From NCBI RefSeq assembly GCF_026212465.1, contig NC_080047.1, forward strand, positions 43,930,059 through 43,994,058: a DNA stretch of 64,000 nt, in the 5' to 3' direction. Position 1 is the first letter of the stretch, and each line of letters starts with the position of its first letter. A program made the translations under genes and the position numbers. The notes under the pieces were generated by a model, which saw nothing but the letters and a program-made list of their open reading frames with translations, did not search any database and was not told where the DNA came from. Positions 1 through 64,000 of this stretch are shown here, piece by piece. This DNA comes from Amaranthus tricolor (Eukaryota > Streptophyta > Magnoliopsida > Caryophyllales > Amaranthaceae).

Positions 1-2583
1 AGGTGTTACGACGATATTTGTGCTATTGTGAATAAAGTGTTACCAGAAGAGAATACGATGGTAAACAACTTCTATGAAACGAAAAAACAAATAGCTGCCC
101 TTGGATTACCCGTTGAGAAGATAGATTGTTGTCCTAACGGATGTATGATATATTAGGGGAATAATGCGAATGCAACTTGCTGTTATATTTGTGAAACTTC
201 TAGATGGAGAAGAAACAGTAAAGGTGATAAGGTTTTGCGGAAACAATTTCATTATTTCCCCCTAGGCCCCAGATTAAAAAGATTGTATGGTTCAGAGGCA
301 ACAACTAGGCATATGAGGTGGCATGCAGAGCACCACACTAAAGATGGAAAGATGATACATCCGTCCGATGCTGAAGCGTGGTTAACATTTAACGACATAC
401 ATCCAGACTTTGCAATGGAGGCTCGAAACGTGCGGCTTGGTCTGTGTACAGATGGTTTTAACCCCTTTGGAAGTTCGGGTCAACAGTATTCATCGTAGCC
501 TATAATTATCACACCATACAATCTTCCGCCATGGATGTGCATGAAGAAGCCGTATATATTCTTGACCGTGATTGTCCCTGGGCCGAGCGATCCAAAGCAC
601 AACATTGACTTATATCTTCAACCACTAATACAAGAGTTGAATATGTTGTGGGAGGAGTGGATTTGTACATTTGATGTGTCAAGAAAGGAGAATTTCCAAC
701 TGCGAGCAGCTTTAATGTGGACGATCAGTGACTTTCCAGCTTATTCGATGTTGTCTGGGTGGAGTACTGCGAGCCGATATGCTTGCCCTTACTGCATGGA
801 TGATTCACAAGCCTTCTACCTTACGCATAGCAAGAAGATGTGTTGGTTTGACTGTCATAGAAGGTTTTTAGATAGAATTCATCCCTATAGAAGAAATAAA
901 ACAAATTTCAGATTGGGCCTTGTTGAGAAAAGAGATCCACCTATTATTTGGACTGGACATGAATTGCTTGATGAATTAGACCAGTTTGGATTTTTAAGAG
1001 TCAATAAAGAAGATGCACTAGAACATAATAAAGAAGTTAGTAAGTACTCTGCTGGATGGAAGAAGAGGAGCATATTTGGGATATGCCATATTGGAAAACT
1101 AACATGATTCGACTTAATTTGGATGTTATGCACATAGAGAAATGTTTTTGATAACATTTTCATCACTTTGTTGTGTGTTCCAAGTAAAACAAAGGATCAC
1201 ATCAAGGGAATACACGATCTGCGTGAACTTGGTATACGTTCAGAATTGCATCCTATAGGTCCGCGTACTCTCAAACCTTTATAGTTTTTAATTTAGAATT
1301 AATAATAATTCATGTAACATTTATTGATTATATATAGGCACGTCTATTCCTACAGCTTCCTATACATTAAATGAACAACAGATTTGTGCTTTGCTTCAAT
1401 GGTTGAAAAGTATTAGATTTCCCGATGGTTATGTGTCTAATATGGCAAGGAATATTGACATGGCCAAGCATCAATTGTTCGGCATGAAAAGTCACGACTG
1501 TCATGTTTTCATGCAACGCTTAACTCCAATTGCATTCAGAGAATTGCTACCGGTGAAGGTTTGGAAAGCTCTTACCGAGTTGAGCTTATATTTTAGAAGT
1601 TTGACAACCACAAAGCTATGTTTGGAGGATTTGAGGAAGATGGAAGCAGATATTTCGGTTATCATCTGCAAACTGGAGACTATATTTTCGCCCACATTCT
1701 TTGATAGCATGGAACACCTTCCTATCCATTCGGCATATGAGGCAAGGATTACAGGACCGGTCCAATAAAGATGGATGTATCCATTTGAGAGGTATATAAA
1801 TCATATGTAATTAATTTTTGTTTAATTATTATACATTTAGGTCATTCATTATTCTACCGGTGAACTAACTTATTTTGTAGGTACCTTAGACATTTGAAAC
1901 TTAATGTGAAAAATAAAGCTCATGTTGAAGCGTCAATATGCAACGCTTATTTAACCGAGGAAGCATCGCATTTTGTTTCCCATTATTTTGAGCCACATGT
2001 CCAATGCAAGGTCAGAGACCTTCCCAGGAATGATGATGAAGGTTACAATCATATTGTATCTGGTGTATTGTCAATCTTCAGTCATCAATAAGATTTCATG
2101 GAAAAGGAAAAGCATATATTTTGGATGAAAGAGATTACGAGATTGCCCACAGATACATGCTAATGAACTGTCCAGATGTGGATGTATTTGTATCTGAGTT
2201 TAAAAGTTCAATTCAACGACATGAACCGAATTGGTCAAGTCAGAGGATTAAAGCGTGTGTGCAAGAGAATTTTACAAATGCGATCAGAACAGCAGTATGT
2301 TGTTCATCTTTTACCATCTTTTATGTATGTCAAAATTATGTTAATTAAATTCATAAACTTATTTTCATTTATCTGACAGGCAAGACAAGGATTATTTGAT
2401 AACCGAGTGAATAGTGACATTTTGAAGCAAATGGCTGAAGGACCACTTAAACATGCTCGGAGTTACAATGTCTGTTACACTAACAGATATATATTCCACA
2501 CAGTACTTCATGCATCAAATAAATCTGCAGAAAATAGTGACATTTTGAAGCAAATGACATTTTCGAATTATGATATAATTTGA
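1..2583 (+). pseudogene. TNP2-like CACTA transposase with DUF4218 region, broken
   Basis: Frame 1 reads as the TNP2 transposase family from base 1 to about 1104. Recognisable stretches include CCPNGCMIY, HYFPLGPRLKRLY, MRWHAEHH, NPFGSSGQQYSS, VPGPSDPKHNIDLYLQPLI and a CPYC pair. Two in-frame TAG codons (154 and 496) and a stop/frameshift near 1105 break it. The reading resumes in another frame as NLDVMHIEK. The DUF4218-like part is at 1495-2090 (LPVKVWKALTELSLYFRSL; HLPIHSAYEARITGPVQ; EASICNAYLTEEASHFVSHYF) and is interrupted by what look like short introns near 1270-1340 and 1770-1880. A C-terminal remnant continues to about 2583. In intact elements this enzyme cuts the CACTA termini; here it is a fossil. 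The 5' end lies outside the window. Confidence 0.85.
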
Positions 2584-2700
2584 GCATGTTTAATGTTATT
2601 TTTTTCCAAATTTTTTTTTGTTATTTTTAAATGTATTTTTCGAATTATGGTTGTTTTTATTTTATGTTATTTTCGACATATTTTTATGTTTTTTTTCATA

Positions 2701-2890
2701 TTACTTTAATACTATAGGTAGAAATTTTTTGTTTGGAATGATAACTAAGTAATTACTTTAATACTATAGGTAGAAATTTTTTGTTTGGGATAATAACTAA
2801 GTAATTACTTTAATACTATAGGTAGAAATGTTTTGTTTGGGATGATAAAAAAAGTAATTACTTTAAAACTATAGGTAGAAAATAATATTA
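2701..2890. repeat. 52-53 bp tandem repeat, about 3.6 copies
   Basis: The unit starts TTACTTTAATACTATAGGTA and recurs at 2701, 2753, 2805 and 2858 with few changes. It lies between the two CACTA genes, probably in the transposon's intergenic or intron sequence. Confidence 0.9.
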
Positions 2891-2917
2891 GGGATTGAAA
2901 TAAATATTATAGGCAAA

Positions 2918-4460
2918 ATGAACAGCGACCCTACTGATTGGGCTAGCGACATCTTGTTGAATAATTTGTCAAGTAACAACGAGGACAACAGCGATGAAGA
3001 AAACAATAACCAAGTTGATGTGAGTAATGAAAATACTCCAGTGATTCCATATATAATATGGAAGAGGACGATGGAGACGATCCTCGTCCGAATCATCCAT
3101 GGCTAACAAACATAAACAAGTAAATTCTTTTATAATTTTATTATCATTAATATTTTTTTCATTATTAAAATTTCATTGTAAACTAATTTTTTTAATTATT
3201 ATAAGATTTCATCCGGCATTCAGAAATATCATTGCTTCAAAAATAAGGGCTACCTTTAATTATAGACAAGATGTCGAAGGTAGTAATTGGAAGGGTGTGA
3301 CCAAACCCACCAAAGATTTTTATTTTAATAAATTTAAGGTAAAATTATTATTTAGTTGTTTATTTTCAGACTTTTTATATATAAATTATTTTAAATATTT
3401 TATTTGATGAAACATTTATTTATTTAGAAACAATACAAATGGGACCCTCGCCTCGAACATTTCGTTCGGAGGTCATGGGAGGAAAAAGCCGCAAAGCGCT
3501 ATGCGGATATGCTTTTCAAATGACGCAGAAATTTGAAAAACAAGCCTGATTTTAAACCCCCTTCCATCGATAATGAGACTTGGGCGCGATGGAAAAATGA
3601 TTCGGAACGCCCAGATAATAAAGCTTTATCGGCTAGGAATTCCTCCAATTGACATGGAGGAAGAGACAAAGCTGAAGCCATCTATATAGGGGGCTCAGTC
3701 CCGCACGCCAGAACAATGCGGGATTTGGTGAGTATTTAGTTAATTAAGTAGTATTATTATTGAATTGTTTTATTATCTTTTGGTAATTTTAAATCGTTTT
3801 TTTTTTAATTTTAGGAACATTCGAAAGGTCAAAGACCCACACCCTATGAAATATTTACAAGAACACATAGGGTCTTTGACACTGAAACTGGAGATTGTTC
3901 CCAATGGACTAATACGAAGTCACAAAAAGTTAATGTAATAATTTTTAAAACTTGTTTATTTCTTTAATTTTAATTTTTTAATTACTGCAAAAAGTTTATT
4001 TTTTATTTTTTTAAATTATCAATTAATAACTTGTTTATTTCTAATTGATTTGTTTGTTTTATTGAAGGATGAATATCGTGCTTTAATGTAGGAGCATCCA
4101 ACCTGCGATCCAAGTCAAATTTGGTTGGATGCTATTAAAAATGTAGATAGCGGATCAAGCACAAAAAACAAAAAAGAGAGAGAGGTATTTGGGGTTGGGT
4201 TCGCCTCCCAAATTATTTATCCACCTGAGCCAACGGATAATCCGTCTTCTCAGCCTGCACAACCTGATTATGATGCCATCATTCAACAAAGGTTTGCGGA
4301 TTTAGAAGCACGCCAAATGGAGTTTAACAATCAATTGGAAATGCTCACACTGCCTATGAGACTCATCAAAATCATAACAAGACGAGAACTTTTTTTGAAA
4401 TTTGTTCAATCGCATCTCAATTTGTATCAACCCCCTCCTCCACCTCCTCCTAATGAATGA
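2918..4460 (+). pseudogene. Ptta/En/Spm-type CACTA second protein (Transposase_24 family), broken
   Basis: Pieces of the plant Ptta/En/Spm transposase family appear in order over several exons. The first piece, at 2918-3100, is acidic (MNSDPTDWASDILLNN). Then come a piece at 3208-3340 (HPAFRNIIASKIRATFNYR; NWKGVTKPTKDFYFNKF), one at 3428-3670 (KWDPRLEHFVRRSWEEKA; IDNETWARWKNDSERPDN), one at 3812-3930 (EHSKGQRPTPYEIFTRTHR) and one at 4068-4460 (WLDAIKNVDSG; IIQQRFADLEARQMEFNNQ; a proline-rich end). Stops at about 3521, 3650 and 4089 and a frame change break it. The last part looks like the coiled-coil C-terminus usual for this family. The second gene of a CACTA element normally lies here, so family and position agree. 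Confidence 0.75.
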
Positions 4461-4586
4461 TTAAATATATGTAACTTTTGTGACTTTGTAGATAAACTTT
4501 TGTTATATATATATAATATGTCTCACTTTTTATTTTTATTTATTTGTTTTATGTATATATTTTTATCTTAATATTACAACAAATAT

Positions 4587-5301
<715 letters not shown>

Positions 5302-5659
5302 ATAAATCTAAAAGAAAATGCGTACGAGTTGGCGACAGAACAACGACGGAATAGCGAAGGAGTAGTGGTCGCCATATTTCGTCACCTGGTGGTCGCCTCT
5401 TGCTGGCGAGGGAACTGCTACGGCCATTTCGTCGTCTGGTGGTCACCATGTCGGTTTGCTTTTGGGCGATGGAAGGCGTGTCTTCCGTTAGTCGCCAAAT
5501 TTTTCTGAGAAAAAGGTGAGAAAATGGCGTCCATTTTTAAATTAGCGACGAACGAAAAGGCGACCGCCTATGAACCCGTCGTCCACCCCGTTTTTTGACC
5601 ATTTAGCTATCATATGGCGACGAAATTCGTTGTCGCCAATTCAATACTTATTTGTAGTG

Positions 5660-7541
5660 CTTGGTGTAAAAGGTCGGGTCGGATCAGATAATTATAAGAA
5701 TTGGTTGCGAAACAAATTTTACTCCTTTTTATATATTTTTATATGATGTTATTATATTCATAGGTGTGTCGATCCAACGAGCTATAAAATTAAATAAAAA
5801 AACTATTATATAAAATTTTAAAAAGTGGGTCAAAGTGAGTTTGGGTTTAAATGGGCTGTGGCCCACCTTAACCTGTTGAACACATCTAGTATGGGGCAAG
5901 CTGGGTGGATATGAGGCTGATAAAACTTCATATCCACCACCTACTCACTACTCATGGCATATAGGACTTTTTATACCTTATTCACCCAGTACCCACTAAA
6001 TTCATATCCAATACCCATATACCCCCCCTAACTAGGATGATACAGTGATGTGAAACTCGTATAATTTTATCCGTGTGGCATCCCTACCACTAAACTTATC
6101 TCATTCATAATATGTTTTTGGACATAACCTCACCTCTAATACTCCAGTAAAAGTTATAATTTATTTTTCTTTTTTAAATCCAAACTCACATTTTGCCCTG
6201 CATCACTTACTTATTTTCTTAATTTTTTTTTGAAAGAATTTTCTTAATTTTTGAGTAGTCCCGTTCAGAAACAATCTCAAAGGGACAGACGGACCAAAGA
6301 GTACTCTAGAATAATGCCGACTTACAAGCTAAATATCCTTATTAAAAATGAGAGATGCATGAAATTTAAACATGTAACTTGATTTCATGTTATTATACCA
6401 ATTTGATCAAAATTTACAAACTTGAAATATTATGTCTTCTTAAATCCTCTTCAAACAAATGAGCTGTATGTGTAAAGATCAAGACCCTCTAATCAGGGTC
6501 AAAAATGGTGATTAAGTAAATCAGAAAATAGTGATCAACACTAAAGTTTTAGGACCCATAAAGTAGTGCCCGATTCAGGGAAGAAGAGATGACTTAATAG
6601 AGAGGGTAAATTTAGGGAGACAGAAGGACGGTGCATTTTATAAAAAGGTTGTCCCATAAGCACATCTTTGTTAAGACATTAAATGCATCGTTGAAGGACC
6701 AATCAACAAGCGACACGTAAGTACTTGCAGCACAAACAAGACAATATTTTTGGGATTGCTTAAGACATATATTGATGGGTATTTTGGGACATTCCGTACA
6801 GCCCAATGATGGGCTATATACTCCAAGATGCGTCAAGAACGAGGTAGCTAATTTCTTACGAAGAAAAAGACAACCAGAACTCAATCTTAAGAACAATTAA
6901 TACTTAAGCATTGAATAAGAATTGATTCATTAAATCTCATTGATCTTCAAAAGACAATTGAGAACATTTTAAGAGCATTTATTGAATAAAGACAAGGTCT
7001 TATTCATTAAATAGAACAAAGCCTCATGAGATCTTGTTTTAATCGTCTGGTCGGATACTTTTATAATATCAAGCTTGTATAATTTTTATTTGATTATAAT
7101 TCTAGAAATAAACAATCCAACAAACGCATTGGACTACATAAAAAGATGTTTGCGTGCAACTGTGCAAGTAAAAAAAACTAAAGAAGTACATAATTGATGT
7201 AGAAAAGCGCTATAGTGTATATATAAGAAAATTCATAAACAATCACCGTGATTTACAAAATCACCAAAAAAACAAAAGACGTAATAATAAAATAAGAAAA
7301 ACAAGAAAAAAATAAAATAAAACACCATAAATTCTCCCTATAAGATTAGGGCAAGTTGTGCGATTTACTTCTCTCGTAAATAAACGTGATCTACCCAGAC
7401 GTCCTCTATATATACATACTTGTAATAATTATTATTTTACATGCATGTCTCATTATACTTACTACCGATAGTGACGTTTCTCCACTGAACATATCACTAT
7501 CAAATACAAGTATTTCAGAATTTACGAGATAATATAAATAA
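5660..7541. other. Intergenic region, no gene seen
   Basis: This AT-rich sequence lies between the CACTA terminus and the LRR gene. The minus-strand open frame at 6612-6896 (94 codons) has no recognisable domain and looks like chance. The last 100 or so bases are likely 3' untranslated sequence of the LRR gene. Confidence 0.6.
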
Positions 7542-10500
7542 TTAATTATTGAAGAGACGCTCCTGATCAATCCATAAATTTTCAATATTTCTGCGGCGAT
7601 CTTTACCTTTACATTTCCGAAACCAATCAGTAACCAAAGGGCATTCCTCAATTATCAAACTCCTTAGTGCAATCAACAAATCACCTTCCAAAAATAATGT
7701 AGACATGGCACTACATTTGATTACTTCTAAATGCTTAAGTGTGTTTAGCTGCAAAATTGTACATGGAATTGTTTCCAATTTTTGACATCTTTCTATAATT
7801 AGCTTATTAAGACATGGATAATCCCCTTTTTTAGCTTCTTCCCAATATACCAATTGACAAAACCCAGTAATAGAAAGTCTTTCTAATTTAGGAAATGCAA
7901 CACTATTACCAAATCCCCTAAATTTAGCCCTAATCTCTATTAAACTATCCATTTCTACTAGACTTAAATACTTCAAAGATGGTAATTGTCCTAAACATGG
8001 AAGTATCTCACAATTTGTACATTTAAATAGTGTAATACTTGTAAGCATTTTAAACCTAGAATCCCCAATCCAACTAGGAAATATCTTACCATTATAACAT
8101 GATATTTTTAATTTTTCCAAATTATAATTCGGCCTAAGCTCTCCAAGAATTATTACCTCATTATTATCATCATCCCCTGATTGGTGGTAGTCGTCACTCC
8201 ATCTCAATTCCAATTCTTTTATATACTTCTTACGAGATAAACTCGCTTCCTCGACATGGAAAGGGTGCAAAACATTCTCCAGTCTTGATACACATAAATT
8301 TCCTTTAAGGTTATTCAAATCCCTCAACTCTATAATGCTACTTACTCCATTAGTACAATTTTGTACTAGAAATGCTGATAAGGTTTCGAGTTTAGTAAGT
8401 TTTCCTATTCCTTTAGGCATATACGTTATTTGTCTAAGAACATCAAGTTCTAGATGTTTGAGTGATGTTAATTTATTAGTTCCTTCTGGAAGCTTCCATA
8501 AGCGTGTGCAATCATTGAGCTTTAATGTTTCCAACTTTATAAGACAATTTAATGTTTCGGGTAATAATTCGATTTGGGTATTGGATAGATTTAAGTACCT
8601 TAACTCGATTAGGTTACCTAATGAACTAGGCAACTCAGAGATATTAGTTTTACTCAAATCTAATACCTCTAAATGTTTTACTGTTAAAAATACAGCTTGA
8701 GGTAATAACGCCAAATCAAATAATTTTGGCATTACTATGTCGGAATTTGAAGTGCTGGATTCTTGGAAAAGTACACCTGAATGTTTGGTTTCTGATGGTT
8801 GTTTTTCTGATGTGCCTTCCATTTTTGGAATGCTGATCTTGTTGCCTGTAATCATAAGTACCCAACAAGATTAAGGGTGTTAGATGCTTTTGGTGTTCAT
8901 GTTTGTTAGATATATTTATCTATGTATGAATGTGTAGTTTGGGAAAAAAAAATTTTACTCCACCTAAAATATAAAGATACATGCATTTATTATCAACAAA
9001 AATAAATACCCATCAAAATCATGTTTTATAATTTATCAAATAATCATTAATAGCCACCTTGTTAAATTAGGCTGGACTTATTGTGAATGCCAGCATATTA
9101 ACGGGAGGACACAAGTGCAAGTGCACACACTTCATAAGCCAAGGAGATATATATCATCCCAAAACCATATGGCAATGAGAAGAAGGTCTCTAATAGCTTA
9201 TAAAGCGTGCACACCATTTTCAATTTATCGATGTGGGATAACTCATCCTAACACCCCCCTCACATGCGAATCCCCGTCAAGTTCGCATGTGGGAGTAATG
9301 AATTAGGGTAGGAACGCCATTCTTTTTCGAACCTACCATTTTTAAATTGTTGATCGAACCATCGGCTCTGATACCATGTTAAATTAGGCTGGACTTATTG
9401 TGAATGCCAGCATATTAACGGGAGGACGCAAGTGCACACACTTCATAAGCCAAGGAGATATATACCATCCCAAAACCATATGGCAATGGGAAGAAGGTCT
9501 CTAATAGCTTATAAAGCGTGCACACCATTTTCAATTTATCGATGTGGGATAACTCATCCCAACACACCTCACTTGTGTAAACTACTAAGTGAGTAGATGT
9601 AGCTAAACTTATGTGTAGTATATATGTGGACCTCTGTGAACCACGACAATCATGCAATTTGAAGCTTAATTATTTAAATATTGGAAGATTATAAATAATA
9701 CTTTCAACTATTGCTCATTAATTCAAAATACCCTTAGTTATAATTTAACTTTGTATATCTTCAAGTATTAGGATATTAATGTACAGTTTACTATGAAACT
9801 ATAAAAACCTTGTCAAAAACAGCCAGTTGAACATAATATGTATAGTTTTTAAGGTTTAGTATTTATTTCAATTCTTGTGGATATACAAAGTTATATAATA
9901 TATAGCTAAGGGTATTTTGAGTTAATTGAGATTTAAGGGTATTATTTTATAAATTTCCCATATGTTAATAGTTTTTCTTTCTAATTAAGAATCATTAAAT
10001 ATAATAAAATAATATAAAAATCACAAGTAACTTTCAAGTTTTCAAAAGTTGATAAAAAAATTAATAATTATTTATAAGTATTGTTGATAACTTCAAACTT
10101 AAGATTAGAGTTAGAAAAAAGTCATAGATTAAAATAATAATTATAATAATCATATAATTGTGATGAACTGATGATAATGATAAGCGTATAAGATTAATTA
10201 TAAGAGTATTTAATTTACTAATTCTGTGTGGTTATTGGTCTTGATAACAAGCTAAGGTTGTTCACCTATTATAATATATAGGTCAATAATTTTATTCATG
10301 CAATTATTTGAGCGAAATTTCTTACCTTAATTGATATATAAGACGGTTTATCGAGGTATGATATCTCACAAAATAGTTTAATATAATTTCTTATTATTAA
10401 AAATTAATAGACCCATTAACAATAAAAACCCTCTTTATGGAAGTGAAAGTATTTTAGTGTAATGAAGAAATCTACCTTCTAAGTTTGTGGAATCTTGGAG

Positions 10501-12988
10501 CATCTGCATAAAAATTAGGTCAACACTGAGCATTAAATCAAAGAATAAAAGAGATTTTTTATAGCATCACTACATTTAAATTTTCTCCTAGACAATTTTT
10601 TTTTTTTATTCTTAGGGTAACTTAATAGGTTTATATTGGTTTACACCCTATAATTTTATTTACAAATAACATTAGGTTGTTCTTTTTTAATAAGTCATAA
10701 ACTATTAAAATACCAAAATTTCCGACACTTTTACAAGAAAACTCAAATTTACGTAATTTTTTGATCTCCTAATCTACAACATTTATTAAAAAAAGCCCAA
10801 TAATATTGAAAATTATAGAGAGAAAAAATGACGATTTCAAGATTTTAATGATTTAGTGGTTGACGGCTATTTTGAAACTATACGAAGAATGTATACTTTT
10901 AAATTAACATCAAAAATAAATAAGATATTTGTAAGGAGAATAAGTATATTTAGTAATAAATAAAATGAAATAATAAATTGCATGGTTGAAATTAAAAAAG
11001 TTACTTCAAAATAAGTAGAAAAGAATTAAAATAACAAATTAAAATAATAAAATAGTAGGATAAATTAAAATAACGAAGAAAATGTAAAAATTACAAACCT
11101 CTATATACTTGTAAACATCCAACAGGTTCAATCCTTCATAGCCCTTCAGCTCATCTAGTATTGCCTCATAGGTAACTTCTGCAATAAAATCCAAATCACT
11201 TCAAACAGTAAAAATGGATTCAATTAATTAATTTAGAAAAAAGTTACATTAATAATTCAACCTATTTCTTATTATAATTTAAGAACAATTCAAAAAAATA
11301 AAAGTTTATTTTTTCGAGTGTTGATTTTTCCAAAGTGGCTAAACTATTTTTCCAAGATAGATGTTAAAATAAGAGTTTTTATTTTGCTATTTTGAATTTT
11401 TTATCATCTACCTTGTATTCAAATTAAATTATTATTAATGTCAATTTTGTGGTAATTCATAAGAGTTGAAAATTAGAGGTACAACCCACTTTTAATGCCA
11501 CCAAGTTTATTAACCGTGTCAACAACTATTTGATAAACAGTTTTTGCCGAACTGAAATTGGATGAAGATTTTGCAGTTCCCTGCTCAAATTAGACATAAG
11601 ATATTAGTACAATTAATTTTTCATGAAATAATTATAACCTATTTTCATCTATTATTTTATTTGATAGATTTTCAGTTATAGATTTTCAGTTATCTTAGCA
11701 TATTCGGTTTATTTTGATTTAAACAATTTAGCTTTGTATATTTTTGGTTTATTATTAAATTGAATTCATTATTAATGTCAGCATATAATCAGAAAAACGT
11801 GAGGTATGATATAAAAAGTGTCCACACTATTTTTAAATTAAAAGATAAAGGTAAAGATAAATGACACTATCTTTAAATTATTAATGTTAAACAAACCAGC
11901 AGATTAACTATTAAAATGGCCAACATAGCCGATTCTTAGGCTATCCGGACAATTATATATAGGTCGATAAAGAAGTAATCTTTTGTATTTAAGATATTGT
12001 TACACTTTTTATTGGAAAATTTTTTAGATTTTACTATATTTTTAATTTAGGCAAATGTTCAATTATTTTTTATTCTTTTTCATGCGTCTTTTTTTACTTT
12101 TTATCACTTTTAATCTTATCCGTAATATGTAATAGTGCGCAAATTTTATTCCATCTATATGATAAACCTTTATAAGTGAAAGTCATTAAAAGAATTAGAA
12201 TACTAATGTTGTGATTAGGTAATTTATGGTTAAATTCAGGATATGCAGTGTTTTATTATTAATTTTTGGTAAATTGTCGTTGTTGTGACTTTGTGAGCAA
12301 AAATTCTTTAATTGAAATATGACAAAAGGTGTAAGCAAAAATTGTAGGTCTAACATTAATTAGCATATAGTTCTAAACATTATTTTCATCAAATTGAAAA
12401 TTGAACGAACTTATATAGAACCTATATTTGATAGAACATGTAGCATATGGCGAGCTTAATTAGTTAATGATAGAAGTCTAAGCTTTTATATATTCGAATT
12501 ATTTGCTACAGTCTTAAAGTTTAGACTATTTGCGAATTACAATTTCAATGTCTGCATATTATAAATACAACTGTCAAAATATTAATGTCTTTAGGCCAAA
12601 TTTCAAGATTCCGACCATTTTATTAGTCAGAATTATTGATTAAGTGGTTGGAATCCTGTAATTTGGCTTAAATGTCGTAGACATTAATATTTTGGTGGTT
12701 GTAATTCGCAAAAATATAAAATTAATGCCATAATTCACAAAATGCCTAAACTTTAAATTATAATTCGCAAATTATTCTATACTCCCTCAAATAATTATTA
12801 ACTTGGTGATAAACTTTATATATAATTAATTGCTCTGATTTCATATTAAGAAATCAATTAATATTCTATGGGTTTTTTACCTGCAATAATTTCTTGTTTC
12901 TCCCTTTTGGCCATCTATCCATTCCAAGATAACCACCCAAAATTGACTTAAATATTGCAAAGGGGGCTTCTAATTTTGAAAACTCCAT
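7542..12988 (-). CDS. LRR protein with unassigned N-terminal region, five exons, no NB-ARC
   Basis: I assemble five exons with GT/AG borders and matching phases: 12988-12881, 11580-11490, 11178-11099, 10503-10476 and 8845-7542. They give about 536 residues with no internal stop. The start is MEFSKLEAPFAIFKSIL. Residues 1 to about 125 match no family I can name; they include VYQIVDTVNKLGGIKKVTY and a helix-like stretch ending YKYIEMLQDSTN. From about residue 150 the protein is a CNL-type LRR region (HLEVLDLSKTNISELPSSLG; LRYLNLSNTQIELLPETL; LPCLGQLPSLKYLSLVEM) to the C-terminus. There is no P-loop, kinase-2 or winged helix. A TRIM element sits in intron 4. The LRR half resembles the CBP60-LRR and VQ-LRR genes further along. 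The exon model is inference from phase and splice sites. A truncated resistance gene is the simplest alternative. Confidence 0.7.
9060..9564 (-). mobile_element. Complete TRIM (miniature LTR retrotransposon) with target duplication
   Basis: Two LTRs (9060-9253 and 9377-9564; 194 and 188 bases) are nearly identical and have TGTTA...TAACA-type ends. Read on the minus strand, the 5' LTR is followed at once by TGGTATCAGAGC (9365-9376), the usual primer-binding site matching initiator tRNA-Met. A purine tract TGAGGGGGG (9254-9262) precedes the 3' LTR. The interior is only 123 bases and encodes nothing. The 5-base target duplication CACCT is perfect (9055-9059 and 9565-9569). It lies in intron 4 of the LRR gene, on the same strand as that gene. 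Confidence 0.93.
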
Positions 12989-15536
12989 TTTCAAATTAAT
13001 GCTTCGTTTGTTGTTTTAGCTAGCAATTAGATGCATGATAATACACAACTTAAATTGCTGATGTTGGCTAATCTAGTTGGGGTAAGGGTTATTTGTGGTT
13101 GGAGCTTAGGAGAACTAAATATATATATATACACACACAACAAACATTGATGTTGGTATGCACACATCATAAAATTAAAAATTAAAAAATATTTATATTC
13201 ATTCAAAATAAGACTTGATATAAAAATAATAAATAAAAATTGGATTTGTTTTTCAAAATCACAGATTTTAAAGTCAACAGAAGATGCCAAAAATTCTATC
13301 ATTAGCACCTATTATTTTATAGGCTAAAATGATTCAATTACAACAACTCTTGTATGAGATTGTTTCAATATACAATGGATCGCCTAAATTTTTTATATTT
13401 AAAAAAATTAAAATTAGTTAAACTTTAATAATAGATAACTGTAGACTGTAGTTGATTAGCTTAGGATACCACTGGGAATTAACATATAGTAACAATGATG
13501 GTATCATATGGGGATTTTGAAGAAAGGATGAAAAATAATTTGGACAATTTTTTAGAATGAATAGTTGAGTCGGCTTTCCTGATGGTTGTTTAATTTTGCA
13601 CATTTAGACTGAATCTAGAATTAGAATTTCAAATAATATTTTTCTAATTCAATTTCATGTCTCTAATCATTGATTCTAAGACGTGATTTTAGGGGTTTAA
13701 TCCTTCACTAGATAATAATAAAAACAAACAAAATTCAGAAAGCTAATTATGTTCAAGTATATGAATTTTGACATAAGTGATCTTGAGAATTGCACTTAAA
13801 TAATGATACTACAAATTACTTAATCCCCGATCTATATGGAAAACGTAGTCCTTGATCTTGTCTATACTTTGGATAAAAACGTTAAAAATAATTTGCATCA
13901 CTAAATAAGACATTTCGAATCTTGATAATAATCAAAGGCATAAGAACATTTTTCCTCTTTTTGTGATATTTCTTATACAACGGTATTATTTAGAATAAGA
14001 GTTAATTATTGAATAATTAAAATGTATGTAGACTAATTTAAATTATATGATTTATAGAGTAATCACATGGTTTCATTTCATGCTTTCGTGCCCATCAGTC
14101 GTGCAAAGCATCAGTCAATAATGAAGCCATATGACAGTATAAAACAGAGTTTATCGCATTACAAATAGATGCACTGTCGCATTTGTGCTCAAACTAGCGC
14201 ACCTTGGATAAATTGTTTCTTAAAATTGTATATAGCTAGTTTTTTTAGAACTTAATTGCTACATTATTTACAAAGTATATTAATTTCAAAAGAATTGTTA
14301 GGATTGATGAATTGAGTCTTGGTTAGGTGGCTCGAAAATTTAAAAAGACATTTTTAAGGCTTGTTCATGGGTTGCTCGGACGAGCATATGGTATGCTTGA
14401 ACATTCAAATGAAATCTTTAGACATATAAAGTTGCTCTAATGAGCAAGTGCTGTGCTAGAAGGAGTCGAGTTGCTTGAATGAGCACTTAGGTTGCTAGAT
14501 CAATGAGCAAAATAATCTTTTTGATAGGTAATGGAACAATGTTTTGTTTGCACTTGCTCAAACGAACATGTGTCCAACACGAGTAATATTTTTTTTGCGG
14601 GTTGTTACAGTCAAATTAGTTAGGGGAATCTAAATCTCTATTTGATATTAAAATAATAAAATATTATAGATGATTCCTTCATTGTTTGATGCATCTCTTT
14701 AGCTTAGGACTTTGGAGGGAGAATTTACTCTAAAGATAAGAGTTTTAAAACTTAAAAACCTTGAAAGATTTGTTTACATAGTTTTATTGCACGATAATTT
14801 ATTCTGAACCACTTTTCAGTCACCTCTTTATTATCCTACATTCTTCATTAACCCATACTGTTCAACTAATACTCCTCAAGTCTAAGTTTAGTATATACTA
14901 TTCTGTCTATCTTAGTATACACCAAATCCATCTAAAACCAAGTCTCTTAGAAGGTATGTGGTGAGTTTAATCTTTTTTATGCTCATGAGCTCTTGAAAAG
15001 CATAAGAGCTAATTTAGTCCAAAAGTACATGGACTATATGATATATCGAAGGGGTATATTCAGATCTTTCATACTATTAGCGGTTTTTGTAAAGAAAAAT
15101 CTCTCGCTATCACTTTATCACTTTATATATCGTCTTGTTTCTTTGATTTTGCACTATACAATTCACATATGTAGAAAAATTTAAGTTATATAGTACAAAT
15201 TCAAAGAGATAAAGTAAATATTTTTCTCTAACAATTTGAATTAGAGATAATCATCAATTAATTGCCACAACTACTTTAAATTATTAGGGATTACAATTTT
15301 AATGATCAATTATTAGGCATAAACGCTATCAATCATTACTTCATTAGGGAATAAAAAAAGGTTCTTAAGGCGAAACCAAGAGGTATGGACGTCACGATTG
15401 ATAGTTAATGAACAATGTCCTAATTTTGTAAAAACTTTATTTTAAAGTTGTATAATTGCAAAAATTTATCTTTAATAATTTTTTTTGTTAAACAAACCAT
15501 CTACTTAATTTACTTCATTAAAGTTGTAGTTATATA
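12989..15536. other. Intergenic region, no gene seen
   Basis: This AT-rich DNA lies upstream of the LRR gene. The first few hundred bases should hold its promoter. Open frames here (for example 13027-13308 and 14993-15184) are short and show no family signature. The only structure noted is a set of palindromic words at 14372-14570, listed separately. Confidence 0.6.
14372..14570. repeat. Dispersed palindromic motif TTGCTC-NNAYGAGCA, four degenerate copies
   Basis: Four related imperfect palindromes are spaced through about 200 bases: TTGCTCGGACGAGCA, TTGCTCTAATGAGCA, TTGCTTGAATGAGCA and TTGCTCAAACGAACA. They may be a worn fragment of a retrotransposon LTR or a MITE, but I cannot assign a family. 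Confidence 0.5.
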
Positions 15537-15541
15537 TATAC

Positions 15542-15632
<91 letters not shown>
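15537..15632. repeat. (TA)n microsatellite with two C interruptions
   Basis: An AT dinucleotide array with CATA interruptions near its left end. A second array begins about 120 bases later (15751-15861). The spacer 15633-15750 shows no clear inverted ends, so it is not called as an element. Confidence 0.95.
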
Positions 15633-15635
<3 letters not shown>

Positions 15636-15748
15636 TAAATATCAATTAATTTTATTTTGTAAAAACTCACATTTAAAATTATTTGACTTTTGAGATTCTA
15701 TTAGGATCAGTGCAAAAACTAAATAGGAAGAACAAATGAAAGGGATTG

Positions 15749-15864
<116 letters not shown>

Positions 15865-16639
15865 CTCTTTTCGTTTTTTAAATTTATTCTCATTTGTCAT
15901 TTTAGACCGTTTAATTCATCGTTCTCCTAAATGATTTTTCTATTTATGTCACAAATTTTAAACATAATTAATCCAATAAAAAAATATTCCTAAATCAATG
16001 AATAGGAGAGAGTAAAACCTATTGGCAATTTTAGTCCAAAAACATGTCCTAAAATTCATGCATGGTAACACTCCCATTTGGAGAAAGGGGGATAAACAAA
16101 TAAAAAAGGAGAAAGTAATATATGAATTTAGTGCTATTAAGTTATACTTGTCCCTTTGAGTTTGCTACTGAAAGTGACATTTACTTTATAACATTTGAAT
16201 ACTTAAAGGGATATTATTACTAATTTATATAAATAAAAAAATAAACTTAGATGTTTCGTAATCATAGGAGTATTAAAATATTACGTACAGTTTGCTAGTA
16301 ATGGCCTGATTAATGCAAGTTGATTTAGATTACGCATAATACAAGCTGTATATATATAAAGTGGACTTTGCAACAAGTACCCCTGATCTGAAAGATCCTC
16401 GAAAGAGCTGGCGTAAGTTTTTTATATGCGGTAGTTGGCACTCGACACTATTAATATTTTTTTTAAAAAAAAATTGTCTAGAATAATAATTCTATTTATT
16501 GACTATCTGCTGTGAATAATTCATACTATTAATTCTTTCTAAATAATTCAACCTTTATATATTATTTGCTGATAGCACCCCTTTCCATATTTTAACCGTG
16601 TATTGTAGACACCCACTAACCGTTACACTCACTTCTTCT

Positions 16640-17170
16640 CAATGGCGGACCCAATTGATTGACAAGGGGTACGGTTGTACCCCCAGTTTGAAAAATAAAA
16701 AAGAGAAAAAAAAGTTAAAACCCAAAACACGGGAAAGAGAACAGAAAAGAAAGAAAGAGAACAGAAACACAAGCAGAAAGAAAGAAAGAGAACAGAAAAG
16801 TCTTGAGGAAACACAGAGCACGCGAACGAAGACTGCTCCCTTGCCGGCTCGCCGCCCTGCTGTCAACCCACGTCGACGTCGTACCTCCGGCGCTCCCCGC
16901 TCCCTGCCTCCCCAGTGCCACCGCCGTCACGCAGTTCAATGGCTGATGTTCTCTTCCAATAAAGATGGAGACGGAGTAAATGGAAGAGGAAGGGGAAATG
17001 GGGAAAGTTGAGAAGTGGGAACTGGGAAATGAAGAAAGCGTGAAATGAGAGTGAAAACCGCTACGTGGAAGCATCATAACGGTTCACCACAACAGGTGTC
17101 AATCACTCAGTTAAAGAATTTTCTACTGTTCATTAGATGCAAAAATGAACAGTGAAAATGTTTGCCAGTA

Positions 17171-17238
<68 letters not shown>

Positions 17239-17847
17239 GGATTGATAATGGATATTTATTACAAGATAAATTAAAATTGATTATCAGTGAAGAAAAAAAA
17301 AATTAAAACTAACCTTTTATTTTATATTCCCCTTAATATTCCTAGTTAAGCATAAGAATAACTAAGTTAATTGATATTAATTAATAATAATAATAATAAA
17401 ATAACCCTTTTATTCCATACTAGTATATATGCCTGTGCAATGCACAGATATGTAAGTGTATTAATACATGTAAATTTAATTTCTAAGTGATACAAGTATA
17501 TATTATCATTCTAAATTCATCAAGTTTTGATAAAATGTAATATAGATATAAACAAAAACAATAATGTGCGATTGTGATATTCTAAGGTGAATATATTAAA
17601 AAAAACATATTCTTGAATTCACAAAGTATGAAGACTCGAAGGATGAATTTGTAATTTTGAAGTGTATTAGTGTAAGACTTTAAGTATTGTAAGACTTTTA
17701 TTGTTATTTTGGATTGTAAGACTTTAACTAATAATTCTATTATGTGTTGTAATTTTTTTATTTTTTTAAAAAAATTTATTCTATTATCCGAACGACATGA
17801 CGTTCGTGTTTTGTACCCCCAGTTTGAAATTCCTGGGTCCGCCACTG
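16640..17847. mobile_element. Non-autonomous hAT transposon with 8-bp target duplication
   Basis: The left end CAATGGCGGACCCA and the right end TGGGTCCGCCACTG form a 14-base inverted repeat with one mismatch. The 8-base sequence CTTCTTCT is duplicated exactly at 16632-16639 and 17848-17855. A CAGTGGCGGA-type end and an 8-base duplication are hallmarks of the hAT superfamily. The inverted match extends inward to a GTACCCCCAGTTTGAAA word near each end (16678 and 17814). The interior (1.2 kb) has a purine-rich block, a GC-rich block near 16840-16930 and a (TA)n run at 17177-17233, but no transposase. The open frame at 16598-17011 crosses the border and is not a gene. Confidence 0.88.
17177..17233. 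repeat. (AT)n microsatellite inside the hAT element
   Basis: A simple AT array of about 28 units. Confidence 0.95.
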
Positions 17848-18091
17848 CTTCTTCTTCCCCCTTAAACTTTTTCGTTGCTCCTCTTTGGTGGTAGATACCT
17901 ATAATAGCTGGTTAAAATGTGAAAAGGGGTGTTGTCAGCAAATAATATATAAAAGTTGAATTTTTTAAAAATAATCAATAGTAGGAATTATTCACAGCAG
18001 ATGAACAATAGGTGGGATTATTCTGAACAATTTTTCCTTTAAAAAATACGTTTGTCATCAAGCATTACTTTAAAATATCAGTAATATTCAG

Positions 18092-19257
18092 GACATGTAT
18101 GACAGAGTGTTGACTAACATAGATACATCGGTGGGTATGACAGAGTCTTTCCCAATTAAAGTGAGGCTACATCAGGGATCAGTACTATGGTGCATGCTTT
18201 TCGCCGATGATATAATTTTGGTCGCAGAAACAAAGGAGGAGGCTAATAGTAAATTGAAAGAGTGGAGAGAAGCCTTGGAAGGTAAGGGGTTGCGCATAAG
18301 CCATACGAAGACAGAATACTTGCGATGCAATTTTTGTGGCACAGAGTCGATAGGGGAGCCAGAGGTGACCATAGGGGGAAAAGTTAGTTGCATGTACGTC
18401 CAAGTTCAAATATTTGGAATCGGCGATTCAGAGTAATAGAGAGATTAATGGAGACGTTATTAATCGTATACAAGAGAGTTGACTTAAAGCATCAACCGGG
18501 GGTGCTTTGTGATAAAAAGTTCCTAAGGAGATTAAAAGGTAAATTTTACTGCGTTGTAATTACACCGGTGTTGTTGTATGGGACAGAATGTTGGTCCGTA
18601 AAGAAGGTTTTCGAACAGAGAATGAAAATAATAGAAATGCATGTGCTGAGGTGAATGTGTGGTAATACTATGATGGATAGGATAAGAAACCAGGAGTTCA
18701 GGGAGAAGTTAGGAGTCGCATCTCTCTTCGCAAAGATGCGGGAGAACAGGTTGAGATGGTTTGGGCATGTGCAAAGAAAGACACATGACGTCCCAATAAG
18801 AAGGATCGAATGCATCATAGTGGAGGGCAATAGAAGTCAAGGAAGACTTAGGAGAACGTGGGAGGAATAAATTAAAAGTGACATGCATGAACTTCACCTC
18901 TCCAAGGACCTGACCAGGGATAGGGGCAGTTGGCAGCGCCTTATCCACGTCTAAGATTACTAAACCCGTCCCGTTTACTCATAGTTTGCTATTGTTCATT
19001 GCCTTTAATTCTCGCTCTTTACCTCCTTCTTTACTTTTATCTTTATTTTTAGTTATTTGTACGTATTCTTTTATTTTATTTGTAAGTTGCAGGTTTCTCT
19101 TTCTTTGAAGATCATTCTTGAGCCGAGGGACTCTTTGACCACTATCCTCTATGGGTATAAGCTGTCGTCTTTCTTCCCTCCCCAGACCATGATCATAGTT
19201 TTCTGTGAGCGGGATACACTGGGTATGATGATGATAATGAATTACTCCCATTCCCAT
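18092..19257 (+). mobile_element. RTE-clade LINE, 5'-truncated, 3' end present
   Basis: Fragments of an RTE-type reverse transcriptase and its C-terminus run in order: MYDRVLTNIDTSVG, LHQGSVL, then WCMLFADDIILVAETKEEAN with the FADD catalytic motif, LRISHTKTEYLRC, KGKFYCVVITPVLLYGTECW, MRENRLRWFGHVQRK and a final HLSKDLTRDRGSWQRLIHV at about 18893-18951. A block of about 20 residues normally found between LHQGS and WCMLFADD is missing, and frame changes near 18400-18440 and a stop at 18652 break the rest. The 3' untranslated tail ends in GATGATGATAATGA, typical of RTE elements with short simple-repeat tails. Confidence 0.85.
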
Positions 19258-19703
19258 AATGATTATTTGTGGAAATTATGAAAATTAATTCTTTTAGTTG
19301 GTAAACATATATTATTTTATTTAAATAATTTAATTAATAGACAAAGATTAGGAACTATAAATATTAAAAAAATATTAAAATAGAATTTAATGAAAAAAGA
19401 TTGGAACCATAATTATTATAAAATATTGAAATAAAACTGATGCGAAACATATGAGAGCCATAAATATTATAAAAATATAAAAATGAAGTTAATGAAAGAT
19501 ATGTGGAAACTATAAATATTAATAAAATATTAAAATTACAATGGAAAAAGTTAATAATATCCAAAATTTATAATACAAAAAAAAGGTTTTTTAAGAAAAT
19601 AAGAAATACAACGACCTAAAAAATCAAATGATTACATCAATAAGAAACGAACGGATATAGCTTGTTCAAAAGTATATGTATATCTTATACAATATTCATT
19701 AGC

Positions 19704-20100
19704 TAGTCTCTTGAGATCGTCTCTTTGAGAGACATATCTCAAGCCCAACCCAATAAAAATTAATTGTCTACTTATCGTATTTATAATGTCTATATATATT
19801 ATCCTTAATGCCTACTTAAAATATTTTAGATGTCAACTTATATCATTCTTAATGCCTAGTTATAATATTTTAAAAAAATATGTAATAGGTCGGCTCATTA
19901 TATATTTTTTAAAATATTATAAGTAAGCATTAAGAATGATGTAGGTAGTCATTTAAGATATCGAAAGTAGGCATTAAGACTACGGTAATTAAACATTAAT
20001 GAAATGTAAGTAGACATCAAGACTACAAAAAGCAGGCATTAACTTTTAATAAGTTGGACTTAAGATACGTCTCTTAAAGAAATGGTTTCTCAAGAGACTA
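19704..20100. mobile_element. Foldback MITE, TAGTCTCTTGAGA ends
   Basis: The left end begins TAGTCTCTTGAGA and continues to AGAGACATATCTCAAGCCCA. The right end, read in reverse complement, begins TAGTCTCTTGAGAAACC and continues to AGAGACGTATCTTAAGTCCA. The arms carry repeated words of the type TTAATGCCTACTTA. A second, half copy is at 44696-44940. I saw no clear target duplication, so the superfamily is open. Confidence 0.75.
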
Positions 20101-22059
20101 TTATATATTTCTTGGGGGGTTTATATAGGATTTCAACGCGTACACATTATGCAAACCACGTAGGTCCAAAATGGCCTTTTCATGATGATCTAACTTGGTG
20201 CGAATAATTGGTCGGCAACTTGACTTTTTATGTTAGTAGTTTGTTTGATTAATGATATGTCACTTCATATAAAATCAATAAAAATTTAAACCAACGTCTA
20301 AAATAATTTTAACAGCACATAAAATAAGGTGTAAAATAACATAATGAACGTGGAAAATTAGTATTTTTTTGGTTCAAAATTTTCTTGACAAGTTAATTAT
20401 CATGTTTGATTTATTTCTATCATCTTGTGTTTTTATGAAATTTATCTTGATACATTACTATGTTGAGATGTTATATATTAGGTGCGCATTGACCAAAATT
20501 TTTGAGAAAAACATTATTTATTATTAAAGTTTCAACTTTTTTATTAGAAATATTATATATTTAATTTATATTTAGTTGGGAGTAATTAAATAAAAGTACT
20601 ACATGTTTTTGACCGATCTAATTGTTTTACGAAAAAAGGGATTTATGGAAGTGAAAGTGAAATTAGGTTGGAGAATAAAACAAAAAATAAATAATAGAAA
20701 TAACATATTAAGATGGATTAAGGGAATAAGTTTATGGATGAAGTTAGAAGAAGAGTTAAATTATTATTCAAAACAAGGTACAAAATTTACAAGACGAAGT
20801 AGAATAAATGTTACAAATATTTTTCATCCTCTAATGATATATACGTGATCATTTCTTTACTTGCGACCTCTTTTGTTATTTCTACCATAACAACTATTAT
20901 TATCATCCTTAGTCGGATTCCATAAGACCATTCTCATTAATGTGGAAATTTTTTATGGATATGGAATGAGTAACATAAAAAAAAACAAAAACCTTATAAA
21001 TGTTTGTACAAAAAACTAATTGAGGGAAAATTTTCAGAGGAAGTGCCAACTTTTAATCGAAAACATGTCAAATCTCCATGAAATTTATGATTAGTTTAAA
21101 TTTTTTTTAAAACTTATACTTAATTTATTAAATACTTCTAACTGATTTATAATCAAGCCTTTTGTAAATCCGAATCAATTTCAACATACATTGAAAACGA
21201 ATCGAACCTCTAAAAAATTTACAACTATTGTAGTTTTATCAAATGATTTCAAAATTTAGGTTTTTTTTTTTTTTTTTTTTTTCATAAATTGAGATTAACA
21301 AATTTACGAGTAATTTCAGTTTATCAAGTGATGAAAGTTTGAAGATTGATTTGGTAGCTTATAGTGCAACCTTATTAACAATAACTTTAACAATATTCAT
21401 ATTCAATAAATCAACAAAATTAAATGATTTATAAAAAAGGGAGCGTTGTATTTTTTTTACCCAATCAATTGGTATTATTAATTAGCTTATCTCCCTTTTG
21501 TTTATAAGGTAGTAATAGATTTGCATTTTGTTACCAAAATTTACTTTGTTCTTCCCTTTTCTTTTATAAAAAATCATTTAACATACTTTTTGTTTGATCA
21601 GTGATGTGAGACAATTTTTTTTGCAATTAGGCTTTTCACCCTTTACGAAGATAAATAATGACTTAAAATTATCATATACAATTCAAGAAGATATGAGTTT
21701 GCTTTTATAACTTTATGAAATAGATTATCATTCCTCACTTATTAATGAGGAACAAAATTTTAAAATTGCAAAAGTTGTAGTCCTTGATTTCATGTAGACT
21801 CACACATTAAATATTTTTTTCTTAAATTTATTAATTATAGAACATAATATTAAAATATAGTCCTAAATATAAGTTTTGGCTAATTAACTTGATAAACAAT
21901 TAAATGAAACATTGTAGATAATTTACACTAGTTCTATTCATTCTAATAGATGGATTGAGTTTCAATAATTGAACTTTAAAGTATAATCAATTCATATTCT
22001 ATTATATTTAATTTATAGAGTAATAGGTATTTTCATGAATAAACTTTTATAAATACTTA
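20101..22059. other. Intergenic region, no gene seen
   Basis: Very AT-rich sequence. The 81-codon open frame at 20603-20848 is lysine/isoleucine-rich with no family match. A run of about 24 T occurs near 21258-21282, perhaps the tail of a retroposed sequence on the minus strand, but no body is visible. Confidence 0.6.
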
Positions 22060-22640
<581 letters not shown>

Positions 22641-23114
22641 TGTCACGTTCCAGTGAGAACCAAACTTATATGAGATCCGTGAGAAACAATCTCTCCGATA
22701 AAAATGTGTTATTTTTTTACAGAAAAGTTATTACTTTTGGATTAAAAAAATGTTACTTTTGTTTTTTAAAAAAATAATCTAGCACTTTTTAGCAAAAACA
22801 GTGTTACTTTCAGAAAAAAATATATTATGAAAAAAATAAACATAATACAAAGTAACACATTTTTTCCGAAAAGTAACACATTTTTTCCGAAAAGTAACAC
22901 TTTTTTATGTAAAAAGTAACACATTTTTGTGAGTTTTATTTAAATTTTTTTTTCTAAAGTAACACTTTTTTGCCTAGAAGTATCATCTTTTTTTAAAAAA
23001 AAATAACACTTCTTTTGCCTAAATTAACACATTTTTAGTAAACAAGTAACACTTTTTTATTAGGCATATTGGTTCTCACGGTTCTTACATAAAGATGATT
23101 CTCACTGGAATTTC

Positions 23115-23118
<4 letters not shown>
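22641..23118. mobile_element. MITE-like element flanked on both sides by (TA)n arrays, GTTACTTTT subrepeats
   Basis: The element has inverted ends: TTCCAGTGAGAACCAAAC at the left, and TTCCAGTGAGAATCATC at the right read in reverse complement. Over 43 bases I count 35 matches, including a shared CCGTGAGAA word. The interior has about ten copies of a GTTACTTTT/AAAAGTAACAC word. In the left half it is mainly GTTACTTTT and in the right half mainly its complement. Both flanks are TA microsatellites (22060-22640 and 23119-23206). This is the layout reported for MuTAnT (Mutator-like) and rice Micron elements; superfamily assignment is inference. Confidence 0.7.

Positions 23119-23206
<88 letters not shown>
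23119..23206. repeat. (AT)n microsatellite, about 44 units
   Basis: The right flank of the element at 22641-23118. Confidence 0.96.
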
Positions 23207-23211
<5 letters not shown>

Positions 23212-24670
23212 TTTTATATTAAATAATGGTATAAGCCAACCCTAAAATGATTTGAAGTAATCGAAGAAAAACAAACTCAAAATCCAATATTATTATAAAA
23301 CTAATTTGAAAAATAAGTATTAATAAATAGCCAACTCAATAATTTGAATAAACACCCCTATTCCCACCAAACTTGCAATGAATTTTACATTTATATTTTT
23401 CATTATTCAATCCCTTAATTACTTCTATATTATTATAACTAAGCACCCCTCTATGACGATAATCCAAAGTCAAAACAATGCATGTGAGCATCCGGCTTTG
23501 AATACACAAATACTTTGAAATTCTTCGATCAAACCAAACGAAATAAAAAATAAAAATTTGTTTGTTAATGAATTATTGATCATGGAGAACCTTTTTTTTC
23601 AATAACGAACTACACAAATTTTAAATCTGAGTAGTTGATTGACATGTTATTAGAGTTCAAAGTAAAATATTTAATGTCAGTACAGGGTTTGTGTTGCACT
23701 TACATTATAACTTAAAGGTTTGTCGTGTGAGAAAGTATGATAGAGAATACATATTATATTACAGGTTTACAATTAGAAGTTTAGAACTTTTAAAATTAAA
23801 TTCGATCCGAAACTGACTCAATACTTGACCGAAAAGTAGTGTTTATAACTCGAAAATTTTGACCCTTAACTGAAAATGACCCAACCCGAAAATAGTGGAT
23901 AGCACTAGCTAACCCAATTGAAATTGAACTCGACCTAAAAGTAGTAGTCATAACCCGAAAATTTCAACCATTAATTGAAAATCATCCAGCCTAAAAATAC
24001 CGATAAAACTATCTCTAACTTAATCGAAATTAAATTTAACCGTTTTGACCTATTTTCGATTCCCCGTTATCAGTTTCACTTCTTTTATATTATGAACTTT
24101 TAATTGGTAAACGATTATTGAATAATTTAGCGTCTTTATTTTTGACATGGACGGTTTCTTGGAGTTATCATCATATCCTATAATACAATAAATTAGCAAA
24201 CTTGACTTTCAAATGCAGACCATCCACCAAACACAATTGTTAGTTATAGAGCCAACTAAGTTGAGACCACATTTTAGCAAGTCTCGACACCCGTATCATC
24301 ATAAGACAAGTTCATATAATTATTTAATTTTTCAAGTAATTACTTTAAGGATGTAGTAATGACTTTAATATTATAAGTGATGACTAAGACTAAAAAAATA
24401 ATGCTTTAAATGTGTAAGACGATAAGTATACATCAGATCAACCCAATGAAAATAACCTCACAATGAGACTGTTTCATTGTGCATAAATTTTACCCCCCAA
24501 ACAAAGACATCATTCTTATATACTTACAGCATCTTCCTCTACTTTGCAAGTCTACCATACAAATCTTTGTCAGATTAGTATATACACTTCTTTTCATTAG
24601 CTAGCCTCTGTCTTACAAATTACAATCATCCCATATTGGCATCTGAACATATAGATTAAAATTTGTTTTC
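23207..24670. other. Intergenic and promoter region of the first CNL
   Basis: No gene is seen. At about 23806-24060 there are two imperfect copies, about 120 bases apart, of a segment with ACCCGAAAAT and TGACC-TTAA-TGAAAAT words; the family is unknown. Around 24260-24480 is a worn inverted structure with CACAATGAGACTGTTTCATTGTG near its right end, probably an old MITE. The last few hundred bases before 24671 should hold the CNL promoter. Confidence 0.55.
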
Positions 24671-27514
24671 ATGGCCTGGGTAACTTCATTTCATAACGCC
24701 TTCGCGTCATCCCTGCTTTCACTCCTAGCAAATAAATTAACAGAGTTAGCCTGCACTGAAATAGGCTACTTTTGGAATGTGAATGACAATCTCATGTCGC
24801 TGGTCACATTGTCTCGGATTGTCCAGATGAAGCTGTATAAGCTCAGTAATAACGAGCTGCCTAGAGAATGGAAGCCATGGGTGCAAGAAGTGGCCCAGCT
24901 TTTCTACGATGTTGATGATATAATTGATGGTATAATCCTTGATGTAAGGAAGAAAAACCACTTAAACCAGCAGCAACTGGCTAATGGTCAAGATCAAGAG
25001 TGCAGCAGCAGTATGTGGTCTTCTGTTTTGGGTAACTTTGGAGGTCGAAGAAGATCAGGGTGGCAGAAGGCAGTTCCTGAAAATGAAAAGCAAGCAAGGA
25101 AAATTATATTATCATCATTAAAGAAATGGGGTTTGCCTCATAAGATAAATTCACTCTTAAAGAAGTTGAAAAACATGGAGAAGCAAGTAGATGGGCTTCT
25201 TCAAGGTGTTCCACAAAACCAGACTAGTAGTGCAGCTGAATCCTCCCAAATGGGGAGTATGCGAGTGGCGATTCCAAGATCTTCAAGCCTTTTATGGAGG
25301 TCACTTGGTCGGGCAAGAGAGAACGACAAGAAGATCATCATAGAGAAGTACTTGCTCAACTCTGCTTTTCGAGAAAGAGGTGTTTGTATTGTCGGAATGT
25401 CAGGTCTAGGAAAAACTACCCTTGCTCAATCCATCCGAAACGATGAACGAATCAAGAAAAATTTCACTGTCACTTGGATTTTTGTACCCGGTGATTTCAA
25501 TTCCACAGCCAATCTTATTATCGAACCATCTTTGCAAACTCAAGTGGTGAATGGATATCCTCTTAATCATCGTCATGGTAGAAAAACCTTGGTTGTGTTG
25601 GATGATGTATGGAATGTGCATCACGGAGCATGGAATAACTTCGTTTCTACTCTTGTACCTGGAACAATCCTTCTTATCACCACTCGTGATCCTAAAGTAG
25701 CCTCCATAACCGCCACCATTGCATACCCTATAAACAGGTTGTCAAACGAAGATTGCTCAGAATTGATGATGAAACACGGGTTTCATAAAGATCTATTTGA
25801 TGATTTTGATCAATATCGTCCTAAAGTGGATGAATTAGCTAGTAAATGTGGTGGTTTACCCTTGGTGGCTACTTTAGTAAGTTTAGCAATGGCAGCTGAA
25901 TGTAGGGAAAAGGGGCCAGAAGCGACATTTACAGCGTTGGAGCAAAGTGATTTGTGGGATTTGACAGTGTTCAGGAATGAAATCTTTCCAGCTTTAAGAT
26001 TTGATGACCCAAGTATGCCAACTGAATTGGGTAAGTTCCTTGGTTATCTACCTCTGTTCCCCTGTGATTATTTCTTCAAAAAAGACGAGCTTTTACAACT
26101 GTGGATGGCGGAAGGCTTTGTGACGCCTGAAATATGGAGTCCCTCAGGATTAAAAAATGCAGTCCAACATTTTGACCATCTATTATCAAGGTCTATACTT
26201 TGTTCTTCAAAAAATTGCAAAGAAGATAAAATAGCTACCTACAAAATTCATGAGTTCACCCATAGGTATGCACAGAACATAGCTTCCAATATGTGCTATC
26301 AAATGAATGATCATGGTAAGGACCGTCCATTCTTACCTATGGTCCCTGTACGTCACTTATCTTTATGCTGTCAAAACATAGATGTTTTGCACTTAGAGGT
26401 GATTGAAAAATTTTACAGCCGGTTAAGGACATTTCTGTTGTTACCTAAACAAACAGCCAACATTAGTGAAGTCCCAGAATCCTTGTTTGATAAGTTACAT
26501 TTTTTACGTGTAGTAAGTTTAAGTCGATCCCATATTGCCACTCTTCCTAGATCTGTTAGCAAACTCAAACACCTTCGTTACCTAGACTTATCGTATACAC
26601 CAATCCAGAGTTTGCCTGATACAATCTGTAAATTACTTGGTTTGCGCATCATAAAGCTGAAACATTGTCCAAATCTTCTCCAACTGCCTACAAAAATATC
26701 AAATTTAGTTAATCTAATCCTTCTTGACATGGATATGGCATGTTTGCCCTCTATACCACCATACATAGGAAAGCTAACCAATCTTCAATCTTTAGACGTC
26801 TTTACTGTGAAAGATGAAGAAGGATATCGAATCACAGAATTGCGTGATATGAATAGCCTTCAAGGGTCATTAAAGATAAAGAAGCTCGAAAATATTGGAA
26901 ATGTTAGGGAAGCTGAGAATGCCAAACTAAGCCTAAAGGCCCATCTCTATAGGTTGGAGTTGCATTGGTCACATACCCTTAAGTCAAAACCATTAGTTAG
27001 TGCTAAGGGCATCTTAGATATGCTTCAGCCCAACAATAATTTGACAGAACTTCGGTTTGTAAACTACAGTGCATATACATTTTCAAGTTGGCTTACTAGT
27101 CCTTCATGTCATCTTAAGGTCATTTATCTGTACAAATGTCCCTATATCCAAGAACTTCCAGAATTTTGGAAGCTTCCATTTCTTAGAACCCTCACTATCG
27201 ATGCAGCAAGCAGTATACAGCAAATGGGACGGAATTTTTTTGGGGATTTGAAGTGTAGCAGGTTTCCTAAGTTGAAACGTTTAGAGCTTCAGAACATGGA
27301 AAGACTTACTAGGTGGGAAGGATTGGATCATGGGGATATGCCTCGTCTTCGTGATCTTAAGTTTATAAAATGTCATGTATTTTCTACGTTGCCTACATTG
27401 CGGTTCTTGACAGCTCTAGAGAATGTGGATATTGTACATTGCCCGGAATGGATAGATAAACCAGAGCTTCCTTTATCACTCAAATCATACTGCCGGTATC
27501 CATCACATAATTAG
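24671..27514 (+). CDS. CC-NB-LRR (CNL) disease-resistance protein, intact single exon
   Basis: The 947-residue frame has all CNL parts in order. Residues 1 to about 200 form a coiled-coil N-domain with YDVDDIIDG near 80-88, an EDVID-like site. The P-loop is GMSGLGKTT at about 242, kinase-2 is LVVLDDVWN at about 306, RNBS-B is ILLITTRDP at about 330, and GLPL is CGGLPLVATL at about 393. The winged helix has PLFPCDYFFKKDELLQLWMA at about 459, and the MHD position reads IHEF near 527. LRRs run from about 600 to the end (LRYLDLSYTPIQSLPDTI and similar). Family members are cytoplasmic immune receptors that bind ATP/ADP and trigger cell death on effector recognition. MHD is IHE here, as in the second CNL of the window. 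The start ATG is the first of a long open frame and opens a typical N-terminus. A full-length, probably functional gene. Confidence 0.95.
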   Translation: MAWVTSFHNAFASSLLSLLANKLTELACTEIGYFWNVNDNLMSLVTLSRIVQMKLYKLSNNELPREWKPWVQEVAQLFYDVDDIIDGIILDVRKKNHLNQQQLANGQDQECSSSMWSSVLGNFGGRRRSGWQKAVPENEKQARKIILSSLKKWGLPHKINSLLKKLKNMEKQVDGLLQGVPQNQTSSAAESSQMGSMRVAIPRSSSLLWRSLGRARENDKKIIIEKYLLNSAFRERGVCIVGMSGLGKTTLAQSIRNDERIKKNFTVTWIFVPGDFNSTANLIIEPSLQTQVVNGYPLNHRHGRKTLVVLDDVWNVHHGAWNNFVSTLVPGTILLITTRDPKVASITATIAYPINRLSNEDCSELMMKHGFHKDLFDDFDQYRPKVDELASKCGGLPLVATLVSLAMAAECREKGPEATFTALEQSDLWDLTVFRNEIFPALRFDDPSMPTELGKFLGYLPLFPCDYFFKKDELLQLWMAEGFVTPEIWSPSGLKNAVQHFDHLLSRSILCSSKNCKEDKIATYKIHEFTHRYAQNIASNMCYQMNDHGKDRPFLPMVPVRHLSLCCQNIDVLHLEVIEKFYSRLRTFLLLPKQTANISEVPESLFDKLHFLRVVSLSRSHIATLPRSVSKLKHLRYLDLSYTPIQSLPDTICKLLGLRIIKLKHCPNLLQLPTKISNLVNLILLDMDMACLPSIPPYIGKLTNLQSLDVFTVKDEEGYRITELRDMNSLQGSLKIKKLENIGNVREAENAKLSLKAHLYRLELHWSHTLKSKPLVSAKGILDMLQPNNNLTELRFVNYSAYTFSSWLTSPSCHLKVIYLYKCPYIQELPEFWKLPFLRTLTIDAASSIQQMGRNFFGDLKCSRFPKLKRLELQNMERLTRWEGLDHGDMPRLRDLKFIKCHVFSTLPTLRFLTALENVDIVHCPEWIDKPELPLSLKSYCRYPSHN

Positions 27515-28139
27515 AAAAATGTTGATGAAAAATAAGTACTGATCCATTAAAATTACTACATTTGAGTCTTAATGCGTGAACTTCTAGGGCCAAATGTAGT
27601 AATTTAAGTGGAACAGTTTAGTACTTCCTCTATCTCATTCAATTTGGTACATTTGTAATAAGAAACTCTCACGTTAAATAACAAATGTAGCAAATTCATT
27701 GTAACAAACGAGTATAAAAACTTGTAATTTTAAGACTGTTGTTCTTATCAAATTTTCTGAGTTTAGTAATACTATCATAATTTCATTATTAGTGGTGTAA
27801 TACATTGAAGATTGGCTGCATAATTGTTTATCCTATTCATGCTTGGATTTTTAACTGAAAACACGTTAAGATTTCTTGACCATGAGAGATTCAAATAATG
27901 AACCTAATACCACAATTTACAACCATTTCATGTTTATTCAAAGGGGAGAATCAAAGTTTTGAGTAATGTTTTCCTAAGCTTCTTATTAATCTTTCTACTC
28001 TGTAAATACTTCCATAACTACGCATAGGTTTCTAGAACATACTGAATACCAAAAATTTAAGACTTAAAAAGAGAAAAAAAGGAGTAAGAAATACAAAATG
28101 AATTTAGGGCAAAACACCGCAATTAGCAATCGTCACCAC
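27515..28139. other. 3' flank of the CNL, no gene seen
   Basis: The region holds the likely 3' untranslated sequence. At about 27625-27720 there is a worn Stowaway-like stretch (TACTTCCTCTATCTCATTC... with GTACATTTG). Nothing else is recognisable. Confidence 0.55.
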
Positions 28140-28407
28140 TCACCACTCACCGAGCAAAAGCTTACTCAATTCCTCGTCATTTCTAATTGCCAATTGAATA
28201 TGCCTTAAAATAATTCTAGTATTCTTGTTCTCCCTTGCTGCGTTTTCGACCAATTCCAAAACATGTATATTCAAATTCAAACCATTTAGAATATCAGGGA
28301 AAAAACAGGTCGCAAAAATCAATTTAATAGCATCACAAAAAACAGAGTGGATAACGAACATGGGAAATACCTCACCAGCAAGATATTCAAGAAAATTACA
28401 GAGATAA
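28140..28407 (-). pseudogene. Histone H2A fragment
   Basis: Read on the minus strand, the sequence gives [14 protein letters not shown], an interruption of about 110 bases, then [33 protein letters not shown] and a stop. This is the histone-fold end of H2A (family: [41 protein letters not shown]). The acidic-patch residues NDEE are kept, but a usual proline before RHIQL is leucine. The N-terminal half and the C-terminal tail are missing, and the two parts are joined by an intron-like gap. It looks like a broken genomic copy. Expression is unlikely but not excluded. Confidence 0.75.
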
Positions 28408-29024
28408 ACATGAGAACAAGAAAACAAAACAAATTTAAATTCAAGAAACAGAACAAAAATCAAAAATTACCTTGCAAAAGATGAGATATAGAGGGAATTC
28501 ATGAGGAAACAATTGAGGATTGAGGAGGTTACACGAAGGCATAAGTAGTGTGTATAAGCAGTGAAAGAAGAAAGGGAGAAAAGTGGTTTAGTGCCAATGC
28601 TCTTCATGCATTTTGGAGTTGTATATTAAAAGGATGTTGCATTTATAATAAATAAAAAAAAACTGGTCAATGTTCAATGTTATGTGGACAGTGGACTACA
28701 ATCTATGAAGTAATTTTTTTGGATTACATAGCATATTGAGGGATGGGGTTGATTAGGTGAAAATGGATCTTATGATTTTATACATAAATTTTTCATTGAC
28801 TCAACTATTCATAATAAAATTACAAGGAACCCTTTTTATAGGGTGAAGTTTTTTACCTAATTACAATAAACTTGTTATCAACATATATTCCTACCTAAAA
28901 ATAATATTTTTAAATAACTACTAAAATAAAACATCTCTTATTAAATTACCTTACCTTATAACCGGATTACATTGTTAACAATTAGTTTATAGGAACATAA
29001 GTTCGTTATCACGAGCATATGCAA
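28408..29024. other. Intergenic, 3' flank of PPR4
   Basis: No gene or repeat recognised. The 3' untranslated region and polyadenylation site of PPR4 should lie just below 29025. Confidence 0.5.
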
Positions 29025-32000
29025 CTATAACCATGTTCCGTTGTCAACTTCATCATCATCGTCATTTTCAGTGAAACTCTCGTAAGCAGCATCAACATCA
29101 TCAGTATCTGATGATTCTAGATCGTTAGCATCAGGTTGATATGCCACTGGAGCATTATTAAATGCATTCCAATCAGGAGGAAAGGTCTTCTGTAAAGCTT
29201 CGGTGAGCTCCCCACCTGTTCTCTCGATCTTACGCAAGCATTTAGACCAGAAGACGGCAGTACCCATATCGACTGTAATTCCAGAATCGATCATTTCTTT
29301 GGAAACGCTCAGGATTCCAGTGCAGATGTACTCTTCTGCTACGGTTGCTCTAAACAATAATGATGTCACTAGGCAGTGATATACAGCCTTATCGGGCTTT
29401 AATCCAGCTGATTTCATATCGTGAAAACATTTCAGCGCTTTTTCTGGGAGAGATGCACGTGCCCATCCATGTATTAGTGTTGTGTAAGTCTTAACGTTAG
29501 GCTTCACTCCAACTGCTTTCATTTCTTGAATTGTCCTAGCAGCTCGCTGCACAACACATAGGACATGACAGAAACATCAAAAAATAAATCACCAAATGGA
29601 TTTAGTCGTGCAAATTACATAGTATGTGTGGAAGAATTTTCGGCCCCCATGGCCGTATCACAAAATTTCAAAACAGAGAGATGCCACCATTCAGATCTTC
29701 GAACACTCGATGACACCAAGTCATGGGGAATTGCCAGTAATTATATTTGTACACTACAAATCTGAGAGCATATAAGTCGGGGTCCCATAGGAAAAATTTC
29801 TTGAGGATATCCTTCCAAGAGTGATGTACGTCTCGTATACATAAACTACAACTTCTAGACTACAAATTCTCAGCTTCTAAACTACAAATAATAGTATGAT
29901 AAATTTGCTTACTCCTATAACAATTCAGCAGAAATTCGGAAACGTATTAATTTATCGAAGGAGAGTCCCCAGACACCAAGAAACACGCAAACAGGCACCA
30001 ATACAGCTAAGGCAGAATATAGCATCTAATGTTGATGAGTATATAAATACTTGCAGTTCTGTAGTGTACAAGTTTACAGAATACAGAAAGTCATGATCTC
30101 AGTTAAAGGCCTCGGAAAAAAATTTATTAAGAATATAAATAGAAATTGTAGCTTAGCCTCCAAAGCAAGAGGGAAGAAACTACACAGGCAGGAATGCAGG
30201 ATACAATTTTCTTATGACAGGAACGATCAATAGGAGTGATTAAAAATCTAACAAACATACCGCCATATCTCCAGCCTTGCAACACGCATTTATGAAAGAT
30301 GTGTAAGTATGAATATCAGGTTGCACGCCATCTTCTCTCATTTGTTGCAAAAGGTCAGCAGCCTCCCAAACATCGCCTCTTCGAGCCCATCTACAGAGTA
30401 TAACAGGAAATTTAGCAGTCCAACAACAAAAGCATTTTTCTATATAAAAAAATAAAACATTCCTGATATCTCATTGATAGAATTCGCAACATTGTGCATT
30501 ACCCATCAACTAATATGTTATAAACAAATGTATTTCTAGGGATATTCTGAGCACTCATCTCCCTTGTTACTGCTAGAGCACTTTGCATCCTCCCAGACTT
30601 GCAACATGCCTTGAGCAATGCTTCATATGCAAAAACATCAAGCTGAAGTCCATCTTCTTTCACTTTAGAAAAATATTTAAAAGCTTTTCCAGTATCACCC
30701 TGAGCTGCATAACCTTGCATAATTGTTGTGTATGTGTGCTCATTCGGATTCACCCCTGCTAATGCCATCTCATCTAATATTTCAACAGCCTTTTCCATCT
30801 GAAAGTGAGGAAAATTTAATATATCAACTAAACAAATGCAGAGAAGAGCACCATGAGATTAAACAACATAAACTTTTCTCATATACTCAAGAGGACTTAA
30901 GAAAACAGCTTAAGGCAATCAAAACGGCTTTCACATAGAAGATGTCGAAAGCATTGCTAGGTAACTATGACTTGGAGTCAACAGGGAAAGTCTAGAAATA
31001 CAAAGCAAAAAAATAAACAAATTGGTCATTTGCTACTCATCCAAAATTCTATTGTGCATTTTGAAAATTGCTCGTGCAAAACATGTATTTTTGTCTAATT
31101 CAGGTTATTGATTGTGTTTAACAATTATCTTTAGCACAAGATGAGATTTTCTAGGCAGAAATTGCCTTATGTTTATGCACCTGCAATTTCTCCTGCTTGA
31201 GCCTTACAATGCATGCCGAGGCCCTAAGACACGAGGAATGAAGACATGCCTGCCTTAAAGGATCTGGACTAGAAAGTTTATTATGAAACACTTCAGAACA
31301 TCATTATTTGGATGTCAAAAATGTTAATAGCCCAACTATTACCAATTATGAACTCTAGAACATCATTATTCACCTCTCTTTGTTCTCCATCTGATGGGAG
31401 GTATATCTAACACTCTCTGGCATTCCTCGCCTGCATTCACACGGTTGCTCGAATCACAGGCAAATACAACAAAGAGTTCATTCTTATGGAAACAGCTGCT
31501 CTGCTGATGGCACTAATGAACTTTGGAAATATTCAAGATTTGGACTCAAAGCGAATAGACTCGCATTAGTCCACAATGTTGATAAGCCTTCCAATTACTG
31601 TATTGAATTACATACAAAACTCTAAAATGTGTTGCTTATGGTTAAATTCGTAACTTTTCCAGAATGTTTGTCTTAATCAGTTTTAAACAAGTACGACATA
31701 GTGGGAAGTGGAGTACTTAGTCAGCTTGGTTTCAGAGACTTGTCATTCAGAACAAGCCTTCAATTGACAGAAGAGGGTGAGGAACAACAACAACTGATAG
31801 CAGGTGGTATCAGAAACTCAGCCATTTGTTATCATGTGGTTATTGACCAAATAAACAATCTTTACCTGGCGTTTTTCAACAAGACCGAGAATCAAAGCAT
31901 TAAATGTGTGAACAGTTGGGATACAGCCATTTCTTCGCATCATATCAAAAATGTCAAGGGCTCTTTTCATTTCTCCAGCTCTAGCAAAACCATGAATGAT

Positions 32001-35000
32001 GGGCATAAATGTCCTCGTTGTGGGTTTATGTCGTTCTTTCTTCATTTGCTCAACCATGCGAACAGCACGGTCCATGTTACCCATTCCACAAAAAGCTCTT
32101 ATTATATTGTTATAGAGCACAACATCAGGTTTCAGACCATCTCTCACAACATCCTCAAAAATAGCAAATGCATTGGCCCAATCTTTTAACCTAAGGAATC
32201 CATTCATCAACATAGAATATGTCTTCATGTTATGTCTGATACCAGCAGATTTCATACGCTCACTTACTTCTAGGGCCTTGGAGACTTTTCCCAGCTGCAA
32301 AAGAGTGAATTTTTATTAACAAGTGCCCAAAATAATGTTAGACTTGGAGAAACATACATTAGTGAGAGAAAGGGACAAGGAATAGATACTAATCATAGAT
32401 ATAACATTTCGAACAGGTACGCAAAATGTCAACACAAATTTAAATGTAACCTGTTTATTTAAATCATGGAGCATTCACGTAAACAGAAAAATTCAAGAAT
32501 TTGATACTGCAAGGTGCTCTAATAGTGGTAGACGACCAGCGTGATACAACATTATACATCATTGATTTTTCAATTCCATTACATACCGTCAAGCAAGCAT
32601 CCTAAACAGCATCCATGAATTTATATTGCATTCTGACATTATTAAATGATGAACGTCATAAATGGCTTCAGAGGGAAAATATAGGAATTCTTTAGTACAT
32701 AATAACTAGTAATTAGTTAATTAGAGTAACAAGGTTTAGGGAGAAATAGTATAAATAGGAGGGGAAGGGGGAGAGAAAGTCAAAATTGCAATTTTTTCAC
32801 AAAAAGCAAACTATTATCATGATGCCCCTCCAACCAAGAGAAAGGTAATGATTAATCAGTTGTGAACAAAAGCACAGCTAGAAGTACCTTTGTGTAAAGA
32901 TTCAATAGGCATCCATAAGTGACAACTGAGGGTACAAAGCCACATTCCTGGAAAATCAAACACAAGCAAATTAGAAAATACTAACCCTACAATGAATTAG
33001 ACATGTGAATAAGACAGAAACAAATACGCCAAGAAATATCCTGGAAACGTTACTTCTGTAAAAGCTAACACTAAAATAATTAAGTAGATAATATATCCGC
33101 AAGTTTGTGAACTGGATAAAAAAATTCCACATTACTACGGCAAGCAATTCAACTCCTAATCAAAAGAAATGCAATAATTATTTAACAAATACTTCTTTGT
33201 AAATTTTTCAATTAACACTTTTATATTCCTTACAGCATAACCATATTTGGAAGTTTCAAACTTTCTCCATTCGGTTTTAGTTGCTACACAAGGATTTGCA
33301 CAAGAATTAAGAAAATGGTATTGATCTGTTAAAATAGACATTTACATAGTTTTTTTTTTGCCAAAAATAGTAATGTAGCACGTAATTTGAAACGGTTAAA
33401 TAAGAAAAGTGTAGCAAGTAAAATGGAATGGAGGAAGTATTACTTAATAGTTGTTTTTAAGCTTACCATTTCTACTATTTGTCTCCTCATCACGTTGGCC
33501 CCCTTTTTTCCTCTTTCAATTCTCCCTATTTTTTGTTTCCCCCACGTTGCAAGTTAAAAATACAAGTGTGAAGAATGTATTGGTCAAACAATAAATTTCA
33601 GAAATCATCACTCACGACAACTACTGCGATGACCAGTCACTGGAATTTCCTTCCATTCTTCCCATATCAAAGTGCATTAGTAACAAGAAGCAAATCCATT
33701 ATTATGATACTAAATCAGTATAACAAATAATAGTCGATATCAAAATGAAACTTAAACATACATCAACATACAAAATTGATATATATGCATATTTTTTGAT
33801 ACTTGCTCAAATTGGAGGCAATACCTTCAGTCTCTCAAACACAATCAAACATTTCTCTTCATCACCGATCATAGTGTAACCATCCATCATAGTATGGTAT
33901 ACATCAATTGGAGCATCAATGCCTTGTTCTTCCATCTCCCTGACAAGCCCTTCTGCACGGTCCATATTACAACTTTGACTGCATATATAAAAGTAAATAA
34001 ACGATGTGCAACCGAAAGAACTTTTATGGAGAAAACTAATTAATTCAATTAAGACATGATATCATGAACTGCGTTAGAACACTAACCAGTAGGCATATAT
34101 AATATTGCCATAGATTATTGCATTAAGTGTTGTATGTTTCTCTTTTGCCTCTCTGAACCATTGATCTGCAACCCTTCCAAGAGGACATCAGCAAGTATTA
34201 GATGTTTGACACTACTCAATTCAACTACAACCACACATCAGAAAGAAAATTAACTTATATCAAGGAGTCTCTGACACATAAGTTATAGTGTTGCGTAACA
34301 GACAGACGGTGAAAAGCTATCAAAGGCTAGCAGAGACAATTTTCCATCAAATATTTCTTGCAAGGTAAAACTGCATTGTTATACAAATTTATAAATCCAA
34401 CAGCGATTCAAGATAGAGAAAGAATTACTCGGTCGATCTTATATAAGCCTAAATGACTCTCAAGTCTCAACACCTTCCCTGTCAACCAATTTGCCATTCT
34501 TTGAACCTTGCATCTTTCCCCTCTTTCTCATGTTGACCTCTGTCTACCTCCACCTTAATACTAATTACCTCATATGTTTGACCTTATACACAAATCTATA
34601 AATTATAGGGTTCAATCTAAAAAGATCTTTTAAATACTTGTTTCTTGTTTCTTCAAAAGATAAAAGTCAAGTAGTTTATCCTTGTATAAAAAGAACAAAC
34701 GAGATAGAAAAACGATTGAAAGCCCATTAACTATTTACAAGCAAAGATAGTCCATACCAAGAATTTGAAGTTTCGAAAAAAAAAAAAAGGAAAATTTTAC
34801 CATGAATAATACAACCTTTCAACTTTTTCCCTATCATAATATCAACTATTGATTAGCCTTAAATAATCCCAAGTTCCAACTTTAAGGGTTATTTCCCTCT
34901 ATCATCCCTAACTTGTTGATAAACTACAATTGTAGGTCAACTTGCCAAAAAAAACAGAAATTAAAAAACTAAATCATATTCAAAAAGTAAAAAAAATATA

Positions 35001-38000
35001 ATAAAAACACTTACTCCTCCCTCCCACCACAGCCGACCACCCACCCCTTCCCCTTCCCATCTAGGTGCAACCACCCTCAAACCTTCCTACCACCCCTCCC
35101 CCTTCCCCTCTCCCTAGCCCTCACGACCAGCCCAATCCCCCATTTCCCTCAAGACACCAACCCCCTCCCCTACCTTGTCGTAACTACAACTCCTCCATCA
35201 GGCCACCTCCACTTCGACACCCTTTAACAACCAAGTTCGAGACAATCTATCAACAATACCAGCAAACTTCCCCTCTACCCTCGGAGAAAATCAACCACCC
35301 GAACCCAAAGAACACACCTACCGGCAAACCACCCAACAAACAACCCATCACCAACTTCGAACCACCTTAACAACAACCTACCACCATAATTCAATTTGCC
35401 CACCCAGATTTACCACAACCAACTCATTTAGGGCGTTTGCTTAGATGGGCAGGGGTGATGGGAAGGATTGGATGTCACGTAGGGCAAGGATGATGGGGGA
35501 TTTTCTGGCACACATGTGGTGGCAGCGCTGAGGTGATGATGATGTTGGGGGTTTGGCTAGGGTGGAGAGGGATGGGGAAGAGGGTTACGGTGGGGTGGGG
35601 GGAGTTTTTTTAATTAATTTTGTTATTTTAGTCAAATTAGGTAAATATGTAATTTTGGATTATATGAGAAACACCCCTAATGTCTATAATATACATAGTT
35701 AATTAAAAGTTCAAACTATCCACGTTTTCTAAAATAAAAATGCTAGATTCAAACAAGCACAAGAGAATTGCAATGAACTTTAAACATATTATTCTATAAG
35801 AGAAATTACTAACTCGATATTGCCAACTCTAGCAAATCCTCCAACAAGAATGCTATAAGTCACCAAACTCAATTCAATCCCTTCTTCTTTCATCTTCCTC
35901 ACACATGACAATGCTTCTTCCATGTCTCTGCCCACTGAATAGGCATGAATAAGGCTGCGAAGAAGATAAATCAGTATCACATATCAAAAGTATTCAAAAG
36001 AACATAAAGAAGTGCTAATTGAAAAAAAGAGTAACTGAAATTCTCATCAGAAATAAATTAATACTCATTACTACACAAGTTCTCCGTATAATACGCATTT
36101 TGACCGGTTCTAGCACAGAATGAACATCCAATATAGTGCTTCATTAATTTTCCATCCACTAAAGTGTTTCATTTATGTTACATTATAGTGTTCCATCAAT
36201 ATTAGGTTACCTTGTAAATACATGTGAAGTTGGCTCAATCCCTCTTGCTCGCATACTTTCAAAAGTTTCACGTGCACGATGCATATCTCCACGTCTTGCA
36301 TAAAACTTCACCATCAGACCATATTCTTTCCTAGACGGCTAAATTAATAAAACACCAAAATTGAGAAGAGTGCAACATTAAATGCCAATTAAACATCAAC
36401 TAAATAAATCAAAATAAAAGTAAGAATATAATAATAAAATAATATGTAATTCTTGTAAGAAATATTTGATGTACGTGACCTAACGTAATGCAACTCTTCT
36501 AGAAAACAATTCCCGTGTAGAGATGTGCTAATAGCAACAAAATTTATTAAAGAAAAACAAATACATGCACATACACGTCATAACCTTCCGCCTCTATGAA
36601 TTACTAGTCATGCCGTTCGGTTTGACTAACGCTCCTGCTAATGAATGAGCTATTCGAACCTTACTTAAGTCGCTTCGTATTGGTTTTTTTGACGACATTT
36701 TAGTGTCTAGTTTGTCATTGGAAGAACATGCTCATTATTTGGCTTCTATGTTGGAAAAACTATTTGATCATAAGTTGTACGCTAATATTAAAAAATACGA
36801 GTTTGGGAAGAATTAGGCAGCTTATGTAGGGCATGTGGTTTTGAAGAATAGGGTGGCTATGGAAAGGCTTCAGTGGCAATCACCACGAACTTGAAGGAAT
36901 TGCAAGGTTTTTGGGTCTCATTGGATATTATCATAGCAAATTTATTTGTGGTTATGCTAATAGCGTAATATTGCCACACCTCTCACAAATCAACTTAACG
37001 AGCTTTTTTCTTGGAATTCTGTTGAGGTTACATTCCAAGCACCTATGCTTAAGGCTCTAGTATTGGGTGTCCCCAATTTCAATCTTCCATTAGAAGTGGA
37101 GGTCAATCAAAATGCTCATCGCCTCATCCTATTGCTTGTTTCAGCAAGGCACCAGGCCTTCGTGATCAATCAAAATCTATACTTCAACTGTGGCGCCATC
37201 ATTTGTTGGGTCGACATTTCATTTTGACAGATGTTGAAATTTATCACTCAGCAGCAAGAACCCTAAACAGCTTTGATCACATAGACTACCATAGTAGAAA
37301 ATTAGAGTCTAAAAAACATTTAACGTTCCTCACAATGACATATCCATAGAACACCCTCTTCCATGGTACAAAGGTTACACAAATGTTTTAAACCCCTTGT
37401 GTTAGGTTGAAAACTGCAAATATAGAAAATGGAAATTCACACAAGACAAGAAAATTGGAAATTTTCTCACAACATATGGGAGTTTACTCACAATGTATCC
37501 GTCCATTATAATCAATTCCCATGTTACTTCCTAGCAAGTGCAAAATTCCCTCATGTCAAACAAACAAATTTTACCAAATTTCTAAGACACTGACAAAGAA
37601 ATGAAATTCCCATTGGAATTTACTTGCTACATCAACCAAACAAACTTCAATAACAAATCGAAATCAACATACACATGGAAATCCATGACCATCCACATAA
37701 GGTTTTAGGTTGTTTGTGCAATCAAAAACTATACACTCCCTTTATCCCTCTCAGTTTGCATTATTTCTATTTTTAATGTCCCACTCAATTTGCCTTTCGA
37801 ATAAGGATATAGATCATACCACTTACTTTTAATTTCATCCACATATTTCACTTTTTCTTTAATATCATTCACACAATTAAATATATCTCATCATTTATTA
37901 CCAACTTTTCACATTTCCTTAGAAAATCACCCCATTTGCAAAATGATGCAAATTCAAGGGTACGGAGCAGTACAAGTTTCACAATTTCAACAAAACAACA

Positions 38001-39017
38001 TAAACCACAATTTAAAATAGGCGTAATGCAAATCCTAATTCTTTTCACAAGCATTCACTTCACAATTTTAAACAATGTAAGAAAAACAAATTTGCAATCC
38101 TTATAGAATCATGAACACTATACCTTCTTAACCCGCTCGAAAGCACGAACAACCGCCTGCCAATTCTCCGGTTGTGAATCCAAAACCTTCTGAAACTCTA
38201 CCCTACAACCATCCCTCTCCTCGTGCCATTTTGACCGATATTCTCTTCCTTCCCCACCTTTCTCAACCCATCTCTGTCTCTCCTCCACCACCGTCTTCCT
38301 CCTCCTTCCATCATCCAACTTAACTGTCAAAATTCTCCCATGAAACTCCATTCCATCAAATTCGACAGCTTTAGAAGCCGACTTCTCTGCATTAGGCCCT
38401 TCAAAAATAACGAACCCAAACCCTAAATTCCTATCCAAATTCTCATGCCCTTTAATCAAAATCACGCTCTTAATATCCCCGAATTGCCTAAAAAACTCAA
38501 AAATTTGGGGTTTCTTAATCCATAACGGCAAATTCCCCACAAAAATTTTACCCTCTTGGCGAAATTCAACTTTCCCAGAATTATCCTCTTCCTGTTCATC
38601 CGTCTCCTCTTCTTCTTCTTCTTCTTCTTCTTCGTGAATTACATTAACCAATAGGTTTTCATTTCGCGGAGAAGGAGGATTCGGTGGAGATAGTTTGGTA
38701 GTAAGGCGAAGCTTGGGAGTGAGATTATCTTGCTGAGAGCTACTTTGGGATATCCGGAGATTTTTGAGAGGGTTTGAAAGGTTTTTAGGGGTGGGAGCAG
38801 TGGTTTTGAGGGTGGTTTTAGGGCGGCGGAGATTGGTTGGGAAATGAGGAGTAGAAGAAGAAGAAGAAGAAGTGGAAGGAGGTTCGGAAGAAGAATTGTG
38901 GGAGGATTGAACGAAACGAGGGTGATAATCCCCGGCGAGAAGAAAAAATGAGAAGGTTGGGGAGAAGTTAGTGTAATGTGTGGTGGTGGAAAGAGTGAAA
39001 ATGGAGGATAACTCCAT
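29025..39017 (-). CDS. PPR4: Chloroplast RRM-PPR protein PPR4 (At5g04810-type), complete, ten exons
   Basis: Ten exons with GT/AG borders and matching phases: 39017-38124, 36338-36211, 35954-35814, 34173-34087, 33978-33825, 32947-32888, 32294-31866, 30798-30503, 30390-30261 and 29546-29025. They give 946 residues with no stop. The start MELSSIFTLSTTTHYTNF opens a Ser/Thr-rich, transit-peptide-like region. An acidic block (runs of E) precedes one RRM at about 153-235, with RNP2 IFVGNL and RNP1 LGFGFVIF. About 16 P-type PPR repeats follow (for example TYSMLMNGFLRLKDWANAFA) and then an acidic tail. RRM plus PPR at this length identifies PPR4, which in maize is needed for trans-splicing of the plastid rps12 first intron. 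It would act in chloroplasts as an RNA-binding splicing factor. Intron 1 carries transposon fragments. Part of exon 1 is copied at 44.0 and 55.5 kb. Confidence 0.95.
35020..35630. repeat. C-rich then G-rich low-complexity block in PPR4 intron 3
   Basis: Positions 35020-35400 are strongly C-rich (CCCTTCCCC-type words) and 35440-35610 are G-rich (GGGATGGGGAAGAGGG-type words), so the halves are roughly complementary. This could be a decayed foldback MITE. The proline-rich frame at 35065-35370 comes from composition and is not a gene. Confidence 0.55.
36585..37235 (+). mobile_element. Ty3/gypsy pol fragment (reverse transcriptase/RNase H) in PPR4 intron 1
   Basis: Read on the plus strand, opposite to PPR4, the fragment gives YELLVMPFGLTNAPA, then FFDDILVSSLSLEEHAHYL (catalytic FDD), LFDHKLYANIKKYEFGK, a GHVV word, FQAPMLKALVLGVPNFNLP and WRHHLLGRHFILTD. 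These are Ty3/gypsy reverse transcriptase and the start of RNase H. It has an internal deletion after NAPA, stops and frameshifts, and no LTRs nearby. Confidence 0.88.
37732..37972. mobile_element. Stowaway-like MITE in PPR4 intron 1
   Basis: The left end TACACTCCCTTTATCCC and the right end GGGTACGGAGCAGTA resemble Stowaway ends (CTCCCTCYGT and complement) flanked by TA. Inside is CAGTTTGCATTATTTCTATT, a word common in plant copies of this group, with a related inverted part near the right end. A similar end fragment, GGAATGGAGGAAGTA, occurs near 33428 in another PPR4 intron. Confidence 0.65.
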
Positions 39018-42000
39018 TTTTTATGGCAAAGAATTGTAAGAGGGATCACCAAGGAAATGTAGAATTGGAGATGGAATACCGAATGTTGATGGACTGCCAG
39101 AGTCGAGATTGATACTCGTTTGTACCGCGGCTCTACGCTATGTTCTACATTGCTATTGAAAGATGTAAAGTTTTACGATTATTTGACCTCATCACTCCCA
39201 GCCTCTGACTCATATGAAAGATTTGCTCATAAATATCGATAAAAAAAATAATGTAAAAACCTATATTTATCACCAAGTCAACTCTAGAAATCATACCAAT
39301 TATAACCATTAAGTATTATAAATATATTAATATTGATTTTATACTAATTAATAAGTTAAATTAATTTGTCAAAAATTAAATTTTTCGTCTTTAATGTTAA
39401 GAAGAAAGAGAAAATAAGTAATGGGTTAATAGAAAATAAAAGTTTAAAGAATTGAAAATTAAGAACTAAAATCTTAATTATTTTTAATGATTGTTGATGT
39501 TTAATGAATGAATGAAAAGTAAATGATAAAACAAAATATGTTTGGAGTTAAAATGACTACTTTAAAAATAGATTAAAAAAAAGAAGAAAAAAATTATAAT
39601 CGATAAGATTTGATCGTATGACCTTATGACCATTGATGATTTGATATACTAACTAAAACTGTACCTAACTACTCTACCTTATTAGTAAGTTATTACAATA
39701 TGATTTTTTTCTATTTTTGATTTGGGGGCTTTGTATGTTTGTGTACCTCAGAACATGGTTTGAACTTTTAACACATCACTTGCAGTAGTTTTTCAGTCGT
39801 CTAACATGCAAAATATTCCCTTGGAGAAGCAAGGGAAGGAGATAGGGAAGAAAAGTGTAAGCTAGTTGTAGTTTACAGTCTAAAATAGCATGAACATTAA
39901 ACCTAATTACATCCAAGTTTTTAAAAGGAGCTTCCATATATCTGATGAAGATCGAGATGATGTTTTTCGCCAGTCTTTTGAGTCTATTTCACCATTTGTT
40001 TGTCATGTTGACTTGAAATCTCCCAACCGTAGGTGATGAATATACGCTAACTTTTGCTAATAAGTTTTAGAAGCGTAGATACGCATAATAATATCTTCTC
40101 TCAATCGACTTTCTTCTACTTTTCTGAAAAAGTGAGCAAAATGCAAAAACTGTTAACAATAAGACTTGAAACCCAACGTTATTTATCGCAGTGGCGGAGG
40201 AAAGGGGTGTTACGATAGATATGGAAAATTAGTATAATGATCAGAATGGTAATGAAAAGTTAGTATCATTTTGATAAGAAAATCTCTTTATAAGTTGCAG
40301 GGTCGTTTCTAAGCTTTTGGTGGCATAGGGCAAACTTATTGAGCTTTAATATAAAAACAACATCCACTTTCTAACGTCGTTATGTGCACCTTTTCACCTA
40401 CACGAGACCCTTGGTAACAAAAATATATATTGATCGAACAATTAGAACAGTCTAAATTAGCCTTTTTAAACGTAAAATCCATCACAATCGTGTGTACGTG
40501 TATCTACCAAAACTTATTTTTCATATATAAAATGGAATTCATAATTTTCATGTTGGAGCCCTAGGCACATGCCCCTCCCACCCTACCCTAAATACGAGCT
40601 AACAAGTTTAATAAACATGTTTATCTACTTCAATCATCTTACTTTTCTTCACAAAACTCATTGTTTAATAAACATGTTTATCTACTTCAATCATCTTACT
40701 TTTCTTCACAAAACTCATTCTAATGCATTACTTATTTGAAGAGATAGTACTTTAATCATCTTACTATTCGTTCTTGAGGTTTTGAAGTCCTCTAAGTGCA
40801 GGCAAAACATTTCATTTTCGACATCTCTCCAAAGGTATCTTTTCAAACATTTGAGATTTATGAAATATCCATTCTTGTAACACTCCTATAATTAGATCTA
40901 ATTTTTAAAAACACTTTTAAAGAAAAAGATGAATCAAAACCTATACCGCCACATCTATTTTTTAGAAAATAAATGTAAGGTTAAACAACTCTAAAATAGC
41001 TTAATAAAATTAAACCGACTAAAAAAGTCTTACAACTCATTAAAGATTTAAACTCAATCTATGTCTATATAAAACTTAAACAACTTAAAGTAAAATTTAA
41101 ACTGAGACATAACTCTAATAAAACTAATAGGTAAACCTCACTCCACGAACCCAAAAATAAGAATGCAACAAGACAAGGGAAAAACTCCCAAAACCAAGAA
41201 ATTGAGTAATTTCAACTCTATCCGGTAATAACAATTAAGTTTGAAAATAATTTGAGAAAATAATATATAGTTGAGTTAAAAATCAATTTGTATAAACCAT
41301 ATAAAATCACATAAACCAATTAATTAATTTGATATTTAATAATGACAAACATATATAAATTCACGAGAACATCAGTAGGCCGAGGCTTTACCCCTATATC
41401 ACTTTATCAAGAGGTCGTCACCCTAATATAATTCAAGGCTAGCAGAGTAGTTTCAGGTAACCCTAGTATGCACACCCCTTCTACTTGGATCACAAAAAGT
41501 AGAAGGAAGACCAGAAATTGTATTGAGTATTAGAAAATAAAAATCAGCGGCAGCTATACTAATCAAACAAGGCAACTTGTTCATCACCCTTATACTTGGA
41601 TCACAATAAATATAAGAGTTTCATTTTTCCCGTGTTTCACTTTACGTGATTTAATATATTTTAATAATTAGCATGAACACACAAACATATAATTAAACTG
41701 TTCACACAAATTTATCTCAACATGTGAGTTATCGCAAGTGCACGGTGTTGTAGCACGTATGGGTCGAACACAAGGAGTAAGGGTATGCAACTTTCTTTGC
41801 GTATTAGTCGGATATGAAAGGGGTTTGTTGGAAACGATAACAAAGAGGGTATGCAAAAGAAATAACGGCTAACAATCAATGATAAAGAAGGGGTAGGGTT
41901 AACTCATTCATGATGACTATTTGATGACGATATTCTAGCTTCTTAAGGATCATTAAAGGGTAGCGAATCGCACCAAGAAGAGCAATCTGATCTTTGATCG

Positions 42001-42028
42001 GGCTTGGGATTGCCTCCAAGCTATTCAC
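39018..42028. other. Intergenic, PPR4 promoter side; no intact gene
   Basis: The first few hundred bases above 39017 should hold the PPR4 promoter. A 57-base exact tandem duplication, containing AATAAACATGTTTATCTACT, is at about 40607-40720. A short plus-strand coding-like piece at 39957-40035 (SDEDRDDVFRQSFESISPF) may be a fragment of a captured gene that I cannot name. The rest is AT-rich and without structure that I can see. Confidence 0.55.
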
Positions 42029-43030
42029 CACTAGTGGAAAAAACCTCATTTGCTGCGGTTTTTTGGCCATAATATGCTGCGGTTTTGGCCCCAAGCATTA
42101 GTGATAGCAGCAGATGACCTATTTTAAATGCTGCGGTTTAAAACCGCAGCAGAAAAGGGCACCAAATGCTGCGGGCAACAAGAAAACCGCAGCATATAGT
42201 AGAAAACTATATACTGCGGTCAAACAAAAAACCGCAGCATATATATATTTTTTTTTTCTTTTTTCGTTTAATACTAAAAATAATCCTATAATAATGTACA
42301 ATATAATAAACAATGATTAATCCAATAATCCAATGATAATCACAAATAATCACCAATAATCTCTTTGTAATAATAAACTCTCGATCGTATATATATAATA
42401 CAATAATATGTACGTACATTAAAGTCCTAAAAAATCTAAACTAATTACAATTTACCAAGGACAAAAATTAGCAAGATACGCGGCAATCTTGTCTTTTAAT
42501 TCGCGCATTTCTTCATTTCTCAAAGGGCGTGTTTTCCTTGGAATGTCGTATAAAGTGTCAAAAACGCTTAAAAATCCTTAAAATCGCAACTTAACACGTA
42601 ATTTCTAGCATATGACTATGACTTACAATTCTAACCACTTCAACACAATAATATATACTAAATACTGTTGTGTGCCAAGTTTCGTGCAAAACAAACCAAG
42701 TTTGAGCTACTTTATGCGCAAAAGTGCCAAAAACGCTTAAAAACCCTTAAAATCGCAACTTAACAAGTAATTTCTAGCATATGACTATGACTTACAATTC
42801 TAACCACTTCAACACAATAATATATACCAAATAGTGTTGTGTGCCAAGTTTCGTGCAAACAAACCAAGTTTTGAGGTACTTTATGCGCGAAAGTCCAAAA
42901 AAAGCTTAAAAACCCATAAAATCGAATAGTGTTGCATTGTGTACCTTTACTGCTGTCCATTTCGGAAATGTGGCTCTCGATATAGATCTCATTTGTCCAC
43001 GCACTTTCTTCATTATGCTGAAACGCATGG
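42029..43030 (-). mobile_element. CACTA element fragment with TGCTGCGGTTTT subterminal repeats, truncated
   Basis: CACTAGTGG at 42029 begins a terminus in which TGCTGCGGTTTT or its complement AAAACCGCAGCA recurs about seven times by 42240, which is typical of CACTA subterminal regions. Minus-strand coding pieces follow: EEMRELKDKIAAYLANF with a stop near 42450, and an upstream piece near 42945-43020. These look like the C-terminal exons of a CACTA second protein. A 169-base unit is repeated in the intervening intron-like region. No partner terminus is found downstream, so one end is lost. Confidence 0.7.
42555..42924. repeat. 169-bp tandem repeat, about 2.2 copies
   Basis: The unit starts GTGYCAAAAACGCTTAAAAA and includes TTCTAGCATATGACTATGAC. 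Copies begin at 42555 and 42724, with a partial copy at about 42893. It lies in a probable intron of the CACTA fragment. Confidence 0.9.
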
Positions 43031-43037
43031 AAAAAGT

Positions 43038-43039
<2 letters not shown>

Positions 43040-43075
<36 letters not shown>

Positions 43076-44010
43076 CACTTAATTAAATCAAATTGGTAAA
43101 ATAATCGAATAGGGTATTTATTTGATTAGTTAATTTATATAAGGAGATTTTGAAATTAATATAGATTGTCTTTAATTACACTTTTAATCCATAGTTTATA
43201 AATAACGAGTAATAATTGATGTTCATGTGCAAATTGGAAGAGTATAAATATCCTAGACTTTAAATTCATATAGTTAAAATCTAATCTTCATTCATAACAT
43301 TAAATAGTTAAGTGACAAAAATCCAGTCATATTTTTGTTTCTTCCGGCTTGATTTTAAGTATTTAGTAAAATAAATTGACTCAAATTTCCTTGTAGTAGG
43401 GGCGAAGTTATATGATCCTTATGTTCGTTTTCTTTACTACTAATAGTTGTTTTGATATGCTTACAAAAGTTGAAATCTTCAATCAAAGTCAAATTATAAA
43501 AAACTTAACAGTAGGTTTCTATATGTACTTGCAATTAGAATTTGAACATTAAAGAAAAGTCAACTATTATATTAGGACACCATAATTCGTTAACCAGTAG
43601 CCGTATCATCGAGAGTTTACTAATTCTACAAAAATAGATTTCAATTTTAGATTTTTTTTTTTTACAATTCAATTCAATTCTAAAATTATTTATGGGGATT
43701 GGTGATGAATTATGTATTTAATAGTAATGATTTTCATTCATAAACAACATCAAGAAATCAACATTAAATTCAAAATCAAAATTGAAAGAAAAAATAACCT
43801 TGAAATCAACTGTCAGACAATGACGGTGGCGAGCGGCGACGGTGGCAGATACTTAATGGCGGCGCTGGTGGTACGGTGTTCCGTGATCGACGCTAATTCG
43901 ATAAGTTAGCAAGAGAATTTCGCGCGAAAGCAGTGGAAGATAAGCATCGCGTAATCGCGTTTAACATATCATATTTATATGATTTGGGTGGGTTTCCTTT
44001 TGTTTCTTTA
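43040..44010. other. Intergenic: short (TA)n then AT-rich DNA and a GC-rich patch
   Basis: A TA array occupies 43040-43073. A GGCGACGGTGGC-type GC-rich patch lies at 43820-43960 just before the duplicated PPR4 piece. No gene is seen. Confidence 0.6.
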
Positions 44011-44316
44011 AGGGAGCACTGGTTTTAGGGCGGCGGAGTTGGTTGGGTAATGAGGAGGAATAGTAGAAGAAGAAGTGGAATGAGGTTCGGAAGAAGAATT
44101 GTGGGAGGATTGAACGAAACGAGGTTGAGAATCGCCGACGACGAGAAAAAAATGAGAGGTGGGAAGAAGTGAGTGAAATGTGTGGTGGTGGAAAGTGTGA
44201 AAATGGAGGATAACTCCATTTTTCACGGCAAAGATATGTGAGAAAGAATAACAAGGATATGGAGAAGGGAGAAGGGAGAAGGGAGAAGGGAGATGGAATT
44301 AGGAATGTTGATGGAC
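44011..44316 (-). pseudogene. Duplicated 5' end of PPR4 (leader and start of exon 1)
   Basis: About 300 bases match PPR4 positions 38790-39100 in the same orientation, including the start codon context (MELSSIFTLSTTTHF) and the leader above it. Small deletions in the serine-codon tract and other indels shift the frame. Nothing of the RRM or PPR part follows. It is followed by a GGAGAAG tandem array (about 44258-44292). Confidence 0.85.
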
Positions 44317-44695
44317 GGGTATAGTGGGTGTTTTTTGTACTTGCCTTTACATTGTTTTTGGCTTAAAAAAAAGTATTTGCTAAATGACTTTCAAATCAGC
44401 TGAAAAGTTTGATTTTTTAATTAAAATAAAAAGCTATCTTAGTTAGCTTTTGGCTTATTGACTTACTTTTCTCTAATAAATAGTCACGTGTCAATATTTA
44501 AATTACCAAGCATCTCCATAATCAGTTGGTTTTTTCAGCTAGCTTAGAGCCAATAAAAATAGCCAACATTTTCAGTTGGTCAAACAAGCCAACAGCCAAT
44601 TGCTAAACATAAATATAGGCCAGGTTGGTTCGCCTATAAAAATTATTTTAAAAATAAAGTTCTAATTAGTAAAAAAATCGGACAAAATTGACAGC

Positions 44696-44940
44696 TAGTC
44701 TCTTGAGAGACAGGTAGTCTCTTTGAGAGACATATCTCAAACCCAACCCATTAAAGATGAATACCTACTTACCGTATTCTTAAAGCCTATTTACATTATA
44801 CTTAATACTTACTTACCATTCCTTAGTACCTACTTTTAATATCTTAAATGTCTACTTACATCATTCTTAATGCCTACTTACAATTTTTTAAAAATATATA
44901 ATAAGTTGGCCAAATTAGAGATAGTCTCTCACAAGAATTT
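44696..44940. mobile_element. Half copy of the TAGTCTCTTGAGA MITE
   Basis: The left half matches 19704-19900: TAGTCTCTTGAGAGA, then GAGACATATCTCAAACCCAACC and TTCTTAATGCCTACTTACA words. The expected right arm is replaced by AGAGATAGTCTCTCACAAG. Confidence 0.7.
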
Positions 44941-46111
44941 GTCCAAAATTAATCATAATCATAATAAGTAAAAATGAATTATAATTAGTAAAAGTAATTT
45001 TAATTGGAAAATTAAATTTAATTAATGAAACTTCGTTATAGTTTACAATTAATAATCAGTTTCAATTAGTAAAAATCAGTTTAAATCAGTAAAAATTAGT
45101 TACAATAAGCAAAAAACAGTTTTTCTCTGTAAAAATGAATCACAATAAGTAAAATTAGTTGAATCAAAAAAAATTTGATGAACTAAATAGGTCTTAGTTT
45201 TGTACCAATACCAATTAGGCAGTTACCGGTGTATTAAATAAAATTAGAAAGGGTTGTTTTTCTGATGTTAAGATTCATCACAAATTATTGTATGTTACAT
45301 GAAGCACTTCATATATAGATTAAATAGTCAAATTAATACGAATTAAAAAGAAAACTGAATATAAACTACTTGTTTTAAAGTCGTTTCACTAAAACGTTCT
45401 CTCATAACTATAATTACAAGAGTAGTTGAGAATCGGATCTTATCTTGGTTAGAGCAAGTACCGCCTTTCCCAAACAATATCTTGGGATCGAATCTTACCT
45501 AATTCTCCCTTTCCCGCAACATACATTTTAATTCAAAAATAACTACAAGAGTAGTTGAAGGTTAATTTAGGTTTTGAGTTCCAAACTTTGTATTGAAAAT
45601 TAGCCAAAATCCTAAAAATGTAAGTGTCTTACAATAACCCTAATGAACAAGCAACTTTTCCTGTTTAGTGATTCAACAAAACTGCAAAGACCGAAGAACA
45701 TCAACCCGGAGCTTGATCACCCGTCTGAATTAAGGTCAACAAGTCGTCAAGCCCTCGACATTTGTCTTCTTAAAAATACTTCTACAGTTCTACTCCTTTA
45801 ATTTAAAGCAAAATTCCATCGGCTTGATGACCCGTCGAACGCGAGATCAATGGGTCGTCAACCTCTCAACGTTCTCTTTTTATTTTGTTCAATTTGCTCG
45901 TGTTCAACACAAATAATATGGAGCACATATTTAGAATTGGTATTTAGAAACTAAAATCATAAATAATATACATATTTTTTCTAGTAAAACACTTCTACTC
46001 CTTTAAATGACATACTCTTCCATCTTGTATGTTCATAGAAATGGACACAAGTGTACATAATGAATAATCCTAATGGAACTTAAAATGGACATCACAAGTT
46101 ACTAATTTCAA
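44941..46111. other. Intergenic, no gene seen
   Basis: AT-rich sequence with repeated AGTAAAAAT-type words at 44960-45150. Two similar segments near 45700 and 45830 share CTTGATSACCCGTC and GTCGTCAA words, suggesting a decayed LTR with an internal repeat. The last part is 3' flank of the CBP60-LRR gene. Confidence 0.5.
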
Positions 46112-49100
46112 TCATTGTGAGGGAAACTCTAGCATGTCAGAACTGGCCATTGAAGAAGAACCTCTCTGTTTTGTAGGGTCTAGAATCTCTCCCTGTTCAT
46201 CCTCCTCTTTGCGTTGATAAATCAACGAATTGGGACTATGCTGAATTTTAACCCAATCATCCTTCCCGTCTAGAGAACTACATAATATAAAAGAGGGACA
46301 ATTCTCTATGATCAATGTTTTAAGTGAAGTAAGCCATTCTACCTTTCGAAATACTGCAAGCTTGGTGCACTTATTTAGCTCCAAATGTTCTAGAGAAGCC
46401 ATGCTTCCGATTCTACAAACAGCAGCTAATTTTGGACAATCCTTGATAGACAGCTTTCTAAGACGAGGGAAATCACCGTTTTTTACACTAATCCAACATA
46501 ATAGGTTTAGCATCGATTTGATCTGTAATTGCTGCAACTTTGGAAATGCAACGGTGGAAGTGGTAGCTGCTGTTGCCAATGCCTCATCCCTGAGAAAACG
46601 TCCAGCAATAAACCTTACACTACTCAATTCAATCAAGATAAGCGATTCAAGTGAAGGAAGTTGTCCCAGAGACGGTAGGCACAAACAGTTTGCACATTTG
46701 AAGAGAGTAATTTTTGTGAGTTTAACAAAGAAGTGGCTGCTAATCCAACACGGAAATTTTGAACCTCCGTAAAAAAGAATCCTTAGGTCGTGGAGGTTCT
46801 TGTGTGGCTGTAGATAGTCCGCAACATCATCGATAATATTGATGCTTTCTTGGCGTGTGTCTTTATCAGTCCATCGAAGCTCTAAGCTCTTCAATTGTTG
46901 TTTATCATTGAGCCTAGCCTTGAGAGCCTCATTAAAGCTAGCAACATTTTCAAGTCTAGAGAGGCGTAATTTACCATTGAGATGATTCATTTTCTCCAGT
47001 TCTCCGATGCCGGATCCTTCTCCGCCAACAATGAACTCTGACAAGGTGCGGAGTTTTAGAAGTGACCCCATCCCATCTGGCATGGAGTGGATACGGTGAT
47101 GATTACCGAAATCCAGATGACGAAGTCTTGTTAGCCTCTTCATGCATTTCGGCAAGGATACTAGGCTAGGACAATTTATAAGCTTCATAGTTTGCAAATT
47201 TTCAAGGAACTCTATGGTTTCAGGCAGCTTTTTAATAAGTGTTTCAGAGAGGTCAAGATAACGCAGAGATTTAGCATTACCTATAGAACTTGGTATCTCT
47301 GATACTTTCATCCTGCTCAGATCAAGAGCACGCAAATCTCTCAATGATATGAAAAAATCAGAAGGAATTCGCTCAACGTTAGCCTTGTGATTCTGCAATA
47401 GCAGAAGCGACCTCATGTTTGTAAATGATGCAAGCACCTTCAGATCTTTCGAGAATAGACGCTGCAAAATTACATGAACATGCTCTGCTTTTGCACGGGC
47501 ATATTCAGAAATTACTCTTACTGGATTGATTTTTGACCTTTGTAGCTCTTGTTCTGCAAGTTCAAATCCATTTATTTTGTACCATATCTTGCACGTACCA
47601 CAATCTTCACTCAGCAAGGATATGCATTTTTTGTTCTCACAGAGAGCTTTGAGATAAGCTGCAGCAATATCCTCCATAGGTTCTTCTTTGATTAGATCCT
47701 CTGCCATCCATAACTGGATCAAGGTATCACCATCAATCACATAATCTTTAGGGAAGAGACTACAATATACCACCAAGCAGTCTAAACACTCCTGAGAGAT
47801 ATTTGGACTGAAAACATTTAATAGCTTCTGAGACTGAACACACAGTTCATCTGGGTTTTGAGGTTGACGACACATTTCATCATTTTCCTACAAATTTGGG
47901 GACGAAAAAAACTAGTTAATAAAGATAAACGGTTTGGAAAGTGTTAGTGCAAATGGATTATTGCTATCATTTATGTAAGCTGCTAAATGAATATAAAGGC
48001 AGCAATTCCACATCCAAAAAATATATTAATGACCTAACTCATTACAATCACCCGCGCATAATTATGCATTATGTAAGGGCTGCAATCATGGGTTAATCTA
48101 AATAACCTCTTTATTATCATACAAACAAGGTTGTTTAAGTCTAAGTCTTGAAACCTTGCCTAGGCAAAAGCCACTTAGTGTTGGAATAACTACATGTTAT
48201 TGTTGTACAATTATATGATCATTATGGATATGCAAGAGTGAATGTACCCCAAGAGTAGTAAGGATATCACATTCGGATTTCTCAATAATGCATGTTCCCG
48301 TAACTATATCAAAGACGTTTTCATACTCTTGGACAAGAGTGCTTGAATCCGTTTTGTAAAATGGGCAAAACATTTCATCTTGTACCTGCCAAATAAATGC
48401 AAGGGAGTAAATTCCACATCCAAGGAATCATTATGTCCAAAGAATACTAGCACTCTTTTACAGTTGTAATGTACAATTGTACAGACATATTAGTTGACGT
48501 ACCCTACTTATAAAGATATCAGTTTTCTTGATGTATGATGCTCTGCTTGCTTGTTGAATTAATTTATTTATCTTTGAGTGTGAAACATGAAGAATCTGCA
48601 CAACAGATTTTCTCGTTATAGTGAAATGAAAAGAAATGATCAACATGGTGACATTATATTAATCTCACTTCAGTAAGAGGTAGCTTTCCTTCTTTATTAT
48701 GATACTGTAGAAGATCGCCCACAGAGAGGATACCTATAGAGCTAAGCTTCAGATGTAATTTTCCACCTTTTGAAATTCCCTTCAAGCGCCATACCTCGTC
48801 ATCTAGAGCTGGATTCTCTTTCTTACTATAAGCTGTTAGCACGTAATATAATTAAATATTGCATATTTATAATTTTTTGATTTCAAATTATAACAAAGGA
48901 ACAACCTCTTAGTCATTATAAAGGTACGGTTGTGTAAATTTGATTGGCTCAAGTCCGATCGGAGGAAAAGAAAACAAAACGTGTAAGATGAGCAAAACTT
49001 ACCTAAACTTCTATCTTTAACTGTAAAAGCTTCACTTATTGCTCCCCTAACAGTCACTCCTGGGTAAAGGGATTTCTCAACTGTAGCCCCTAATCTGAAC

Positions 49101-49486
49101 TTGTTAGATCTAATCCAACATGAGTTATCAGTGATCTCGACATCATCTATATAAGCAACTCCTTTAAAAAGACATAATTCACTTTTTCCAGCTAGAAGAG
49201 GCCGTCTGCCACTCCTTGGATGTAAAATGTATTGATTTAATCCATCACTAGCTAATCCATCACTAGTCAGATCTGAACGAAGAACAGCAAGCTTGACTTT
49301 CATGAACGCTAATGGACCATCTTCTACAATGCCTCCAGAATCATCTCTCAATACTACTTTTAGAATCCCTTGCTCACCCAACAATTTCTGATAAGTAAAT
49401 AGTACATTAGGAATTTGACCTTCGAAACATAATTTGAAAGTCTCCTTCAGTCCTGCACCTGAGTCCATCCTATTTGCATTGTCCAT
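46112..49486 (-). CDS. CBP60/SARD1-type domain fused to NLR winged helix and LRRs, no NB-ARC
   Basis: Exons 49486-49003 (acceptor at 49501), 48832-48669, 48595-48503, 48385-48248 and 47887-46112 join with GT/AG borders in matching phase, giving about 884 residues without a stop. Residues 1 to about 310 are a CALMODULIN-BINDING PROTEIN 60 domain: ETFKLCFEGQIPNVLFT, GRRPLLAGKSELCLFKGVAY, DNSCWIRSNKFRLGA, VRGAISEAFTVKD and ENPALDDEVWRLKGI. Then comes an NLR winged helix (ECLDCLVVYCSLFPKDY; LIQLWMAEDLI) and about 13 LRRs. P-loop, kinase-2 and GLPL are absent. CBP60g and SARD1 are DNA-binding regulators of salicylic-acid synthesis. An earlier partial CBP60 exon (about 49675-49604, VIKRLGTEEVCLRSAIE) may add an N-terminus if spliced at GTAATC. 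Without it, ATG 49486 is the best start. The alternative is two adjacent genes; the open phase-0 junction at 48248/47887 argues for one. Confidence 0.72.
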
Positions 49487-49675
49487 AAAGAAGCGGTAGT
49501 CTGAAATAAACAAAAAAAAAAAAAAAAAAAAAAAAAAAACCATGAATACAGACTTGTGATTCATACTTTCTTCACAATCAAAGGATTTTGTCTGATTACT
49601 TACCTCAATCGCAGACCTCAAACAAACTTCTTCTGTGCCCAGTCTTTTGATCACTGCTGATCCCTTTGTAAGTTG

Positions 49676-50793
49676 TCAAACTTGTTTCGCAGAAAATAGG
49701 GATTGAGTTTCAATCCTCAAAATGTTCCATTGTCAGTTTCAACGCATTTTGCAAGGATCATGTGAATCAAAAAGTCAACAAGTCTTATTTTTAAAAGTAG
49801 AGATCTATAATTGGACTTCACCCACCCACCCACCCCAATTAATCATTAAAAAATTGTCCCAAGAGAAATAAAGAAAGGCAAGCAAGGGTGTTTATAATGG
49901 GAAACCAGTATTTTTCATAATTAACTTTTATAATGTTAGGTAGGTAAACTTAATACTCCATTGGTTTTGCAGCAAGTACAAAATATTGATTTATTGAATT
50001 GTTATTTTGTTCCGGGGAGAATAAGACAAAATATTTGAAGTATGTGGATGTCAACAAGTGACCTAATATTGGGTGTTCATGTAAACGGTAACCTTTTTTT
50101 TTTAAAAAAAAATTCGCCGCGTGTCGCTGATTGGGCGCAGAAAAGTAGCAGCTTGCTGCCACTGACACGTGTGTGCTCCTGCTGTCACTTGCCGCGTTTT
50201 GATTGGCTGGAAAAAAATACGTGTTTTTTTTAATTAACAGCTATTTTCATATTTAATTAATTTTTTCAAAAAAACAATTATAACAACGGTCATATTTTTT
50301 CGAGATCCATAAAATGAGATATATTGATATTTTTTGACATAATTTTATATTTGCATATTTTCTTCTTATTTTTTTACTTCTTTTGTTAAAAAAATACCAA
50401 AATAATCATTTCAAAAATCCAAAAAAAAGAATAATTTTTTTAATTAATAAAAAAGTAGATCTATTTTAATCAAACAAAAAATATATCAACTTTGTACATG
50501 AAAATATTATTATAAAAAAATAAAAATAAATGTTAGATAAATTAAGGGAGAAAAATTATGATGGGGTAGAAAAAAAGTAAAAAAGAGTGGATGATGACCT
50601 TTAAAAAGAGATTATTGTTAATAAAATTAAGTTGAAAGATAAACTTTTAGGAGAGAGAAAAGCTTTGAAATACTAATATGAAAATTCATACCTGTTTCCT
50701 CCACTTATTCCACCAAAAGCCAATAGAGTTCCCATTTCCATCAAAAATCAAAATCTGACACGATCATCTCTCATCCTCAAAATCTATGCAAAA
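49676..50793. promoter_or_regulatory. Shared 5' region between divergent CBP60-LRR and CNL genes
   Basis: About 1.1 kb separates the two divergent genes. It holds a W-box core TTGACT on the minus strand (49773-49778), a TTGACA on the minus strand near 50049-50056, and a G-box CACGTG at 50166-50171. No open gene is seen. Bidirectional control is inference from position only. Confidence 0.45.
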
Positions 50794-53751
50794 ATGGCCT
50801 TAGAATTTGTTTCTGGGTTTATTGTGTCATCATTATTGCAAGAGTTAGTAGACAAGATCAAAGCTTCAGCAGCTGACACAATTGATCTTGCATATTTTTC
50901 TGATGTAGAGGAAGAGCTAAAAAAACTTGAGACTACTTACGTAAAAGCTCAATCCATGCTTGACAAGATTGATGGATGGGACCTGATTTCCAGCAAGTTG
51001 CACCGAGACTGGGTGGCTGATATTAGGAGAGCTTGTTATGAGACTGAAGATTTCACGGAATTCATCAAGTTTGAGATTCTTATGAAGGAGGATGCTGGAT
51101 TCTTTTCGTCGTACTGGACAAAATGGGGTCTGTCTTCAAAAATTCGAGACCTGCGAAGAAATTTGATACACTTGATAAATGCATCAGATCAGTTTACTAA
51201 AGAAACTGAACAGAACACCGATGACAAACACATCTTTGTGGACAAAGAGCCAATGAATGTACCAGATGATCGAAGCTTCCGAAGAAAACGAGAGAAAGAG
51301 AGCATTATCCAACTGCTTTTGCATCCACGAAGCAGTGCGGTTCTGATCACAGGAATGTTTGGGGTGGGAAAAACAACATTAGCTCAAGTGGTTAAGAACG
51401 ATTCAAGAGTCCAAAATCATTTTCACTATAAATTTTGGGCTTCTGTATCAGAGGACTTTGATGTCAGAAAGATTTTGTCTTCAATGATCTTAGACTTGGA
51501 TCTTGAGAAAACCTTAAAAGTCAATGGATGCATTTCCTCTCTCCCATTCTCAACGCAGAAATACGCAAAGCTGTTTCAGGGTTTGTGCAAGGATAAAAGG
51601 GTCCTAATTGTGCTGGATGACTTGTGCAATTTCGTGAACCCTCAAGATTGGGAAGATTTTCACTCTATCCTCCTTAATGCTTCTTGTGTGTTTGGTATCC
51701 TCATTACTACTCGCAACCCAAAAATTGCCACTACAGTTGCTTCTTTGAGCAGTATTTTTACTGCTCCCTACTACTTGCAACCGATGTCTGATGAAGATTG
51801 TGGGATCATATTACAGCAAAAAGCAGTTCTAGCTTCTGTCAACAAACGAATGCGATGTGGAAGGAGTATGTCAGAGGTAATTGCAGTTCAGACAGCAGAA
51901 GAATTTTGCAAAGGATTGCCTTTGGTAGCAAATATTCTTGGGCAGCGCATCTCCCTGAAACAAGATGACAATAGATGGCCTATTATTAGCCTGTCTGAAG
52001 ACTTGTGGACCATGCCAGAATTCAGAGAATTGATATTCCCAGTCTTCAGGCTGAGTTATTCTGATCTTCCTTTCTTTCTGAAAAATTGCTTCCCTTACTT
52101 TTCGCTTTTCCCAGAAAAGTATGACTATAAGAAGGATGATTTGGTCCAGTTATGGTTGGCAGAGGGTTATATTAAACGTCAAGTTTCTAGGTTCCAATAT
52201 TCAGATTGCTCGGAGTATTCAGTCATAGAAGAGCTTGGAAGTTATTACTTTGATGAAGTATTGTCTCAATCTATCCTTCAAACATGTGACCCATTTGAGC
52301 AAGAGCCACAAGTCTACAGAATACATGAATTTGTTCATCGTTATGCCCAATTTACAGGCTCTGGCATGTATGTTCAACTAGATGATAAATTTATTGGTGC
52401 TTGTTTGCTGGGTGGTTCAAGTTCTAGTTCTAGTTCAAATTCTGCTAGTGAGAAGCTGACTTCTGCAGATATTGCCACTCGATATAGAAATTCTAGACAT
52501 ATGTCTTTGCTTTGTCCGAGCATTCCAACAAAAATATGGAAAGACATAGAAAGATATTCAGAGGGCCTTAGGACAATCCTTTCCCTACGTGAGCACATAA
52601 GTATTGGCCAAGTTAGTTACACCCTTTTTCTTAAATTAAAATTCTTGCGAGTTCTCAATCTGAGAGGAACAGATATCAGTGAGCTGCCTGAATCAGTGGG
52701 AAAACTGAAACATCTTCGACTCCTTGATGTGTCCAAAACAAATATTGAAGAATTTCCTGCATCCATCACAGATCTTCATATGTTACACTTCCTCAGAGCT
52801 GATCAATGTTATCAGCTTCTTCAATTACCAAAATCTATACAGAAATTGACTCATCTACTACACCTTGATGTTGATATCAAGGGCCTAAGCTCTATGCCAC
52901 CTAACATTGGGAAGCTAATTAATCTTCGCACTCTTCCTGCATTCATTGTTGGTAGAAAAGATGGGTATCGTGTAACAGAATTGAAGAACATGAAGTACCT
53001 CCAAGGATCAATTTGTCTCACAAATCTTGAAAATGTCAAGGATGAAGAAGAAGCCAAAGAAGCAATGCTGAAAAGCAAGCAATTCCTTAAAAAGGTGGAG
53101 CTCGAATGGAACAGATACTCGGACAAGCTATCAGAAAGTGAAGAGATTCTCAGTGCCCTGGAACCCCATGAAAATTTAGAAGAGTTAGAAATAACAGGAT
53201 ATGATGGTGCGCGATTTCCAAGTTGGCTCAGTAGTCCAGAGAATAGCTTGACTAGCATTTGTTTGCTAAGATGTGACCAGTGTAACACCTTGCCAGAACT
53301 GGGGCAACTTAAGCACCTCAGAGCTCTTCATATTGAGGAACTGCATTCTGTTGAATGCATTGACAACAAATTTTTAGGAACAGGTGAGGCAGCAGGATTT
53401 CCATCACTGGAGTTGCTGAGTCTCCAAGACATGTCGAACCTCAAGAAATGGGATGGATTGCAAGCGACTCAAATGCCTTGCCTCCAAAAGATTAACATTA
53501 CAGATTGTCCAGATCTGATTTCCCTTCCTTCATTAAACTTACTTGCTTCCTTGGAGAGCTTAGAAATAAGCTACTGCCCTGCATTGCAGGCTCTGCCAGA
53601 AGAAGGTTTACCATTATCATTGAAAACGTTTATTATTGTTAGAAGTGATCTATTGAAGCAACGTTGCTTACTGCAACAAGGTGGAGACTGGGAAAAGATT
53701 AAATTTGTTCCTAATGTATTAATTGATTTTGAGCAGATAACAACTGTTTAA
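50794..53751 (+). CDS. CC-NB-LRR (CNL) disease-resistance protein, intact single exon
   Basis: The 985-residue frame starts MALEFVSGFIVSSLLQELVD. An Rx-type coiled-coil domain covers about 1-150, with ACYETEDFTEFIKFE in the EDVID position. The P-loop GMFGVGKTT is at about 187, kinase-2 VLIVLDDLCN at about 270, RNBS-B GILITTRNPK at about 303 and GLPL CKGLPLVANIL at about 373. The winged helix has YFSLFPEKYDYKKDDLVQLW, the MHD position reads IHEF, and LRRs run from about 600 to the end. Odd points: kinase-2 ends DLCN instead of the CNL-typical DVWN, and a Ser-rich insert (residues about 545-555) lies before the LRRs. It is full length and probably a working ATP/ADP-switch immune receptor. It lies head to head with the CBP60-LRR gene, which suggests the two may act as a pair. 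Confidence 0.95.
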   Translation: MALEFVSGFIVSSLLQELVDKIKASAADTIDLAYFSDVEEELKKLETTYVKAQSMLDKIDGWDLISSKLHRDWVADIRRACYETEDFTEFIKFEILMKEDAGFFSSYWTKWGLSSKIRDLRRNLIHLINASDQFTKETEQNTDDKHIFVDKEPMNVPDDRSFRRKREKESIIQLLLHPRSSAVLITGMFGVGKTTLAQVVKNDSRVQNHFHYKFWASVSEDFDVRKILSSMILDLDLEKTLKVNGCISSLPFSTQKYAKLFQGLCKDKRVLIVLDDLCNFVNPQDWEDFHSILLNASCVFGILITTRNPKIATTVASLSSIFTAPYYLQPMSDEDCGIILQQKAVLASVNKRMRCGRSMSEVIAVQTAEEFCKGLPLVANILGQRISLKQDDNRWPIISLSEDLWTMPEFRELIFPVFRLSYSDLPFFLKNCFPYFSLFPEKYDYKKDDLVQLWLAEGYIKRQVSRFQYSDCSEYSVIEELGSYYFDEVLSQSILQTCDPFEQEPQVYRIHEFVHRYAQFTGSGMYVQLDDKFIGACLLGGSSSSSSSNSASEKLTSADIATRYRNSRHMSLLCPSIPTKIWKDIERYSEGLRTILSLREHISIGQVSYTLFLKLKFLRVLNLRGTDISELPESVGKLKHLRLLDVSKTNIEEFPASITDLHMLHFLRADQCYQLLQLPKSIQKLTHLLHLDVDIKGLSSMPPNIGKLINLRTLPAFIVGRKDGYRVTELKNMKYLQGSICLTNLENVKDEEEAKEAMLKSKQFLKKVELEWNRYSDKLSESEEILSALEPHENLEELEITGYDGARFPSWLSSPENSLTSICLLRCDQCNTLPELGQLKHLRALHIEELHSVECIDNKFLGTGEAAGFPSLELLSLQDMSNLKKWDGLQATQMPCLQKINITDCPDLISLPSLNLLASLESLEISYCPALQALPEEGLPLSLKTFIIVRSDLLKQRCLLQQGGDWEKIKFVPNVLIDFEQITTV

Positions 53752-54204
53752 ATCTATTTGTATAAGGGGTTGATTAAGCATTTCTTATAATATATAGCGC
53801 TACTTAGTCTGGTTAGACTAATATCTATGTAGAGTTTCAATGTTTTGAGTGATGTTTTCTCAAGTTTTTATTAATCTATCTACTCTTCATTTATTCCCAT
53901 AACTACTGAATAATTTCCTTAAAATATCTCTTATTACCTGAATTTCAGGTTTATATTTAACTTCAAAGCTTACCATCATTATACAGGTTCAAGTAGTAAT
54001 ATTAAGATGACAGCAACTTCTTTAAGGATGCACAGATAAAACAAAACTTCACCACTTTTGGCCATGTTATTACTCAAAACTCTCTTTATCCCATTGATTT
54101 TACTAGGCAATCTATCATGGTTTGTTCCTTGACTTTGCTAAATTTCTACTTTTAGCAATGGCCCTACATTGTTAAATTGAATTTCTACTTTCGCTGCACA
54201 ATGC
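53752..54204. other. 3' flank of the second CNL
   Basis: AT-rich with no gene. The sequence GTTTTGAGTGATGTTTTC near 53850 matches a similar 3' flank word at 27957 after the first CNL (GAGTAATGTTTTCC), hinting that the two CNLs share duplicated 3' ends. Confidence 0.5.
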
Positions 54205-54508
54205 TGTTAAATTAGGCTGGACTTATCGTGAATGCTAGCACGTTAACGGGGAGACACGCGGTGCACACACTTCATAAACCAAGGAGATATATACCATCCC
54301 TGGCAAAGGGAAGAAGGTCTCCAGACTCCAACAGCTTATAAAGCGTGCACACCATTTTCAATTTGTAGATGTGGGATAAGTCATCCGAACACCCCTTCAC
54401 ATGCGAACCCCCGTCAAGTTCGCATGTGAGAGTAATCAATTAGGGTAGGAATGCCATTCTTTTCGAACCTACCATTAATTTTTGATCGAACCATCGGCTC
54501 TGATACCA
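54205..54508 (-). mobile_element. TRIM remnant: one LTR plus interior, same family as 9060-9564
   Basis: The LTR at 54205-54391 and the interior to the primer-binding site (GCTCTGATACCA at 54497-54508) match the TRIM at 9060-9564. The second LTR is missing: after the first five bases (TGTTA) the sequence turns into copia integrase. It is therefore a truncated or recombined copy. Confidence 0.88.
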
Positions 54509-54513
54509 TGTTA

Positions 54514-55480
54514 TTGGGAAGTACCGCGGCAAGTAGTTTGGTGAATAAGACCATGGTTAGATACAAAGGCTTGCATATTGAGGTTTTTATATTCCCCACC
54601 ATTATTTGAACGAAAGATGCGGATTTGGGTTTGAAATTGTGTTTGAACCATTTTGTAAGGTTTCATAAACTTTTGATTTTTCCTTTAGAAAATAAATCCA
54701 ACTCATCCTAGTACAATCATCAATGAAGGTAACATAACATAAAAACCATGACTATTAAATTTAGGTGCAGGACTCCGCACATCAAAGTGAATAAGAACAA
54801 AACGAACTCAGTTCTACTACTACTAGCAGAGTAACTATGTTTATGACTTTTGGCCAAAATACAAGCCTCACAATTAAAATTGAGTTTTGAACCAAGTAAA
54901 GACGGAAAAAGACGTTCTAAATATCAAAAGAGAAGGATGACCTAATCGATGATGCCATGTCCAGAGTTGATTAGCAACTGATCTACGAGCAAGTGCTGCG
55001 CAGCTTTGATGAGACATTTGATCTACATAATACAGTCCATCTTCTTCAGTACCATGCCCAATGATCCTTCATATCTTAGTATCCTGAACAATACAACCAA
55101 TTAAGTGCATAAGAACTCATACAATTCAATTCTTCAGGTTAGGCACAAAAAGACAATTAGACATCTGAATATTATCGGTGATACTAATAAGTCCAGATCC
55201 TTCTACATTAACACGTTCTCCATTTGCCGTTTGAATATGAGTTTTGTTGATAGTGTTACATCTCAAAAAATCAGATGAATTGAAACTCATAGTATCAGTA
55301 GCTCCACAATTAAATATCTATTTAGTGCCTTTAACATCATGACAAATAAATCCAGTAGGCATATTCTGATTTTTAAAGGAGGACTCCATTAAAGTTTTAT
55401 TCAAGCAATTAATAAAAGTATTATTGGGTTTAGGAGGAGAGGAGAGGCTTATAAATGATGAGGCATGTGGACCGAAAACG
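54514..55480 (-). mobile_element. Ty1/copia pol fragment (protease, GAG-pre-integrase, integrase)
   Basis: The minus strand reads in order NCGATDTMSF (protease D-S/C-GAT site), then a TWHHRLGH GAG-pre-integrase word, CEACILAKSHKHSY-type residues, LIHFDVRSPAPKFNSHGFY and FRSNNGGEYKNLNMQAF (integrase core D and E region). Several stops and shifts break it. No LTRs of its own are seen, and its right end abuts the second PPR4-derived fragment. Confidence 0.82.
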
Positions 55481-55511
55481 TGTGGAGCTCGAAACCTTTG
55501 ATATTCTTGTT

Positions 55512-55592
55512 GCGGAGCTCGGTAGTGAGATTATCATGTTGAGACCTTGTTCGGGAAATCCGGAGAAATTTGAGACGGAATGAAAGGGTTTA
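55512..55592 (-). pseudogene. Small second duplicate of PPR4 exon 1
   Basis: About 80 bases resemble PPR4 exon 1 positions 38693-38775 in the same orientation (shared GTGAGATTATC-TG-TGAGA and ATCCGGAGA words). It covers a different part of the exon from the copy at 44011-44316. Confidence 0.65.
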
Positions 55593-56516
55593 CTGTTCTA
55601 GACGGGAAATCCGATTTTAAGGAGAGGTACTTATTCTGAGGTGAGACTAATTCAAAATATATATTTTTTCTATTTTGAAATATTCGTACCTATGACATAT
55701 TGTATGAAAAATGTTAGCTATCAGTAGCAAGTATAATGAAACAAAAAAATTATTAATTTTTGTATACAAGATTTTTGAGTTTAATTAACTTGGTAAATCG
55801 ATTAATCAGTTAATTGCAAACAACTTTACTCTAGTGGTAGGCAGCAGCAGTATTCGTTTTTGGTGGTTTAACTTTTAGGGTGGGATGATTGTAATTTTTG
55901 TAAGGATATTAGTTTTGAGGGTGATTTTACTTTTAGTGCGGGATGACCGTAAATCGATTAATCAATTAAATGTGCACATGTTTATTTTGTTTTGTTGAGT
56001 ATGTCTTTTAGTTTGAGATGTTTTGCGAGTGTTGGATGAATCTTGAAGGTGGTCTTTTTGTGACTTGGAGAACACAAATCAAAGTGGAGATTATTAGGAA
56101 TATTGATAACCTGATTCACCAAGTAATCAAAACATTAAAAAATTAATCATATTAGTTAGTATAGTTAGAAAATGACATGTCACATTTGTGATTGGTTGTT
56201 TGGAAATCACACAAGTACACTGGTACTATACTAGTGTATTATACCAAGTGTTAGTGGGTGTTTGGGTGAAGCAAATCTTAGACACCAAGATTAGAAATCA
56301 GACCAAGGACAAGTGTAAGAGTAATGGGGACAAATGGGGACCATGGTGTACTTTGATCCTTGAGTGACGTATACAACTCTCCTTTCATCTTATTAATACA
56401 AAACAAACAACATCTTTCACATGACAAGTACAGCATAACTTTACCATGAGTATGAACATTAAAGCAAAAACTTCACTATGGAGGATCAAGAATGAAGAAA
56501 CCTTCCCTACCCTTCA
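55593..56516. other. Intergenic, no gene seen
   Basis: Two similar short segments at 55870 and 55930 share TTTTAGNGNGGGATGACCGTAA-like words. The last part is 3' flank of the VQ-LRR gene. Confidence 0.5.
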
Positions 56517-58547
56517 TCATCTTGATTCTTGAAGCTGATATATTAACAAAATGGGACTATGCTGAATCTCAAGCAAAGTTTGCTTCTCATTGAAACAACT
56601 TAAGCGAAACGAAGGACAATCGTCAATGATCAATGTTTTAAGTGATGCAGGTAGTTTTCTCTGTGGCAATGATGGAAGCTTGGTGCACTTACTACATTCC
56701 AAATATTCGAGAGCACCGAAGTTTGTCAGTTCACAAAGTGCACATAATTTTGGACAGTTCTTGATTGAAAGTTTTTCAAGGCATGGAAAGTCTTGACTTT
56801 CTACATCAATCCATTTTTCCAAGTTAATCATTGATTTGATTTCTAATTTCTGCAATGCTTGGAATGCAGTAAACTGAAAACCATCATCACCTGCAGCATC
56901 AGCATTGAGCTTTTCTGTCCGAAAGTGATCATCGATGATTCTAACATTAATCAATTCAATTAAGCTTAGAGATTCAAGGAAAGGTAGCTGCCCCAGAGAT
57001 GGTAGAATTAGACTGTTTGCACATTTGAAGAGGGTAATCTTCGTAAGTTGAACAAACGATGGGTGGCTAATCCAACCCGGAAATGTTGAGCCTCCAAAAC
57101 AGATAATCCGCAGGTCTTGAAGATTTGTGTGTGGCTGTAGACACTCCATAACATTGTGATCGACCCGGATGCTTTCTTGGCGTATGTTTTCATCAGTCCA
57201 CCGAAGCTCCAAGTGCTTCAGTAGTCGCTTTTCGCTGAGGTTTGCCTCTCTAGCATCATCTAGAATAGCAACATTTTCAACCCTTGATAGGCATAATTTA
57301 CCACCAAGGTTGTTCGTGTTCTTCAATTCTCCAATGCTACTTCCACGCTCCGATCCAGCAATGAGCTCTGATAAAGTGCGGAGGCATGTAAGTGCGCCCA
57401 TCCCAACTGGCATGGAACGGATACGACAAAGGGTACCTAACTCAAGATGTCGAAGCCTTGTTAGCCTCCTGGTAGATTTTGGTAAAGCATAAAGGCGAGG
57501 ACAATTTTGAAGCTTCAAAGTTTGCAAATTTTCGAGAAACTCTACGGTTTCTGGTAACTTTTTGATGAGTGCTTCTGAGAGGTCCAAGTAACGCAAGGAT
57601 TTAACACTACCAATTGAACTTGGCAGCTCTGATACTCTTGTCTTGCTCAGATCCAGAGTGCGCAGATTCTTCAACGATAAGAAAAAATCATAAGGAATGC
57701 TGTCAACAGTACTGTTGTGATTCTGTAACAGTAGAAGCAACCTCATTCTTGCGTATTTTCCAAGAGCTTGAAGATCTTTTGTGAGCAAATGCTGCAAAAT
57801 CACATGATCACTTTTTGTACAGTTATCCTCAGTAATTACTCTCAGAGGAATGATTTTTGATCTTTCGAGGATTTGTTCAGGGATATCAAATCCTTTGATC
57901 TTATACCAAATCTTGCACATACCATAATCTTCTCTTAACAAAGAAATACATATCTGATGCTCAGAAAGAGCTTTAAGATAAGCAGCAGCAATATCCTCCA
58001 TGGGTTCTTCCTTTATAAGACCCTCTGCCAACTGAACTATTTTATCACCATCAAGAATGTAATCTTTAGGAAATAGATTACAGTACTCCAAGCAGTCTAA
58101 ACATTCTTGAGACACATTTCCTGATTTCTTCGATTTTGTGAGGTAGCTCAAAATAGTCGGGCCAAACTTATAAGTATCAATGTCCAGCATTTCTTTTGTT
58201 AGGTAGCTTGTACAGTTGAGCATATCTGTATAAGCTCTTGTGAATGCAAAGTACTTATCTGATATGAGATGGGCCGTTTTTCTGTCGGCATCTTCGACTG
58301 ACGACCCTGTTAGATGTTGAACAACTGACCTGAAGTCCGAAGGATCGCAATGAATTACTTGTGGTTCTGTGTAAAAGACGTTGCTTGTAGACAAGGGACT
58401 TTTTATATGAGTTTCAGAATCGAGCTTCCTCCCTTTCATACGAAACACAGGTATCTTATGTTCATCAGCGGTAGAATTGTGTGATGTATCCATACGAAAC
58501 ACAGGTATCTTATATTCATCAGTGGTAGAATTGCGTGCTGTATCCAT
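56517..58547 (-). CDS. VQ-motif protein fused to NLR winged helix and LRRs, no NB-ARC
   Basis: A single-exon 676-residue frame. Residues 1-36 are two copies of an 18-residue unit, MDTxxNSTxDExKIPVFR. Residues 62-81 (PQVIHCDPSDFRSVVQHLTG) contain a perfect VQ motif, FxxxVQxLTG, at 72-81. Residues 82 to about 145 are an unassigned linker. A winged-helix piece follows (ECLDCLEYCNLFPKDY; IVQLAEGLIKEEPMEDIAAA), in which the usual QLWMAEG has lost W and M, and then about 13 LRRs. P-loop, kinase-2 and GLPL are absent. VQ proteins bind WRKY transcription factors and MAP-kinase partners in defence. The winged-helix-LRR half is a clear paralogue of the CBP60-LRR gene (shared FPKDY, EEPMEDIAAAYLKAL, KSLRYLDLSE, IKKLPET-EFLENLQT). 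The long open frame and the intact motif argue for a working gene; upstream exons cannot be excluded. Confidence 0.82.
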   Translation of the reverse strand: MDTARNSTTDEYKIPVFRMDTSHNSTADEHKIPVFRMKGRKLDSETHIKSPLSTSNVFYTEPQVIHCDPSDFRSVVQHLTGSSVEDADRKTAHLISDKYFAFTRAYTDMLNCTSYLTKEMLDIDTYKFGPTILSYLTKSKKSGNVSQECLDCLEYCNLFPKDYILDGDKIVQLAEGLIKEEPMEDIAAAYLKALSEHQICISLLREDYGMCKIWYKIKGFDIPEQILERSKIIPLRVITEDNCTKSDHVILQHLLTKDLQALGKYARMRLLLLLQNHNSTVDSIPYDFFLSLKNLRTLDLSKTRVSELPSSIGSVKSLRYLDLSEALIKKLPETVEFLENLQTLKLQNCPRLYALPKSTRRLTRLRHLELGTLCRIRSMPVGMGALTCLRTLSELIAGSERGSSIGELKNTNNLGGKLCLSRVENVAILDDAREANLSEKRLLKHLELRWTDENIRQESIRVDHNVMECLQPHTNLQDLRIICFGGSTFPGWISHPSFVQLTKITLFKCANSLILPSLGQLPFLESLSLIELINVRIIDDHFRTEKLNADAAGDDGFQFTAFQALQKLEIKSMINLEKWIDVESQDFPCLEKLSIKNCPKLCALCELTNFGALEYLECSKCTKLPSLPQRKLPASLKTLIIDDCPSFRLSCFNEKQTLLEIQHSPILLIYQLQESR

Positions 58548-58856
58548 AATAAAGCTGAAAGAAAGAGAAGACAGACAAATTGATGAGGGGAAAAAGAAGA
58601 AGCTTTCTGAAGCACAAGCAGAAAAGATGTTGAAACTCTGTGTACCCTATGCTTGTAATTTACAAAATTACTCTAAAGATTAGCTTCTACTATAAATCAT
58701 TCATTCAAAGTTTCTTTCAGGTCCAATAAGGGAAATAATCAATTTGCATCAACAACTTGAAATCCTCCCACTATTATTAGCAAAAATAAATATTAAAAGG
58801 AAGATTTAAGTGGAAGAGTAGAAATCAATCAGAAATAGAAAAAATATAAATAGAAC
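58548..58856. other. 5' flank of the VQ-LRR gene
   Basis: Presumed promoter or leader sequence. No other feature is recognised. Confidence 0.5.
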
Positions 58857-59111
58857 TGTCAAGGAACCAAGCTCATGGTTGAGGCCTCAGCATATGTTAT
58901 ATACTCTAACATGCCCCCTCACACGAGAGCCCATTGGGCTAGAAGTGTGGATGCTCATAGACGCTGAATATTCCGCTTTAAATGAGAGGTGGTAGAGATT
59001 CGAACCCGTGACCTCTTGTCACGTTGGCTTCTGATACCATGTCAAGGAACCAAGTCAACCAAAAGCTTAAGTTGATGGTTGAAGCCCCAAGATATGTTAT
59101 ATACTCTAACA
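58857..59111 (-). mobile_element. Very short TRIM with tRNA-like interior
   Basis: The LTRs at 58857-58911 (55 bases, with an 18-base internal deletion) and 59040-59111 (72 bases) have TGTTAGAGTATATAAC...CTTGACA ends on the minus strand, including a TATATAA box. The primer-binding site TGGTATCAGAAGCC (59026-59039) and purine tract TGAGGGGGCA (from 58912) sit beside them. The flanking five bases are AGAAC and AGGAC, one mismatch. The interior contains GGTTCGAATC (58997-59006, minus), a perfect tRNA B-box/T-loop word. The family differs from the 9060 TRIM but uses the same kind of primer site. Confidence 0.88.
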
Positions 59112-59612
59112 AGGACTACCTGTGGAACCAGAGCTGACAGGCCGATTGGAGTGTTCTGATGGAACAGGAAGCCAACAACTGACCAGCAGCCTAAGAAAAA
59201 TTAGAAATATGAGTGGAGTTGAGAGTAGACAGCCTGATCTCATTATTTTTTCTAGTAATATGATAGATTCCCATGCCATCATGCCCATCAAAGATAAAGC
59301 CAGAATAGAGTAAGGTAGGACCCTTTTGTTTGAAAATAACACTTTGTATTCGGGCTTCGTCCTAACATAGAATTTGAAGTCACATCTTTTGTGTATTTTC
59401 ACAATGCCCTACAGATTGAGCTGGCAGACTAAGATGTTAATTATTTAAGAAAACGAAAAAATATCGGCAAGTAAACATGATTTAATTACGATTTTTCATT
59501 TAAAGAACCAAATAATTAACAATAACTATAGTTAAATAGGAGTATTACCAAACTAGTCCACTGCAGCAGCTTTAGCTATTGAATTCTACCTCATTTATAT
59601 CAAAAGTATGTA
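59112..59612. other. Between TRIM and CNL pseudogene; possible exon fragment
   Basis: A minus-strand frame at 59106-59402 reads hydrophobic then Ser/Pro-rich (PVPSEHSNRPVSSGSTGSP) up to a possible donor at 59118. It could be a leftover exon of a neighbouring gene or chance. No family is recognised. Confidence 0.35.
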
Positions 59613-60965
59613 CTAAACTAATTGAGCTATCCGTCTGATAATGTTTCCATCAATAACTATGTCAGAAACAAATCGGATCTTCCTCCAATCAGCACCAACA
59701 ATCCATTCACATCTTCTCGCTATCTCTGCATTTTCTTCAATGATCAACTGTCGCGGTGATGGGGGCATGTCTCCCTTGGGCAATGAATATAAGGTAGTGC
59801 AGTCGATAAACTCCAGATTAACCAAGGAAGTAAACTCGGTCAGTGAAGGGAAGGTTCTCAACTTGGGACAATCCATAAACCTTATATTACGAAGGCTAGG
59901 AATTGGCGATGATAAGTTCCATTCTTCAAGGCTCCCCATGTCTTCTAATGTTAGCATCTCTAACGAAAGGAAGAATGAATCTTCTGACTTCAACGGATCA
60001 ATGGAATGGAAGCCCACATATGCAATTCCATCCAAATTCTGGACGTGAAGGTTTTTGAGGTTCGGAAGATGGTGCAGCTGAGGTAAACTACTATATCCTT
60101 GCTATTTTCTATATCCTTCAATATTGAAGGAAGAATCTCTGGACAGATAAATGATACATGCCTGGCTTTAACATACCAAGTACGAGCCATCTGTGGGGAA
60201 CACATCTTATGTTCAATCCAAGAGTAATATTTATCAATGAATTGTTTATCCACCCACAAAAACATGCTGCAACTGACATCTTGAGCATAGCGGTGAACAA
60301 AATCGTACATTCTGTACAGCTGTGACTCACGTTCGTCATTGATGATGGTGGACCTTAATAGTAACTTATCAAACCCTCAATAGCAACAAATCATGAGAAC
60401 ATCTTGCACAGTTTTATAAACTCTCTCTGTGGCTGCTCCTGGAGGTCTTTCTCCAGCCTTAATACAGATTCGAGTACCAACCTCAAGACCTTATCCAAGT
60501 CAAAGTCCCCCAACACTGAAACCTGGAAATAGTAGTCAAAATCATTCTTGATTCTCGGATCATTCTCAATAGTGCGAGCCAGAAATGTTTTTTACGATCC
60601 CAAGCATGCCTTCTATCGAGACAATAATGCTCGTCATTGGTAAACTACAGCAGCTGCGGTTGGTATTGCTTATGGTATAGGAAGAACTCAAAAAATTTTG
60701 CTCAATGTCTTCCTTGTCATGAAATCTCTTAAAGTTCACATTCTCCACTTGTACAAATTCCTTCTGAGCAGCCTCTTAATAGGCCGTTTGATCTTAACTA
60801 AAGCCAAGGCAGCTGCCTTTGCAAACAGATCATCCAAACGGTTTTGCACATCTTCGAGCTTGCGAGACATTCGCTCTTTTCAAGAACAAAAATACACCTC
60901 CCTTTTCTCTTGTCTCAAGAGCAAAACTCACTGTCAAATCTTCAGAGCCATAGCATGCTAAACAA
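59613..60965 (-). pseudogene. CC-NB-LRR gene, degenerate and internally deleted
   Basis: On the minus strand the parts of a CNL appear in order with frame breaks. A coiled-coil piece (MSRKLEDVQNRLDDLFAKAA) lies near 60870. The P-loop has decayed to IEGMLGIVKN at about 60600, where the family has GxGKT. RNBS-A is DPRIKNDFDYYFQVSVLGDF, and then a large deletion has removed kinase-2 to the winged helix. The MHD region is MYDFVHRYAQ near 60310, almost all LRRs are gone, and the C-terminus runs 60035-59613 (SLEMLTLEDMGSLEEWNL; LRTFPSLTEFTSLVNLEF). It resembles the CNL at 50794, whose MHD region reads EFVHRYAQ. It cannot make a full receptor. Confidence 0.87.
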
Positions 60966-61322
60966 TAAACTGTGTCACACTCAACTATTGATGACATTAT
61001 AAACACGTTTGAGCCAGAATTAGTATTGTATAGATGTAGAAGAAAACGCGTAGTATTGTATTAATGTCAAAAGATGCAGTTATCATAAGTGTTGGATGAT
61101 TGGACCTGTTGTGTGAAGACTGTCAAAAAAAATGTAAGATATTGTTGCCAAATGCCAAACACCCCATAAGTTTGCGTCAATTTATTTTGAGAGTCAAAGT
61201 TTGCAAACATTGACCGTTTCCCATTAATGAATATATGAAGTGCAAAACATGGTAATGTAATTTAGCATCTAAAAGAATTAGAGTGAATAACGCATTGAAA
61301 CACACACTGAAATACTTTGACA
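60966..61322. other. Intergenic, no gene seen
   Basis: AT-rich flank. No repeat or gene recognised. Confidence 0.5.
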
Positions 61323-61990
61323 TTACAGAAAAGTCATTGTTTGTAATTTGACATTAATATTCAAATCATGCTCAAATACTACCATATTCTTATCATAACC
61401 GGCTGCAGCATCCCTAAAGTAAAAGTGCTCTGAGCATTTTGGTCCAACTGAAAGTCGCCAAGCCCACATACATGGATGAGAAACCGCTACTAAAGTATCA
61501 CCAGGGCTAACATTCCATTCACTCTTTGAAGCAAAAAGTAGTTTAGGATAAGTTAATCCTAACTCCAACATAAGACTCAACGGAAGAATTTCACCCCCTA
61601 TTTTCGCAAACCGAGTTGTAGCTTTATAATTCCTATTTGAACCATTTTCACCGTAAAAAACACAAGGAATAAATTATTAGCTTGATCTTAAGTGTTTTCA
61701 AACAATGGGCAGTGGTTAATATAATTGCTAAGCCATCTACTTGACCAACCACAAATCTAGTCCAAAAAAAGTTAGTAAAATACAGTAGACAATTTCGTAT
61801 TACGTTGGACGGCTTATAATGCATTATCAGTTAAAATACTATTTTTTTTCTGTTAGTTTTAAAAAACATAAACAAGACAATGAAAAAACATTTACTCACT
61901 GCATTGCAATAATAATGTTGTTTCAATTTTAGAGGTGGATCATCACCATAGCAGTCATGACAAATTATGTTTGAATTTAAAAAATTTATC
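61323..61990 (-). pseudogene. Trypsin-like serine protease fragment, minus copy of an inverted duplication
   Basis: The minus strand reads FVVGQVDGLAIILTTAHCLK, where TAHC is the catalytic-histidine word of trypsin-fold proteases, then after a frame break LGLTYPKLLFASKSEWNVSP, GDTLVAVSHPCMWAWRLSVG and a Y-DKNMV word. The rest of the catalytic triad cannot be placed. It could be a Trypsin_2/Deg-like protein. The sequence is repeated in opposite orientation at 62335-62945. Confidence 0.55.
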
Positions 61991-62334
61991 CTTAGGTGAT
62001 ACCAACAGTACTTCTAAGGAAAAGACACTTAAAATTGACAAATGTAACTCACTAAAAAATACAACTTAGGTAAATGTATGTAAACAATACCTTAAAGATT
62101 GCAGCAGTTGTGGCTAGAAAATTATGGTCAAATGAAGGAGAATTTGTTGCTCAAATGATGGGAAGGAGAATTGCTACTCAAGGGTAGGGTAAGTAAAGGA
62201 ACTTTGAAGAAGGGTAAATGAGATGAGTAAAGGTGGGGCCTGGTCTTTGAGCCCACAATAAGAGGCTCAAAGAACTGAAAGAAGTGGTAAATAATTTTTA
62301 AGGTTTGACCCCAAATTACGTTTTTTAAATTCAA

Positions 62335-62945
62335 AAATAATTTGTCATGGCTGGTATGGTGATGATCCGCCATCTGAAACTGAAACAGCATTATTGCAAG
62401 GCAATGAGTAAGATTTTTATACTTGTCTTGTTTATGTTTTTTAAAACTAGCAGGAGAATAATGAGTACTTTAACTGATAAGGCATCAAAAGCCGTCGAAC
62501 GTAATACGAGATTGTCTTTTGTGAAAGTATTTACAAACTTGTTTTGGACTGGGTTTTTGGTTGTTCAAGTAGATGACTTGGCAATTGTAGTAACCACTGC
62601 CCGTTGTTTGAAAAACACTCAAGACAAGGTTGATGTCTTATTCATTGTGTGTTTTTACGGTGAAAATGGTCCGAGTAGGAATTATAAAGCTACAGCTCGG
62701 TTTCTGAACGAAGAGAATGAAATTCCTCTATTGAGTGTTAAGTTGGAATTAGGATTAAGTTATCCTAAACTCCTCTTTGCTTCAGAGAGAGAGTGAGTGA
62801 AATGTTAGCCCTGGTGCTACTTTACAAGCGGTTTGTCGTCCATGTATGTGGGCTTGCCGACTTTAAGTTGGACGAAAAATGCTCAGAGGACTCTTACTTT
62901 GGCGATGTTGCAGCCGATTATGATAAGAACATGTATTAATGCTAA
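62335..62945 (+). pseudogene. Trypsin-like serine protease fragment, plus copy of the inverted duplication
   Basis: The frame from 62347 to 62793 reads FLVVQVDDLAIVVTTARCLK, then LFIVCFYGENGPSRNYKATA, NEIPLLSVKLELGLSYPKLL and a stop inside the ERE-W word at 62794. A shifted continuation reads SMYVGLPTL. The catalytic His of the TAHC word is Arg here (TARC). The two copies are separated by about 345 bases and match over about 600 bases, so they form a large imperfect hairpin. Confidence 0.55.
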
Positions 62946-64000
62946 TAGTGGGCCCAAAGCCATCACTCATGGTGCACATGCTACAGACACAAGATTCAAA
63001 GTAAGTTTAATTAAAAAACTAGCTGGCCTTGGGTAGTGGATATGCAATTTTGTAATAAGCTAAAAATGAGTATTGAAATAATATGCAGAATATCAACCCC
63101 TTTCCCATGTCGAACACTTATCCATGGAATGCCACAGATCCATGATTCAAAGCTAAGAATGACTATTGAAACTTGCAGAATGATGACATAACCAACATAA
63201 CAGTAATTTTAGTTAAATTAGAATAAAATATGACAGAAGCATTAGTAAACAATCATCAGTGTCAAGCTAAGAATGACTATTGAAACTTGCAGAATATCGA
63301 CACTTATCCATGGAATGCCACAGATCCATGATTCAAAGCAAGTTAATATAAGTTCATTATCTTACGATAACAGCTCCGGCACGTCCACTCCATGTTAGAC
63401 TATGCACATCACTCATGCAATAGCTGAAGAGATATGTTATCAACTTCTCGACAGTACACTGTCATTAAACAAAAGAACAAAAGAAAAATAGCAGGATGAT
63501 GACATAACTTTATGTTCAGAAAACCCAAGGGAAATCAGTAACTTGTAACAGAATACCATGATTATGTGCGACGACAATATGAGACGATAATAAAATGTAA
63601 ATTAGAAATTTATGAAAAATAACATGTCATTCTCATGGGAACGAAATATCATCTTCAAACATGTACTTTTCTTCACATTAGTATCTAATATTTTTATTTA
63701 GATGCTCTATTTGATGTGATGTGAATACATTTGTTTAGAATTTGGACAGGTCATGTCCAAAAGAGATATGGTGGCAAACTATGTAGGATGGACTAAATAA
63801 TATACGAGGCAAAATTACTGGAAAGGAGGCACCGAGGGAGTACTAGCTAGTATGTTAATTTAGTTTAATTTTATGTTTGTTATTTTCACGCACTCCCACC
63901 AATTTTCACTCAAGAGAAGGGTGTTCCACCCTTACTCATTCCAATCAAAATTGGGGAAAAATAATAAGAAAAAATTTCAATTGTGGAATAGCAAAATTTG
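62946..64000. other. Flank with a direct duplication; no gene seen
   Basis: A segment of about 85 bases containing TTATCCATGGAATGCCACAG and AAGAATGACTATTGAAACTT words occurs twice, at about 63110-63185 and 63262-63345. The rest is AT-rich. Nothing else is recognised up to the window end. Confidence 0.6.

Follow-up and report, generated by a model that had tools for sequence, protein, structure and literature searches.

Assembly of NLRs is enabled by the NB-ARC domain, an ATP/ADP switch that is kept in RGA5 and Pik-1. NRG1C carries no integrated domain known to us. In wheat RXL only the winged-helix (WHD) part of NB-ARC is left; the gene lies head-to-head with Pm5e, and the two products make up a hetero-complex and a functional pair in powdery mildew resistance, as described in the sections of that report considered here (PMC11933841). 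Strongly truncated NB-ARC domains are attributed to Pb1, AtNRG1.3 and RXL in the part of the RefPlantNLR article considered (PMC8559963). VQ proteins bind the WRKY domains of groups I and IIc, and both the V and the Q are required in SIB1, according to the sections used (PMC5052590). As an integrated domain, VQ was reported fused to NB-ARC proteins of Brassicaceae, Poaceae and Rosaceae, not of Caryophyllales, in the passages considered from a 2016 survey (PMC4759884), and VQ is also an integrated domain in the corresponding part of a survey of Haynaldia (PMC8832786).

The 2016 survey began from NB-ARC, as its considered passages describe, and a protein of the kind reported below would thus have been passed over; more generally, an NB-ARC-free family with an exchanging N-terminus would fall outside the surveys considered, which start from NB-ARC or NLR motifs. 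The terms 'VQ motif' and PF05678 are absent from the main text of a 2025 survey of 305 angiosperm genomes, and 'VQ motif' is absent from the text of PMC5067614. Among the matches listed from open-licence titles and abstract openings, neither a VQ-WHD-LRR protein nor its family is described.

Here, we report such a gene from Amaranthus tricolor. It lies in a window of 64,000 nucleotides, by which we mean the whole stretch of DNA that was analysed, and its predicted product is confirmed as a VQ motif fused to the WHD-LRR half of a CC-type NLR without NB-ARC. The protein, P0001, is encoded on the minus strand at 56517..58547, as given by stop-free translation and by a full-length match of 91% identity to the predicted A. 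hypochondriacus protein P0002 (673 aa), which has the same order, VQ included. A first-pass annotation of the window, which gave no strand, had described one uninterrupted frame of 676 codons, and translation bears this out: the coding frame comprises 676 codons and a stop, is open as far as 58646, and requires no intron for VQ, winged helix and LRR. What goes beyond that reading is the predicted presence of the fusion in other species and the observation, from predicted proteins, that VQ is but one among several modules borne at the N-terminus by an old family without NB-ARC. At the N-terminus, an in-frame tandem duplication of 54 bases (58440..58547, minus strand) is translated as two copies of MDTxxxSTxDExKIPVFR, and the duplication is also present in P0002. 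Residues 84-146 (58110..58298, minus strand), delimited by alignments, form a linker from VQ to the winged helix with an AYxDMxxC stretch common to relatives.

The VQ motif region occupies residues 61-83 (58299..58367, minus strand). A Pfam match to VQ, the lack of which had been named as refuting the reading, was obtained with PF05678 at 36.0 bits against a cut-off of 20.5 (E 4.7e-9), and a genome-wide VQ profile search again placed the site above the cut-off at 40.7 bits. The FxxxVQxLTG claimed for residues 72-81 (58305-58334, minus strand) is translated as FRSVVQHLTG, with V and Q both present, and the VIHCDPSDF said to precede it is there as well. P0001 shares with SIB1/VQ23 the FxxxVQxLTG core and a submotif before the core, whereas SIB1/VQ23 are free-standing cofactors and the VQ of P0001 is fused to a WHD-LRR body. 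In an alignment of six Caryophyllales N-termini, 19 of 169 columns were invariant, 7 of these 19 lying inside the 10-column VQ core, and V and Q were kept in all six VQ rows. A PDB search with the VQ stretch gave no meaningful match; the N-terminal 153 codons alone, used as query, shared words with four candidates, none of which scored, and thus yielded no relative.

The remainder of the protein consists of a winged-helix part without MHD motif (57858..58094, minus strand) and of R13L1/DRL21-type leucine-rich repeats (56526..57857, minus strand). The joining of these two parts to VQ in one frame had been proposed before and holds, with a strong LRR (PF25019 E 1.6e-43; PF23598 E 4.1e-29) and a weak winged helix placed by alignment, for which WH_DRP scores 19.9 bits against a cut-off of 27 that the winged helices of relatives exceed. 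This weak score is probably due to the missing WM of LWMAEGL, which is kept in the A. hypochondriacus copy and whose Trp, absent from P0001, is nearly invariant in a 50-row alignment. The absence of NB-ARC, likewise asserted earlier, was corroborated by a Pfam scan of P0001 without a PF00931 match and by a search of P0001 for P-loop, kinase-2, GLPL and MHD, in which none of the four motifs was found. Without NB-ARC, P0001 stands outside the canonical NLRs and the surveyed integrated-domain NLRs. Against chains of Sr35, RPP13-like protein 4, NRC3 and MLA13, alignment of the family profile covers the WHD and continues into the LRR, the top-scoring chains being other LRR proteins, and by this alignment P0001 has a predicted R13L1-type LRR that is colinear with solved CNLs.

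These features place P0001 near several described proteins, each in part. Like RXL, as described in the considered sections, it retains of NB-ARC the WHD part alone, keeps the LRR and belongs to an NB-less orthologue group (PMC11933841). RXL differs, in the same sections, by its CC domain, its lack of an integrated domain and its grass lineage; here VQ stands where RXL has the CC (Pfam gave no Rx_N match in P0001), the family is a eudicot one and N-termini are exchanged. Having a CC and no integrated domain, RXL is therefore a partial precedent only. As in NRG1C, going by the part of the source considered, WHD and LRR are kept while the CC and most of the NBD are gone (PMC12315475); NRG1C is described there as an RPW8-type helper and known inhibitor, the body of P0001 matches R13L1/DRL21-type LRRs and CNL chains, and the tree covered NLRs other than the RPW8 type. 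P0001 resembles the NLRs with integrated VQ, so far as the considered passages describe these, in having VQ on an NLR-derived protein, and unlike them it has no NB-ARC.

The search for orthologous fusions suggested in the first-pass annotation was rewarded in predicted proteins of A. hypochondriacus, spinach, beet, quinoa, Bauhinia and Fragaria. Besides P0002, precomputed Pfam lists gave the same order with VQ in Spinacia P0004 and P0011 (probably one gene), Beta P0007, Chenopodium quinoa P0008 and the legume Bauhinia P0099, and an alignment search added Fragaria P0121, with VQ on the same kind of body. All are predicted gene models and several are partial, P0004 and P0007 being without part of the LRR and P0008 and P0099 ending early. 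In a Pfam rescan P0004, P0007, P0008 and P0099 were above the VQ cut-off of 20.5 bits, and Silene P0009 (17.1 bits), Ziziphus P0024 (16.0 bits) and Coffea P0041 (11.9 bits) were below it. Its prediction in several species rules out a chance frame or an assembly join as the source of the fusion.

Protein searches, from which the best 120 of 371 and the best 120 of 899 matches were taken, provided 203 bodies (200 listed proteins and three from the window); family counts refer to these listed rows, some of which are fragments. A first tree was made without the ten bodies that had fewer than 300 profile positions; beet P0007 and Arachis P0159, both with a VQ or VQ-like motif, were two of the ten. 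In this tree of 193 WHD-LRR bodies, 92 rows formed one group with a local support of 100, and 86 of the 92 were without NB-ARC by Pfam lists among the matches listed. Another 19 of the 105 NB-less rows in the tree lay outside the family, dispersed between NB-bearing NLRs. A second tree (IQ-TREE, quick; 83 rows) was made from 73 family rows, after 19 of the 92 had been left out as fragments or near-copies, together with ten chosen outgroup rows, and split the family from these ten NB-bearing NLRs with an SH-aLRT of 100. The named rosid rows grouped together (95), as did the named asterid rows (93); the Caryophyllales rows made up two branches with a weak join, and rows without a species name were interspersed. 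On the evidence of these predicted proteins, the body is that of a single supported family of eudicots, with members in Caryophyllales, asterids and rosids.

Comparison with A. hypochondriacus gave identities of 48/52 aligned positions in residues 1-57, 21/22 in the VQ part, 53/63 in the linker, 84/84 in residues 147-230 and 412/446 in the LRR. Between the bodies of the VQ gene and its CBP60 paralogue in the window, a Nei-Gojobori count over 529 codons gave a dN of 0.245, a dS of 0.917 and a dN/dS of 0.268, the ratio being 0.12 in the first 100 codons, where most of the winged helix is encoded, and 0.42 in the last 129. These estimated rates show the body to be under apparent protein-level constraint. 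The gene might alternatively be a relic, in which an NLR fragment was fused by chance with a VQ gene and is now decaying; the broken CNL that adjoins it (59649-60600), the two residues missing from the winged helix and the erosion of VQ in several lineages would all be in keeping with such decay. An open frame of 676 codons, the complete identity of the aligned residues 147-230, a body dN/dS of 0.27 and a family that extends across Caryophyllales, asterids and rosids argue against this explanation, which we regard as very unlikely.

The 86 NB-less family rows contained no P-loop, no kinase-2 and no MHD, and GLPL occurred in two of them; the 84 NB rows outside the family had P-loop in 69, kinase-2 in 66, MHD in 68 and GLPL in 47. 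Six family rows list NB-ARC, and only in quinoa P0158 does it directly precede the winged helix; the other five have extra sequence between or a different join, and P0021 seems to hold a second winged helix. The missing motifs, taken with the positions of NB-ARC in the six rows, indicate that loss of the domain probably took place close to the family's origin and that some members later regained it, or had it merged in by gene prediction. On its own, a WHD-LRR protein without the nucleotide switch is not expected to form a resistosome, and it would need a partner in trans. By analogy with known systems, P0001 may be a switchless sensor that carries VQ as predicted WRKY binder or effector bait and signals via an intact partner NLR, a reading to which we assign close to an even chance. 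From what is known of the families concerned, the VQ part would serve as bait for pathogen effectors or as a tether to WRKY factors and the LRR would act as regulator; judging from the cluster, an intact CNL, possibly one encoded alongside, would be the executor. As in the integrated-decoy sensors RGA5 and Pik-1, a host-derived module is on an NLR body and genes are paired, and unlike in these, bait and LRR occur in P0001 without the switch.

The lack of P-loop, kinase-2 and MHD in the 86 family rows is equally what a modulator would exhibit, and this is the strongest rival to the sensor reading, albeit an unlikely one. In that case the WHD-LRR, by taking up a surface or a partner that full-length CNLs use, would dampen their activity in the manner of NRG1C, and VQ would bring it to WRKY-controlled genes or into the nucleus. 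In NRG1A, contact with EDS1-SAG101 is made by the WHD-LRR region, according to the part of the source considered (PMC12315475), which lends substance to the idea; however, NRG1C is an RPW8-type helper and the body of P0001 is of R13L1 type, with a profile that aligns with CNL structures. A pure damper would also leave the capture of different N-terminal modules unexplained.

Such modules are diverse. In Pfam lists the same body occurs with CBP60 in A. tricolor and A. hypochondriacus, with B3 in quinoa, spinach and further sources, with a protein kinase in Sesamum, Paulownia, Handroanthus, Salvia, Striga, Erythranthe, Perilla, Cuscuta, Camellia, Coffea and Cinchona, with Myb in Rosa and Fragaria, and with TIR in Malus and in Argentina (there with NB-ARC). 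Coffea and Cinchona have the order kinase, two IQ motifs, Myb-like stretch (below cut-off), eroded VQ-like stretch, WHD and LRR. These joins are taken from predicted proteins and some may be gene-model errors; numerous genera nevertheless share the kinase form, and for the amaranth CBP60 form there is backing from the DNA of the window. Most family rows, among the matches listed, carry no VQ. In the second tree the two amaranth pairs, CBP60 and VQ, are sisters (SH-aLRT 94), and both sit in a branch (SH-aLRT 96) whose other members carry VQ except beet P0003. The position of the CBP60 pair inside a VQ branch is, as far as the predicted proteins reveal it, a visible exchange of the N-terminal module.

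A single body on which VQ, CBP60, B3, Myb/GARP-like and kinase modules replace one another would be the pattern expected of a bait carrier. The family as a whole may thus represent ancient eudicot NB-ARC-free bait carriers, in which a WHD-LRR chassis has repeatedly been loaded with host immune-signalling modules that are shown to an intact CNL in trans; this broader proposal is tentative, and we hold it to be somewhat more doubtful than probable. If the proteins are sensors, a large part of the eudicots would have bait and switch on separate proteins, and the N-termini would amount to a list of host proteins (VQ/WRKY, CBP60, kinases, B3 and Myb factors) that pathogens of spinach, beet, quinoa and amaranth are likely to target. 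They would also offer a compact scaffold for testing bait exchange.

The state of the VQ motif in the family was assessed with a test profile of 26 columns built from seven clear VQ rows and run on the sequence upstream of the body, of which the last 300 residues at most were used, in those 92 of 113 NB-less rows that had at least 30 residues there. At least 9.2 bits were reached by 13 of the 92 rows, namely the seven training rows and P0011, P0009, P0133, P0159, P0024 and P0041; P0133 and P0159 are both from Arachis hypogaea and nearly identical. When all NB-less upstream parts were shuffled 60 times, the best single score was 8.6, so that Coffea P0041, at 9.2 bits, is barely above chance, and none of 90 NB-bearing rows reached 3 bits. 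In this profile test, Rhamnella P0025 scored 2.7 bits and Cinchona P0083 0.0 bits, neither exceeding chance; it is solely by alignment with close relatives that their motifs are called eroded. Of the seven rosid and asterid genera with a VQ-like motif, five (Ziziphus, Rhamnella, Arachis, Coffea and Cinchona) have another residue in place of the Q, which is kept in Fragaria and Bauhinia. Since Q is needed in SIB1, this loss argues against WRKY binding as a family-wide function.

The same loss bears on the possibility that VQ binds WRKY as working machinery and not as bait, the LRR steering or releasing the WRKY factor on perception. Such a tether would be consistent with the V and Q of all six Caryophyllales rows, the residues required for SIB1-WRKY33 binding in the considered part of PMC5052590, and with a stretch before the core that resembles free-standing VQ proteins of the same genome. 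We nonetheless find it quite unlikely, as unrelated modules (CBP60, B3, kinase) occupy the same place in other members and as loss of Q in five of seven genera is possible for a decoy, not for a tether.

Genome-wide, 29 VQ matches were above the cut-off, one of them P0001, and the other 28 places did not overlap any of the 66 places in the genome that matched P0001. In an ungapped comparison over 26 residues with the free-standing VQ proteins of the genome, the VQ of the Amaranthaceae fusions was nearest to proteins such as L021, L028 and L016, and the VQ of Fragaria, Bauhinia, Arachis and Coffea came closest to another class, marked by a basic stretch and PTT (L009, L010, L014 and L017); the Silene and Ziziphus copies were not clearly placed between the two classes. 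The nearby free-standing L017, about 102 kb away, was considered as donor and rejected, as it is not among the four closest to P0001. The occurrence of VQ rows in three lineages suggests a single ancient VQ fusion, subject to the reliability of the predicted proteins. The common place just before the winged helix speaks for one shared origin, and the resemblance of the two sets of fusions to different VQ classes speaks against it. The VQ label requires eight changes over the 73 family rows, a count that cannot decide between one and several captures and for which the label took in P0025 and P0083, unsupported by the profile test.

The window also holds the CBP60 paralogue (P0005; 46112..49486, minus strand), in which CBP60 domains (PF07887 E 2.1e-26; PF20451 E 9.7e-10) are spliced to the same WHD-LRR body. 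By tblastn, CBP60 exons and body of P0005 follow in order on the minus strand, the body with 100% identity in the window, and by our own reading of the sequence the start codon is at 49486. An uninterrupted CC-NB-LRR gene (50794..53751, plus strand; Rx_N, NB-ARC, WHD and LRR; P-loop GMFGVGKT) lies head-to-head with the CBP60 gene, the start codons being about 1.3 kb apart, and tail-to-tail with the VQ gene. A second uninterrupted CC-NB-LRR gene (24671..27514, plus strand) has the same four domains and the P-loop GMSGLGKT. These two uninterrupted CNLs, one of them head-to-head with the CBP60 paralogue, were counted in favour of the sensor reading. Counted against it were the orientation of the VQ gene, which is not itself head-to-head with a CNL, the winged helix of P0001, short of two residues including the nearly invariant Trp, and within the family the many rows without VQ and the loss of Q. 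The head-to-head arrangement of RXL with its partner CNL, as given in the sections considered, thus recurs here for the CBP60 paralogue only, the VQ gene being tail-to-tail.

Remains of a broken CC-NB-LRR gene resembling the CNL at 50794 were located as three tblastn pieces (59649..60600, minus strand). That they represent a broken full NLR with NB-ARC just upstream of the VQ gene was ruled out, since they include a separate LRR and correspond to the CNL at 50794. A B3 domain in the frames 61323-61673 or 62341-62796 was without support, a B3 query having no match anywhere in the window. A third family member (7545..11550, minus strand) was found by tblastn with Beta P0149 and by the tree, is closest to P0149, and combines an LRR exon with GARP-like exons, a name for P0149-type N-termini that is our assumption from reading the sequence. 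The matches are at 7548-8714 (58.5% identity), 11096-11185 (E 2e-5) and 11485-11550 (E 0.007), the N-terminal ones sitting 2.4 to 2.8 kb upstream of the 7.5-kb LRR gene; a winged-helix exon of this gene was not located. When the whole genome (519,850,330 bases; 66 of 570 candidates scored) was searched with P0001, the top three matches were all within the window, namely P0001, its CBP60 paralogue (63%) and the 7.5-kb LRR gene (46%); the window's two CNLs came next.

Both the VQ gene (56517-58547 (-)), which joins a VQ motif to a winged helix and leucine-rich repeats (WHD-LRR), and its CBP60 paralogue carry, directly ahead of the start codon, a pyrimidine-rich run that ends in CAG and resembles a 3' splice site, at 58555 (-) and 49501 (-), respectively. 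These sequences suggest a 5' leader intron in each gene. Two residues, WM of LWMAEGL, are missing from the winged helix of the VQ gene, where residues 173 and 174 flank an in-frame absence of six bases near 58028 (-); the WM is retained in A. hypochondriacus.

In the CBP60 paralogue (46112-49486 (-)), calmodulin-binding protein-like domains are spliced to an NB-less WHD-LRR body of the type also found in the VQ gene. This paralogue lies head-to-head, at a spacing of about 1.3 kb, with an uninterrupted CC-NB-LRR gene (CNL; 50794-53751 (+)), and the pair is arguably no less striking than the VQ gene itself. A second uninterrupted CNL of the window is located at 24671-27514 (+), and in both CNLs IHE replaces MHD, the motif of many NLRs at that place. 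A third member of the WHD-LRR family (7545-11550 (-)) has GARP-like stretches upstream that match the Beta protein P0149; no winged-helix exon was found for this member. Long alternating IY frames at 4903-5536 and 22039-22777 consist of simple AT repeats and do not represent genes.

The free-standing VQ gene L017 (G000:C1:44090852-44090923) belongs to the KRSPTT class, unlike the VQ-WHD-LRR fusion, despite a distance of about 102 kb.

Among the 15 kinase-WHD-LRR proteins examined, the catalytic loop reads HGD instead of HRD in ten (P0020, P0035, P0044, P0045, P0132, P0134, P0137, P0140, P0141 and P0152) and HRD in one, while the catalytic-loop pattern was not found in four. P0141, from the parasitic plant Cuscuta australis, clusters with two Salvia rows (SH-aLRT 95 in the second family tree; IQ-TREE quick, 83 rows), apart from the Solanaceae rows, and is possibly a gene acquired from a host. 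Additional domains (HMA, PGG, CCCH/NF-YA) are listed for the Rosa members P0047, P0128 and P0049, and since the winged helix of these proteins already begins near residue 50, the additions are probably C-terminal.
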